Part shown: in pieces, positions 1-35,860 of the stretch
Layout: each line of letters opens with the position of its first letter
How positions within the stretch are numbered: the first letter of the stretch is position 1
Origin: a virus
Length of the DNA: 35,860 bases
Strand: one strand, 5' to 3'
IMG/VR virus record: IMGVR_UViG_3300037504_000796
Location: 1 to 35,860 of that record
Notes under the pieces: generated by a model
Seen by the model: only the letters and a program-made list of their open reading frames with translations
Databases searched by the model: none
Told to the model about the DNA's origin: nothing
Translations under genes and position numbers: made by a program

Positions 1-486
1 AAGCTGTGCATCCGCAAGCGCCCTGTGCTCCTGTTGCGGCAGACCATAATGATCAGCCGCCCGTGCCAGCGACATGCGGATATACTGATAGGTGTCCAGA
101 ACACGATAGCCGCCGAGGCTGATGGCCGGGAACGAGTTCGCCAGAGCGCCGAGATCGAAAGCGATGTTGTGGCCGGCAATGATGCGCCCTGCAGAAAGGT
201 GCTTTGCGAGGATTACCCCCACCTCAGAAGCCCCAGGAGCGCCGCTGAGGGCCTCCGAGGTCAATCCGTGCACCTCAACTGCCGCTGAGTCCTGAGCGCC
301 TGTGGGCGCTACGCGGGACGCCCAGCCGGCCGAATCCAGTCGGTTGTAGCCTGCGATTACGTCAGGAGTCCCCCAGCCGGGCTCGATGATCGGCTGGTAG
401 TCTACCCGGAACACGGCAACCTCGACCACTTCGCGGGAGAGGCCGAGACCGGTTGTCTCGGTGTCTATGTAGTGGATGGAGGTCAC
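1..486 (-). CDS. DnaQ-like 3'-5' exonuclease (DEDDh), cut by window edge
   Basis: This gene starts at GTG 486 and overlaps the stop of its upstream neighbour as GTGA; it runs off base 1 after 162 codons. The translation shows the DEDDh exonuclease motifs in order: D8 and E10 in DTETTGL (Exo I), D111 in GHNIAFD (Exo II), and H154 with D159 in HRALAD (Exo III). The family removes nucleotides from DNA or RNA 3' ends with two metal ions; in a phage it could serve proofreading, repair or nucleotide recycling. It lies last in the leftward late operon, after the lysis genes. Joining base 1 to base 35860 gives nine more codons and a TGA at 35833-35831, for a 171-residue protein, a normal size for a single exonuclease domain. 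The start lacks a clear Shine-Dalgarno, so translation probably depends on coupling. Family assignment is strong; the biological role is inferred. Confidence 0.88.
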   Translation of the reverse strand, partial: MTSIHYIDTETTGLGLSREVVEVAVFRVDYQPIIEPGWGTPDVIAGYNRLDSAGWASRVAPTGAQDSAAVEVHGLTSEALSGAPGASEVGVILAKHLSAGRIIAGHNIAFDLGALANSFPAISLGGYRVLDTYQYIRMSLARAADHYGLPQQEHRALADAQL

Positions 487-1169
487 AGGGAGATGGAGAA
501 CCCAGCGGTGAGGTGCGTCCCGGGCCGAACGGGTCCCAGCCGATACTCTCCGCCCAGGTCGAATGACGCATTGTCTGTGAGGTGGTATCCGGCCTTCGCT
601 CCTACGGCAGCCCACTCCAGGTCGGGCAGGTCAACAGTTGCGGCGGGCCCCGCCCACACCCGGCGATTGAGGGCGGCCCAGGCCAGGCCGCCCCCCACCT
701 CTCCGTCATCAGCCACCGAAGGCACTACAACCCGCCACCGGGCCCAAGCGGACTCCTCGGACACCTCCTCATATTCCCAATTCTCCAGAGGCACCCGGAT
801 TCCGTCCAGGCGGAGGTCCGGCACAACCCTGCCGTCCAGCCTGTACAGGCGCAGGTCCACCTCCACGTCTCTGGCCGGCCGGTGTATGGGCCCTCCTACC
901 ACTCCGCCCACGGAGTCCTCGGGCAGGGTCACTGCGCCTGTTCCTCGGCCCGCCCCGGTGATCTCTTCTGCAGGGGCCGGGAGCTCCAGGTCCGGTAAGT
1001 TGATTTCGGGTGAGCGGAAGATATCGCCCAGCACCCCCTTGTTCTGGCCGGTGATTGTGCGCTTCGCCCAGGTGACGGCATCATCATGGCAGATCGCCCC
1101 CCGGAAGCAAACCCCGAGGACCAGCAGGAGAATGGCGGTTGAGAGCGCCCACCGCAGAACGCCTTTCAT
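483..1169 (-). CDS. Membrane-anchored or secreted protein with barrel-like C-terminus
   Basis: The 228-residue product begins with a basic n-region and a hydrophobic segment (about residues 8-25), so it is either exported or inner-membrane anchored. A proline- and acid-rich middle follows (about 40-110). The C-terminal third has alternating polar and hydrophobic residues and ends in FSISL, the kind of terminus found on outer-membrane beta-strands. I do not recognise a named family. An AGGGGG Shine-Dalgarno lies just before ATG 1169, and the gene follows the amidase stop by one base, so it sits with lysis functions. Possible roles are an envelope-spanning lysis accessory (spanin-like) or a surface-modifying protein. 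The function is not demonstrable from sequence. Confidence 0.7.
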   Translation of the reverse strand: MKGVLRWALSTAILLLVLGVCFRGAICHDDAVTWAKRTITGQNKGVLGDIFRSPEINLPDLELPAPAEEITGAGRGTGAVTLPEDSVGGVVGGPIHRPARDVEVDLRLYRLDGRVVPDLRLDGIRVPLENWEYEEVSEESAWARWRVVVPSVADDGEVGGGLAWAALNRRVWAGPAATVDLPDLEWAAVGAKAGYHLTDNASFDLGGEYRLGPVRPGTHLTAGFSISL

Positions 1170-1170
1170 T

Positions 1171-1728
1171 CTACCCCCTTATCGTGTGTAGATCTATCGC
1201 CAGTGCCACCTTCGCTGCCAGTTTGCGTAGGTAGTTCCGGTTCCTCAGCAGTTGTGCCTCCTGGCGATTCGTGACGAAACCAAGCTCCACCAGCACTGCT
1301 GGCATGTGAGTCCCCGTCAGCACCGCGAAGGCGGCCTCCTTGTCCATGTCCCCGTCGCTTCGGTCCACGCGCACATGTACCCCGCTGACCGTGGTCAGGA
1401 TGGCTTCAGCGTACTCGTCCGACTCGGTATCGCCGGGAGAGGTCCATACCTCGAAGCCCAGGGCCTCTTCCGACTCCGCGGCGTTGCAGTGCAGGGAAAC
1501 GTACAGGTCTGCCTGCATGGCATTGGCTGCGTTGTATCGAGCCGCCAGCGGCATCTTCTGGCCTTGCAGGGGAGGGGAATGCGTGAACCACGCCTCATGC
1601 TGGCGCTGGATGAGCTCCTGCGCCAGAAACTGCGCGGCCGGATAGCAGGCATCGATCTCGCGGATGTAGCCTACGGCCCCGGGGTCTCTGCCGCCATGCC
1701 CGGGGTCGATGGCAACCCTGAGGCTCAC
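1171..1728 (-). CDS. N-acetylmuramoyl-L-alanine amidase (Amidase_3), endolysin
   Basis: This 185-residue protein is a single zinc-dependent Amidase_3 domain, which cleaves the amide bond between N-acetylmuramic acid and L-alanine of the stem peptide. The zinc ligands fit H11 in DPGHGG, E24 and H80 in SLHCNA, and the catalytic glutamate fits E148 in VELGFVTN. It has no signal peptide, transmembrane segment or wall-binding domain. As an endolysin it would need a holin to reach the periplasm, and such compact lysins suit a diderm host. Translation starts at GTG 1728, overlapping the stop of the coiled-coil gene as GTGA. The neighbouring tail genes upstream and membrane protein downstream support a lysis role. 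Confidence 0.93.
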   Translation of the reverse strand: MSLRVAIDPGHGGRDPGAVGYIREIDACYPAAQFLAQELIQRQHEAWFTHSPPLQGQKMPLAARYNAANAMQADLYVSLHCNAAESEEALGFEVWTSPGDTESDEYAEAILTTVSGVHVRVDRSDGDMDKEAAFAVLTGTHMPAVLVELGFVTNRQEAQLLRNRNYLRKLAAKVALAIDLHTIRG

Positions 1729-1907
1729 TCTTCGTCGCCAGAGGCCTCTTCCTCTGACTCCTCTCCCTCGAGCTTCGCGATCTTCTTCTTGGCCTTCGTC
1801 AGCTGGCCCTTCAGGGTTGTGACCTGACGCTTCAGGTCAGCGTTCTCCTCGATGAGGTCCGCGCTGGCCGCTCCCGGTGCTTTTCTCTCTCTCGCAAGCT
1901 GGGGCAT
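1725..1907 (-). CDS. Small acidic-tailed coiled-coil protein
   Basis: A 60-residue protein with a predicted helix of heptad-like Leu/Val spacing (about residues 18-48, with repeated LK and KK) and a very acidic C-terminus (EEESEEEASGDEE type). There is no signal peptide or transmembrane helix, so it is probably cytoplasmic or part of a virion complex. I chose ATG 1907 over GTG 1910 because GGAGGG lies at better spacing from it. It sits between the last tail gene and the amidase and overlaps the latter by GTGA. It could be a tail-fibre chaperone or a lysis regulator, but no family is recognised. Confidence 0.65.
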   Translation of the reverse strand: MPQLARERKAPGAASADLIEENADLKRQVTTLKGQLTKAKKKIAKLEGEESEEEASGDEE

Positions 1908-1919
1908 CACGCCCTCCCT

Positions 1920-4514
1920 TCATGGATAGTATGGATCCTCGCCATCCACTGCGGTCAATTCTCCTCTCTCCGGGAGCCCTTCCCGGCGGAGGACCCGGCA
2001 CACCGCAAAGCCGGTCTTGTCGTTCCCGCTGGCCCGAATATGTATCTCATCCAGGTCCGTGTCGCGGGTGTATGTCGCCTTCCCTATGTGGTCGCCGTTG
2101 ATGTAGAAGTGAGCCACGCCCTCTTCTAGGCCCATCGCCAGGAAGTCAGTGGGCCACCCTGAAGAGGTGGTGCCCCGCTGGCCGCAACCATTCGGAGCTT
2201 CGATGACCCAGCTCCAGGAAATGGGGTATGAGGTGATGTCAGTCGTGTAGCCTAGGCAGTATCGGGACTCCTCGCAGGTCGGGTTGGGGGGCGGTGGCCA
2301 GGGATCCCTGCGGATGAAGAATGCGAGGGCCTTTGTGCCGGAGGAGTCCATCCACCAGCACAGCGGCCAGTCCTGGAAGGTGTCGCGCACGGTGAAGGAA
2401 TATGGAGCGCCCCGGACACTGTACTGAAGCTCAAGTATGTCAACCTTGGGGGTGACCGCCCCCGTTGTCGCTGGGCTGATGGCGTCTGACTTGATCTCCA
2501 CCACATCCCCCCCGGAGGAAGCAGCCAAATTTATTAGAGGAGCCTGCCAGCACTCGAACACGAACTCAGGCGGGTTGGCCAGTGCGGTCCATTCGACAGA
2601 GCCCTCCCGGTTCTCGCCCCAGGCCCGGTTCGCAAAGTCCAGATTGTGGTCCTCATCCACCCAGCGCCATATACCTCTCGGCGTGTCCTCTTGGAACAGG
2701 GAGTGCGCCCCCTTCCAGTATGGCCAGCGGTACAGGGTGAACTGCGCCTGGCTCTCTGTTGGGCCCTTCTCCCGGCTCAATACCAGGAAGGGCTCATCCT
2801 CCAGCTCGTAGGTCTCCGATGTGATTTTCACCTGATCTCCTGCGCTCCAGGGAAGGGTGCGGTGCCCAGCCACCAAGGTGAGTACATCTGGGGCGTCACA
2901 GTATCTCGGAGCCAACTGCCGGAGGATAGCCCATTTGCACATCTCCCGCATGATCGTGTACTGCCAGTAGTCCAGCGGCAGCTCGATGTTCGTGATGGTG
3001 TAGCCCATCTCTATGTTGGACAGCGGAGTCCGCCCGTACACCTCTATTGGGTAGTTGGGGCTGTAGGTCTCCAGCCCGGCCGCGTGCGGAACATGGCGCT
3101 TCAGGACGGCTTGCCCCCGCTGGACGTGCTTGGATATGTCCAGCTCCCATACCCTCATGGAGGGCCGATACACCGCCGGGTGGAACACGTGTATCCGGCC
3201 GTCATGTCCGCTCCCGATGAACAGCCCGAGGGTGATGGCCAGGCTCTCGGTCAGGCTCTTGGCCGTGAAGTCCTCCAGCTCCGTGGTTGTGTAGCTGAGA
3301 AGCATCCAGGTGCCCACAAACCGCTGGTACAGCCAGAACCAGTCGCCGGTGTACGCCCCCTGCTCGTAGCTGTCGTGATAATCGAATACTCCAGTGCGGA
3401 CCCGCCTGGGGCTGTTGACCAGCATATCCCAGATGATGCGCAGGGCCTGCTCATCTTCGTACTCCACCCTGTCGCCGTGGATGGGGAGTATGCGGTGCGT
3501 TGTGGCCTCCCGATATGACGCCAGGATGTCCTCCAGGCCCAGATCCATCTTCTGCCCGAGCCGGCGGCCCGCCCTCTTCACCCGGCTCCGGAATGAGTTA
3601 ACCAGCTCCCGGGTCCCGAGGCCGTCCCGCAGGTAGAAGTCCAGCGTCAGCTCTGTGCCCTCAAGCTGTGCCGGCGTTGCCGCCCCGGAGTCCCGGAGGG
3701 TGATGCCGCCCGGGTTGCTGTCCTTCAGGCTCCAGGTCTCAGGCAGTTGAATCTCCTGAGATGCCCAGTCCGACATCCCCAGAATAGACAGGTCACTGGA
3801 CAGCGACGCGTCTGACTCGGCGGAGTCCGTCTTGGCCAGGTTGGCCGACAGCTCCAGCTCCGCCTTCCACTTCATGCTGTCCCGCTGGATCTGGGCCAGC
3901 GCCTTCGCGGAGAGGTCCGGCCGCTCAAAGCTGAAGTCACCTGCGGCCGAGTATCCGTTGTCCTCGCAGGGCCAGTCCAGCCCAAGAAACAGGCGTATCT
4001 GCGGCTGTAGGCCGTAGGCCACCGGGATGAAGGCCGACCCGACATTGCCGGAGGTCAGGACGGACAACCCCACGCCGTAATCTACGAAGTCATCAATGGG
4101 CACCGCCCCCAGGTTCTGAAGGGGCAGATAGTACCAGCCCTCTTTGTACACGTTCACCGCTTTGTAGCTTCCGCCGGCGGCTCCCCATACCGTGTTCATC
4201 TGCGCCACTGAATAGGTGTCGCCCCAGGTGGTCTGCAGAGGCCGGACCCACACCTGAACGTAGGTGCCGGAGAGGTCGAACTCACCAGTGGCCCGCGACA
4301 CGTAGAACAGCAACCCTCCGTGTTCGCACCAGGCATCCCATATCGGCACGGAGCCCTTGAATTTGATCGCCGTCCGCCAGAGCTGGTTGCTGGAGTTGGC
4401 CGAGACCACGCAGAACTCACCATTGTGCGAGACACTGGAGCCGGTTGGCTCCCAGGTGGCACAACGGTCCATAGGGAAGATCACCGGGTTGGCTACGGGT
4501 GGAGAGGTGGCCAT
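1920..4514 (-). CDS. Tail-tip / tail-hub-like protein
   Basis: This 864-residue protein follows the tape measure and two tail proteins, the usual place for tail-tip, hub or receptor-binding components. It has no signal peptide. The central region (about 500-640) includes a block around WSAGDQVKITSETYELEDE followed by a strand-rich stretch with an FLVLSREKG-type turn, similar in style to hub domains that end in repeated beta-strands. The C-terminal part (about 700-860) is rich in aromatic residues and resembles a lectin-like sandwich (AHFYINGDHIGKATY). The many Trp residues fit a glycan- or receptor-contacting role. The start is ATG 4514 with GGAG upstream, overlapping the previous stop as TGATG. 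Virion tail identity comes from position and composition; exact function is inferred. Confidence 0.75.
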   Translation of the reverse strand: MATSPPVANPVIFPMDRCATWEPTGSSVSHNGEFCVVSANSSNQLWRTAIKFKGSVPIWDAWCEHGGLLFYVSRATGEFDLSGTYVQVWVRPLQTTWGDTYSVAQMNTVWGAAGGSYKAVNVYKEGWYYLPLQNLGAVPIDDFVDYGVGLSVLTSGNVGSAFIPVAYGLQPQIRLFLGLDWPCEDNGYSAAGDFSFERPDLSAKALAQIQRDSMKWKAELELSANLAKTDSAESDASLSSDLSILGMSDWASQEIQLPETWSLKDSNPGGITLRDSGAATPAQLEGTELTLDFYLRDGLGTRELVNSFRSRVKRAGRRLGQKMDLGLEDILASYREATTHRILPIHGDRVEYEDEQALRIIWDMLVNSPRRVRTGVFDYHDSYEQGAYTGDWFWLYQRFVGTWMLLSYTTTELEDFTAKSLTESLAITLGLFIGSGHDGRIHVFHPAVYRPSMRVWELDISKHVQRGQAVLKRHVPHAAGLETYSPNYPIEVYGRTPLSNIEMGYTITNIELPLDYWQYTIMREMCKWAILRQLAPRYCDAPDVLTLVAGHRTLPWSAGDQVKITSETYELEDEPFLVLSREKGPTESQAQFTLYRWPYWKGAHSLFQEDTPRGIWRWVDEDHNLDFANRAWGENREGSVEWTALANPPEFVFECWQAPLINLAASSGGDVVEIKSDAISPATTGAVTPKVDILELQYSVRGAPYSFTVRDTFQDWPLCWWMDSSGTKALAFFIRRDPWPPPPNPTCEESRYCLGYTTDITSYPISWSWVIEAPNGCGQRGTTSSGWPTDFLAMGLEEGVAHFYINGDHIGKATYTRDTDLDEIHIRASGNDKTGFAVCRVLRREGLPERGELTAVDGEDPYYP

Positions 4515-6217
4515 CAGTATTTCTCCGTCTCAACGCCTTCAACTGTTCCCCGGTACATCTTCTTGCGGATGCCGTGGGTCAGGTTGTGCTTCAGGTAGTA
4601 GGAGCGCCCCAGGGTGTTCCGAGCCACGTCAATCACGTGTTCGTTGCTGAGATAATCCAGCATCTGACTGATAGTGCCCTCGGAGTTGTCGTGATTCAGG
4701 ACTGTCACCCCTCCGATGATGCCGTCCAGTTGCTTTGCTCCGCTCTCATCGCTCCCCACCCAGAGCTTGTCCAGGATGCCACTGGGGAGGGTGGTACTGT
4801 CGCAGGAGTACACGGTGTCAGGGTCACTGAGCATCACGATGTCTGCGTACACCTTCGTGTCGTCCATCGACAGCAGACACAAGAAGCTATCACCCCGGGT
4901 GTATCCGGTCAGGTTCTCAGTATCCAGCAGGGACCCGTCAGCCTTGAGCGACATATGGGCCCCCCCGAGCCCTCCACCTATCTCCAGGGACAGGGACCCG
5001 CTGTTATGGTCGGACGCCTCCAGCGTCAGGACCCGCTCGCTGGTACAGATTCCGGAGGTCCAGCCCGGCTGGATGTAGCAGAAGGCCACGGCCCGGGTTC
5101 CGGCGTTGGGGTTGAAGGGCGTCGGAAGAGCATAGCTCAACTGACTCCCGGACCAGGTGGCGTTGTTTCGGTCCGTGCCCACCCCGACCATATGGGTGTG
5201 GCATCGGGCATCGAGGACCTGTGGAGCCGTGAAGATGATCTCACCAGTGCTGGAGGTGAGCTTCAGCCGTAGCACCGCAGATGGCGTCCCGGCCGGCGTG
5301 GAAAAGCTGTCCCGGATTACACCACTGGCGTAGGTGTCGGTGATGCTGAAGGTGCGGGTGACTCCGCCCCCAAAGTCAATCTCCACCTCTCCCGTAGCTC
5401 CAAACGTCTGATACCCCACGAACAGGGCGCAGTTGGAGCTTCCCGTGGGACTGAAGCTGGCGCTCTCCCACGCGAAGTCCGCCGGCACAGAAGATGGCTT
5501 GGCCAGGTACACGCTCTTCAGGTCCGGCTCCAGGAAGCTGTAATCCAGTACGCCATACTGGTCCTCCGGCGTGACCGCGGATACTATGGACCAGTCAGCC
5601 GGCATCGAAGGGTTGACCAGGCCCTCATTGGTGAAGCCGGCGTTGTCTATAAGATTCTGCCCGCCCTTGTAGCAGAAGGCCCCTGCGTCCAACGGGAATG
5701 GGGCATAATCGGCCGAGCCGGGAGCATAGCCCATAATGGGTATCCGGTCCTCCGGGAGGGCCTTCAGCGCCAGCCCTGTGGAGGTATCGTACTGGACAGA
5801 GTAGATGCCCCCCTGCGACACGCTGATGGTCTCCGTTGCCTCAACCGGGTCTCCTCCGGCCTTCCAGCGGAGAGGCGCCGCCAGGATGAGCCGGCCAGAC
5901 TCCACGGTGTAGATGTGGGCTTTCACGCCCTCTGCCCTCATTAGCTCCAGGATCTGATACACCCAGGCCGGATAGGCATTGCTCGGGAGGATGATGTTGC
6001 GCCTGGAGTCTCCGTATGGAGTGACCGCCAGGGCTCCGTTGTTCAGCTCCAGTTCATCTGTCACGTCCACGTTCTGATACTTCGGCCGAGGCGTGATGGG
6101 CAGGGTGATGGCCAGCCTGGGCCTCTCGCCCAGCTCCGACACAATGGTACACTTCAGGCTGTCCCCATACAGAGCCCCGGATGGAATATCAGGGATGTCT
6201 CCAAAGGTCCCGGCCAT
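4514..6217 (-). CDS. Tail protein with LamG-like C-terminal domain
   Basis: The 567-residue product begins with DIPSGALYGDSLKCT and a PRLAITLPITPRP segment that is repeated almost intact in the next gene upstream (6234-6716). Residues about 330-500 look like a concanavalin/LamG-type jelly roll (RAVAFCYIQPGW, LSLEIGGGLGGAHMSL, DKLWVGSDESGAKQLDGIIGGV), with the usual 'G.ID.V.V' ending of such folds. These domains bind carbohydrate or mediate adhesion in phage tails. It starts at ATG 6217 with GGGAGG about nine bases upstream, overlapping a TGA in the -1 frame of the previous gene. It is probably a distal tail or receptor-binding component. The LamG reading is moderate, the tail reading strong. 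Confidence 0.78.
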   Translation of the reverse strand: MAGTFGDIPDIPSGALYGDSLKCTIVSELGERPRLAITLPITPRPKYQNVDVTDELELNNGALAVTPYGDSRRNIILPSNAYPAWVYQILELMRAEGVKAHIYTVESGRLILAAPLRWKAGGDPVEATETISVSQGGIYSVQYDTSTGLALKALPEDRIPIMGYAPGSADYAPFPLDAGAFCYKGGQNLIDNAGFTNEGLVNPSMPADWSIVSAVTPEDQYGVLDYSFLEPDLKSVYLAKPSSVPADFAWESASFSPTGSSNCALFVGYQTFGATGEVEIDFGGGVTRTFSITDTYASGVIRDSFSTPAGTPSAVLRLKLTSSTGEIIFTAPQVLDARCHTHMVGVGTDRNNATWSGSQLSYALPTPFNPNAGTRAVAFCYIQPGWTSGICTSERVLTLEASDHNSGSLSLEIGGGLGGAHMSLKADGSLLDTENLTGYTRGDSFLCLLSMDDTKVYADIVMLSDPDTVYSCDSTTLPSGILDKLWVGSDESGAKQLDGIIGGVTVLNHDNSEGTISQMLDYLSNEHVIDVARNTLGRSYYLKHNLTHGIRKKMYRGTVEGVETEKY

Positions 6218-6233
6218 CAGCCATACCTCCCAA

Positions 6234-6716
6234 TCATCGTCCCGACCCGCACCAACTCACCCTCGGTGAGTATCGGGTTCCTGGCGTACGCGTTGAAGGT
6301 GTTGCCCGCTCCTCCGGGTCCTGCAGCGGCCCGGGAGAGCAGCCTGACTCTGATTCTCTCGGTTGTCGCCGCGTCCATGTCGGCTTCTTGGTCATGCCTT
6401 CACCCCGGCCTATCAGCGTCAGGAACCTGTCGCCCAACTGGCCATGAGATGGAGCCATAAACCCGGCAGCGGCCCTGTACATATGGGCTCCGGCTCCCGG
6501 GCTCCCGCCCTCCTTGAATGAGAATATGCCCCCCAGGGGCCCGCCACCACCACCGAACGACTCGCCGCCCGGCCCCTGAGGCGAGAACGCGGGACGGGGG
6601 GGCACCGACAGGGTAACAGCCTTCCGGGGACGCTGGCCCATCTCCGTGGTGACTGTGCATTTCAGGGTATCGCCGTAGAGCGCTCCGCTCGGAATGTCGG
6701 GTAGCGATACGCCCAT
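6234..6716 (-). CDS. Short tail protein with frameshifted tape-measure-like C-terminus
   Basis: The uninterrupted frame gives 160 residues, but only about the first 107 look genuine. The N-terminus (DIPSGALYGDTLKCT) duplicates that of the downstream 567-residue tail protein. The middle has a glycine-rich stretch and HGQLGDRFLTLIGRGEG, matching FGQMGDRYPVILSRGE near the end of the tape measure. After about base 6390 similarity passes to the -1 frame, which reads NPILTEGELVRVGTMIGRYG and stops at TGA 6219-6217, overlapping the next ATG. The tape measure ends HPILTEGELARIGTAIRRFS. The intended product is therefore about 166 residues over 6217-6716. A real indel, a sequencing error or a -1 recoding event could explain it. 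A strong AGGAGG precedes ATG 6716. Confidence 0.7.
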   Translation of the reverse strand: MGVSLPDIPSGALYGDTLKCTVTTEMGQRPRKAVTLSVPPRPAFSPQGPGGESFGGGGGPLGGIFSFKEGGSPGAGAHMYRAAAGFMAPSHGQLGDRFLTLIGRGEGMTKKPTWTRRQPRESESGCSPGPLQDPEERATPSTRTPGTRYSPRVSWCGSGR

Positions 6717-8863
6717 TACGAGAACCTCCTGATGGCAGTGCCTATTCTGGCCAGCTCGCCCTCTGTGAGTATAGGATGGCGGGAGATTATTGTCAGGTTG
6801 ACGCCGCCACTCTTGCCCATGGCCTCGGCTACAAGCTGCTCATGTACTCGCTGCGCCCGAGTGGCCTGCACGTCCTCCCGGGGCTGGACTATCTCGCCCC
6901 TGGAGAGGATCACCGGGTATCGGTCCCCCATCTGCCCGAAATCGGGAACCGTAATGCCAGCCTGGGCCTTCCGGGACCCCTGGAGCCCCGGAATGCCTCC
7001 GGCGTTGAGTCCGAACATCGAAAGCGGCCCGCCAGTGCCGAGGGCGCCCCCGGACACAAGCCGAAGCACAAGTTGGAATGCAGCCATCGCCACTATCTGT
7101 ATGAGCATCTGCTTGAATTGCTCGCCCCACGCCTGCAGACCTTCCACGCCATCGCGGGCGAAGGCATTGGACATTCCCTGCCCGATGCCCATCACCCAGG
7201 AGTTGATGGAGGACAGCCGCTGCTCGAACTCCGCCGCAGCTTGCTCCTGCTTGGCGCGGGCCCGATCGAGATGGGCCATCTCCTCTTCTCGCGCCTCTCG
7301 GGCCTTGTCCAGTATCTCCTGCTGGAGCGCGTATTCCTCCTCCTTCGCGGTTCTCCGCTCCTGCTGCATACTCCGCTCGGTCTGTTGGAGCTGGTTGAGA
7401 TACTGGACCATCGCCTGCTTCTCTTCTTCCGTCAGGGCGAGCTGGTTGAGATTGGCCTTGTCCAGCGCTTCCGGATACTGCTCGATGATGGTCTTGAGTT
7501 CCCGGGCGTCCGCGATGGCCTCGTCAGCCCGTTCGGATTCCTCGCCTTCTCCGAATACGGCGGCGATCACGGAGCCGAACTTGTCCTGGATGTCCGCCAG
7601 AGGTCCCAGCATCTCCTGTAAGGCGCCGGTTACCCGGTTGAATGCTCCGGTAACCTCCGCGTCCTCGAACCCTTCCATCCGCTCGCGGAGGCGGCCGAAC
7701 TGTTCCTCGGTGAGGGATGACTCGTCCCCCACAGAGGCGATGGCTCGACCGGCCAGAGTATTGCCGAGGGTCAGAGCATCCAACCAAGAGCGGTCCTCCC
7801 AGGCATCCTGCAGCGTGTAAGCGTCCTCTGTTGCCTCCTCCAGCGCCTGACTGAACTGCCGCTGGGCCTCTTCGGCGGTAAGATGCCCTCCTGCAACCCT
7901 CTCCTCTAGCGTGTCCGCCAAACGGCTCAGGGCGCGTTCTGCGATGTCCACCTCTCCGGTCCACGCGAAATCAGCCAACTCCGAAGCAGCCGCCACAACG
8001 TCGAGTATCTTGGCTGCCACGTCAACGGTAATCGGCAGCAAGTCCTGCATCGCAGACATGAGCTTCGGGATGGCCACCTCGGCAACATCAGAGAACTCCT
8101 GCGCCATCTCGCGGATTTCGGGGATAGAGTCCTTGACGACAGGAATGAGCTTTTGGCCCAGTTCAATGAGCAGGTCGTTGATCTCGTCCCGGAGCCCTCG
8201 CATCTGATTAGCGAAGCTATCAGCGGTCCGGGCGGCATCTCCCTGCGCATCGGTGGTGGAGGCCAACGTAATCCCGAGAATGGCGGCGGCCTTCTCCTGT
8301 GCGGTAAGCGCCCCTTCTCCGTCCCAGAGTCCTTCGTTGAGGGCGTACTGCTTGATCTCAGTCTCTTGCGCCACCACTCCGTATTTGCGCAGCGTCTCGG
8401 TATTACCCACCAGGGCGGACTGGATGTCCATGATGACCTGCTGGGTGGGCAAGTTGTTGAAGCTGGCCAGGTCCTGCGAGAGCTGGACTACCTGCACGGA
8501 CAGATCAGCCGCTTCTTCTCGGGCGAACCCCAGAGGCACGAACGTATCCTGGAGCGTGGAGGCGTAGCCCATCATCGAGCGGGCAGAACGGTTGATCTCG
8601 TCGCCTATTGCTTCAAGCTCTCCCCGGACCCGCTCAGCCTCGCCCTTGAATACTGCCTTGAACTTGGACTCCGTCTCCTCGAAGGCGGAGGCGGCCTGAA
8701 TCGCCTTGAACGCCAGTCCAGCCAGCGCGGCGGCACCCGCGACCGCGGCCAGCTTGGCCCGGGCCTTCAGTCGATCGAACGAAGCTGCCGAACGGTCCAC
8801 GACCCTGCTCAACTGGTCCTTCGCCCGCAACAGGAGCTCTACAACATCAGCTGTCCTTGGCAT
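6716..8863 (-). CDS. Tail tape measure protein (TP901-type)
   Basis: This 715-residue protein shows the usual tape-measure order. A short N-terminal helix is followed by an Ala-rich hydrophobic segment (about 38-60), the TP901/PhageMin_Tail region (FEETESKFKAVF, TLQDTFVPLGFAREEAADL, about 60-260), long helices, and a highly charged coiled coil (about 490-560). A second hydrophobic segment (about 590-615, IQIVAMAAFQLVLRLVSG) and a Gly-rich tail with FGQMGDRYPVILSRGE complete it. It sets tail length and helps DNA delivery; 715 residues predicts roughly a 100-nm tail by the family rule of about 0.15 nm per residue. It starts at ATG 8863, inside the last 17 bases of the upstream gene. Its C-terminus is partly duplicated in the next gene. 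Confidence 0.9.
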   Translation of the reverse strand: MPRTADVVELLLRAKDQLSRVVDRSAASFDRLKARAKLAAVAGAAALAGLAFKAIQAASAFEETESKFKAVFKGEAERVRGELEAIGDEINRSARSMMGYASTLQDTFVPLGFAREEAADLSVQVVQLSQDLASFNNLPTQQVIMDIQSALVGNTETLRKYGVVAQETEIKQYALNEGLWDGEGALTAQEKAAAILGITLASTTDAQGDAARTADSFANQMRGLRDEINDLLIELGQKLIPVVKDSIPEIREMAQEFSDVAEVAIPKLMSAMQDLLPITVDVAAKILDVVAAASELADFAWTGEVDIAERALSRLADTLEERVAGGHLTAEEAQRQFSQALEEATEDAYTLQDAWEDRSWLDALTLGNTLAGRAIASVGDESSLTEEQFGRLRERMEGFEDAEVTGAFNRVTGALQEMLGPLADIQDKFGSVIAAVFGEGEESERADEAIADARELKTIIEQYPEALDKANLNQLALTEEEKQAMVQYLNQLQQTERSMQQERRTAKEEEYALQQEILDKAREAREEEMAHLDRARAKQEQAAAEFEQRLSSINSWVMGIGQGMSNAFARDGVEGLQAWGEQFKQMLIQIVAMAAFQLVLRLVSGGALGTGGPLSMFGLNAGGIPGLQGSRKAQAGITVPDFGQMGDRYPVILSRGEIVQPREDVQATRAQRVHEQLVAEAMGKSGGVNLTIISRHPILTEGELARIGTAIRRFS

Positions 8864-9518
8864 CAGCCTTCTTCCTCTGCTGCTTCTCGTACAGCGGCCC
8901 GCAGGTATAGACTGCCTGCACGTATAGGCGCTCCTCCCGGGAAGCTCGCATCCAGCAATGCTCGATCAGAGGCACATGCATGTACTTGGTCATCAGGTAC
9001 GCTTCCCCCAGGGCTCGGAACTGCTCCTCCCATTCAGCATCGCTCACCTGGAGGTTCGGGTTGACCTCGGCCAGGCGGGTGTCCGTAGCCTCCACGATGC
9101 GGGTATAAATGTGAATGAGCTGGGCATCCGTGAGCATGGTGATCTTGACCTCGCCCAGACGCCGAGGCTCCCACGTCACGAACCGCGGGGCCACGCTCTG
9201 GGCGCAGACTATGCGACGCCACTGAGGGCGGAGATGCTTCTCCCAGTTCTCCTTGATCTCGTCTTCGTCCACGTCCTCCCTAATCTTGCCCTCGCGGAAT
9301 ACGGCCATGGCCGCGTTCAGGTCGGTCTCCCCGTCCATGGCGCGGAAGATGCACGCCACCTGCTGGCTTTTGCCGCCGGTATCATGTATCTCCAGCACAA
9401 CCGGGATCTGCGTAGTGGCCCGAATCGCCTGGGCCATGGCGTTCCGCTGTTCCAGGCTGATCGGGGGAAGCCCCTGGGGGGCATCGCCCCCAAGGAGCTT
9501 ACGGAGCTTATCCAGCAT
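8847..9518 (-). CDS. Putative tail assembly chaperone
   Basis: A 223-residue soluble protein between the tail tube gene and the tape measure, the position of the lambda G/T-type tail assembly chaperones. No signal peptide or transmembrane segment is seen. It is mostly helical and charged (for example REDVDEDEIKENWEKHLRP) and ends in a Lys-rich tail. I chose ATG 9518 rather than the upstream ATG 9551 because AGGAG lies seven bases before it and the upstream gene stops at 9529. It is longer than classic chaperones and I found no convincing slippery heptamer for a fused longer form. The role comes from gene order only. Confidence 0.65.
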   Translation of the reverse strand: MLDKLRKLLGGDAPQGLPPISLEQRNAMAQAIRATTQIPVVLEIHDTGGKSQQVACIFRAMDGETDLNAAMAVFREGKIREDVDEDEIKENWEKHLRPQWRRIVCAQSVAPRFVTWEPRRLGEVKITMLTDAQLIHIYTRIVEATDTRLAEVNPNLQVSDAEWEEQFRALGEAYLMTKYMHVPLIEHCWMRASREERLYVQAVYTCGPLYEKQQRKKADAKDS

Positions 9519-9528
9519 ATCAGCTCCT

Positions 9529-10527
9529 CTACGGTATCGGGACGGTTGCATTGCCGTTCGTCATCGTGATCTGCAGGTCATAGCCATCCTGATCGGTAGC
9601 CTGCAGGCTCACGTCCTGGCTGATGCGGCTGATGGTCGCGATGGCATCCGGCCGCTTGCGGACCTCGCACTTCCCGAGCTCAATCTTGAACTCCCGTTCG
9701 TCGGCCCCGGCTTCTCCGTTGTTGAACGTCACGGTCGGGCCGGCAATCTCGGTCCCCGGGTCCATGGTGGAAACCACGGTCTCGTTGCTCCGGATGCTAA
9801 GGTCCACGGTCACCTCACGCCGCTCGTTGATGTCGATGAAGTCGAGAGCGCCCGAGCCGCTGGCAGCCAGGCCGTACCCCTCGTCTTCGGTAGAAGGCTG
9901 GTTTACCGCCAGGTTGAGATTGGCCAGGCGGAAATCAGTCTCGCCGCCCATGGACAAGGTTGTGATGTACTCGGCGGTGATCGGAGTGGTCGCGGTAATC
10001 GTCGGAAGCGATGCCTCTGAGTCATCCCGAGTCTTGCCCTTGGCGATGCCGGACAGCTCCAGTATCAGAGCCCCGTTGGCTTCGATGGACAGCGTGCCGC
10101 CGGTCACCCAGCAGTCCGTGAGAGTCTCGCTGATGATGGTCTGCTCGTCGGCAGTGGTGTACCAGCCGACCACATTTCCGAAGTAGCGTTCGATGCCCAG
10201 CTGCAGGACATGCACGTAAGGGCCGGTGCCAGACGTGGCCGGCGTGTCCTTCATCAGCATGACCATGAGATTGTCGCGCTCGTCCCAGTCCATGATGCAC
10301 TTCAGCGACCACGCGTAATGGGAACCGTGACCAATGAATTGACTGACCGCTGGATCGAGCTCGTCTATCGGCTCGCGCCGAGCCATCTTCTCGAAACTGA
10401 ACCCATCAGACGCCACCCGGAAGCACTGTGCCGTTAGGGCAGCCCCGCCGAATGAATCACCGCTGGCAAAGGTCTGCGTGGCAACCTCGACCCGGTGATG
10501 CTTGCCAGTGTGGAACTCGCAGGCCAT
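9529..10527 (-). CDS. Major tail (tube) protein
   Basis: The 332-residue product has no export signal and a mostly beta-strand composition. It opens with a hydrophilic arm (MACEFHTGKHHRVEVATQTF) and contains repeated 'Gly-Thr-Leu-Ser-Ile-Glu' style strands (GGTLSIEANGALILELSGIAKG), typical of siphovirus tail-tube folds. Its C-terminal half (DINERREVTVDLSIRSNE onwards) could be a second tube-like or Ig-like domain. It lies just upstream of the chaperone and tape measure and just after the neck genes, the canonical position. The start overlaps the upstream stop as TAATG. Tail-tube assignment is by fold style and synteny, not by a diagnostic motif. Confidence 0.82.
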   Translation of the reverse strand: MACEFHTGKHHRVEVATQTFASGDSFGGAALTAQCFRVASDGFSFEKMARREPIDELDPAVSQFIGHGSHYAWSLKCIMDWDERDNLMVMLMKDTPATSGTGPYVHVLQLGIERYFGNVVGWYTTADEQTIISETLTDCWVTGGTLSIEANGALILELSGIAKGKTRDDSEASLPTITATTPITAEYITTLSMGGETDFRLANLNLAVNQPSTEDEGYGLAASGSGALDFIDINERREVTVDLSIRSNETVVSTMDPGTEIAGPTVTFNNGEAGADEREFKIELGKCEVRKRPDAIATISRISQDVSLQATDQDGYDLQITMTNGNATVPIP

Positions 10528-10748
10528 TACTTCTCACCGCCCTTCTTGGGTTTGGGGGTCTTGGTCTTCGACCACATCTTCGGCTCGTGCTTCAGCAGCC
10601 ACTTTGCCGTTTTCGTCGGGAGGCCCACCACATCGCCCGGGCGGATGGTCAGGTCCTTGCGGCGGTCGGGGTTCCAATACTTGTACTTCCGCCCCTTCTT
10701 GTCGCCCTTCCGCCCCTTGAAGGTCAACTTCATTCTTTCCTCTGCCAT
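10527..10748 (-). CDS. Small basic protein of the tail module
   Basis: A 73-residue, Lys/Arg-rich protein (GRKGDKKGRKYKYW; KTKTPKPKKGGEK at the end). An ideal AGGAGGAG stands four bases before ATG 10748, which excludes the longer frame that would overlap the upstream gene. The core has a small strand pattern (LTIRPGDVVGLPTKTAKWLL) like the short 'KOW-like' proteins often found beside tail-tube genes. It could be a neck or tail accessory component. I do not recognise a named family. Confidence 0.75.
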   Translation of the reverse strand: MAEERMKLTFKGRKGDKKGRKYKYWNPDRRKDLTIRPGDVVGLPTKTAKWLLKHEPKMWSKTKTPKPKKGGEK

Positions 10749-10758
10749 GCCTCTCCTC

Positions 10759-11196
10759 CTATCCGTCGTCTGCTGCGTAGACACGCAGCTCGATTTCGCC
10801 AGTGTTGAAGTCCAGTTTCTCGCCGTCAGCCTCGATGTAGTAGATGTCGCAATCCCCCAGCGGAGGCGCTCCGGCATCATCCTCGAGGACATTCTGAATC
10901 TCGATCAGCCGATGCCCCAAATACCGCTGTGTGGCGTCCTGCGTCTCCCGCGTGGCGACCATTATTACGCAGTAGAACGTATAGACCCGATGCGGCCGCC
11001 CTATCTCCTCAAGCCATCCGTCTGGAGGAGTCGTTCGGCGAGCCCCGGCCCACGATATGCCGACCACGCAGGCCTTCTCCACGGACTCCTCAATCACCGC
11101 GGAGTCCAGAACCGCGTAAGTGTCCGCCGACAGGTTGCTCTGCAGTAAGGTCACCAGATCATCAACGTAATTCTCGGCATCCGGGAGCGTGCTCAT
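10759..11196 (-). CDS. Putative tail terminator / tail completion protein
   Basis: A 145-residue alpha/beta protein: an N-terminal helix (DAENYVDDLVTLLQSNLS), a central strand block (RVYTFYCVIMVATRE) and a C-terminal strand pair (IYYIEADGEKLDFNTGEIELRVYA). That pattern and size match tail terminator proteins, which cap the tail tube and join it to the head. It sits between the HK97 gp10-like protein and the tail tube, as such genes usually do. AGGGAGG precedes ATG 11196, which overlaps the upstream stop as ATGA. Assignment is by order and secondary-structure style. Confidence 0.68.
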   Translation of the reverse strand: MSTLPDAENYVDDLVTLLQSNLSADTYAVLDSAVIEESVEKACVVGISWAGARRTTPPDGWLEEIGRPHRVYTFYCVIMVATRETQDATQRYLGHRLIEIQNVLEDDAGAPPLGDCDIYYIEADGEKLDFNTGEIELRVYAADDG

Positions 11197-11744
11197 CGCA
11201 TGGCCTCCCTGGTGGCTTCAGCGAGCCTAGCTCGCATTATTCGTCGCACAACCTGGCGGAACGGTTTGGGGCGCGGCATAAAAGGCCGAGGCGCAGTGCC
11301 CTGGTAGAAGCGATACACTTTACCACCATGCTGCACCGCAAAGGAATGAGCCCGCCTGCCACGTGTGAAGTCATCAGCATAAGGCACGTTCGTGCCAAAG
11401 CCCGTCTCGTATCCGCCGGGGATGGGCGTCGCCTTGTGAGGGCTGCGCGACTCAATCTGCATGCTGTTCTTGAGCTCCCCCGAAAGCTGCCCAGGGATGG
11501 CCCTTGCCTGCCCAAGCACGTTCGCTTTGAACCGGGCATATATACCGTGATTCGGCTCCCAGCTATCGGAACTTCCCCATTGCTTGCGCCTGCGGAATGA
11601 TCGAAATGCGTATGTAGCCCCAGTCGTGGCCCCCTGCTCCAATCCTTCCCGGATGGCCTGACGTCCTTTAGGGCCGAGATTGCCGAACTTTCGCAGGGTC
11701 CGCTTCCCGCGCTCGGTGACGGTAATCGCCATTCCTCCGGCCAT
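11193..11744 (-). CDS. HK97 gp10-like neck / head-tail joining protein
   Basis: The 183-residue product is very basic and shows the features of HK97 gp10-type and Mu-type virion morphogenesis proteins. It has an early helix with GLEQGATTGATYAFRSFRRR, a central GELKNSMQIESR segment ('L..SI' motif), a PYADDFTRGRRAHSF region (the family's 'Y...vE.Gt..' part), and RPFMPRPKPFRQVV ('a.PFl.PA') near the end. These proteins act at the head-tail interface. It begins at ATG 11744, overlapping the previous stop as TGATG. The family reading is good; the exact neck position is inferred. Confidence 0.78.
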   Translation of the reverse strand: MAGGMAITVTERGKRTLRKFGNLGPKGRQAIREGLEQGATTGATYAFRSFRRRKQWGSSDSWEPNHGIYARFKANVLGQARAIPGQLSGELKNSMQIESRSPHKATPIPGGYETGFGTNVPYADDFTRGRRAHSFAVQHGGKVYRFYQGTAPRPFMPRPKPFRQVVRRIMRARLAEATREAMR

Positions 11745-12568
11745 CAGAGATCACCATGCTTCCGGTAGTACAGTTCCTCGTAGAACTCGTCGTCCTTGTC
11801 TTTCATGCGCTCCGCGTAGCCCTTCTCGGCGTTATAGGTACTGTATCCGGCCGTCCCGGTCACCAGCGGCACCTGCCGGCGCTCGTCGTCGCTGTCGTAG
11901 TAGTAGAGCTTCCGCTCCTGCTCGAGGTAGGGCTTCATGGCCTCCCAGGCATTGCCAGCACGTTCGGAGGCCGCCTTCGTCCGTCCCTGGGCTTCCTGGG
12001 CTCCTCCCGCGAAAAGATACCCGCCGAACAGATCCAGCGCCCACCCCTGGAAGAGCGGGATCTTCCCCGTGCCTTCCGTGGCCACAGACACCCTGGAGCT
12101 GTCCCAGTCCGTGATGGCGTACTTTGCTGTAGCCGACCCGACCTTCCGGGAGGCCAGTGTCAGCACGCCACTGGCAGCGACTCCAGTACAGTACGGGTCC
12201 ATAGGGGTAGTGGAGTAAACATCGGCATGGTACTCGCCATTCACGGCCGCCTCAACGACCGCTGCCATATCCGTTGCGTTACCCTGTATCTTGATCTCGC
12301 CGGATGCGGCTGGAGTCGCCGTCACAAAGACGTAAGTCTGGCCGCGGATATCGAGGGTCTCCGAGTTCGCTGGCATGGAAGCCGTGAAGTCAAGTTCCCA
12401 TGTGCTTGGACTCAGTATGTCGGATAAATTGAATATCTCGCTGAAGGCGGCGTAGATGTCCTCCGATGCCTGGCTCAACGCCTCGAGCACCCGGGAGTTT
12501 GCCCAGCCCGAGGCCCGGTTGCTGATGAACTGATCGTAGGCGTCTTCGTATCCGGCGTAAAGTCTCAT
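11744..12568 (-). CDS. Head-tail connector-like protein with inserted beta-domain
   Basis: A 274-residue protein. The first 60 residues (YAGYEDAYDQFISNRASGW, then SQASEDIYAAF) and the last 100 (LFAGGAQEAQGRTKAASERAG onwards) are helical and resemble Mu gp36/HK97 gp6-type connectors, which carry an N-terminal helical bundle. Between them, about residues 72-165, is a strand-rich domain with GQTYVFVTATPAASGEIKIQ and GVLTLASRKVGSATAKYA. That unit is common in phage virion proteins and is usually found on its own or in tail proteins. It would lie at the portal-proximal neck. The start at 12568 has only a distant GGAGG. Confidence 0.68.
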   Translation of the reverse strand: MRLYAGYEDAYDQFISNRASGWANSRVLEALSQASEDIYAAFSEIFNLSDILSPSTWELDFTASMPANSETLDIRGQTYVFVTATPAASGEIKIQGNATDMAAVVEAAVNGEYHADVYSTTPMDPYCTGVAASGVLTLASRKVGSATAKYAITDWDSSRVSVATEGTGKIPLFQGWALDLFGGYLFAGGAQEAQGRTKAASERAGNAWEAMKPYLEQERKLYYYDSDDERRQVPLVTGTAGYSTYNAEKGYAERMKDKDDEFYEELYYRKHGDL

Positions 12569-12575
12569 TTTGGGC

Positions 12576-12601
12576 GGGAGGGCCTCCGGAGAGACCCTCC
12601 C
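12576..12601 (-). terminator. GC hairpin after the major capsid gene
   Basis: GGGAGGG and CCCTCCC form a perfect 7-bp stem around a 12-base loop in the 46-base gap after the capsid stop. No U-tract follows, so it may be a leaky terminator or an mRNA-stabilising 3' end that raises capsid output over downstream genes. Confidence 0.45.
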
Positions 12602-12614
12602 ATGCCCCCCCTCC

Positions 12615-13583
12615 CTACGTACTCAGAGGCTGGGCAATCAGGCCCGCCTCGGGGTAGGTTGTGGCCTGCACGTAGCAGGCGTCCAGAAGGAAGTTGGTTC
12701 CCCGAGGGTTCTTCATGACCTCGTTGTCCACGATGGTCTCCTCGGGACTCTCGACGGTCCGCCCGAAGGAGGGCTCCTCGGGGCCTGACTCCTTGGCGGA
12801 TGCGCGGGCAAGGATAAGGGTGTTGGTTCCCCATATCCTCTGGAGGTCGGACGTGGTCTCCCCGATGTCCGAGGCGTCGTACTGGGCGGACAGCAGACGG
12901 ACCGTTATCTCGCGGTCCATCTCGTTGCTGAAGTAGTCGCCCAGCTCCTCGCGGGTGAGTCCAGTCACCCGGCCGGAGGATGTGAGTCCCTCGGCTATCT
13001 TCCAGCGAAGAGTGCGGAAGATGTCCCGAGTCATCCAGATGCCGTTGGGCTGCACGCCTGCGGCGTCCTCGATGGTCTCAGCCCACTCGTCCAGGTTCAT
13101 CCCCGGGGTAGCGTTGGCGTTGTCCCAGAGGGTGAATCCACTGGTCTTGACGTGGTCGGCACCGACGTTGTTGGTCCACCAGGTGGTGGAGGTCAGGCTG
13201 GTCGCGGCGTCCTTCTCCTCGCAGACAAGCTGCGAGACTTTCAAGGCCTTCATGGCCCTGGCGGCCAAATCGACCGCGGCCTGGTTGTTCGCCTGCAGCG
13301 CGAAGGGCAGGAAGTATGCCCTGTTCCGGACCTCCAGAGTGAAAGTCGAGGTGGAGGCATCGTCGCTGATCTGGGGCGCCTTCGCGTAGAGGCCGACCTT
13401 ACCGCTGATGTACCTCATCATCATGTTGCCGAAGATGAGCAGCTCAACCGTCCTGCCGGGCCCCCTCTTGGTGAGCAGAGGAAACAGAGTACGGACCACT
13501 GAGCCCTTGGGCTCGTGATCGAAGTAGACCTGCATATCGACGTTCCTCAGGTCTACGTCGCTCCTTCTCAGTACATCTTTCAT
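12615..13583 (-). CDS. Major capsid protein
   Basis: This 322-residue protein has the order of an HK97-fold capsid subunit. There is a short N-terminal arm, then an E-loop-like strand region (TVELLIFGNMMMRY), the spine helix and P-domain (NQAAVDLAARAMKALKVSQLV), and an A-domain with WAETIEDAAGVQPNGIWMTRDIF and WGTNTLILARAS. The last part matches the 'adaptable capsid' style in which a peptide name and location loop precede the C-terminus. It has the strongest ribosome site of the region (AGGAGGTG eight bases before ATG 13583). It follows protease/scaffold and decoration genes and precedes the connectors. Capsid identity is supported by context and size; no large delta-domain is seen, consistent with a separate scaffold. 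Confidence 0.88.
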   Translation of the reverse strand: MKDVLRRSDVDLRNVDMQVYFDHEPKGSVVRTLFPLLTKRGPGRTVELLIFGNMMMRYISGKVGLYAKAPQISDDASTSTFTLEVRNRAYFLPFALQANNQAAVDLAARAMKALKVSQLVCEEKDAATSLTSTTWWTNNVGADHVKTSGFTLWDNANATPGMNLDEWAETIEDAAGVQPNGIWMTRDIFRTLRWKIAEGLTSSGRVTGLTREELGDYFSNEMDREITVRLLSAQYDASDIGETTSDLQRIWGTNTLILARASAKESGPEEPSFGRTVESPEETIVDNEVMKNPRGTNFLLDACYVQATTYPEAGLIAQPLST

Positions 13584-13597
13584 GTGCTACTCACCTC

Positions 13598-13993
13598 CTA
13601 ACTGTCGATGTAGCCGTTGCGGTTCAGGTTGACGAGGATGTACACGCCGTCGGCGCTGGCGTCCTCGCATGCGATCGCTATGTACTCATCACCAGCCGTG
13701 GCCTTGATGAGTATACCGTCGGTGGTGACCTTCAGCTTGTCGCCTTCGCTGATGCTGGCGCTGTCCGCATTGACTATGGCGTGAATCGGGCCGTAGTCGC
13801 GGTAGCTGACCGGATCACCGCTGGAGCTCCCTCCATCCGTCAGGATGCCCCGGAAGCTGGCGGTGTTGTCCGCCAGGGTCACGCTCTGAGAGCTGACCCC
13901 TACGGCACGCCCTTCCTTGCCGCTGAGGTCCTCTCCCGAGGTCTCCTCATAATTGCATGACGGCTGGAACGGAGGCTTGCTGTAATCGCTCAT
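13598..13993 (-). CDS. Capsid decoration / cement protein (DUF2190-like)
   Basis: A 131-residue beta-rich protein with the layout of DUF2190-type cement proteins: a GREDLS-like entry, a 'G..V.V....V.LAD' strand block (GRAVGVSSQSVTLADN), FRGILTDGG, IHAIVNADSASISEGDKLK ('aG.tI..Gd.v') and a terminal GDEYIAIACEDASADGVYILV. Such proteins bind and stabilise the mature capsid. AAGGAGGGAG precedes ATG 13993, and the gene stands directly upstream of the capsid gene. The family reading is moderately strong. Confidence 0.75.
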   Translation of the reverse strand: MSDYSKPPFQPSCNYEETSGEDLSGKEGRAVGVSSQSVTLADNTASFRGILTDGGSSSGDPVSYRDYGPIHAIVNADSASISEGDKLKVTTDGILIKATAGDEYIAIACEDASADGVYILVNLNRNGYIDS

Positions 13994-14026
13994 GCTATCA
14001 CTCCCTCCTTGTGCCGGAGTGGATGT

Positions 14027-14626
14027 CTATGTCTGGTCCGCCCAGAGATGCGGGTACTTGGCCATGGACAGCTCGACAGCCTTCTCCTGGATGGTGATGC
14101 CATCCGGCAGCTTGTCGGCATCCACCTCGGAGCGAAGCATCTTTACGCTCTCGCCCCTGAGCTTGGCTTTCTCCCTCTCGTCCTCGGGGCAGTTGGCCGC
14201 GGAGAACTTCTCCACGCCCTTGTTCTGCTCGGGCTCACTCGGAGCGCCCGGGCCGCTGAAGGTCTGCTCCTCCATCGGAGTCCGGGGCAGGTGTCGCAGG
14301 ATGAGCATGGCGCCCTTGCGGGCGTCCGCGTCCAGCTCACGCAGCCCCTTCGCCAGATCCCCCCGCTGGCCGGCGCTCAGGCAGGCCACGTATCCTTCCT
14401 CGTTCTCGGCAAACGAGGAAAGCTCTGTCTCCACCTCGTTCTCGGACTCGGCCGTCTGCTCCAGAGCGGACAGCCGGGTCCTCACGTCTCCTATCGCGCC
14501 GGACATGGTCTCGACGCTCTCCTTGATCTCGGACACCGAACTGGCCAGGCTGCCGACGCTGTCGGTCACCTTGCTGATAGCGCTCAGCACATCGTCCACG
14601 CTGAACTCGTTGGGCTCGTCTCCCAT
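14027..14626 (-). CDS. Scaffold protein from in-frame internal start
   Basis: The 199-residue C-terminal part of the protease-scaffold gene begins at Met273 (MGDEPNEFSVDDVL). The bases AGGAGGAGAAG just before that ATG form one of the best Shine-Dalgarno sequences in the region, although they lie inside an open frame. This is the known Mu Z and lambda Nu3 arrangement, where a nested start supplies excess scaffold without protease. The product is acidic and predicted coiled coil. The nested start is inferred from sequence. Confidence 0.6.
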   Translation of the reverse strand: MGDEPNEFSVDDVLSAISKVTDSVGSLASSVSEIKESVETMSGAIGDVRTRLSALEQTAESENEVETELSSFAENEEGYVACLSAGQRGDLAKGLRELDADARKGAMLILRHLPRTPMEEQTFSGPGAPSEPEQNKGVEKFSAANCPEDEREKAKLRGESVKMLRSEVDADKLPDGITIQEKAVELSMAKYPHLWADQT

Positions 14627-15442
14627 CTCTTCTCCTCCTGTTACGGCTCCTCCCTCGAACAGGAGGGCCTTCTCATCGCCTCCGGACCTGGAGGCCGCCA
14701 CCACAACCTTGCTCCGCGGCACCGCGGGGTAGTTGTTCGGGAGCAGCTCCGGGTCCAGCAGGACCACTGACTGCAGAAACTCCTCGTACTCCACGCCCTG
14801 AGTGGTAAACGCCGGCCGAATCTCTGCCGACAGATATCTGATCTCGCCAGTATAGACCTTCTGCCGCACCTCCGTATCGGTGAAAAACGGCCGCGCCTTT
14901 ATCCAGGGCTCGCCTCCGTCATCTGCCTCCTCTTCGTAGACATCCAGGATCCACCCTACGACGCGATTTAGGTCATGATCCCCGTACCGCAAAGTGGGCA
15001 GGACTCCGTTCTCGGCCGCCTTGTCCATTGACGCCAAGAGCTTTCTCTGGCGCTCTGCGGTCCACTTGACGTCCCCGCTCTTGCTGGCGTACTTGCCGGG
15101 GCGGATCACATCGAGAGTAATGGACTTGGTCTCATCGTACTCTCTGTACAGCAGGTACTCCTCCAGGGCGCGATAGGCTATCGCCGCAGGATCGTCCACT
15201 CCGGCCTGTTTGGCCTGATCGTACACTGCCGCCCATATCTGCTGGGCCTGCTTCTCCATCTGCCGCACTGTCGCTGGTAGCTCCACATCGCCTCCTGCCT
15301 GCAATTGTTCGCGCCACTGCCTGTAGCAGATCGCAGCCCGCTGCTGCTGTCTTGGGTATTCCTCCTGCATCACCGCGTCTTCCATGCAGCGGCTGAGAAA
15401 ATCATCCTGGCTCTCGCCCGAACGCGGTGCGGGCAGGGGCAT
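14027..15442 (-). CDS. Mu I-like capsid protease fused to scaffold domain
   Basis: A 471-residue protein of three parts. Residues 1-45 carry the short helical motif found at the front of several phage prohead proteases (RSGESQDDFLSRCM, then RAAICYRQW). About 105-260 resembles the Mu gpI-like protease (KVYTGEIRYLSAEIRP, FLQSVVLLDPELLP), which processes scaffold and capsid. About 273-471 is an acidic, coiled-coil region (SSVSEIKESVETMSGAIG) fitting a scaffold. An internal ATG at 14626 has AGGAGGAG upstream, so the scaffold is probably also made separately, as in Mu I/Z and lambda C/Nu3. The full gene starts at ATG 15442, overlapping the portal stop as TAATG. Confidence 0.83.
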   Translation of the reverse strand: MPLPAPRSGESQDDFLSRCMEDAVMQEEYPRQQQRAAICYRQWREQLQAGGDVELPATVRQMEKQAQQIWAAVYDQAKQAGVDDPAAIAYRALEEYLLYREYDETKSITLDVIRPGKYASKSGDVKWTAERQRKLLASMDKAAENGVLPTLRYGDHDLNRVVGWILDVYEEEADDGGEPWIKARPFFTDTEVRQKVYTGEIRYLSAEIRPAFTTQGVEYEEFLQSVVLLDPELLPNNYPAVPRSKVVVAASRSGGDEKALLFEGGAVTGGEEMGDEPNEFSVDDVLSAISKVTDSVGSLASSVSEIKESVETMSGAIGDVRTRLSALEQTAESENEVETELSSFAENEEGYVACLSAGQRGDLAKGLRELDADARKGAMLILRHLPRTPMEEQTFSGPGAPSEPEQNKGVEKFSAANCPEDEREKAKLRGESVKMLRSEVDADKLPDGITIQEKAVELSMAKYPHLWADQT

Positions 15443-17892
15443 TATGCTGACTCCCTGATGCCGCCGAAACCCTTGGCAGGCGGGTTGTTCCGCAGTATCC
15501 TGCGCTCGCCCTCGGTCAGCCAGTGCCCGGCCGGGGGCTTCTCGCCGCCGAATATAGGGAAGCGTCCAAGACGGCAGTTGAAGTGCCGCAGGGGCTTGGC
15601 CAGTCTCATGTCCGGATCGCCAACCTTGATGCAGAAGCCATGTATCTTCCGGCAGCCCTCGGTGGTCTTGCCGTCCAACGTAGCATAGAGCTCGTACCCG
15701 ATGATCTTGCCCGGGTCGGTGGTCTCTGTATCCAGCGTCTCATGTCGGGCATACACCCGATCCCGCCCGCCGACGTAGGCGTTGCCCACATTGGTTCGGA
15801 CCAGCGTGGTCACGCCGCCGCGGGGGTCGGTATAGAGGTTCTCGTAGAGAATCATGCGGATGTTGTTGATGGCGCGCTCCGTGATCTGATCGCCACTAAT
15901 GACGTTGGCGATTTCGTGCCAGATGTCTTGCTCTAGCCCGCCATACGTCTGCTGGATGGTGTAGAATATCTCATTGCGCAACAGGTCCCGGGCGGTAGTG
16001 TCAGAGATCGCCTTACCTATTCGGGAGGTGACCATCTGCATCTGGATGTTCGACTCCGCATGCTCCTTGCCCATCTCGCGGGCCTTCCACGACACGTCGA
16101 AGAGCTCGGCCGCAATCTTGTCCTTGTTGGTGATTTTCAGGCGATCCCGCAGGGTAGAGGCCGATACCGGCACCTCCTTGAACTCCCCGGTTGGCTGCTT
16201 GACCTTCTCGGAGGTCCGGAGCTCGCCGTTGGGGAAGGCGATGGTCAGGATATTGTCGAATGCGTCACCGACAGTATCCTTGTACAGTTTCACTACCTGC
16301 TCTGTGGCCTCGTCCTCGTACTCGAACCGCTCCTTGCGCTGCTTGAGATAGCGCTTCTTCTGGGTCGCGGAGGCGGCGGTGATTGCCTGGGGCTCTTCCC
16401 GCACCTTAGCCTCTTCGTGCCCCTCGAGCATGCCCTGGGCGTCCTCCAGTGAAATACCGAAGAATCGCATCAGCATATTCTCGGCCATTTCCTCGGTTAG
16501 CTCACCAGCAACAACCTGCCGCACTATCTCCAGGGCGGCCGACACCCGGGCGCCATTCAGAGCAGTGTCAGATGCTCTCGTCCCGTCTCCGGCCAGCGAA
16601 GGCGCCTGCTTTTCGGTTATGGCCATCTTCTCATCGAAATCCACGCCCATCTCCTCAAGCATCTGCGCCTGCTGCTCTATCGTAGGCGCCGGCAGAACTC
16701 CGCTGGTGAGGGCCTGCCCCCACGCCTGGAGCTTGTCCTGCACAGCCAGCGATGAGGCCGTATTCGTGCCCAGCTTGGGCACAGGCGCCCCGGGGAGGTT
16801 CCACTGAACCAGTGGCCGGAACCACTGCTCCTCTATCTGCTCCCGCAGCTTCCTGCCCCTGGAGTGCAGGATAGTCCACATGGTCTCGGTCTTGCCCGCG
16901 GTATCAGCCCGAGCCCCGACTCGGAGAGCCTCGGCCACAGCCGTATCTGGCCCGAGAATGCCCCGAGTGATCTCCATGAGCTTTGCGGCCTTCGCTTTTG
17001 CGTAGACCCCGCCAGCCCCCGAAGCGGTATTCTCGAACTTGAGGTCCACGTAGTCCGGGAGGATCAACCGGTCGGTTCCCTGGGCATTGTCGAGTATTTC
17101 CAGAAGTAGCTCCATCTCGGTTTCGTTCTCCCACTTGGTCTTGGGCACCTTGGCGGTGGCCATCCCGGCCCCATGCCGCCGCAGGAACACAGCATATGCC
17201 ATTTCGATATCAAGTATGTCCTGCCAGGAGTCGTAGATCTGGTAGTACCCAGACAGGCCATAGGGGTTACGTCTGCCGCCCCGGTAACAGAGATGCACTG
17301 TCCGCATCTCCGGGAAACGATAGTATTCGCCGTTCCAATGCTGAACGGCACCTATTGTGCGTCCATGTTCGTTGTAAACGAACTTACATGTGGAGTGGGG
17401 TCGGTGAAGGATATCCGCCCACCTGGCCTCCCCCGTCCGCTGAGAGACATCCCAGATGGCCTCCGCCAGCACGAACCCCATTCGGAACGCAGGAGACATC
17501 AGCTCCTCGTGAAGAACGTCCATTGGGGACCCGGGGAGGCGCATCAGGTTGTCTTCCACCATGTCGGCGGCCTTCTGCGCCTGCGCCCTGTCTCCCCGGG
17601 TCCCGGGGTAGATGTTCCAATCGGGAAGCATTCCGACCAGAGCTATTTCGGTGCAGGAGGAGATGATCGGGTTGGAGAGCATGCGGTCGTAAGGCTCATA
17701 GCCCTTACGCCTGACAACGCTGTCAGGGTTGTCCCGGATGAATGGGTCGCTGGAGATCGGGAGATCATGCAGTCTCTCTCGACGCTCCTTGATCCAGGCA
17801 TAGAGGCGGGCGTACTTCTCCCGCTCAGACTCGGGGGGTGGGCCAAACTGCTTCTGCACCCATCCGCTTATCATCGCGCCGAGCCCGAACAT
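15442..17892 (-). CDS. Portal protein (DUF935-type) fused to MuF head-morphogenesis domain
   Basis: The 816-residue product joins two virion functions. Residues about 1-450 fit the DUF935/Mu gp29-like portal: CTEIALVGMLPDWNI early, then the clip/wing region with ILHRPHSTCKFVY and DYVDLKFENT, then a helical crown. Portals form the dodecameric DNA entry ring. Residues about 650-800 are a MuF domain, with LVRTNVGNAYVGGRDRVY, ATLDGKTTEGCRKIHG and PLRHFNCRLGRFPIF, the family's Cys/His-bearing 'C..lHG...H.nCR' signature. MuF proteins accompany DNA into the head or are ejected. Fusion of the two is known but less common than separate genes. The start ATG 17892 has a weak AGG site. No toxin domain follows the MuF part. 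Confidence 0.9.
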   Translation of the reverse strand: MFGLGAMISGWVQKQFGPPPESEREKYARLYAWIKERRERLHDLPISSDPFIRDNPDSVVRRKGYEPYDRMLSNPIISSCTEIALVGMLPDWNIYPGTRGDRAQAQKAADMVEDNLMRLPGSPMDVLHEELMSPAFRMGFVLAEAIWDVSQRTGEARWADILHRPHSTCKFVYNEHGRTIGAVQHWNGEYYRFPEMRTVHLCYRGGRRNPYGLSGYYQIYDSWQDILDIEMAYAVFLRRHGAGMATAKVPKTKWENETEMELLLEILDNAQGTDRLILPDYVDLKFENTASGAGGVYAKAKAAKLMEITRGILGPDTAVAEALRVGARADTAGKTETMWTILHSRGRKLREQIEEQWFRPLVQWNLPGAPVPKLGTNTASSLAVQDKLQAWGQALTSGVLPAPTIEQQAQMLEEMGVDFDEKMAITEKQAPSLAGDGTRASDTALNGARVSAALEIVRQVVAGELTEEMAENMLMRFFGISLEDAQGMLEGHEEAKVREEPQAITAASATQKKRYLKQRKERFEYEDEATEQVVKLYKDTVGDAFDNILTIAFPNGELRTSEKVKQPTGEFKEVPVSASTLRDRLKITNKDKIAAELFDVSWKAREMGKEHAESNIQMQMVTSRIGKAISDTTARDLLRNEIFYTIQQTYGGLEQDIWHEIANVISGDQITERAINNIRMILYENLYTDPRGGVTTLVRTNVGNAYVGGRDRVYARHETLDTETTDPGKIIGYELYATLDGKTTEGCRKIHGFCIKVGDPDMRLAKPLRHFNCRLGRFPIFGGEKPPAGHWLTEGERRILRNNPPAKGFGGIRESA

Positions 17893-17896
17893 AGAC

Positions 17897-18103
17897 CTAG
17901 CCCTTCAGTCTGGCGGAGATCGCGTCCTGGACGCCTCTGGCCCCCAGCACAATCATGGCAATGGCGAACCAGTGCCAGTTTTCTATCTTCCCCTCCATGA
18001 GCAGCCAGGTGGCCAGGCCAAGAATCCACATCTTGTAGGAGATGATGTTCGACAGAACCTTGAGCCCGGCCTCCTGGAGGCTCTTTACGATAACGACGCC
18101 CAC
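17897..18103 (-). CDS. Small membrane protein, holin candidate
   Basis: A 68-residue protein with a positively charged N-terminus and one or two hydrophobic helices (about 22-37 ISYKMWILGLATWLLM and 42-56 NWHWFAIAMIVLGA), ending in a basic tail. Size and topology fit small holins, but similar short proteins also occur as unassigned membrane proteins next to portal genes. It starts at GTG 18103 behind GAGGAG and overlaps the previous stop as TAGTG. Its position by the portal rather than the amidase weakens the holin reading. Confidence 0.68.
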   Translation of the reverse strand: MGVVIVKSLQEAGLKVLSNIISYKMWILGLATWLLMEGKIENWHWFAIAMIVLGARGVQDAISARLKG

Positions 18104-18663
18104 TACTGCTCCTCGTGCCAGATAATCTCGACCGAAGTGTGCGCGGTCGATGCGCCGTTATTGGCCAGATCGAGACACCAGGCTATGGAGTCGGACTTCG
18201 CGTCGAGTACGCATTCCGGCAGCGCGAACCACTCCCCGGCCGGAACGTACCCGACCCACCATGCGGTCCCGGCCGCCGTATCTGTCGGCCCGTATGAGAC
18301 CTCGACGGTGGCGTCGTCGCCCTGATACTCGGAGAGATTGACGTCGTTGATGATGGTGCCGCTGTCGCTGTACGCGAATGATTCCATCAGGGCCGCATCG
18401 ATCTCCTGGGTGGAGTATACCCGTATCCAGAAGTACGCGCCCTCGCTCAGAGCAGAGGGCACCTTGATGACGACCTCGAGCGAGTCTCCGCTGGAGACTG
18501 AACTGGCCTGGTGGGTTACGCAGAACAGCCCCTCATCCGTCAGGTAGTAACCCTGCTCCTCCTGGACCACCGTCACGGCGTCGTCGTTGAGGACCCACTC
18601 GGTGTAGCCCCAGGCGTTGAACGCTGCTACCAGCATCACACCCAGGAGTATGTACCTGCGCAT
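18103..18663 (-). CDS. Sec-exported phage structural-like beta protein
   Basis: The 186-residue product has a textbook signal peptide (MRRYILLGVMLVAAFNAWG), then a strand-rich mature part of about 165 residues. It is paralogous to the next gene upstream: GDSLEVVIKVPSA, ESFAYSDSGT, GPTDTAAGTA and a closing WHEE match equivalent blocks there. The same block order is familiar from phage virion proteins that normally have no signal peptide. The protein should leave the cytoplasm, so it may decorate the cell envelope or be a fibre-like surface protein. AAGGAG precedes ATG 18663. Export is directly suggested by sequence; role is unknown. Confidence 0.78.
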   Translation of the reverse strand: MRRYILLGVMLVAAFNAWGYTEWVLNDDAVTVVQEEQGYYLTDEGLFCVTHQASSVSSGDSLEVVIKVPSALSEGAYFWIRVYSTQEIDAALMESFAYSDSGTIINDVNLSEYQGDDATVEVSYGPTDTAAGTAWWVGYVPAGEWFALPECVLDAKSDSIAWCLDLANNGASTAHTSVEIIWHEEQ

Positions 18664-18667
18664 ATCT

Positions 18668-19252
18668 CTACTCCTTCCAGAAGACCATGACAGTGCCGGC
18701 CATGTCGCCGGAGCCGTCGTTCTCGATCTCGATGCAGTAGTCGATGCTGTCGGCCGCGCAGGTGTCTACGAGGAACGGCATCCCCGATCCGAGCAGATTG
18801 CTGTCCCAATAGGTAGACGCGGCTATATCCTGCGCGAAGATTGCCGTACCGGCGTCGGTGTCGGTGGGGGTATGGCTGATTGCGGTTGATGCCGTACCCC
18901 CGGTACTGCGGTCCATATCGTACTCGGTAAGACCGGTACCGGCGTCGGAGTAGGCGAAATCCTCTATCAGGCGCACGACAGTCGCCTTGTCCGCGAATAC
19001 CGCGAAACCGAGGTCCACCCCGGCAGCAGGCGCGGCCACGACCACCTCGACAGAATCCGAATCCGCCACCGAAGCGAATTCGTGGCTGGCCATGTAGAGG
19101 GACCCGTACCGCTGGACATCCTCTACCACCACCCCGGAGTTGTCCACGGTGATGTCGGTGTTGGACACCTCCATGTACCCGTTCGTGTCGGTGGGGACCG
19201 CCAGGGCCACCGCGACGATTGCCAGCAGTAGCACCCCTATCACTCTCATCAT
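18668..19252 (-). CDS. Sec-exported paralogue of the downstream structural-like protein
   Basis: A 194-residue protein with a signal peptide ending ALA|VPTD (MMRVIGVLLLAIVAVALA). The mature region has the same order of blocks as its downstream neighbour: DSVEVVVAAPAA, EDFAYSDAGTG, HTPTDTDAGTA, DSIDYCIEIEND and FWKE. The copies are diverged, so the duplication is old or under diversifying pressure. Two cysteines near the end (about 168 and 175) could form a disulfide in the periplasm. It likely shares its neighbour's exported role. The gene is spaced four bases from the next. Confidence 0.78.
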   Translation of the reverse strand: MMRVIGVLLLAIVAVALAVPTDTNGYMEVSNTDITVDNSGVVVEDVQRYGSLYMASHEFASVADSDSVEVVVAAPAAGVDLGFAVFADKATVVRLIEDFAYSDAGTGLTEYDMDRSTGGTASTAISHTPTDTDAGTAIFAQDIAASTYWDSNLLGSGMPFLVDTCAADSIDYCIEIENDGSGDMAGTVMVFWKE

Positions 19253-19266
19253 CTTGATTCCCTTCG

Positions 19267-19608
19267 TTATTCCGGCACGCTCTCGGGCGGCCGGTTACCT
19301 GTGACTTGGCGATACAGCTCCTGCATCAGCCACGTCTGATACTCCAGTCTACTGTCAAGGGCTTCGCGCTCGATCTCAGCCCGCGCCCCATCGTTGGCTA
19401 ACTGTGCCTGGGTCTCGGTTATTCTCTCCATGCACGCGACCACATCCTCGATGTCTTCTTGGCATTCCGCCACCGACTCGGCGTTGCGCTCCACCTGCCG
19501 GTCCACCCCCAGCGCCCAGGCGAAAGCAGATGCGGTCAAGGTCAGTATGAACGTAAGAATTGCCCAATACCGCGACAGCCATGCCCCTAGAGCCCGCAAC
19601 GCGCTCAT
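19267..19608 (-). CDS. Single-span membrane protein with coiled coil (i-spanin or holin candidate)
   Basis: From ATG 19608 the product is 113 residues: a short basic N-terminus, one transmembrane helix (about 14-35, YWAILTFILTLTASAFAWAL), then a charged helical domain (VERNAESVAECQEDIEDVV onwards) with coiled-coil periodicity. That is the topology of an Rz-type inner-membrane spanin, though T-type holin accessories look similar. I chose ATG 19608 because it overlaps the upstream stop as ATGA; the longer frame would run through the zinc-ribbon gene. No adjacent o-spanin of normal length is present, apart from a very short lipobox peptide. Confidence 0.65.
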   Translation of the reverse strand: MSALRALGAWLSRYWAILTFILTLTASAFAWALGVDRQVERNAESVAECQEDIEDVVACMERITETQAQLANDGARAEIEREALDSRLEYQTWLMQELYRQVTGNRPPESVPE

Positions 19609-19751
19609 CCCTGCGGGGGCGGGTCGGGCGGGGGTGGAGGCTTGATCGTGTCGCCGTTGGGCGTTGGGTTCTTGGCTCCGCACTCAGGGCACGTTGGCTC
19701 GTTGGTGTTGTCGGCAAACTCCGTTCCGCAATCGCGGCATATCCAATCCAT
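19605..19751 (-). CDS. 48-residue zinc ribbon with polyproline tail
   Basis: This small gene has AGGAGGG six bases before ATG 19751. It reads MDWICRDCGTEF, then a second knuckle CPECG, so four cysteines (C5, C8, C22, C25) form a rubredoxin-like zinc ribbon. It ends in an 11-residue Pro-rich stretch (PPPPPDPPP). Its stop overlaps the next ATG. It is the only clearly cytoplasmic-looking member of the exported/membrane island. A nucleic-acid or protein-contact role is possible. Confidence 0.75.
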   Translation of the reverse strand: MDWICRDCGTEFADNTNEPTCPECGAKNPTPNGDTIKPPPPPDPPPQG

Positions 19752-19760
19752 GCAGCCCTC

Positions 19761-19844
19761 CTAACAGTGTCCGTAGATGCACGCGGCGAGTATCAGCCCG
19801 CCGCAGATTAACAGCGTCGCCCAATAGACCCTACTGAGTCGCAT
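19761..19844 (-). CDS. 27-residue lipobox-containing membrane peptide
   Basis: The ATG at 19844, inside the last bases of the upstream gene, opens a peptide with Arg residues, a hydrophobic stretch and LAAC (GGLILAAC), followed by only five residues (IYGHC). LAAC fits a lipoprotein signal-peptidase II site. The acylated remnant would be six residues, far below a normal o-spanin, so the site may be coincidental and the peptide may simply be a membrane micropeptide. GAGG lies close before the start. It sits between two other exported-protein genes. Confidence 0.45.
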   Translation of the reverse strand: MRLSRVYWATLLICGGLILAACIYGHC

Positions 19845-20100
19845 GGGCCTCGAATGCGTCGATTGCGGCCTGCCACTCCGTCCAGCTTGCTATAGCCTCC
19901 GAGCGGTAGTAGCTGCGTACCGCGGCGGGCATCTCGAACATCACGCCCTGTATCTCAATGCTGTCGGCCACGGCAAGCTGCCAGTCTTCCCAGAACTCTG
20001 CGGCGGCCTGCTGCTCTGCCGCTCTCAGGTCAGGGGCCGGTGTCCAGTTAATTGCCAGCGCCATGCTGGCGAGCAGTAGTGTTGCGAGTATGTAGCGCAT
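19831..20100 (-). CDS. Small secreted helical protein
   Basis: From ATG 20100 the product is 89 residues with a clean signal peptide (MRYILATLLLASMALA|INW). The mature part is about 73 residues, acidic and helical (RAAEQQAAAEFWEDWQ, IASWTEWQAAIDAFEAH), with several Trp and no cysteine. GGGAGG lies seven bases before this ATG; the longer frame has no such site. It would be periplasmic or surface-associated. No family is recognised. Confidence 0.75.
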   Translation of the reverse strand: MRYILATLLLASMALAINWTPAPDLRAAEQQAAAEFWEDWQLAVADSIEIQGVMFEMPAAVRSYYRSEAIASWTEWQAAIDAFEAHATQ

Positions 20101-20111
20101 ATCTTGCCTCC

Positions 20112-21116
20112 CTACAGATTGTCCTGTATGCTCAGGATCACCCACGTTGAGCCCGTCCACATCAGCACGGCATTCTCGCCCAGCGCGTCAAACACTATCG
20201 CCGGTATATTCGCGCCGGAGGTGTCGGTGGACGTGTCTATCGTTACGGTGTCGTCGGCGTCCACGTTGGCATCTGCCACGATTACCGTTATCTGCCCAGC
20301 AGTCGTGCCGTCCTGCAAGTGCAGCACGTCATTGTCGGTATCGTCGTCTCCGTCGAGCAGGATTGTTCCCACCAACGGGTCGGGTAGATCGCCCTCTGTG
20401 GTGAATGAGTGAGTGGTAGCCGTCATCGCCAGCCGGTCAGTCTGTAGCAAATAACCCGACCCCTCCACCACCAGCGAGTCGGAAGACTGGACTACTATGG
20501 AGTCCTTCTCGTTGTTGCCAGCATAGAAAACCCCGGCACCAGCAGCATTAGGGTCTGCACGCAAAAACCCTGCCGCAGCATCCTGTGACTCCAAATACAC
20601 ACCTGAGGCGTCCTCGCTTATCGCCCAATCGCCATTAAAAGAGCCAACCGTCCCGTTGGTGTATACCCCGCCATAAAAGCGCCATGCGTCATCTATGGTG
20701 CCGAAAGTCGACCGGAATCGCAGTGCCGATATCCCGTCGTCATACTTGGCCTCATGTGTGTCGTCCGCCTCATGGACGGTGAAAACGATCACATCAGCGT
20801 CACCCGCTGTGCTGTCGCCAACGTGGATACCCGCGTCGGAGTGCAACATCAGGCCAGTGGAGTCCAACTCGGCCACCACCCCGTCACCGCGTAGCTCGAG
20901 GGTAGTGTCGGAGTAGAGGTAGGCGTCGAGACCGATCTTGATGCTGTTCATCTCCAGCGGATCGGGCAGGCCTGCAGGCCCCCAGATGGTCGGACTTGCC
21001 TCGGCGGGAGCGAACAGCGCGTAGATGAGCATGAACAATCCGGCGGCAACCATGGCCACCCCGGGGAGGGTGCGGTTAATCATGCGGTGGCGGATGAGGT
21101 CTCTACCTGTGAGCAT
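20112..21116 (-). CDS. Membrane-anchored or secreted tail-fibre-like protein
   Basis: Translation probably starts at ATG 21116, overlapping the previous stop as TAATG and preceded by GGAGGAGG; the GTG at 21131 is less likely. The 334-residue product has a cytoplasmic N-terminus (MLTGRDLIRHRMINR), a hydrophobic segment (about 17-38) and a possible cleavage at AEA|SPT. The remainder is Asp/Gly/Thr-rich with the repeated short strands of phage fibres. It ends with a LGENAVLMWTGSTWVIL block that closes many phage tail-fibre proteins. A fibre fold with an export or anchor segment is unusual. It could display fibre-like material on the host cell. The fibre reading is inferred from composition and the end motif. 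Confidence 0.75.
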   Translation of the reverse strand: MLTGRDLIRHRMINRTLPGVAMVAAGLFMLIYALFAPAEASPTIWGPAGLPDPLEMNSIKIGLDAYLYSDTTLELRGDGVVAELDSTGLMLHSDAGIHVGDSTAGDADVIVFTVHEADDTHEAKYDDGISALRFRSTFGTIDDAWRFYGGVYTNGTVGSFNGDWAISEDASGVYLESQDAAAGFLRADPNAAGAGVFYAGNNEKDSIVVQSSDSLVVEGSGYLLQTDRLAMTATTHSFTTEGDLPDPLVGTILLDGDDDTDNDVLHLQDGTTAGQITVIVADANVDADDTVTIDTSTDTSGANIPAIVFDALGENAVLMWTGSTWVILSIQDNL

Positions 21117-21457
21117 TACGGCCTCCTCCACGAGTCGTAGCCCACATCAACGGTGTCGGCGCTGTGCACCACGAGCGTGTCTATGAGGTCCGCGCCGTCC
21201 CGTTCGCCGGGGGGCGGATACGAATATGTGCCCTTGGGCTCAAGGCGCTTCCATGAGGTTGTGGAGTCCGGCGCCTCGAAGCAGAACCATATCGTGGCAG
21301 AGCCATCGTAGTTGATCACCATTACATCGACAGCACTGGTGATTGCAACCCCGGAGGTGTCAGCGTTTACAGTCAGCTGGCCGTAGTCGCCCTGACGCAG
21401 GCCCACAGCGAAGAGGGCTGTAACCGCCAGCCCGAGAGCGATCAATGTGCGTCTCAT
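21116..21457 (-). CDS. Small exported beta-rich protein
   Basis: The 113-residue product has a signal peptide (MRRTLIALGLAVTALFAVG) and a mature beta-rich domain of about 94 residues (QLTVNADTSGVAIT, VMVINYDGSATIWFCF, WKRLEPKGTYSYPPP). This pattern resembles small phage head/tail accessory domains that lack export signals. GGGGGAG precedes ATG 21457, ten bases after the previous stop. The stop overlaps the fibre-like gene. It belongs to the exported island; function unknown. Confidence 0.75.
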   Translation of the reverse strand: MRRTLIALGLAVTALFAVGLRQGDYGQLTVNADTSGVAITSAVDVMVINYDGSATIWFCFEAPDSTTSWKRLEPKGTYSYPPPGERDGADLIDTLVVHSADTVDVGYDSWRRP

Positions 21458-21466
21458 ACTCTCCCC

Positions 21467-22198
21467 CTATCCGGAGACCTGCACGATGATGCTGGCATCA
21501 CCGCTTTGGTTCTTTGCTGTCCCATCATCTCGGTCAAGGCTCTCCAGCTTCACCCAAAAGGCCGCCCGGAGCGCCTGAATAACCTCGTCCGGGGCGGCAC
21601 AGTCCTTATCGGCGGTCACTGTCATCTTCACCCTGGAGCCACCGGACTCAACCTCCTGGAATGCCCCCCCGGGCCACAGGGCCTGCTGGAATCCCACGTC
21701 AGCGGTGTCCCAGCCGGAGGGCATCCGGAGCATTAGTCCTGTTGAACCTACATGGCGGAATGCAGTGGTTGAGACCGAACTGCCGTCCGCGATGGTGACC
21801 TTGGACGCGTCGGGAGCTCCTCGAATAAGCAGAGCACCCTCGGTGCCTACCCGGGCCTCCTGATACTCCCCGCGATTGGTGGTGACGGGATTGGCTTTGC
21901 CGACTGGCCCACCTGAGTCCACCTCCACCGTCCATGCATCACCCAGGTACAGGTAGTCGAACACGAACGTGATCGTGCCTCCACCGGTGCCGAGGTCTAT
22001 CGCGGCGCCGGAGGTGACAGCCTGGGCGGCCACATCGTCATTGCCGCTGCGGGATGTGATGGTCACTTCTGCGGTACCGGATACACCGGCCTTCGTGACC
22101 TCCACGCGGAAGGTCTCCGAGGCCGTGCCGGTGCCGCCTGTCTCTACGATGGGAACGGACCCCTCTATGGGCCCGATGAGCTTGGTGCTTCTCGCCAT
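21467..22198 (-). CDS. Virion-like beta-sandwich protein
   Basis: A 243-residue protein with no signal peptide. The N-terminal half holds repeated Ig/beta-sandwich-like strands (SETFRVEVTKAGVSGTAEVT and FVFDYLYLGDAWTVEV), and a third block carries TADKDCAAPDEVIQALRAAF. This type of domain is common in phage tail or capsid accessory proteins. GGGAGG stands before ATG 22198. It is the first gene after the large terminase and precedes the exported proteins, so it may be a virion component related in style to them. The exact function is unknown. Confidence 0.7.
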   Translation of the reverse strand: MARSTKLIGPIEGSVPIVETGGTGTASETFRVEVTKAGVSGTAEVTITSRSGNDDVAAQAVTSGAAIDLGTGGGTITFVFDYLYLGDAWTVEVDSGGPVGKANPVTTNRGEYQEARVGTEGALLIRGAPDASKVTIADGSSVSTTAFRHVGSTGLMLRMPSGWDTADVGFQQALWPGGAFQEVESGGSRVKMTVTADKDCAAPDEVIQALRAAFWVKLESLDRDDGTAKNQSGDASIIVQVSG

Positions 22199-22253
22199 GG
22201 TGTGCCTCCCGGCGTCGAATCATCCGCCTGACGGGGTACAGGTTGTTGATGGA

Positions 22254-22282
22254 CGGATACCGCCCGCCTCGGAGAACGTCAA
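22254..22282 (-). promoter_or_regulatory. Possible promoter for the structural operon
   Basis: TTGACG (22282-22277) and TATCCG (22259-22254) are separated by 17 bases, within the 103-base gap after the large terminase. The -10 is poor. An AT-rich stretch upstream could act as an UP element. Confidence 0.35.
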
Positions 22283-22290
22283 GTTAAAGA

Positions 22291-22306
22291 AATAATTTCA
22301 ATTATT
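22291..22306 (-). terminator. AT-rich hairpin at the end of the large terminase gene
   Basis: AATAATT and AATTATT form a perfect 7-bp inverted repeat with a two-base loop, overlapping the terminase stop codon and followed on the minus strand by TCTTTAAC. It is low in GC, so at most a weak terminator or an mRNA processing site. Confidence 0.3.
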
Positions 22307-23891
22307 GGCGGCCCGCTCGGAAGCTGTCTCTTCGACTGGTCCGGAAGCGACGATTCGCTGAGCCGGTCTGTCGCCTCGCCGCCCGAGTCTTCAGGGAATA
22401 GACGATGCCAGCCGGCTCCCAGCAGGCGTAACCTACGCCGTCCAACTCGTCAGGAGAGAACCCGAGAATCGACTTCAGATCATCCTTGTCCTGCACGAGA
22501 ATCCCCCCAGGAGTTGGCTTCCAGCGCAGCGATGCCATGGCGGCCCGGAGTCGGGGGTCGGGCGGGAGGTCGATCTCCTCGGATTCCATGAGTTCTCTGA
22601 GGTGCCAAAATATCGCGGCTCGCAAGTTCCGGAACCTGAACAGTCCGGTCCGGTCGTAAAGGGGCTTTCCTTTCGGGTCCTTGGCCCCGGCGGCCCCATC
22701 TATGCCAGTCACGGCATAACCGAGCTCGGTCAGGTCATCGTAGGGGCTGGAGCCCACGCCTATCAGGTCCAGATTGATCAGGGGCGTCGCCTGCCCAAGA
22801 TAGTTCCGGATTGCCGCCACCAGGGTAGGGCCGTTCGGCGTGTCCCTCCCGGGGACGCAGTGGAGCTCCCCAACGACTCGCCCGTGGCGCGGGGCAAATA
22901 CCGTCTGGTCGCGCCCTCCCCGGGCCACATCGACCCCCAGCATATCTATCGGCTCATCCTCCGGGGGCTCCCATCGGTCCATCGCTCGCTGGATCATGCC
23001 CCCCGGGAACACCTGCATCGGGTCGTCAGCCAGGCTTACCGAGAAGTCGCCGTCGCGCATCACTGCCCGCACGTCAGGCTGTAGGGCGTCCAGGGTAGCC
23101 TCATACTGCGTGCCCGCGTAAACTGGGTTGTCCGTCACCCTGCCCGGGATGAACGTTCGGCTCTTCGGGCGCAGGACCTTGCCTCCGTCCTCGATGGGGT
23201 CAGGGCCGTCCACCTCCACCTCGTCTCCGGAGTCGAGGCGGACGTACCACCGCAGCTCTCCCGGCTCCGCGGGATCTGGGTGGTTGGGGTCCAGCCACGC
23301 CGCCCAGCGGCGGACGATCCATCTCCCCTCGGGAGACATCGGGGGGTTCCCGGCAGCGCGGATCCGGGTCTTCTGTCCCGGGGCATCAGCCCGAAGCCAG
23401 GTGGTCAGGTACAGGTAGAAAAACTCCGGAAACTCTGCGAGTTCATCGAAACCGATGTAGTCATGCGGGCGACCCTGAAACTTGCCCAGCGCCTTGCGGT
23501 CCTTGACCGCCCCTAGCTCCAGCCGCTTGCCCTCCCACCGGAACAGGTGCTTGGTCCGATTGTAGGACTCTTCGCCCAGCATCTCTACCAGGCGATCTTC
23601 TATCTGGGTGAACTGCGTGTACTCCCTGCGGAAGATGATGGAGTTCCGGTGCTGGGTGATGGCGGTACCCATGAGCAGCTCGGTCTTCCCCGGACCGGCA
23701 GCGCCGCCGCAGAACAGCTCGTCCGCCTCAGACTCATACGCCTGCTGCTGTGGCTTATTCTCCGGCTGCGGAGCCCACAGTGGCTCTCGCTCGCTGCCTT
23801 CCAGGCCCAAGCGGTGGCGTATGCCCGGGATCAAATCCAAGATAGCGTTCGAGCTCGCCGACGAACTCAGCCTGTCTGTCCTCTGGGACAT
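22302..23891 (-). CDS. terL: Terminase large subunit (TerL)
   Basis: The 529-residue product has the two terminase domains. Residues 62-70 (GGAAGPGKT) are the Walker A ATPase loop and 145-150 (YIGFDE) the Walker B. From about 310 the RNase H-like nuclease domain begins, with D321 in MLGVDVARGGRD as the first metal ligand. It packages DNA into the procapsid and makes the cut that ends packaging. The start at ATG 23891 has AGGAG five bases upstream, although this places the first 137 bases inside the small terminase gene in another frame. The C-terminal arm is Arg-rich, typical of portal-binding tails. Overall assignment is firm. Confidence 0.95.
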   Translation of the reverse strand: MSQRTDRLSSSASSNAILDLIPGIRHRLGLEGSEREPLWAPQPENKPQQQAYESEADELFCGGAAGPGKTELLMGTAITQHRNSIIFRREYTQFTQIEDRLVEMLGEESYNRTKHLFRWEGKRLELGAVKDRKALGKFQGRPHDYIGFDELAEFPEFFYLYLTTWLRADAPGQKTRIRAAGNPPMSPEGRWIVRRWAAWLDPNHPDPAEPGELRWYVRLDSGDEVEVDGPDPIEDGGKVLRPKSRTFIPGRVTDNPVYAGTQYEATLDALQPDVRAVMRDGDFSVSLADDPMQVFPGGMIQRAMDRWEPPEDEPIDMLGVDVARGGRDQTVFAPRHGRVVGELHCVPGRDTPNGPTLVAAIRNYLGQATPLINLDLIGVGSSPYDDLTELGYAVTGIDGAAGAKDPKGKPLYDRTGLFRFRNLRAAIFWHLRELMESEEIDLPPDPRLRAAMASLRWKPTPGGILVQDKDDLKSILGFSPDELDGVGYACWEPAGIVYSLKTRAARRQTGSANRRFRTSRRDSFRAGRQ

Positions 23892-24345
23892 AATCTCCTA
23901 TCAGTGTCGCCAGTATGGCCTGTAGATATGTGATCTCAGCCGCGGTCAGGGCAGTCTCGGAACGAATGCGAGCGTAGCGGACGGCCACCTTGGAGATGTC
24001 GTCGATGAGCGCCCGGAGGACATCGCATTCCTTGGGCTGTATGGCTTGGTCTCCCAACTCGTCGAGACTATCTATCCTCTCCTGAAGGAGCGCTCGAAGA
24101 AACGCCAGCTCATCAGTCAGGTCCATCACCTGATGAAGATCCTCGGCGTAGAACTTCCCAAGGTTGCGCTTGAACTTCTTGCGGGCCTTAACGGCGTAGC
24201 GACCAGTAGTACATGGGCTCCAGTTGTTCCCTCCGTGGAACTTGCATCTGCCTTCCCCGGGGTGCTCTGTCCCATAACCCGCAGGCTTCTTGCAGGGGTT
24301 GCCAGCCCGCGTCTTGCCGCCTTCATCTCCGCAGGTCTTGCTCAT
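23755..24345 (-). CDS. terS: Terminase small subunit-like protein
   Basis: A 196-residue protein. Its N-terminus carries CKKPAGYGTEHPGEGRCKFH and GG, a Cys/His-rich signature common to one phage small-terminase group. Basic residues follow (TTGRYAVKARKKFKRNL), fitting DNA binding. The middle (about 65-150) is helical for oligomerisation. Small terminases bind packaging sites and regulate the large subunit. ATG 24345 overlaps the upstream stop as ATGA and has GGAGGG. The end overlaps the large subunit gene by 137 bases. The role also rests on position. Confidence 0.82.
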   Translation of the reverse strand: MSKTCGDEGGKTRAGNPCKKPAGYGTEHPGEGRCKFHGGNNWSPCTTGRYAVKARKKFKRNLGKFYAEDLHQVMDLTDELAFLRALLQERIDSLDELGDQAIQPKECDVLRALIDDISKVAVRYARIRSETALTAAEITYLQAILATLIGDYVPEDRQAEFVGELERYLGFDPGHTPPLGPGRQRARATVGSAAGE

Positions 24346-24722
24346 GGACCCTCCGCATTATTGGCGCCCATCATGGACGGCTCGGCGAATAGATCCATCT
24401 GCCGGGCTCGACTCTCCCGCATCGCCCTAAGACGCATTTGGGCTTCCTCAGCCGAACAGCCGCAATCACACTTGTACGCGCCATCGATTACCGCCCGCAG
24501 GTCTCGTTCGGGATGCCCCCACGGGCCCGTGATTCCATTGGCGAACCCGCCTGTCTTGCGGTGACCGCTCGGCGCAAGGTCGAAGCACTTAACTCCCGGC
24601 TTTGCTCCGCATCGCGGGCAAGTCACATCCAAGGCGGGTTCGTGATCGTACTCAACCCCGCACCGCACGCACTTGCCGTAGACCGAGCGCAGGCTATCCG
24701 CGCGACTTGTGCGGAGAGTCAT
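24342..24722 (-). CDS. Zinc-ribbon protein near the terminase
   Basis: The 126-residue product has two Cys-rich segments: KCVRCGVEYDHEP with CPRCGAKPGVKC (about 17-46), and KCDCGCS (about 84-90). The first looks like a zinc ribbon with a 'CPRCGA.pG..C' continuation often found in phage proteins. The C-terminus is helical and charged. A DNA-binding or terminase-accessory function is possible from position. The start ATG 24722 overlaps the upstream stop as ATGA. Confidence 0.72.
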   Translation of the reverse strand: MTLRTSRADSLRSVYGKCVRCGVEYDHEPALDVTCPRCGAKPGVKCFDLAPSGHRKTGGFANGITGPWGHPERDLRAVIDGAYKCDCGCSAEEAQMRLRAMRESRARQMDLFAEPSMMGANNAEGP

Positions 24723-25018
24723 CCGCTCTTCGCCGCCTCACACCACTTCCGCTCGTCACACCCTGCACAGTTCCTGCGCTCGTCAGCCGCCAGATAGTGC
24801 AGGTCCTCCCGAGTCCATACCCTGCCGCCCGACCCCCTGTGCGTCGCCGGCCCGAGAGCTGCGATGATCCGCTCTCTCGTACAAGCCGGAGGAGGCATGC
24901 ACTGCCCACTGGACATCGCCCATATGTAGCCTACCGCCACGCAGGATTTCCGGGCTATGGCCGCCATGCTTTGCCCGGACTCATTCGCCAGCGCCTTCAG
25001 CAACTGCCCATACGTCAC
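24719..25018 (-). CDS. Xre-like HTH protein with Cys-rich end
   Basis: From GTG 25018 (AGGAGGG upstream) the product is 99 residues. Residues about 5-55 have the spacing of an Xre/lambda-repressor-type helix-turn-helix (LLKALANESGQSMAAIARKS, VAVGYIW). The end carries NCAGCDERKWC, three cysteines that could hold a metal or Fe-S cluster. It is the only repressor-like protein in the window, but no cognate operator pair is next to it. It could regulate the late operon. An alternative ATG 25126 would overlap the upstream gene without a ribosome site. Confidence 0.7.
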   Translation of the reverse strand: MTYGQLLKALANESGQSMAAIARKSCVAVGYIWAMSSGQCMPPPACTRERIIAALGPATHRGSGGRVWTREDLHYLAADERRNCAGCDERKWCEAAKSG

Positions 25019-25042
25019 GCCCAGATCCCTCCTGTTGGGGGT

Positions 25043-25068
25043 CCCCGCCCCCGTTGCTGAGGGCGGGG
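25043..25068 (-). terminator. Strong GC hairpin after the secreted-protein gene
   Basis: CCCCGCCC and GGGCGGGG make a perfect 8-bp stem with a 10-base loop in the 64-base gap between the secreted-protein stop and the HTH gene. There is no U-tract on the minus strand, so it may be a partial terminator or attenuator. Confidence 0.5.
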
Positions 25069-25082
25069 TTACCTTCCCTCCG

Positions 25083-25529
25083 CTACAGCCGCCAGTAGAA
25101 CGTGGCCAGTCCACCCAGAGGCTCATCGCCAGCCTGCGAGTAGTTCACCATGACCTCCATGCTCTGGGCGTGGTTGAGGTTGCCGCGGAACGCCAACCAA
25201 CCACAAGGGTCGCCTTCCTCGATCGTCCCCTCGTAACGACTCAGGCCACCTCCTGCGAACACGCTCAGATCGTCGAAGCGCCAGCCGACCCCTGCCCCCG
25301 CCTGGATGTAGAGGGGCCTGCCATCTGCGGTGTTGTCCTCTTCCCACGTCATCGCAAGGCCCCGCACCTCGATCGGGAGCCCCATGGCGCTGGATTCCAT
25401 GCGCATCTGCCCCACCAGGGGGAAGGCCATGGGTTCCCCTATCCTCTGCTGGAGACCGGAGCCCATGCCGATCTCCACGCCCGCCAGCGCCATCGCTGCC
25501 AGAAGCATTACTGCTATGATCGCCTTCAC
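25083..25529 (-). CDS. Secreted outer-membrane beta-barrel-like protein
   Basis: The 148-residue product has a classic signal peptide (MKAIIAVMLLAAMALA|GVE). The mature chain shows alternating strands (GRPLYIQAGAGVGWRF, SVFAGGGLSRYEG, SMEVMVNYSQAGDE) and ends in LATFYWRL, with aromatic residues in the barrel terminus position. It resembles small eight-strand outer-membrane proteins and, functionally, phage Lom-type morons, though no named family is certain. GTG 25529 has AAGGAGGG. Its own promoter, leader hairpins and downstream hairpin suggest independent expression. Possible roles are superinfection exclusion or surface change. Confidence 0.75.
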   Translation of the reverse strand: MKAIIAVMLLAAMALAGVEIGMGSGLQQRIGEPMAFPLVGQMRMESSAMGLPIEVRGLAMTWEEDNTADGRPLYIQAGAGVGWRFDDLSVFAGGGLSRYEGTIEEGDPCGWLAFRGNLNHAQSMEVMVNYSQAGDEPLGGLATFYWRL

Positions 25530-25545
25530 TGCGACCCTCCTTCCC

Positions 25546-25593
25546 GGGAACGGCTGTTCCCGCTGTATTTCCGCCGGTCACCATTGCCGGCGG
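25546..25593 (-). promoter_or_regulatory. Two tandem hairpins in the leader of the secreted-protein gene
   Basis: CCGCCGG / CCGGCGG (25571-25577 and 25587-25593) and GGGAAC / GTTCCC (25546-25551 and 25556-25561) are perfect inverted repeats between the candidate promoter and the ribosome site. They may control stability or translation; the first could also be a plus-strand terminator, since TTTCTT follows it there. Confidence 0.5.
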
Positions 25594-25605
25594 ATTTCTT
25601 CACTG

Positions 25606-25944
25606 TCATTCTATTTCAACCCCTGCTGACGAGTCAAGTTTCGCCCCCACCCACGCCAGCCATTTCTCTTCCGGTCCGTACTTCTCCCTCCACGTCTTGC
25701 GCCCCTCGTGTATCGCCACCCCGTGCCCGCCTGTGCGGTGGTGCTTGGGGCATAGCGGAATGGCCTTGCTGTCCTTGCGCTTCTCGCCGTATCGGCGGAC
25801 GTGATGAATCTCCGCAGGAGCTCCGCAGATGCAGCAGCCAAGGGCAGCAATCGGGCCAAGGCGCTCCCCCTTCTTGCGCCTCCGCTTGCGGCTGACCGCT
25901 ACTTCCGCGGGAGTAGGGCGCGGATAGAACGGCTTATTCCCCAT
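25606..25944 (-). CDS. Ref-like HNH endonuclease
   Basis: The 112-residue product carries the pattern CCICGAPAEIHH (C37, C38, C40, H47, H48) followed by LCPKHHR (C65, H68, H69) and HGVAIHEG. That is the HNH/zinc layout of P1 Ref-type nucleases and related phage proteins, which nick or cut DNA, in P1's case with RecA. The N-terminus is basic. It could act in recombination or in host-DNA attack; a recombinase-like Sak4 gene exists elsewhere in this phage. ATG 25944 overlaps the next gene by 11 bases and has GAGG upstream. Confidence 0.78.
   Translation of the reverse strand: MGNKPFYPRPTPAEVAVSRKRRRKKGERLGPIAALGCCICGAPAEIHHVRRYGEKRKDSKAIPLCPKHHRTGGHGVAIHEGRKTWREKYGPEEKWLAWVGAKLDSSAGVEIE
25608..25637 (-). 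promoter_or_regulatory. Candidate sigma70 promoter before the secreted-protein gene
   Basis: TTGACT (25637-25632) and TAGAAT (25613-25608) are spaced by 18 bases, each five of six matches to the consensus. The promoter lies in the last codons of the HNH gene and would start transcription about 70 bases before the secreted-protein start. Confidence 0.6.
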
Positions 25945-26167
25945 CGTCGCCTCGGAGTTGGTCAGCTTTCCTAGCGTCCATCCACTCGAACCACAACGCC
26001 GCTGTTCCCATCCAGGCCATTATCGCCGTTAAGCATAGCGGCCAGGCATAGAGTTCCATGTTCCAGCCGGCGGCGTTCATAGCGTCGCCGAACAGGAACG
26101 GAGCCCACAAGACGGCAGGCGTCAGTATGCACAGTGCTACGAGCTGCGCTATTCTACGTTTCGTCAT
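25934..26167 (-). CDS. Two-span small membrane protein
   Basis: From ATG 26167 (GGGGGGAG upstream) the product is 77 residues. Two hydrophobic helices (about 6-25 AQLVALCILTPAVLWAPFLF, and about 41-60 AWPLCLTAIMAWMGTAALWF) are joined by a short loop and end in a charged tail. Topology alone cannot tell a holin from an envelope or exclusion protein. It is part of a cluster of short membrane proteins in the early region and overlaps both neighbours. Confidence 0.72.
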   Translation of the reverse strand: MTKRRIAQLVALCILTPAVLWAPFLFGDAMNAAGWNMELYAWPLCLTAIMAWMGTAALWFEWMDARKADQLRGDDGE

Positions 26168-26459
26168 CGTTACTCCCCCCATCATCGCCTCGGAGGTAGG
26201 CCAACTTGCATTGCCAACACCCCTTCGGGTGACATTCCGCCATTTGGGCCGCCGTAATAGGTTTGTTTGGCGGACAACCCAGCCTCAACATCGCGTTCAG
26301 TTTCTTGGTCTCCACCACCACAACCTCCCCCGACTTGAGGCTGGAGAGGGCGGAAACTACTTTGCGCATCTCTTCTGTGGTAAGGCTGATTATGACATAC
26401 TCAGCGGCGCTCTCTACGCTTGTTGTGACAAGTTTCAGCGCCTCTTCGATCTCACTCAT
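26154..26459 (-). CDS. Unknown cytoplasmic protein with CxxC
   Basis: Starting at ATG 26459 (GAGGAG upstream), the product is 101 residues. A helical N-terminal half (IEEALKLVTTSVESA, LTTEEMRKVVSALSSL) is followed by a strand (EVVVVETKKLN) and a Cys/His segment with CPPNKP, CHPKGCWQC, which could bind zinc. No family is recognised. The longer frame starting upstream lacks a ribosome site and would run through the preceding gene. Confidence 0.68.
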   Translation of the reverse strand: MSEIEEALKLVTTSVESAAEYVIISLTTEEMRKVVSALSSLKSGEVVVVETKKLNAMLRLGCPPNKPITAAQMAECHPKGCWQCKLAYLRGDDGGSNDDET

Positions 26460-26679
26460 CCTCGGTCTCCTCTCTGCGCCAAGGCCGCCCCTCTTTAACA
26501 GTTTTCGTATATAGCCACGAGGTAATTGCACAATTGATGGCTCCTGCAATAAATAGGGTCACCCCCAAAAGGGGAGCGTTTATGTCAAATGTCGCGGCGT
26601 CCCCCACCAAAAGAACAAACCCCAATAGAAGTACAAGAATATCAACCAAGAACAGCTTTAGCAACATAACATGAATCAT
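26452..26679 (-). CDS. Small two-span membrane protein
   Basis: From ATG 26679, overlapping the upstream stop as ATGA, the 75-residue product has two transmembrane helices (about 3-25, LLKLFLVDILVLLLGFVLLV, and 36-55, LLGVTLFIAGAINCAITSWL) and a charged, acidic C-terminus. GAGGAGG lies upstream. It is AT-richer than its neighbours, which may mark a more recent arrival. A holin-like or exclusion function is possible but unproven. Confidence 0.7.
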   Translation of the reverse strand: MIHVMLLKLFLVDILVLLLGFVLLVGDAATFDINAPLLGVTLFIAGAINCAITSWLYTKTVKEGRPWRREETEDE

Positions 26680-26861
26680 TCCTCGGCCTCCTCTCTCCTC
26701 CATTCTGCGTGACTACTCCCCCGCCAGTCCGCTACCGGCAGGAGCAGCCCGTCGCCCAAATCGGCGCACAGCGCACGGCCTGCGCGCACCAGCCTGACCC
26801 TGTACTCGTCGCCGTCGATGGTGGCGATGTAGTTGCCTGGTTCGCTGGGGGTGTAGTTCAC
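26676..26861 (-). CDS. Small beta-fold protein
   Basis: From GTG 26861 (AGGAGGG six bases upstream, GTGA overlap) the product is 61 residues (NYTPSEPGNYIATIDGDEYRV, then LVRAGRALCADLGDGLLLPV). The spacing of hydrophobic residues suggests a small five-strand fold followed by a charged helix. Function is unknown. It is coupled to the DUF5131 gene before it. Confidence 0.65.
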   Translation of the reverse strand: MNYTPSEPGNYIATIDGDEYRVRLVRAGRALCADLGDGLLLPVADWRGSSHAEWRREEAEE

Positions 26862-27769
26862 TCCGCCCTCCTGTTCCATGCGTTCACCGCCTGCTGGGGC
26901 CACTCCCGCACTGCCAAGTCTGCTGGGATAGCTTCGCGCTCTACCTTCGTCCGTCCGCTCATCTGCTTCATAAAGAACGGAACATCCGCCGTATTGCACT
27001 GGTCCCGCAAGCTCCGCGCCCAGTCGGGATTCATGTATCGTGCGTGTGTCCCTGACTCTCCACCGCAGATGAGCCAGTTGACACTTGTTACGCATTTCCC
27101 GTCTGTCCATCCCTGGAGTACGCTGTACGGCGGAAAAGTGCCATTTGGCATCTGGGTCAAGTCTACCGCTCCCAGCATCGGCTCCACCGATACGAACCGC
27201 ACCGCTGCCGGGATGTCCAGTAGGAGCGGAATCCGCCCATCAGCCTGCTTCTGATTCTCGGCGGTGACGCCCACCCAGATGTGACTGGGGAGTTCCCGTC
27301 CTACAGCTAGCTGAGCGGCGGCCATGGCCGCCATTGCGCCTCGCCCCAGCTTGTAGGCGGCCGCAGACCCGATATTTCTGCGCGCCTGTAGCATATCGTT
27401 GATGTACTGCCGCATCCTCTCCGGGCGTTTTGTCAAAATCATGAAAATGTGCTGGGAGGCCAGTATCATGGCGGCGAAGATCGCATCCAGTTCTATGACG
27501 GGAACGTCTAGATGAAACAGGTCGCCCATCGAGCATACGAACACCGCCGAGGGCTCCCGCCAGCGAAGCGGCTGATCGTAACGCTCAGGGAATGCCGCCA
27601 CGTGGTCGCAGCTCTCAGGCCACCCTTTCAGTCCCGCAAACCGTTTGATGAGGTCTAGGGCATAGCAGTTCTGGCATCCAGCGCTGATCGGAGTGCAGCC
27701 CATAACCGGGTTCCAGGTCCGGGGTCTATACCCTGGAATATGCGTCCACTGAATCTTGGTGCCTTTCAT
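26858..27769 (-). CDS. DUF5131 / phage Gp37-Gp68 family protein
   Basis: From ATG 27769 the product is 303 residues. It shows the diagnostic family segment TWNPVMGCTPISAGCQNCYA, a Cys cluster (C-x6-C-x2-C) like that of radical SAM enzymes, then FVCSMGDLFH and FMILTKRPERM, and near the end WVGVTAENQ, RFVSVEPML and LICGGESG. Members are frequent in phages, and their relation to SPL-like radical SAM proteins suggests an Fe-S/SAM enzyme of unknown substrate. Here it sits in the replication/early operon, overlapping both neighbours by ATGA. The biochemical role is not known. Confidence 0.9.
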   Translation of the reverse strand: MKGTKIQWTHIPGYRPRTWNPVMGCTPISAGCQNCYALDLIKRFAGLKGWPESCDHVAAFPERYDQPLRWREPSAVFVCSMGDLFHLDVPVIELDAIFAAMILASQHIFMILTKRPERMRQYINDMLQARRNIGSAAAYKLGRGAMAAMAAAQLAVGRELPSHIWVGVTAENQKQADGRIPLLLDIPAAVRFVSVEPMLGAVDLTQMPNGTFPPYSVLQGWTDGKCVTSVNWLICGGESGTHARYMNPDWARSLRDQCNTADVPFFMKQMSGRTKVEREAIPADLAVREWPQQAVNAWNRRAE

Positions 27770-28221
27770 CGTTCCCCGCCCTTCATCGCAGGGTCGATGA
27801 ACGAAAAATGGCCTCTCGATTGAAGCAGGCAACTTGACTGTTCGGGTATCCCCGTCGCCCGCAAAGCCCCCAAGGTCCGAAGTGTTGCCAAGGCCTGCTC
27901 CGCGGGCATGCATTTTTCCAAGCTCTTTCGGAGGCTGTGCCGCTGGCGCAGCCGCTTCAGGTGCGTCATGCGCTCCTGCTGAGCCTGCTGTCTCCTGCCG
28001 TGATGGACAAGACCCTCCACCAGGTGCGCTCGGAACATCCGCTGGATCGCGTCGATCATGTCCGCGTTTTCGATGATGTCCTCGGCCTCTTCGCGCTCGT
28101 ATTCGCCGTGCTCGGCCAACCGCGACAGTACCCAGCCGACCAGCAGGACCACGAGGACCAACAGCACCCCGAAGACCCAGCCCCAGGGGCCGCCGTCATA
28201 TGGTTCGACGTATTGAGTCAC
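27766..28221 (-). CDS. Membrane protein with charged cytoplasmic domain
   Basis: From GTG 28221 (GAGGAGG upstream and GTGA overlap) the 151-residue product has an N-terminal segment (QYVEPYDGGPWGW), one strong transmembrane helix (about 14-33, FGVLLVLVVLLVGWVLSRL), and a helical His/Arg-rich part (HHGRRQQAQQERMTHLKRL). The helix suggests an inner-membrane anchor with a nucleic-acid or coiled-coil tail. No family recognised. Its position between the replication initiator and DUF5131 is shared by several unknown membrane genes. Confidence 0.68.
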   Translation of the reverse strand: MTQYVEPYDGGPWGWVFGVLLVLVVLLVGWVLSRLAEHGEYEREEAEDIIENADMIDAIQRMFRAHLVEGLVHHGRRQQAQQERMTHLKRLRQRHSLRKSLEKCMPAEQALATLRTLGALRATGIPEQSSCLLQSRGHFSFIDPAMKGGER

Positions 28222-28691
28222 GACGTCCTCCTCTGCGCAAAGCGCTTCTCCCAGCGCTGCTTGAGGGGCGTGTGGCTGCCCAACACGTGCTCCAAGGTTT
28301 CGGTGAGTCTGCGCTGGATCCCCTCGCTGTCTACCACGCACCAAATTAGGGAAGTGTCGCGGCTTTTGGCTTTGTAAGCCTGCATCTGTAGAGTGAACTC
28401 TCGGAAGCCGTTGTCCGCCCTGAACTCCTCCATCGCCTGAGCAGTTTCAAATAGCCCTCCGGTGAAAATATTCCGGAGTCGGTTGCTCTCCGCCTGGGAG
28501 ATAACCACACCCTCCGGGGCCTTCAACACTCCTGTTTCGATTATTTCCTGCCAGCACTCCAGGCCATCCTTGAAGCTCCAGGCCTTCGCTTGAGCTACCT
28601 TCCTGGCCTGCTCAACAGCCTGGCGCCGGTACACCACCAGCGCCGTTATTGCGTTGGTCACGATGATTGCGATTACTGCTACGAGACTCAT
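28218..28691 (-). CDS. N-terminally anchored protein of the replication operon
   Basis: The 157-residue product has one N-terminal transmembrane helix (about 2-21, SLVAVIAIIVTNAITALVVY) followed by a soluble helical domain with basic residues (QAVEQARKVAQAKAW, LRNIFTGGLFETAQAMEEF). ATG 28691 overlaps the initiator's stop as ATGA and has AAGGGAG. It may tether replication or another complex to the membrane, but that is speculation. No family match is recognised. Confidence 0.68.
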   Translation of the reverse strand: MSLVAVIAIIVTNAITALVVYRRQAVEQARKVAQAKAWSFKDGLECWQEIIETGVLKAPEGVVISQAESNRLRNIFTGGLFETAQAMEEFRADNGFREFTLQMQAYKAKSRDTSLIWCVVDSEGIQRRLTETLEHVLGSHTPLKQRWEKRFAQRRTS

Positions 28692-29503
28692 TGCCGCTCC
28701 CTTCTGATCCGCTCCCTCTGCTGCTTGCAGTATTCGGCGATCCGTTTCTGGTCCTTGCTCTCAACCACCTGCCGCTCCATCCGGTCAAGCACTTCGTTGA
28801 TGTACCTCTCGGCGTTGTTGCGCCGCAGCGGGTGTTCTATCCCGGCGTGATTCTCAACGCACCACTGCTGCTGATGCACCAGCGCAAAAATGTCCCTCCA
28901 GTGATTACGGAACCATTCGTGGGCCCATCTGGCCTTCGCGTTGCGCTTGGCACCATCGCCAAAGACAACACATCGCCTGAGCCCGGATTCTTGGCAAAGC
29001 CGGTTCCATTCCTCCTGGAGTTCGGAGTAGGGGCATGCCGGCGCGGTAGCGCCGCCACTATTCCCTTTTCCCATTCTCTCATTCTTACATTCTTGTATAG
29101 TGGTTGTCGGTGGGTTGTCGGTGGGTTGTCGGTGGGTTGTCGGTGGGTTTCCTAGCGGGTTGGCTGTGTTGCCATTGCCTTGGTAATTCTCCCAATTGCA
29201 TATAGTTATCAGTGTACCATGGCGGGTTGGCTGTATGGTTATGGACTCGAGCCCCTCAGGCCCAAGATCACGCAGGCAACGTCGGATAACTTGTTCGCCT
29301 AAGCCAAGTAAGCTAGCCATCTTGCGACGTCCGGTTATCAGCTGCCCCGGCTCGAGTTTTGTCCATTGATTCGCGAACTTGGTCTTGTGAGGTTTATGGC
29401 TGGCATGAGTAAGAATATAGACCCAAACAGTCAATAGGTAAGGATCCTGCAGCATCCCGGAATCTTCGATTTTCCGCCACAGCTTGATGTATCCTCTATG
29501 CAT
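28688..29503 (-). CDS. Replication initiator / replisome organizer-like protein
   Basis: From ATG 29503 the product is 271 residues. Residues 1-115 form a winged-helix-type domain like phage replisome organizers (RGYIKLWRKIEDSG, ASLLGLGEQVIRRCLRDLGP, ITICNWENYQG). A low-complexity linker follows (TTHRQPTDNPPTTTIQ), encoded by four 11-bp repeats. The C-terminal half (about 155-271) is charged and helical with many Arg and Trp residues, probably for binding a helicase or loader. Lambda O has the same layout, with the origin in the linker. The GTG at 29506 is an alternative start. It is downstream of a promoter and a structured leader. Confidence 0.8.
   Translation of the reverse strand: MHRGYIKLWRKIEDSGMLQDPYLLTVWVYILTHASHKPHKTKFANQWTKLEPGQLITGRRKMASLLGLGEQVIRRCLRDLGPEGLESITIQPTRHGTLITICNWENYQGNGNTANPLGNPPTTHRQPTDNPPTTTIQECKNERMGKGNSGGATAPACPYSELQEEWNRLCQESGLRRCVVFGDGAKRNAKARWAHEWFRNHWRDIFALVHQQQWCVENHAGIEHPLRRNNAERYINEVLDRMERQVVESKDQKRIAEYCKQQRERIRRERQ
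29059..29102 (-). other. AT-rich, purine-rich tract beside iterons, candidate origin unwinding element
   Basis: On the minus strand bases 29100-29061 are about 65% A+T and 80% purine in an otherwise GC-rich genome, with three GAATG repeats. The tract directly follows the iterons, as the DNA-unwinding element does in lambdoid origins. Confidence 0.5.
29103..29149 (-). repeat. Four perfect 11-bp direct repeats inside the initiator gene (candidate iterons)
   Basis: GTTGTCGGTGG occurs four times head to tail (29103, 29114, 29125, 29136), with three more bases of a fifth copy. The unit is not a multiple of three, so each copy encodes a different tripeptide, which argues for selection on DNA rather than protein. 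This matches initiator-binding iterons in the lambda O linker. Confidence 0.65.
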
Positions 29504-29603
29504 CACTCACCACCATAGAGGGAGGGTCGCAGATAGTCGGCAAGAACGGAGCGGGGGCCGGACGGCCCCTTGATCTGCGTTCACCACCTGCGACCCAAAG
29601 CAT
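29496..29603 (-). CDS. Possible 35-residue leader peptide
   Basis: ATG 29603 has GGAGG eight bases upstream and opens a 35-residue frame ending at TAG 29496, overlapping the initiator start. The peptide (LWVAGGERRSRGRPAPAP) is basic and Pro-rich with no homology I recognise. Its ribosome site is buried in a predicted stem, so it may be a regulatory leader rather than a functional protein. Confidence 0.35.
   Translation of the reverse strand: MLWVAGGERRSRGRPAPAPFLPTICDPPSMVVSDA
29539..29551 (+). repeat. GGCAAGAACGGAG copy 1
   Basis: Thirteen bases identical to the copy on the other strand at 29613-29625 and to one at 35713. It is one arm of the leader's long inverted repeat. Confidence 0.6.
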
Positions 29604-29610
29604 CACGTTA

Positions 29611-29625
29611 TCCTCCGTTCTTGCC
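29611..29625 (-). repeat. GGCAAGAACGGAGGA copy 2
   Basis: Fifteen bases identical to 35713-35727. It lies just downstream of the candidate promoter for the initiator and contains the leader ORF's ribosome site. Confidence 0.6.
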
Positions 29626-29631
29626 TATCAT

Positions 29632-29659
29632 ACAATACCACACGCCTGCGCGAAGTCAA
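29632..29659 (-). promoter_or_regulatory. Candidate promoter for the replication operon
   Basis: TTGACT (29659-29654) precedes TATTGT (29637-29632) by 16 bases, with TGG before the -10 as an extended -10. It would start transcription at the structured leader. The GCCTGCGCG sequence occurs twice around the -35 region and could be a regulator site. Confidence 0.5.
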
Positions 29660-29680
29660 CCCCTGATAGGTGCCTGCGCG

Positions 29681-30607
29681 TCAGGGTGGCAGTTCATCGG
29701 TCAGCACTTCCCATGCAAGGCGCACCACTGCCGGTACCTGGCCGTTGCCAATGGCCTTAAGGCGGTCCACCCTATGGGCCACCCCATGAGCCACTCGACC
29801 CAATCGGGATTGAGTTTGGCCTGCTGTGTCTGCCCCACTTTTTCCTCCAGGTTGCATTTCTGCCGGTCTTCCTGAGTAGTTCTGGTCATTTGGCACCTGG
29901 GAGTAGGCCACTTCCGCCGGGTCTGCGGCCCACCAAGCAAACGAACCGTCTTGCTCAGCCCCGCTCCTTTGCCCGTATGCGGGTTGACTCCGCTTCGCTC
30001 GCTGGCTGTCGGCGTGGGCCACAGATTGTGCCGCGCCATCGTTTCGAGGCTCGGACGTGCCGGCCCCACTCTTCCCGCTGCGCCGCCACGATTGCTGCCA
30101 TATCGGCTGGCGCTGGGCGTTGGCAAGCACCCATATCCGGTCTCGCTTGTGAGGCGCCCCGGCATGGCGAGCTCCGATAACGCCCCATCGCGCATCATAC
30201 CCCAGCGCGGCAAGGTCAGCGAGCACGACGTCAAGGCCCCGGGAAACAAGCAATGGACTGTTCTCCACCAGCGCGTATCGGGGTCGAACCTCACTGATGA
30301 CACGGGCCATCTCTCGCCACAGACCACTACGCTGTCCCTCGATACCCCGGCCTCGGCCCGCCGCTGATATATCCTGGCAAGGGAACCCTCCGGTGACGAC
30401 ATCGACGCATCCCCGCCAAGGCCTTCCGTCGAAGGTGCAGATGTCGTCCCAGATAGGGAACCACGGTAGGCACCCATACTGCTGTCGTCGGAGCAAGACC
30501 TCCCGACAGAAGGGGTCGACTTCAACGGCGCACACGGTCCGCCATCCGAGGAGGTGAGCCCCCAAGATTCCGCCACCTGCCCCGGCAAATAGTGCCAACT
30601 CACGCAT
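29681..30607 (-). CDS. C5-cytosine DNA methyltransferase (Dcm-type)
   Basis: The 308-residue product methylates cytosine at C5 using SAM. The motifs appear in order: I (LFAGAGGGILGA, residues 6-17), IV with catalytic C77 in GGFPCQDIS, VI as ENSP (residues 115-118, replacing the usual ENV), VIII (HKRDRIWVLA), a variable target-recognition region (about 165-265), and X (LKAIGNGQVPAVV). It probably protects phage DNA from restriction. GGGGAG precedes ATG 30607. The same DNA holds a 300-codon second frame, described separately. Assignment is firm; sequence specificity unknown. Confidence 0.93.
   Translation of the reverse strand: MRELALFAGAGGGILGAHLLGWRTVCAVEVDPFCREVLLRRQQYGCLPWFPIWDDICTFDGRPWRGCVDVVTGGFPCQDISAAGRGRGIEGQRSGLWREMARVISEVRPRYALVENSPLLVSRGLDVVLADLAALGYDARWGVIGARHAGAPHKRDRIWVLANAQRQPIWQQSWRRSGKSGAGTSEPRNDGAAQSVAHADSQRAKRSQPAYGQRSGAEQDGSFAWWAADPAEVAYSQVPNDQNYSGRPAEMQPGGKSGADTAGQTQSRLGRVAHGVAHRVDRLKAIGNGQVPAVVRLAWEVLTDELPP
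29701..30603 (-). CDS. Overlapping-frame protein within the methyltransferase gene
   Basis: A 300-codon frame from GTG 30603 lies almost wholly inside the methyltransferase gene. It contains segments I know from separately annotated phage proteins: GYGCLPTPSASRYGSNRGG, SLETMARHNLWPTPTA, WPTPRCQMTR and LNPDWVEWLMGWPIGWT near its end. The last block is the same DNA as methyltransferase motif X in another frame. Either two proteins are coded, or the second frame is an old shadow that has been annotated as a family. The lack of stops is partly due to high GC. It overlaps the methyltransferase start by a few bases and has no separate strong ribosome site. Confidence 0.5.
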   Translation of the reverse strand: MSWHYLPGQVAESWGLTSSDGGPCAPLKSTPSVGRSCSDDSSMGAYRGSLSGTTSAPSTEGLGGDASMSSPEGSLARIYQRRAEAGVSRDSVVVCGERWPVSSVRFDPDTRWWRTVHCLFPGALTSCSLTLPRWGMMRDGALSELAMPGRLTSETGYGCLPTPSASRYGSNRGGAAGRVGPARPSLETMARHNLWPTPTASERSGVNPHTGKGAGLSKTVRLLGGPQTRRKWPTPRCQMTRTTQEDRQKCNLEEKVGQTQQAKLNPDWVEWLMGWPIGWTALRPLATARYRQWCALHGKC

Positions 30608-30616
30608 CGTCTCCCC

Positions 30617-30694
30617 TCACCTGTGCTCCAGCAGTATCCACGCCGCCAGCGCGAGGCAGCCGAGGACGGCCAGCCACCAGAGGGCGTTAGTCAC
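30617..30694 (-). CDS. 25-residue membrane micropeptide
   Basis: GTG 30694 overlaps the stop of the preceding gene and reads a single hydrophobic helix (NALWWLAVLGCLALAAWILL) with a charged end. GAGGGTGG precedes the start. It lies directly before the methyltransferase gene. Very short membrane peptides are common in phages and cannot be assigned by sequence. Confidence 0.55.
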   Translation of the reverse strand: MTNALWWLAVLGCLALAAWILLEHR

Positions 30695-30842
30695 CCGTGC
30701 CCACCCTCACATACTCGCGGTCCTTGAACTCCTCACGCTTGCCCTTGTTCCACGACTCGACGGGGCGGTAGTAGCCCACGACCCTGCTGTAGCACTCGAC
30801 TGGCACTGCTTTGATCTTCTGGCCTTCGGATGGGCTACTCAC
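30687..30842 (-). CDS. Stand-alone NrdD glycyl-radical-segment protein
   Basis: GTG 30842 has an ideal AGGAGGTG seven bases upstream and opens a 51-residue protein. It reads ECYSRVVGYYRPVESWNKGK then REEFKDREY, the same string of residues that surrounds the radical glycine near the C-terminus of class III (anaerobic) ribonucleotide reductase. G23 in RVVGYY takes the place of the radical glycine. The catalytic barrel is absent and no other NrdD gene is seen. Small proteins with this segment occur in phages and may replace damaged ends, as YfiD/GrcA does for pyruvate formate-lyase. Family resemblance is clear; the spare-part idea is inference. Confidence 0.72.
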   Translation of the reverse strand: MSSPSEGQKIKAVPVECYSRVVGYYRPVESWNKGKREEFKDREYVRVGTGD

Positions 30843-30874
30843 TAGTCACCTCCTGAAAGCGGCGGGGAAATTGC

Positions 30875-30903
30875 GCCCCGGGAGCGCCGCCTGCCCCCGG
30901 GGC
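30875..30903 (-). terminator. GC hairpin in the 124-base gap after the DUF669 gene
   Basis: GCCCCGGG and CCCGGGGC form a perfect 8-bp stem around a 13-base loop; GCAATTTCC follows on the minus strand. It could be a weak terminator or attenuator separating recombination genes from the NrdD-like gene. Otherwise the gap holds only the downstream ribosome site. Confidence 0.45.
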
Positions 30904-30966
30904 TAGTGAAGGGTCATCTATCGACGCGGGGATTCCTCCTCTCGGTTGGGGTATACGGCCAACGCT

Positions 30967-31422
30967 CTAGAACGGGACGTCGTCGTCTTCGTCTACCACG
31001 CCGTCGGGAGACACCTCGCTGTTGGTGGGAGCGCTTGGCTCCTCGGGCTTGCACCGCCAGTAGGCGATTTTCGGCCGGGTCTGCCCCTCGTAAACCTCGT
31101 GCTTTACCTGCACCTCTCCCTCCAGGCCCACGAAGTCGTGAGGCAACAGCTCCACCTGCCCCTCGGGTCGGGCGCCACAAGCCTCAAGGATAGCGCAGAT
31201 CTTGTCGTTGGTGAACGAGGAGCCCAGGACGATGTAGTCCCACAGATGAGCGCCTGAGCCCACCTGACCGTCGCAGACGACGGCCTTGACCTCCAGCATC
31301 TGGTTGCCGCTGCGGGACTCCTTCTGGTTGCACTCGATGATCTCCACCCGGCAGGGGCCGGGTTCGGGAAGCTCGAACCCTCCCGGAGGGCTCCAGTCCG
31401 CTCCATCCACGGGGATCCCCAT
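30967..31422 (-). CDS. DUF669-type ssDNA-binding protein
   Basis: The 151-residue product fits the phage DUF669 family, thought to act as a single-stranded DNA-binding protein. It has a beta-rich core (CRVEIIECNQKESRSGNQML, VGLEGEVQVKHEVYEGQ, KIAYWRC) and a disordered region ending in acidic DEDDDVPF, the SSB-type tail that binds partner proteins. AAGGGAG precedes ATG 31422. It is directly downstream of the Sak4-like ATPase and the exonuclease, completing a phage recombination module. Confidence 0.85.
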   Translation of the reverse strand: MGIPVDGADWSPPGGFELPEPGPCRVEIIECNQKESRSGNQMLEVKAVVCDGQVGSGAHLWDYIVLGSSFTNDKICAILEACGARPEGQVELLPHDFVGLEGEVQVKHEVYEGQTRPKIAYWRCKPEEPSAPTNSEVSPDGVVDEDDDVPF

Positions 31423-31423
31423 G

Positions 31424-32137
31424 CTATTCTCCCTTCCGTATACGAGCGATGAACTCGCCCAGGTTGCCTGCCTCTATGAACGTATCATCTGTCCAGCGGT
31501 TCTTGCCGACCGCCCTGTCTGTGGCCTCGAGAACGATGAATCGCTCCCCTTCGTGGCCGTCCTTGTTGCTGATTACCTGATGACCCACCACGTCGAACAG
31601 CCCGCAGACTTCTGGGGCGATCTTCTTGGCCAGCATCGGATAGCTCCGGGAGCGCTGGACAGCCTGCCCCTGCTCCATCTGAAGCTGCATCTCCAGGGCT
31701 GTGACCACCACGTTGACGCCGCGGTCACGCAGGTCCCGCAGTATTCGCAGATACTCACGCATCCGGTACTGCGCTATCTGATAGTGCTGCAGCTCCGGAG
31801 CTCCCTGACGCTTGCCGCCAGACCCCAGTGCTATCAGCATGTGCTGCTCCAGCTCGGTGGCGCTGTCGAGCACGACGTTCTTGTACTTCTTACCTACATC
31901 ACCCCCAAGGCGCACCCACTGGAAGAGCTCCCGGAGGTTGCTGAGATCGTCCTTGACGCGCACCGCATCATGCTTCCGGCCGCGCAAAGAAGCAACTCCC
32001 CCCTCCACGTCCAGGAAGAGCGTACTGCCCTCCGGCAGGGTGCCCGCGGAGGTGGTTTTTCCCGTTCCGCTGTCGCCGTAGATGAGAATGGTTGCGCCCA
32101 CCTGCTCGAGCTTGTCAGTTTTCACTACTTCTACCAC
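31424..32137 (-). CDS. Sak4-like RecA-fold ATPase (single-strand annealing)
   Basis: From GTG 32137 (AGGAG upstream) the product is 237 residues: Walker A GDSGTGKTT (21-29), Walker B with VVLDSATELE (D91), and a compact RecA core with VVVTALEMQLQ as the following strand. This matches Sak4, a phage recombinase that anneals single-stranded DNA together with an SSB. It is coupled to the exonuclease (seven-base overlap) and followed by the DUF669 gene, a known working set. No replicative helicase features are present. Confidence 0.83.
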   Translation of the reverse strand: MVEVVKTDKLEQVGATILIYGDSGTGKTTSAGTLPEGSTLFLDVEGGVASLRGRKHDAVRVKDDLSNLRELFQWVRLGGDVGKKYKNVVLDSATELEQHMLIALGSGGKRQGAPELQHYQIAQYRMREYLRILRDLRDRGVNVVVTALEMQLQMEQGQAVQRSRSYPMLAKKIAPEVCGLFDVVGHQVISNKDGHEGERFIVLEATDRAVGKNRWTDDTFIEAGNLGEFIARIRKGE

Positions 32138-33123
32138 TGCTGCTCCTCTCCATCGCGATCCAGTTCCTCGTGCTGCTTCGTCTTGTTGACGTAGCCTCCC
32201 TCCCGGGCTTCCGGGGTGTCCTCGAGGCATATGCCCTCGAAGGGGCAGGAGAGTATCCTACACGCCCCGGGGTTGGGGTAGTACGTTTCTTCGCGCTCTG
32301 CCGCCTTCATGTCGCGGATGACGGCCTCAAACTCTTCCCTTTTACGCTGCAGCTGCTTGGCGTTGCGGTAGACCAGGTGGGCCGTGAACTGCTTGGCATG
32401 CTCGGCGTACCACTTGCGCACCCGTTGCAGGTACTCGTCTTCCGTTTCGTCCTCTTCGCGCTGATTGGCGTATAGCTTGCCGTCCTTGCGGTACTTCCGC
32501 TTCTCCTCCGGAGTGGCCGAGTAGGGCTTCAGCGGACACTTGGGGATGATGTTGTAGAGGATTCCCTCCACGTCGAGGCCCATCTCTCGGGCTGCGTAGA
32601 TATAGGCCGTGGCTTGATCGTCCCAGAGGAGCCGGTGAAGATAGTTGTCGTCGGGATTGCTGGCGGTCTTGTGTTCGAGAATTGCCAGCACCTCGCGACC
32701 ACTAACCCTCAGCCGGGCCAGCCCGTCCATCTTGCCCGCCAGGCGCTTCGCATATCCGCAGTTAACCTTGAACTCCACCTCTACGTCCAGCACATCCATA
32801 CCCTGAAGGAGGGCGTCATACATCACCCACTCCCCCCATGATTCTACGGCGATGAGGGCCTTCTGCGGTCCCATCTCCTCCAGGGCCAACCGCCACTCTT
32901 CCTCAGAGGCGTAGAGCTCCCGAAAAGCCTCGTGGCTCGTTGGCAGATCGCGCCCCCGGAGATAGTCCGCCAGGAGATCATGGACAACCCGCCCGAAAGT
33001 CAGCGGCCGAGCCGCAACCCGCGGCCTAAGCTGCTCGATGTAGCTGAACCAGAACCTGCGGCGACAGGATTTCCACGCCCGGATCATGGACGCGGTCACG
33101 GTACGTATGCGTTCACCCTTCAT
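32131..33123 (-). CDS. Cas4/RecB-like PD-(D/E)XK exonuclease with Fe-S cysteines
   Basis: From ATG 33123 (GGAGGGG upstream) the product is 330 residues. C20 near the N-terminus and a C-terminal cluster (CRILSCPFEGIC) fit an AddB/Cas4-type Fe-S site. The nuclease motif series is H48, D133 (GKMDGL) and E150-x-K152 in LEHKTA. The enzyme probably resects DNA ends to supply ssDNA to the Sak4-like partner. The start overlaps the upstream stop as ATGA. The longer frame is excluded by the preceding gene. Confidence 0.87.
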   Translation of the reverse strand: MKGERIRTVTASMIRAWKSCRRRFWFSYIEQLRPRVAARPLTFGRVVHDLLADYLRGRDLPTSHEAFRELYASEEEWRLALEEMGPQKALIAVESWGEWVMYDALLQGMDVLDVEVEFKVNCGYAKRLAGKMDGLARLRVSGREVLAILEHKTASNPDDNYLHRLLWDDQATAYIYAAREMGLDVEGILYNIIPKCPLKPYSATPEEKRKYRKDGKLYANQREEDETEDEYLQRVRKWYAEHAKQFTAHLVYRNAKQLQRKREEFEAVIRDMKAAEREETYYPNPGACRILSCPFEGICLEDTPEAREGGYVNKTKQHEELDRDGEEQQW

Positions 33124-33359
33124 CGCCCCTCCAGACTGTATTCCGCTACCCGAACCTTTTCGCCCCTGGCGGTCTCGACCATGATGTAGGTGGTGCCTAT
33201 CGGAATGCCGTGTGAATGCCGGAGCTCGCTGATCCTGGAGGCGACATGACCGATGGAGTAGAGCCTGCGGGCATCGCCATCGGTCAGGGGTCCGATCTCC
33301 TTCAAGTGGTTGTACACGCGCCTGCACTGCGGCGTCATTCCCGCTGTTAGGTCAGCCAT
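33120..33359 (-). CDS. Small winged-helix DNA-binding protein
   Basis: Starting at ATG 33359 (GGGAGG upstream) the product is 79 residues with a winged-helix pattern: CRRVYNHLKEIGPLTDGDAR, then HVASRISELRHSHG and a beta-wing (TYIMVETARG, VRVAEYSL). It is similar in style to phage HTH_39-type proteins. It may regulate the early operon or act with the recombination proteins. The start is set by the ribosome site, since the frame upstream belongs to the previous gene. Confidence 0.78.
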   Translation of the reverse strand: MADLTAGMTPQCRRVYNHLKEIGPLTDGDARRLYSIGHVASRISELRHSHGIPIGTTYIMVETARGEKVRVAEYSLEGR

Positions 33360-33678
33360 TGTCGGGCCTCCCTGCGGGGCAATACAGGCCGTGCGGGCGA
33401 CCATCAGGCTCGCAGGCCATCTCCCGGCCCGGTGCGGTTCGGACCATGACCAAGCTGGCGCCGCAAACGCTGCATTGGGAGATCGCGCCCTTCCCGCGGG
33501 CCTGAAGGGCTTCATGGGTCAGCTCGTTGAACTCCTCGCGCTGGGTTCCGAGAGCGTTCTTGAGTCTGCAGTAGGTATACTCGTCGTCGGTGACTCCCTC
33601 CTCGAACCGCGCGCAGAACTCCGCTGCGGCTCTGACGAGGGCCTGCTCCCGGGCCGAGATTGCTGCTCGCTTGTTCAT
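33352..33678 (-). CDS. Zinc-binding protein
   Basis: A 108-residue protein with a helical N-terminal half (REQALVRAAAEFCARF, RREEFNELTHEAL type) and a C-terminal CSVCGASLV...CEPDG...YCPAG pattern, four cysteines that could bind one zinc. GGAGGGG precedes ATG 33678. It overlaps the winged-helix gene by eight bases. No family named. Confidence 0.72.
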   Translation of the reverse strand: MNKRAAISAREQALVRAAAEFCARFEEGVTDDEYTYCRLKNALGTQREEFNELTHEALQARGKGAISQCSVCGASLVMVRTAPGREMACEPDGRPHGLYCPAGRPDNG

Positions 33679-33679
33679 T

Positions 33680-33946
33680 CTATCTCGCCCCTCCGTGCGT
33701 GGTGTGTGCGCCGATGTCGATCAGCATCTGGGTGTGATCTGCATCAAGCTGCTGCCGGAACTCCTCCCACCTTGGGTGTCGCTCTATCACCGCCCTCCCC
33801 ACATACGACCTGCTGATGTTCTGCGGCTCTTCGCCGCGCGCTTCCGCCCGCTCGCGCTCCTCAAGAATCGCCTGCCCTCTGAGCCAGAGCAGAAACTTCT
33901 TGTGGATCAGGTCCCCTGATATGTGCAGGGGAACTTTCCGGACCAT
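33680..33946 (-). CDS. First gene of the recombination operon, unknown
   Basis: From ATG 33946 (AAGGAGAG upstream) the 88-residue product is helical and charged: an N-terminal basic part (RKVPLHISGDLIHKKFLLWL), an acidic middle (EERERAEARGEEPQ) and YVGRAVIERHPRWEEFRQQL. The promoter 20-30 bases upstream makes this the first gene of its transcript. It may be a regulator but has no recognised domain. The upstream frame would cross the promoter. Confidence 0.72.
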   Translation of the reverse strand: MVRKVPLHISGDLIHKKFLLWLRGQAILEERERAEARGEEPQNISRSYVGRAVIERHPRWEEFRQQLDADHTQMLIDIGAHTTHGGAR

Positions 33947-33973
33947 GCCTCTCCTTCCGCTTGGGTGCATTCG

Positions 33974-34002
33974 AGTATACTTGCTATTGCTGGCAAGGTC
34001 AA
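33974..34002 (-). promoter_or_regulatory. Near-consensus promoter with palindrome in spacer
   Basis: TTGACC (34002-33997), 17-base spacer, TATACT (33979-33974); both hexamers match five of six. TTGCCAGCAA, a near-palindrome, directly follows the -35. The promoter would start transcription about 20 bases before the recombination operon. Confidence 0.75.
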
Positions 34003-34361
34003 GATATGCGCCCCGCCTCCCGCAGCTCATGCCCGATACTCAAGCTGATCTGCCAGCATGCCTGCGGGGAGTAGCTGGTGACTGTCCGCTTGCGTCGCGC
34101 CGCGTATTGCTCGAAATCGGCCAGATGAGAACCAAGCATGTGCTCGCGCATTTCTTCCAGTCGAACCTCCCGCCCGCAGATCCCGCAGTTGACAAATCTG
34201 CCGCTACGCCCCTCGCGGGGACGAATGCTCTGGTTCTCCATTGTCATCTCCTTGGCTGCCCCCAACAATTCGTCGCGGCACTCATCGCACATCGGGTCTG
34301 ACCCCGGCAGCAGGTCGGTGTCGATCACGCGCCCGCACCAGGGGCAGGTGGCTTTATGCAT
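33999..34361 (-). CDS. Zinc-finger protein of the early cluster
   Basis: The 120-residue product has a first zinc element (CPWCGRVIDTD and CDEC) and a second that looks like C2H2 (NCGICGREVR then HMLGSH). The Arg-rich tail is typical of nucleic-acid binding. It is the third in a series of Cys-rich early proteins. The start is ATG 34361 with a weak AGGG site. It ends within the promoter of the next operon. Confidence 0.72.
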   Translation of the reverse strand: MHKATCPWCGRVIDTDLLPGSDPMCDECRDELLGAAKEMTMENQSIRPREGRSGRFVNCGICGREVRLEEMREHMLGSHLADFEQYAARRKRTVTSYSPQACWQISLSIGHELREAGRIS

Positions 34362-34388
34362 CGATGCCCAGCCCTGCCTGCTCCATCT

Positions 34389-34670
34389 CTACTCCCCGCA
34401 CTGCGGGCAAGTTCCCAGCTCCTCCATCCATGCCCCACAGTTGCACTGGTAGGGGCTGTCATAGCGCGGCGTACCACAGCACGGGCACTCGCCTGCATCC
34501 GGGGCGTAGCCGTTCCCGCACTCGGGGCACTCCGCGGCCTCTTCCAGGTCCGCCCCGCCGCATGACGGGCACATGGCGTAGGGCTGATCTATCGTGACCG
34601 CCGTGATTGGCCAGCTCATGCGGGGCTCGTGGTCTTCGCAGATCGCGCCACAGCTCATGCAGTGGAGCAT
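34389..34670 (-). CDS. Cys-rich protein with about three zinc ribbons
   Basis: From ATG 34670 (AAGGAGGAG upstream) the product is 93 residues with 14 cysteines arranged in knuckles: CMSC, CPSC, CPEC, CPCC, CNC and CPQC. Pairs of these would form three zinc ribbons. Acidic residues between them (DLEEAAECPECGNG) are unlike a simple DNA-binding ribbon and suggest protein contacts. Such multi-ribbon proteins can alter host RNA polymerase or degradation, but this is not shown by sequence. Confidence 0.75.
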   Translation of the reverse strand: MLHCMSCGAICEDHEPRMSWPITAVTIDQPYAMCPSCGGADLEEAAECPECGNGYAPDAGECPCCGTPRYDSPYQCNCGAWMEELGTCPQCGE

Positions 34671-34930
34671 GGCTCCTCCTTCCCATCGTACCTGCATCGA
34701 GGACACTCGTCGAAGTAGTCGGGATGCTCGAAGCCACACTGGACGCAAGGGGTCAGGAGATGCCGGCCGCCAGCGCCGCACCTGGCACACCACTCAACGC
34801 CCTTGCCCCACCAGCCACGGCCGCAATTCCAGCACCGCTGGAACGCGGCGCCACAGACCGGACAGGCGCCGCCGTCGAAGTCCTCGGGGGCTTTGTGCGC
34901 CCGTCCGCAGATAGTGCAGTCGATCAGCAC
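34655..34930 (-). CDS. Second multi-zinc-ribbon protein
   Basis: From GTG 34930 the product is 91 residues with 13 cysteines in six CxxC knuckles (CTIC, CPVC, CWNC, CARC, CVQC, CPRC), three probable zinc ribbons. It is paralogous in design to the next gene, which it overlaps by 16 bases. Trp residues near the second ribbon (RCWNCGRGWWGKG) may contact partners. The alternative ATG 35011 would add a Gly-rich extension that overlaps another gene, so I prefer the GTG. Confidence 0.68.
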   Translation of the reverse strand: MLIDCTICGRAHKAPEDFDGGACPVCGAAFQRCWNCGRGWWGKGVEWCARCGAGGRHLLTPCVQCGFEHPDYFDECPRCRYDGKEEPCSTA

Positions 34931-35067
34931 CAGACCACCCCCATCTGCGCCATCAGCCCCGCCATCTGCGCTGCGTACAGCCGCCCCCACCACCCCCGGA
35001 GCATTGCCCATTCCCCCGGGGTGGGGCGTAGAGCAATGCGGCGGCGAGGGGAAATGGTGTCATACAT
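34924..35067 (-). CDS. Small basic-aromatic protein
   Basis: ATG 35067 opens a 47-residue frame (MYDTISPRRRIALR, then EWAMLRGWWGRLYAAQMAGL). Its stop overlaps the next gene's GTG by seven bases. The composition is protein-like with a helical amphipathic end. It lacks a good ribosome site, so translation would depend on coupling. It could be an unrecognised early gene or a chance frame; I prefer the former because it fills a gap between coupled genes. Confidence 0.5.
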   Translation of the reverse strand: MYDTISPRRRIALRPTPGEWAMLRGWWGRLYAAQMAGLMAQMGVVWC

Positions 35068-35281
35068 CGCTTTGCCCCGTCGCTACCAGCGCCTTCCTTG
35101 CGGAGCGGATGCGGTCCAGCAAGGCGCCTCCGAAATCCATCAGGGCCAGGTGCAGCGTTCGGGTTCGACCGACGGGCTCCCCGTTGATGGAAACGCGGAA
35201 ATGCTCCGTCTCGTCCTCTTCGATTGTTCCCACGATGCGCTCGCCGCTGGGGATGCGGGTGGTGATCCTGATCTGCTGCAC
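35060..35281 (-). CDS. Small early protein, unknown
   Basis: The 73-residue product (QQIRITTRIPSGERIVGTI, then HFRVSINGEPVGR and LALMDFGGALLDRIRSAR) has alternating strands and one helix, like a small beta-alpha regulator. AAGGAG precedes GTG 35281. It is the second gene from the early promoter. No family is recognised. Confidence 0.7.
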   Translation of the reverse strand: MQQIRITTRIPSGERIVGTIEEDETEHFRVSINGEPVGRTRTLHLALMDFGGALLDRIRSARKALVATGQSDV

Positions 35282-35335
35282 GATAACTCCTTCCGATTGG
35301 CTCCTCTTCAGGCCCCACCCACCACGGTGGAGCGA

Positions 35336-35353
35336 CGGGGGCTTCCGCCCCCG
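35336..35353 (-). terminator. Very stable GC hairpin after the first early gene
   Basis: CGGGGGC and GCCCCCG form a 7-bp stem with a tetraloop that reads GGAA on the minus strand, just after the stop of the first early gene. TTTC follows on the plus strand; no U-tract follows on the minus strand. It could stabilise the 3' end or act as an attenuator. Confidence 0.45.
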
Positions 35354-35359
35354 TTTCGG

Positions 35360-35647
35360 TTAGCGCCGTTGCGCCTCTTTCAGGAACTCACGGCGCGAGA
35401 CGCTGGGCAGATCGGTCTTGAGTCGGCGCTCGGCGGGGTGGAGAAGTTCGTTCTGGGCGCGACGGTTTTCGACGCAGGCAAGCAGGTTCGTGGCCGCGCC
35501 CAGTTCTACGTGCTCCCACATGATCCAGTGGGAGCCATACTGCCACCATACCTCGCCTTGCAGTTTGCGCATCAGGCCGCGCCAAGTGCGTGCCTCGATT
35601 TTGTCCCGCAGGGGGCGTCCGTGCTGAAACTCGGTGACTGTGTACAT
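35360..35647 (-). CDS. First early gene, unknown charged protein
   Basis: The 95-residue product is basic, with MYTVTEFQHGRPLRDKIEAR at the start and RRLKTDLPSVSRREFLKE near the end. Several Trp residues (WWQYGSHWIMWEH) sit in the middle. AGGGAG precedes ATG 35647, and a promoter stands just upstream. As first early product it may act on the host or regulate later transcription. No family is recognised. Confidence 0.7.
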   Translation of the reverse strand: MYTVTEFQHGRPLRDKIEARTWRGLMRKLQGEVWWQYGSHWIMWEHVELGAATNLLACVENRRAQNELLHPAERRLKTDLPSVSRREFLKEAQRR

Positions 35648-35682
35648 CGTGTCTCCCTTCCGGCTGTTTCTGCTGCGGTACG

Positions 35683-35711
35683 TATATGGGGGAACTTGCT
35701 AGCAATGTCAA
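35683..35711 (-). promoter_or_regulatory. Early promoter with perfect palindrome
   Basis: TTGACA (35711-35706) is followed directly by the perfect palindrome TTGCTAGCAA (35705-35696). The -10 is either CATATA (17-base spacer, 35688-35683) or TATACG (19-base spacer, ending at 35681). The arrangement matches the 33974-34002 promoter, so one regulator could bind both. Confidence 0.6.
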
Positions 35712-35712
35712 G

Positions 35713-35727
35713 GGCAAGAACGGAGGA
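35713..35727 (+). repeat. GGCAAGAACGGAGGA copy 3
   Basis: Fifteen bases identical to the 29611-29625 copy, here on the opposite strand and next to the -35 of the early promoter. It may be a binding site for a phage or host protein. Confidence 0.55.
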
Positions 35728-35735
35728 GCATAGAC

Positions 35736-35764
35736 GAACCCCCCAGCGGTGCGCCGGGGGGTTC
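35736..35764 (-). terminator. GC hairpin between two early promoters
   Basis: GAACCCCCC and GGGGGGTTC form a perfect 9-bp stem with an 11-base loop. It could end the late transcript if the genome is circular, or attenuate the distal promoter. It lies in the 183-base gap before the first early gene. Confidence 0.6.
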
Positions 35765-35822
35765 TGCCGTCCCGGAAGGGATCATCTCAGGAAAGCGAGC
35801 AGCAATCGCTTCCGCAGAAGAA

Positions 35823-35851
35823 ATTATTGGTCAGCAATACGGCCGAGTCAA
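35823..35851 (-). promoter_or_regulatory. Distal leftward promoter
   Basis: TTGACT (35851-35846) and AATAAT (35828-35823) stand 17 bases apart, each five of six matches to the consensus. It would start transcription toward the early genes but must cross the 35736-35764 hairpin. Confidence 0.6.
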
Positions 35852-35860
35852 TGCTTCAAT

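Follow-up and report, generated by a model that had tools for sequence, protein, structure and literature searches.

Judging from an island of nine tightly packed genes (g1 to g9, all on the minus strand) between its terminase and portal, the uncultured tailed phage analyzed here probably sends virion-like proteins to the envelope of the host cell. The window is the whole of IMG/VR record IMGVR_UViG_3300037504_000796 (35,860 nt). The island is bounded by the terminase large subunit (TerL) and one leaderless gene (g0) on one side, and by the portal on the other (Table 1). Its genes share one strand and overlap or nearly overlap, forming one tight transcription unit, and their GC and GC3 are those of the neighboring genes. 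Consensus scans for promoters and terminators, which do not cover all promoter types, gave counts within the island that were not above chance. Co-expression with the head genes, late in infection, would be expected from this arrangement. The preliminary description had assigned signal peptides or transmembrane segments to eight of the nine consecutive genes, and this was borne out, g5 being the only one devoid of a hydrophobic segment.

Table 1. Genes of the island and its flanks (positions in the window)
Feature	Position	Strand	Description	Basis
Terminase large subunit (flank)	22302..23891	-		phrog_2 E 6e-29; relatives about 42% identical
g0	21467..22198	-	243 aa, leaderless; lies between TerL and island	no signal, TM or family match
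g1	21116..21457	-	113 aa; predicted signal peptide, then short beta-type protein	heuristic signal score, TM segment
g2	20112..21116	-	334 aa; predicted long signal or signal anchor and beta-rich fiber-like protein	ATG at 21116
g3	19831..20100	-	89 aa; predicted signal peptide and small hydrophilic protein	heuristic signal score
g4	19761..19844	-	27 aa (27 codons); single hydrophobic segment with lipobox-like AAC	sequence
g5	19605..19751	-	48 aa; zinc ribbon	four Cys, many weak zinc-ribbon matches
g6	19267..19608	-	113 aa; predicted signal anchor and hydrophilic, probably coiled tail	signal score, hydropathy
g7	18668..19252	-	194 aa; predicted signal peptide on phrog_5335-type beta protein	profile, signal score, fold
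g8	18103..18663	-	186 aa; paralogue of g7, likewise with a predicted signal peptide	profile, signal score
g9	17897..18103	-	68 aa; short hydrophobic hairpin	hydropathy
Portal fused to MuF-type minor head domain (flank)	15442..17892	-		phrog_113 portal E 6e-25; phrog_241 head morphogenesis E 1.5e-6

Signals were called with one heuristic predictor (not SignalP), and its scores, set against the base rate, support the earlier reading of the hydrophobic N-termini as export signals. Among the seven island genes with 60 aa or more, six scored positive; across 46 related loci the count was 17 of 884 genes (binomial P about 3e-10), and for the 12 remaining terminase and structural proteins of this phage it was zero. 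When the sequences of g1, g2, g3, g6, g7, and g8 were shuffled, about 0.7 to 5% still scored positive; for the 27-residue g4 the figure was 54%, so its signal score means little. The leaders of g1, g3, g7, and g8 resemble classic signal peptides with clear signal-peptidase-like sites, and cleavage is predicted after residue 19 in g1, 16 in g3, 16 or 18 in g7, and 19 in g8. In g2, the leader (residues 1 to 38) includes a long n-region and could be a signal anchor. In g1, g2, g3, g7, and g8, the start codon that takes in the leader is preceded by a Shine-Dalgarno-like motif. Export by the Sec route thus seems likely on sequence grounds, and leaders of the signal-peptide type would be cleaved. 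An argument for export based on cysteines and disulfides was dropped, since the leaderless cement, tail tube, and fiber-like proteins of the same phage are equally Cys-rich; g7 and g8 have 5 Cys versus a nearly Cys-free phrog_5335 family.

The core of the island is the tandem pair g7 and g8, which had been described as paralogues with a sequence style typical of virion proteins. Both points hold, the first with 33% identity over aligned columns (E 6e-22), the second through homology to the phage protein family phrog_5335, whose members include Pantoea phage LIMEzero ORF57, Citrobacter phage CVT22 gp25, Vibrio phage SBP1 gp108, Escherichia phage C1 gp26, and Bcep43 gp01, at about 12 to 20% identity to g7 and g8. 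The family profile matched g7 and g8 with E values of 0.0026 and 0.019, and a combined g7 and g8 profile placed LIMEzero ORF57 at the top of 2,610 sequences (E 2.5e-5), the next one being a decoy (1.2). The hhalign score against the family was 26.0, with a maximum of 19.1 over 150 shuffles. Collinear motifs are shared over the whole domain, from a Y-x-E motif to an aromatic-x-E end, and the predicted mature proteins begin just N-terminal of the former. A narrow profile of six members failed to recover the link and g8 alone gave a weak family score, so the membership is remote. A model built without family sequences (pLDDT 58.5) had the LIMEzero protein at rank 11 (TM about 0.45), and one built with them (pLDDT 66.6) had members at ranks 2, 3, and 11, a partly circular result. 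Profile searches and motifs, with the modeled folds tending the same way, place g7 and g8 in phrog_5335 as distant members that cover its full length. Elsewhere, genes of this family have terminase, head, tail, or lysis genes in their vicinity; one member has been deposited as a putative baseplate hub protein. No significant sequence relative of the family was found among solved structures, and the fold matches in the PDB are mixed beta sandwiches with Z of 9 or less, so that no function can be named from the fold. Among them, the capsid turret of HFTV1 was weakly similar (Z 7.7, below Z 8), a match that may reflect no more than a common arrangement.

The preliminary description had called for a comparison of homologues with and without signals. 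Signal-less relatives do exist: a credible signal was present in 0 of the 29 collected, and therefore the leader of g7 and g8 sits on an otherwise signal-less domain. We treat the signal peptide as a distinguishing variant of this pair and not as a defining feature of the fold family. Tailed phages are considered to produce and assemble their structural proteins in the cytoplasm. A virion-type family that bears signal peptides and is encoded within the head operon would mean either that such folds are recycled as surface effectors or that the periplasm is used in assembly, and leaders of this kind are a possible marker for exported effectors in uncultured phages.

The remaining genes are less well characterized by homology. 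For g2, described earlier as fiber-like, the matches are weak and C-terminal (Phage_depo_C, E 0.007; phrog_563 virion structural protein, E 0.011), and it had no sequence relative among solved structures. A weak match of g3 to phrog_4854 (E 0.0099) runs from residue 1 and thus includes the leader. No phage homologue was found for g1, and searches with g9 returned neither a homologue nor a holin or spanin family match; from its hydropathy, g9 looks like a class II holin. In g6, a sub-threshold holin match (phrog_24402, E 0.034) makes it a candidate holin- or spanin-like protein. Compared with the fiber mimics proposed earlier, g6 and g9 look more like membrane proteins of the holin or lysis type, so that the island probably combines several functions. 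Profile searches with the four larger exported proteins gave no enzymatic or lysis-family match. A receptor or glycan-binding match was likewise not found, and no island protein scanned had a meaningful match to the PADLOC anti-phage defense profiles.

The proposed display of mimics on the envelope, where they might for example mask receptors at lysis, appears to fit these features best, and we give it a probability of about 0.4. The island would be a late-operon cassette of exported or anchored proteins, with g7, g8, and probably also g2 and g1 as virion-type beta proteins that an added signal peptide directs to a new destination. Made alongside the packaging and head proteins, they would pass through the inner membrane and fold either in the periplasm or on the cell surface, where their targets would be envelope glycans or the receptor. 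The likeliest benefit would lie in hiding the receptors on the dying cell and on its debris, so that progeny do not re-adsorb or superinfection is averted. As for g6 and g9 (perhaps also g4), they would be membrane proteins and might well provide the holin or lysis-helper functions for which no gene is seen next to the endolysin. A precedent for an exported receptor blocker encoded by a phage is Llp of T5, for which shielding against superinfection and against loss of progeny on debris has been proposed (PMC4728585). Llp of T5 and BF23 and the pair g7 and g8 are alike in being phage encoded and exported (as a prediction for g7 and g8), with a proposed masking role. However, Llp is a small lipoprotein whose gene adjoins that for the receptor-binding protein, whereas g7 and g8 are larger beta proteins within a head operon. 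It counts against masking that exclusion would be most useful early and that the location of the island suggests late expression; the remoteness of the family link of g7 and g8 and the missing receptor or glycan-binding match weigh in the same direction.

Alternatively, the exported proteins could be virion parts that undergo maturation in the periplasm and join heads or tails at lysis as a late decoration or fiber. A virion component processed in the periplasm was the second option of the preliminary description, and it is compatible with the results, as are the envelope-displayed mimics. The virion-type family, the position in the head operon, and the turret resemblance speak for this, as do leaders in two phages with a related portal: one on a recognized virion structural protein of L035 (7041-7586; phrog_1731, E 7e-17), the other, in L034, on the protein encoded directly after the capsid gene. 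These leaders are similar to those of the island, but they are single cases on proteins of other families, adjacent to the capsid gene, and the one in L034 is not conserved in its relatives L095-L099. Moreover, we found no precedent for Sec-exported virion proteins of tailed phages in the open-licence literature, the turret match has the weakness given above, and attachment after lysis would have to be efficient. We consider this explanation unlikely, and slightly more so its extended version, a two-compartment assembly in which virion components are routed through Sec, fold in the periplasm, and are added at lysis, recurring sporadically in this phage, L034, and L035. The N-termini could also be uncleaved tethers holding virion proteins at the inner membrane for assembly, the leader either staying on or being cut off by a phage protease. 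The inner membrane is the site of T4 prohead assembly, g2 and g6 are signal-anchor-like, and the L035 leader has no basic n-region at its best start; yet the clear signal-peptidase-like sites of g1, g3, g7, and g8 point the other way, and the beta domain would end up outside unless insertion were reversed. Such tethering appears quite improbable.

A lysis cassette, in which g9, g6, and g4 would serve as holin, spanin-like protein, or helper while the exported proteins aid release of the progeny through the envelope, is again unlikely, to about the same degree as two-compartment assembly. In size, topology, and late-operon setting, g6 and g9 are like class II holins and the Mu-like lysis genes found near the terminase. 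The Amidase_3 endolysin (1171-1728) has neither a leader nor a small membrane protein beside it, and in EBPR siphovirus 4, to which a distantly related portal provides the link, the terminase is flanked by genes for an amidase, a membrane protein, and a spanin-like protein. Unlike in those systems, however, the family match is sub-threshold and about 16 kb separate the endolysin from the island, and the lack of enzymatic or lysis-family matches in the four larger exported proteins also speaks against it. The least probable explanation, to which we give very little weight, is moron or lysogenic-conversion cargo, i.e., host-altering surface proteins unrelated to the virion. Morons are a frequent class among exported phage-encoded proteins, but the compact same-strand arrangement, the promoter and terminator counts, and a base composition matching that of the neighbors argue against cargo, and no integrase or repressor was recognized among the scanned genes of this record, which may be incomplete.

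Searches for relatives of the phage gave little. Those of TerL had no other gene in common with it and no such islands; the portal, major capsid protein (MCP), and g7/g8 found no relative in IMG/VR, nor did the portal in GTDB genomes, where a scan for the g7/g8 motifs returned only chance matches in unrelated ORFs. At the limits used, the MCP, g7, g2, g1, and g9 had no match among named phages, nor g7 among plasmids. Because no relatives were found, a conserved cassette could not be demonstrated. Incidentally, Thermus phage MN1 likewise carries genes between its terminase and portal, without strong leaders.

The window (35,860 bases, 61.5% GC) is a single virus record from IMG/VR, with all its recognisable genes on the minus strand. 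The high-coordinate side holds a replication/recombination block (exonuclease, Sak4-like protein, SSB, cytosine methylase, helicase loader and DUF5131), and near that end the Rfam model RF02276 for the type II hammerhead ribozyme matches over its full length (56.2 bits versus a gathering threshold of 37). Towards lower coordinates follow TerS, TerL, the leaderless product of g0, the island (g1 to g9) and a fused portal-MuF protein, then a 471-aa gene at the protease/scaffold position, cement, major capsid protein, tail tube and tape measure and, at the low-coordinate end, two large genes for fibre-like proteins followed by an Amidase_3 endolysin. The products of two adjacent late genes begin almost identically (DIPSGALYGDxLKCT...), which looks like the partial duplication of a fibre-like gene. 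The collections searched yielded no close relatives of the portal, the capsid protein or g7/g8.

Features of the window and of related loci
Feature	Position	Strand	Remark
Hammerhead ribozyme	35295-35361	-	
DUF5131 protein	26858-27913	-	E 5e-75; early block
TerL	22302-23891	-	
g0	21467-22198	-	243 aa
g1	21116-21457	-	
g2	20112-21116	-	
g3	19831-20100	-	
g4	19761-19844	-	27 residues
g5	19605-19751	-	48-aa zinc ribbon
g6	19267-19608	-	anchor plus tail
g7	18668-19252	-	
g8	18103-18663	-	
g9	17897-18103	-	short hairpin
Portal-MuF	15442-17892	-	
Gene with shared N-terminus	6234-6716	-	
Gene with shared N-terminus	4514-6217	-	
Amidase_3 endolysin	1171-1728	-	
Leader-bearing protein	483-1169	-	228 aa
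phrog_1731 protein	L035:7041-7586		
Leader-bearing protein	L034:9591-10274		
Portal-MuF with intein-like sequence	L033:2335-5633		
Portal-MuF with intein-like sequence	L096:7587-11121		

The nine genes between g0 and the portal are separated by -14 to +14 nt, and all except g5 encode a hydrophobic N-terminal segment or hairpin. A simple heuristic that weighs n-region charge, an uncharged h-region and an A-x-A-type c-region scores g1, g2, g3, g4, g6, g7 and g8 as positive for a signal peptide, and each of the other 12 terminase and structural proteins as negative; at the length of g4 the score is nearly meaningless (54% of shuffled copies are also positive). Among genes of ≥60 aa, 6/7 were positive in the island versus 17/884 across 46 related loci (binomial ~3e-10). 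For comparison, predictions for five lytic rumen phages (PMC5723332) give each genome 0-2 signal peptides. Shine-Dalgarno-like motifs precede the leader-bearing ATGs of g1, g2, g3, g7 and g8. The cluster of signal or transmembrane segments in the preliminary description is therefore real, and export outside the cytoplasm is predicted from the leaders.

The tandem paralogues g7 and g8, previously described as virion-style, appear to be remote, full-length members of phrog_5335, a phage family without assigned function in PHROGs. Both matched its HMM across the same region (E 0.0026 and 0.019). A g7+g8 profile run against 29 family members mixed with 2,581 decoy ORFs ranked a 191-aa protein of Pantoea phage LIMEzero, a bona fide member (E 1.6e-54), at the top (E 2.5e-5), the runner-up being a decoy (E 1.2). 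When the viral fold library was searched with an AlphaFold model built from g7+g8 alone (pLDDT 58.5), the LIMEzero protein came at rank 11. The hhalign score against the 29-member family was 26.0, versus a maximum of 19.1 in column shuffles (n=150) and a score of 12.5 when reversed, and the alignment is collinear from a Y-x-E motif, directly past the predicted cleavage site, to an aromatic-x-E end. A family-guided model (pLDDT 66.6, leader helix at residues 3-17) had members CVT22, LIMEzero and SBP1 among its best viral folds, which is partly circular. We consider the link remote because a narrow six-member profile gave no supporting match and g8 by itself matched weakly.

Homologues without signals do exist: none of the 29 members (14 from named phages, 15 from IMG/VR) has a credible leader, so the window has, twice and side by side, a leader on a domain that is leaderless in other phages. 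One further match, L086, had a positive score only via an internal start codon. In most phages inspected, members lie close to terminase, head, tail or lysis genes.

The C-terminal part of g2 weakly matches Phage_depo_C and phrog_563, which is compatible with the fibre identity proposed earlier and does not prove it. The weak phrog_4854 match of g3 (E 0.0099) starts at residue 1, with the leader within the alignment. The endolysin has neither its own leader nor an adjoining holin-type small membrane protein, and therefore the island may include a holin; the g6 match to holins is sub-threshold, and the g9 hairpin resembles a class II holin. Directly downstream of the endolysin lies a gene for a leader-bearing product, a further candidate for a late protein that is exported; its C-terminal part resembles beta strands of the outer-membrane type (GYHLTDNASFDLGGEYRLG...GFSISL).

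Tight packing, promoter and terminator counts not above chance, GC3 like that of neighbouring genes and the lack of a recognised integrase or repressor among the genes scanned favour co-expression with the genes for packaging and head over a lysogenic moron. In the favoured reading, Sec would export the island proteins in the late phase of infection, and they would serve on or at the envelope as effectors with a virion fold. Their most plausible role would be to mask receptors of the dying cell and of its debris, a function suggested by the example of T5 Llp (PMC4728585). The strongest alternative makes them virion parts added to the particle upon lysis; a weak similarity in fold to the capsid turret of HFTV1 (8qpg chain TD, Z 7.7; PMC12494034) fits it, but we found no precedent in the open-licence literature.

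Also compatible with such virion parts are sporadic parallels in phages with a related portal. In L035, a hydrophobic leader of ~28 residues (best start without a basic n-region) precedes a virion structural protein of phrog_1731 (match from residue 33 on, E 7e-17), whose gene occupies the cement position with the protease gene on one side and the capsid gene on the other. In L034, a leader-bearing protein is encoded directly 3' of the capsid gene; its relative in Microcystis phage Mwe-Yong1 (36% identity), also 3' of the capsid gene, lacks a strong leader (score 22, cut-off 30). This trait comes and goes, as the L034 relatives L095-L099 have no such leader-bearing gene there where the stretch was covered. 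In two relatives, L033 and L096, the MuF part of the portal fusion is interrupted by an intein-like sequence, inserted in both at a conserved H-F-N-C-R stretch.

Follow-up and report, generated by a model that had tools for sequence, protein, structure and literature searches.

Can one stretch of phage DNA carry two selected proteins in two frames, and, if it can, what is the second protein to the first? The question is raised by a locus on the minus strand of the 35,860 nt stretch analysed here (the window; IMG/VR record IMGVR_UViG_3300037504_000796), where nearly all of the DNA is common to a cytosine methyltransferase gene (A) and to a second reading frame (B), which lies in the +1 frame relative to A. 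The preliminary description of this DNA had reported a 300-codon second frame resembling a known phage protein, together with intact methyltransferase motifs I, IV, VI, VIII and X in the other frame, and had left the choice between real dual coding and misannotation. The second frame was found at the place described, as a B of 300 aa within 29681-30607, and the main features are as follows:

29681-30607, minus strand: gene A (putative alpha), C5-cytosine methyltransferase, 308 aa (PF00145, phrog_363, tblastn)
29701-30603, minus strand: gene B (putative beta), phrog_1008 family, 300 aa, +1 relative to A (phrog_1008 match; stop deficit)
30601-30607, minus strand: overlapping starts, ATG of A at 30605-30607 and GTG of B at 30601-30603, four bases apart (conserved A+4 start)
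30611-30622, minus strand: possible shared ribosome-binding site aggtgaggggag (proposed from its sequence and SD-like words)

Family matches and motifs

Gene A matched PF00145 in Pfam at 3.3e-30, with a match spanning only aa 2-169, i.e., motifs I-VIII, and phrog_363 in PHROGs at 6.1e-67, and it was matched by tblastn in all 160 loci obtained from two scans. All the motifs that had been called intact can be read in A, namely I (LFAGAGGG), IV (GFPCQ), VI (VENSP), VIII and X (AIGNGQVP), where the names I-X are those which we take to fit these strings; the canonical form of motif VI is ENV. Among 72 sequences, the GFPCQ, ENSP, RxRxW and GNGQV columns are invariant or nearly so, and the catalytic motifs stand in order, followed by a C-terminal motif X. 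What a monomeric enzyme would carry on the same chain in addition, a recognition region and motif IX, is absent from the A chain.

Frame B matched phrog_1008 at 1e-26, a PHROGs family labelled DNA methyltransferase, and the strings SLETMARHNLWPTPTA and LNPDWVEWLMGWPIGWT both lie inside B, which bears out the resemblance to a known phage protein; no family in Pfam or NCBIfam was matched by B. In PHROGs, loci of a single kind thus seem to be represented by two families, one for each frame. It had also been stated that the C-terminal block of the B family and motif X are the same DNA. This is right for the C-terminal tail of B, which is the stretch overlapping the motif X DNA, but not for LNPDWVEWLMGWPIGWT (29761-29811), which adjoins motif X (about 29726-29767) and has only about 7 bases in common with it.

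Openness of frame B

Stops in frame B were compared with a null in which the amino acids of A and each gene's own codons were kept and synonymous codons were shuffled. In the window alone, B has 0 stops against 5.2 expected, and none of 200 shuffles was as low. The comparison was extended to 160 relatives from two viral-contig scans (80 found via B and 80 via A), and 160 of the 161 genes entered the count, as L036 was omitted owing to a stop that leaves its A frame below 450 bases. Across these 160 genes, whose loci range from 38 to 68% GC, frame B contains 11 stops against 679 expected; the third frame contains 2441 against 1944 expected. The deficit is present in the loci found via A (10 against 313 expected, 74 distinct genes), in those found via B (1 against 322, 77 distinct genes) and in the genome contigs (3 against 230, 61 distinct genes). 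All 11 stops are located in six of the 160 genes: in two the stop stands behind the motif IX block and is B's own end, three are loci with shifted frames, and in one (L160) it is near the end, with no motif IX found by regex. Stops upstream of B's own end are therefore nearly absent in relatives, which was the check that the preliminary description had proposed, and of its two possibilities the comparison of sequences indicates that dual coding at this locus is real.

Two side observations concern this set. In L036 (2497-2817), codon 108 of A is a stop, and B is open throughout. In four loci of low-GC phages (L052, L055, L077 and L078), the gene has a GC content of 0.49-0.50 against 0.38-0.39 for the locus, as if dual coding were holding its composition.

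Selection along the two frames

Codon positions 1, 2 and 3 of A are positions 3, 1 and 2 of B, so the ratio of variability at A1 and A3 (A1/A3) tells which frame is restrained. A first codon-position analysis used 148 distinct complete genes, and the ratios were taken from 48 disjoint pairs of relatives with a median divergence of 8%. The parts of the two products to which they refer are the following:

30113-30607, minus strand: A aa 1-165, motifs I-VIII, predicted SAM binding and catalysis (PF00145; A3 variable; confident AlphaFold2 segment)
30424-30603, minus strand: B aa 1-60, N-terminal extension, under double constraint within the clade of the window (A1/A3 raised relative to aa 61-100)
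30154-30303, minus strand: B aa 101-150, conserved core (W.T..C..., TLPRWGMMR.G), opposite A motifs VI-VIII (alignment; A1/A3 at aa 101-140)
29761-30141, minus strand: B aa 155-281, putative target-recognition region and motif IX block LNPDWVEWLMGWPIGWT (A1/A3; profile matches)
29699-29782, minus strand: A aa 276-303, motif X (selection returns to A; motif X in frame 0 in 347 of 507 loci)

At aa 61-100 of A, position A3 is the most variable and A1/A3 equals 0.22, like in an ordinary gene. The ratio is 0.60 at aa 1-60 and 0.71 at aa 101-140; this rise is because A3 is restrained, and it is a sign of double constraint. Over aa 168-278 the ratio turns over to 2.33 (95% interval 1.84-3.20), with A1 more variable than A3 in 45 of the 48 pairs, and at aa 281-303 it is back to 0.56. 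Changes in the second frame are thus not neutral, which answers the proposed comparison of rates by frame. In the same stretch, aa 168-278, the amino-acid identity of B (0.70) exceeds that of A (0.47), and in the other zones it is A that is higher. There is no detectable amino-acid selection on A where B carries the recognition region. A is still open there, with 1 stop against 450 expected given B, in a test of 142 genes from which six odd loci (L032, L036, L148, L150, L151 and L156) and genes without ATG or GTG at A+4, without a complete B or with a B below 200 aa were left out.

Purifying selection is therefore found on both the A and the B frames, at once in aa 1-60 and 101-140 and elsewhere on one at a time, and it follows from these zones that only B is selected where recognition and motif IX are encoded, and that selection is back on A at motif X. 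Two distant clades show the same turnover in every divergence class, the weakest being at 15-40%, where all positions vary. In these clades A3 is not restrained over aa 1-60 (0.42-0.56 above 15% divergence), which fits a later start of B there; in the window's clade B starts at A+4. The locus offers a clean system for studying simultaneous selection on two frames.

Single-chain, split and interleaved relatives

What frame B is can best be read from relatives in which the same parts are arranged differently, and the single-chain and split relatives serve as natural controls. In the enzyme of the Mycobacterium phage Hamulus type (L251), PTP units and a WMMGWPAGW block share a single frame with the catalytic motifs and motif X. 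The catalytic part, the PTP units (in the window at B aa 160, 195 and 232) and the motif IX block are common to the window and the Hamulus type, but in the latter, which accounts for 38 of 507 loci, all of them lie in a single frame and chain. A profile built from the C-terminal halves of B in the clade of the window matched 37 of 38 single-chain methyltransferases, all 31 second ORFs of split enzymes and, in three distant interleaved clades, 132 of 132 B frames and 0 of 132 A frames, although these groups were formed with the motif-IX regex and the match is partly conditioned by it. The same profile gave nothing significant against PDB sequences. Because the B block stands in frame in single-chain methyltransferases, B would be the target-recognition domain plus motif IX, an assignment made by position and by the single-chain relatives.

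Classification of the 507 loci, which come from chosen scans with near-copies and some contigs twice and are not an unbiased sample, gave 347 interleaved loci with motif IX in +1 and motif X in 0, 38 single-chain loci, 31 with IX and X together in +1, 9 with other shifts and 82 unclassified (150 with an earlier, narrower motif-IX regex). The arrangement also varies between relatives. L228 belongs to the same subfamily as the window, and there A is closed by stops after motif VIII and motif X follows recognition and IX in the B frame; in L148 the recognition region has moved into the A frame. On a tree of 52 representatives, the interleaved genes are spread over deep branches, and the labels need 11 changes, below all 200 shuffles (a quick tree with many weak forks). 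We tentatively suggest, at somewhat less than even confidence, that there is among phage C5 methyltransferases a large and old interleaved class, with recognition encoded +1 to catalysis, in which small indels shift motif X or the recognition region and so interconvert single-chain, split and interleaved forms. The recognition half would then be a series of PTP units that may be gained or lost without breaking the catalytic frame, so that specificity could change like a cassette while staying linked to the catalytic half.

The number of PTP units in B is 3 in the window and 0-5 in 142 relatives, and B is longer where there are more of them (r = 0.63). At the junction of motif VIII and the recognition region, L148, L150, L151 and L156 (compare L143) have a C-rich tract of PPP codons; the first three have catalysis and recognition in the same frame, and in L156 the recognition region is in the third frame, which is either phase variation or assembly error.

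Translation starts and the proposed enzyme

Of 118 distinct contexts, 111 have an ATG or GTG precisely at A+4, a B-frame stop lies just upstream of the A+4 start in 99 contexts, and SD-like words were found in 95 of the 111 contexts with this start. In 17 of the 111, the A+1 codon is not a start, and a possible A start lies 2-41 codons upstream. Judged from the sequence, a ribosome-binding site common to both frames is possible.

To hypothesize, the locus very likely encodes a two-subunit C5-cytosine DNA methyltransferase with its subunits interleaved on the same DNA. Frame A would give alpha, with SAM binding and catalysis (I-VIII) plus the C-terminal motif X, and the stretch of alpha between VIII and X would consist of residues that are unselected but must stay open, so that motif X gets translated. 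Frame B, starting four bases downstream and probably from the same ribosome-binding site as A, would give beta, with the N-terminal extension, the core opposite VI-VIII, the recognition region with its PTP units and motif IX. Both subunits would be made from one message and would assemble into the usual two-domain enzyme, with beta positioning the target for methylation by alpha. Translation of both frames, assembly, activity and specificity are what we infer from the sequence. The locus would then be a long, old, same-strand overlapping pair whose frames seem to be parts of one enzyme, with the work divided domain by domain. Both frames reported in the preliminary description are indeed selected, but it had missed this split, with catalysis in A and recognition and motif IX in B. 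On the two-subunit model, A cloned alone would yield an inactive protein.

Selection passes from A to B near motif VIII, and this could also be expected of programmed frameshifting, in which one chimeric chain would be read from A and then +1 into B for recognition and IX; L148, L150 and L151, where recognition and catalysis share a frame beside the C-rich tract, would suit it as well. We regard this as very improbable, since B has its own conserved start at A+4 and an N-terminal part under selection in the window's clade, and since A is held open to motif X, which would require a second shift. Alternatively, B could be an unrelated overlapping protein (e.g., anti-restriction or regulatory) with A complete alone, as B falls in no Pfam family and its long N-terminal part does not resemble any known methyltransferase domain. 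Given that single-chain relatives use the B block for their recognition part and that A is unselected between VIII and X by the identities above, this is very improbable. A third reading, in which B would be no gene and would owe its openness and similarity to the conservation and codon use of A, is hardly credible: GC-rich genomes do more often leave +1 frames open and the N-terminal identity of B follows partly from A, but the own-codon shuffles rule out chance openness through GC-rich codon use, also at 38% GC, and the higher conservation of B than of A over the recognition region is impossible for a by-product of A.

Structure predictions

The two-subunit reading was also set beside predicted structures. 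The AlphaFold2 model of A fits it, being confident over most of I-VIII and X and disordered between them. B alone modelled poorly (pLDDT 56, pTM 0.29), as might be expected of half an enzyme, and the B model gives no support to the proposal. Foldseek of B against the PDB returned 4 matches, none with E <= 0.001, and so no solved fold; against BFVD there were 3 with E <= 0.001, one of them named SAM-dependent methyltransferase with a TM-score of 0.17. Structure as a proof of the role of B was dropped, because the B model is poor and the Foldseek matches are weak.

Comparison with known systems and records

The principle of interleaving is known from at least one enzyme, M.EcoHK31I, in which the small gene lies inside the large gene in another frame; M.BsuMI (YdiO, YdiP) is another two-gene enzyme. 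M.EcoHK31I (YGGCCR) is a two-polypeptide C5 methyltransferase (Lee, Kam, Shaw 1995, as cited in PMC3404938) and part of a restriction-modification system (table in PMC6456624); according to PMC3404938, its large subunit carries I-VIII, X and a predicted TRD, and the small one only IX. The window likewise has I-VIII and X on the large chain and IX on the small one (IX via single-chain relatives), a likeness in motif layout. Unlike the TRD predicted in that large subunit, the recognition region of the window is selected only in B, which puts this TRD placement in question, and unlike a restriction-modification system, the window's pair has no recognised nuclease among the neighbouring genes covered. 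M.AquI (CYCGRG) consists of alpha and beta, the second chain holding part of the variable region, IX and X according to PMC3404938. It is like the window as a two-chain C5 methyltransferase with recognition completed on the second chain, and differs in that the window keeps motif X on the A chain. Closer to M.AquI are the 31 split relatives among the 507 loci (e.g., L228 and L481), with X on the second chain in L228.

In ShiLan, an out-of-frame HNH endonuclease lies inside a phage methylase (PMC11855218), which is like the window in having a second reading frame within a phage methylase gene, but there the second frame is a mobile insertion and not an enzyme subunit. An insertion with an HNH-like, zinc-finger-like reading frame is present in L032 (about 1180-1560) before motif X, where it interrupts frame A and splits the motif IX block from X, and it resembles the published ShiLan element.

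Overlaps of this kind are rarely permitted by gene-calling programs, and most records therefore contain just one half of the putative enzyme. Among 14 interleaved regions in annotated phage or plasmid records, judged by the frames of the listed coordinates, 8 have A only (L161-L164, L249, L254-L256), 4 have B only (L165, L166, L248, L252) and 2 have both (L250 and L253, Paenibacillus phages; one noted 'g49 internal gene'). The suspicion of a misannotation is not upheld, as the one-frame annotations are incomplete rather than false. The inner gene goes unmentioned in the accessible portions of two Paenibacillus phage papers, though it is annotated in GenBank records. No paper on interleaved phage methyltransferases was found in the open-licence literature, an absence that proves little. 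Apparently new, in that we have not seen them described, are the wide occurrence in phages and prophages from many hosts, the map of selection by frame and the series of single-chain, split and interleaved forms.

Genomic neighbourhood

The neighbours of the pair are replication and recombination genes (DnaD-like loader, single-strand binding, Sak4-like, exonuclease). None of the neighbours scanned was recognised as a restriction nuclease, so the methyltransferase is likely a solitary one with a protective or regulatory role, and the phage would likely use it to mark its own DNA against restriction, or for regulation. Downstream, the window encodes a large DUF5131 protein of unknown function (26858-27913, minus strand; PF07505, 5.3e-75), and a short tandem repeat of about 11 bases (ggtgggttgtc) lies within the DnaD-like gene at about 29098-29151.
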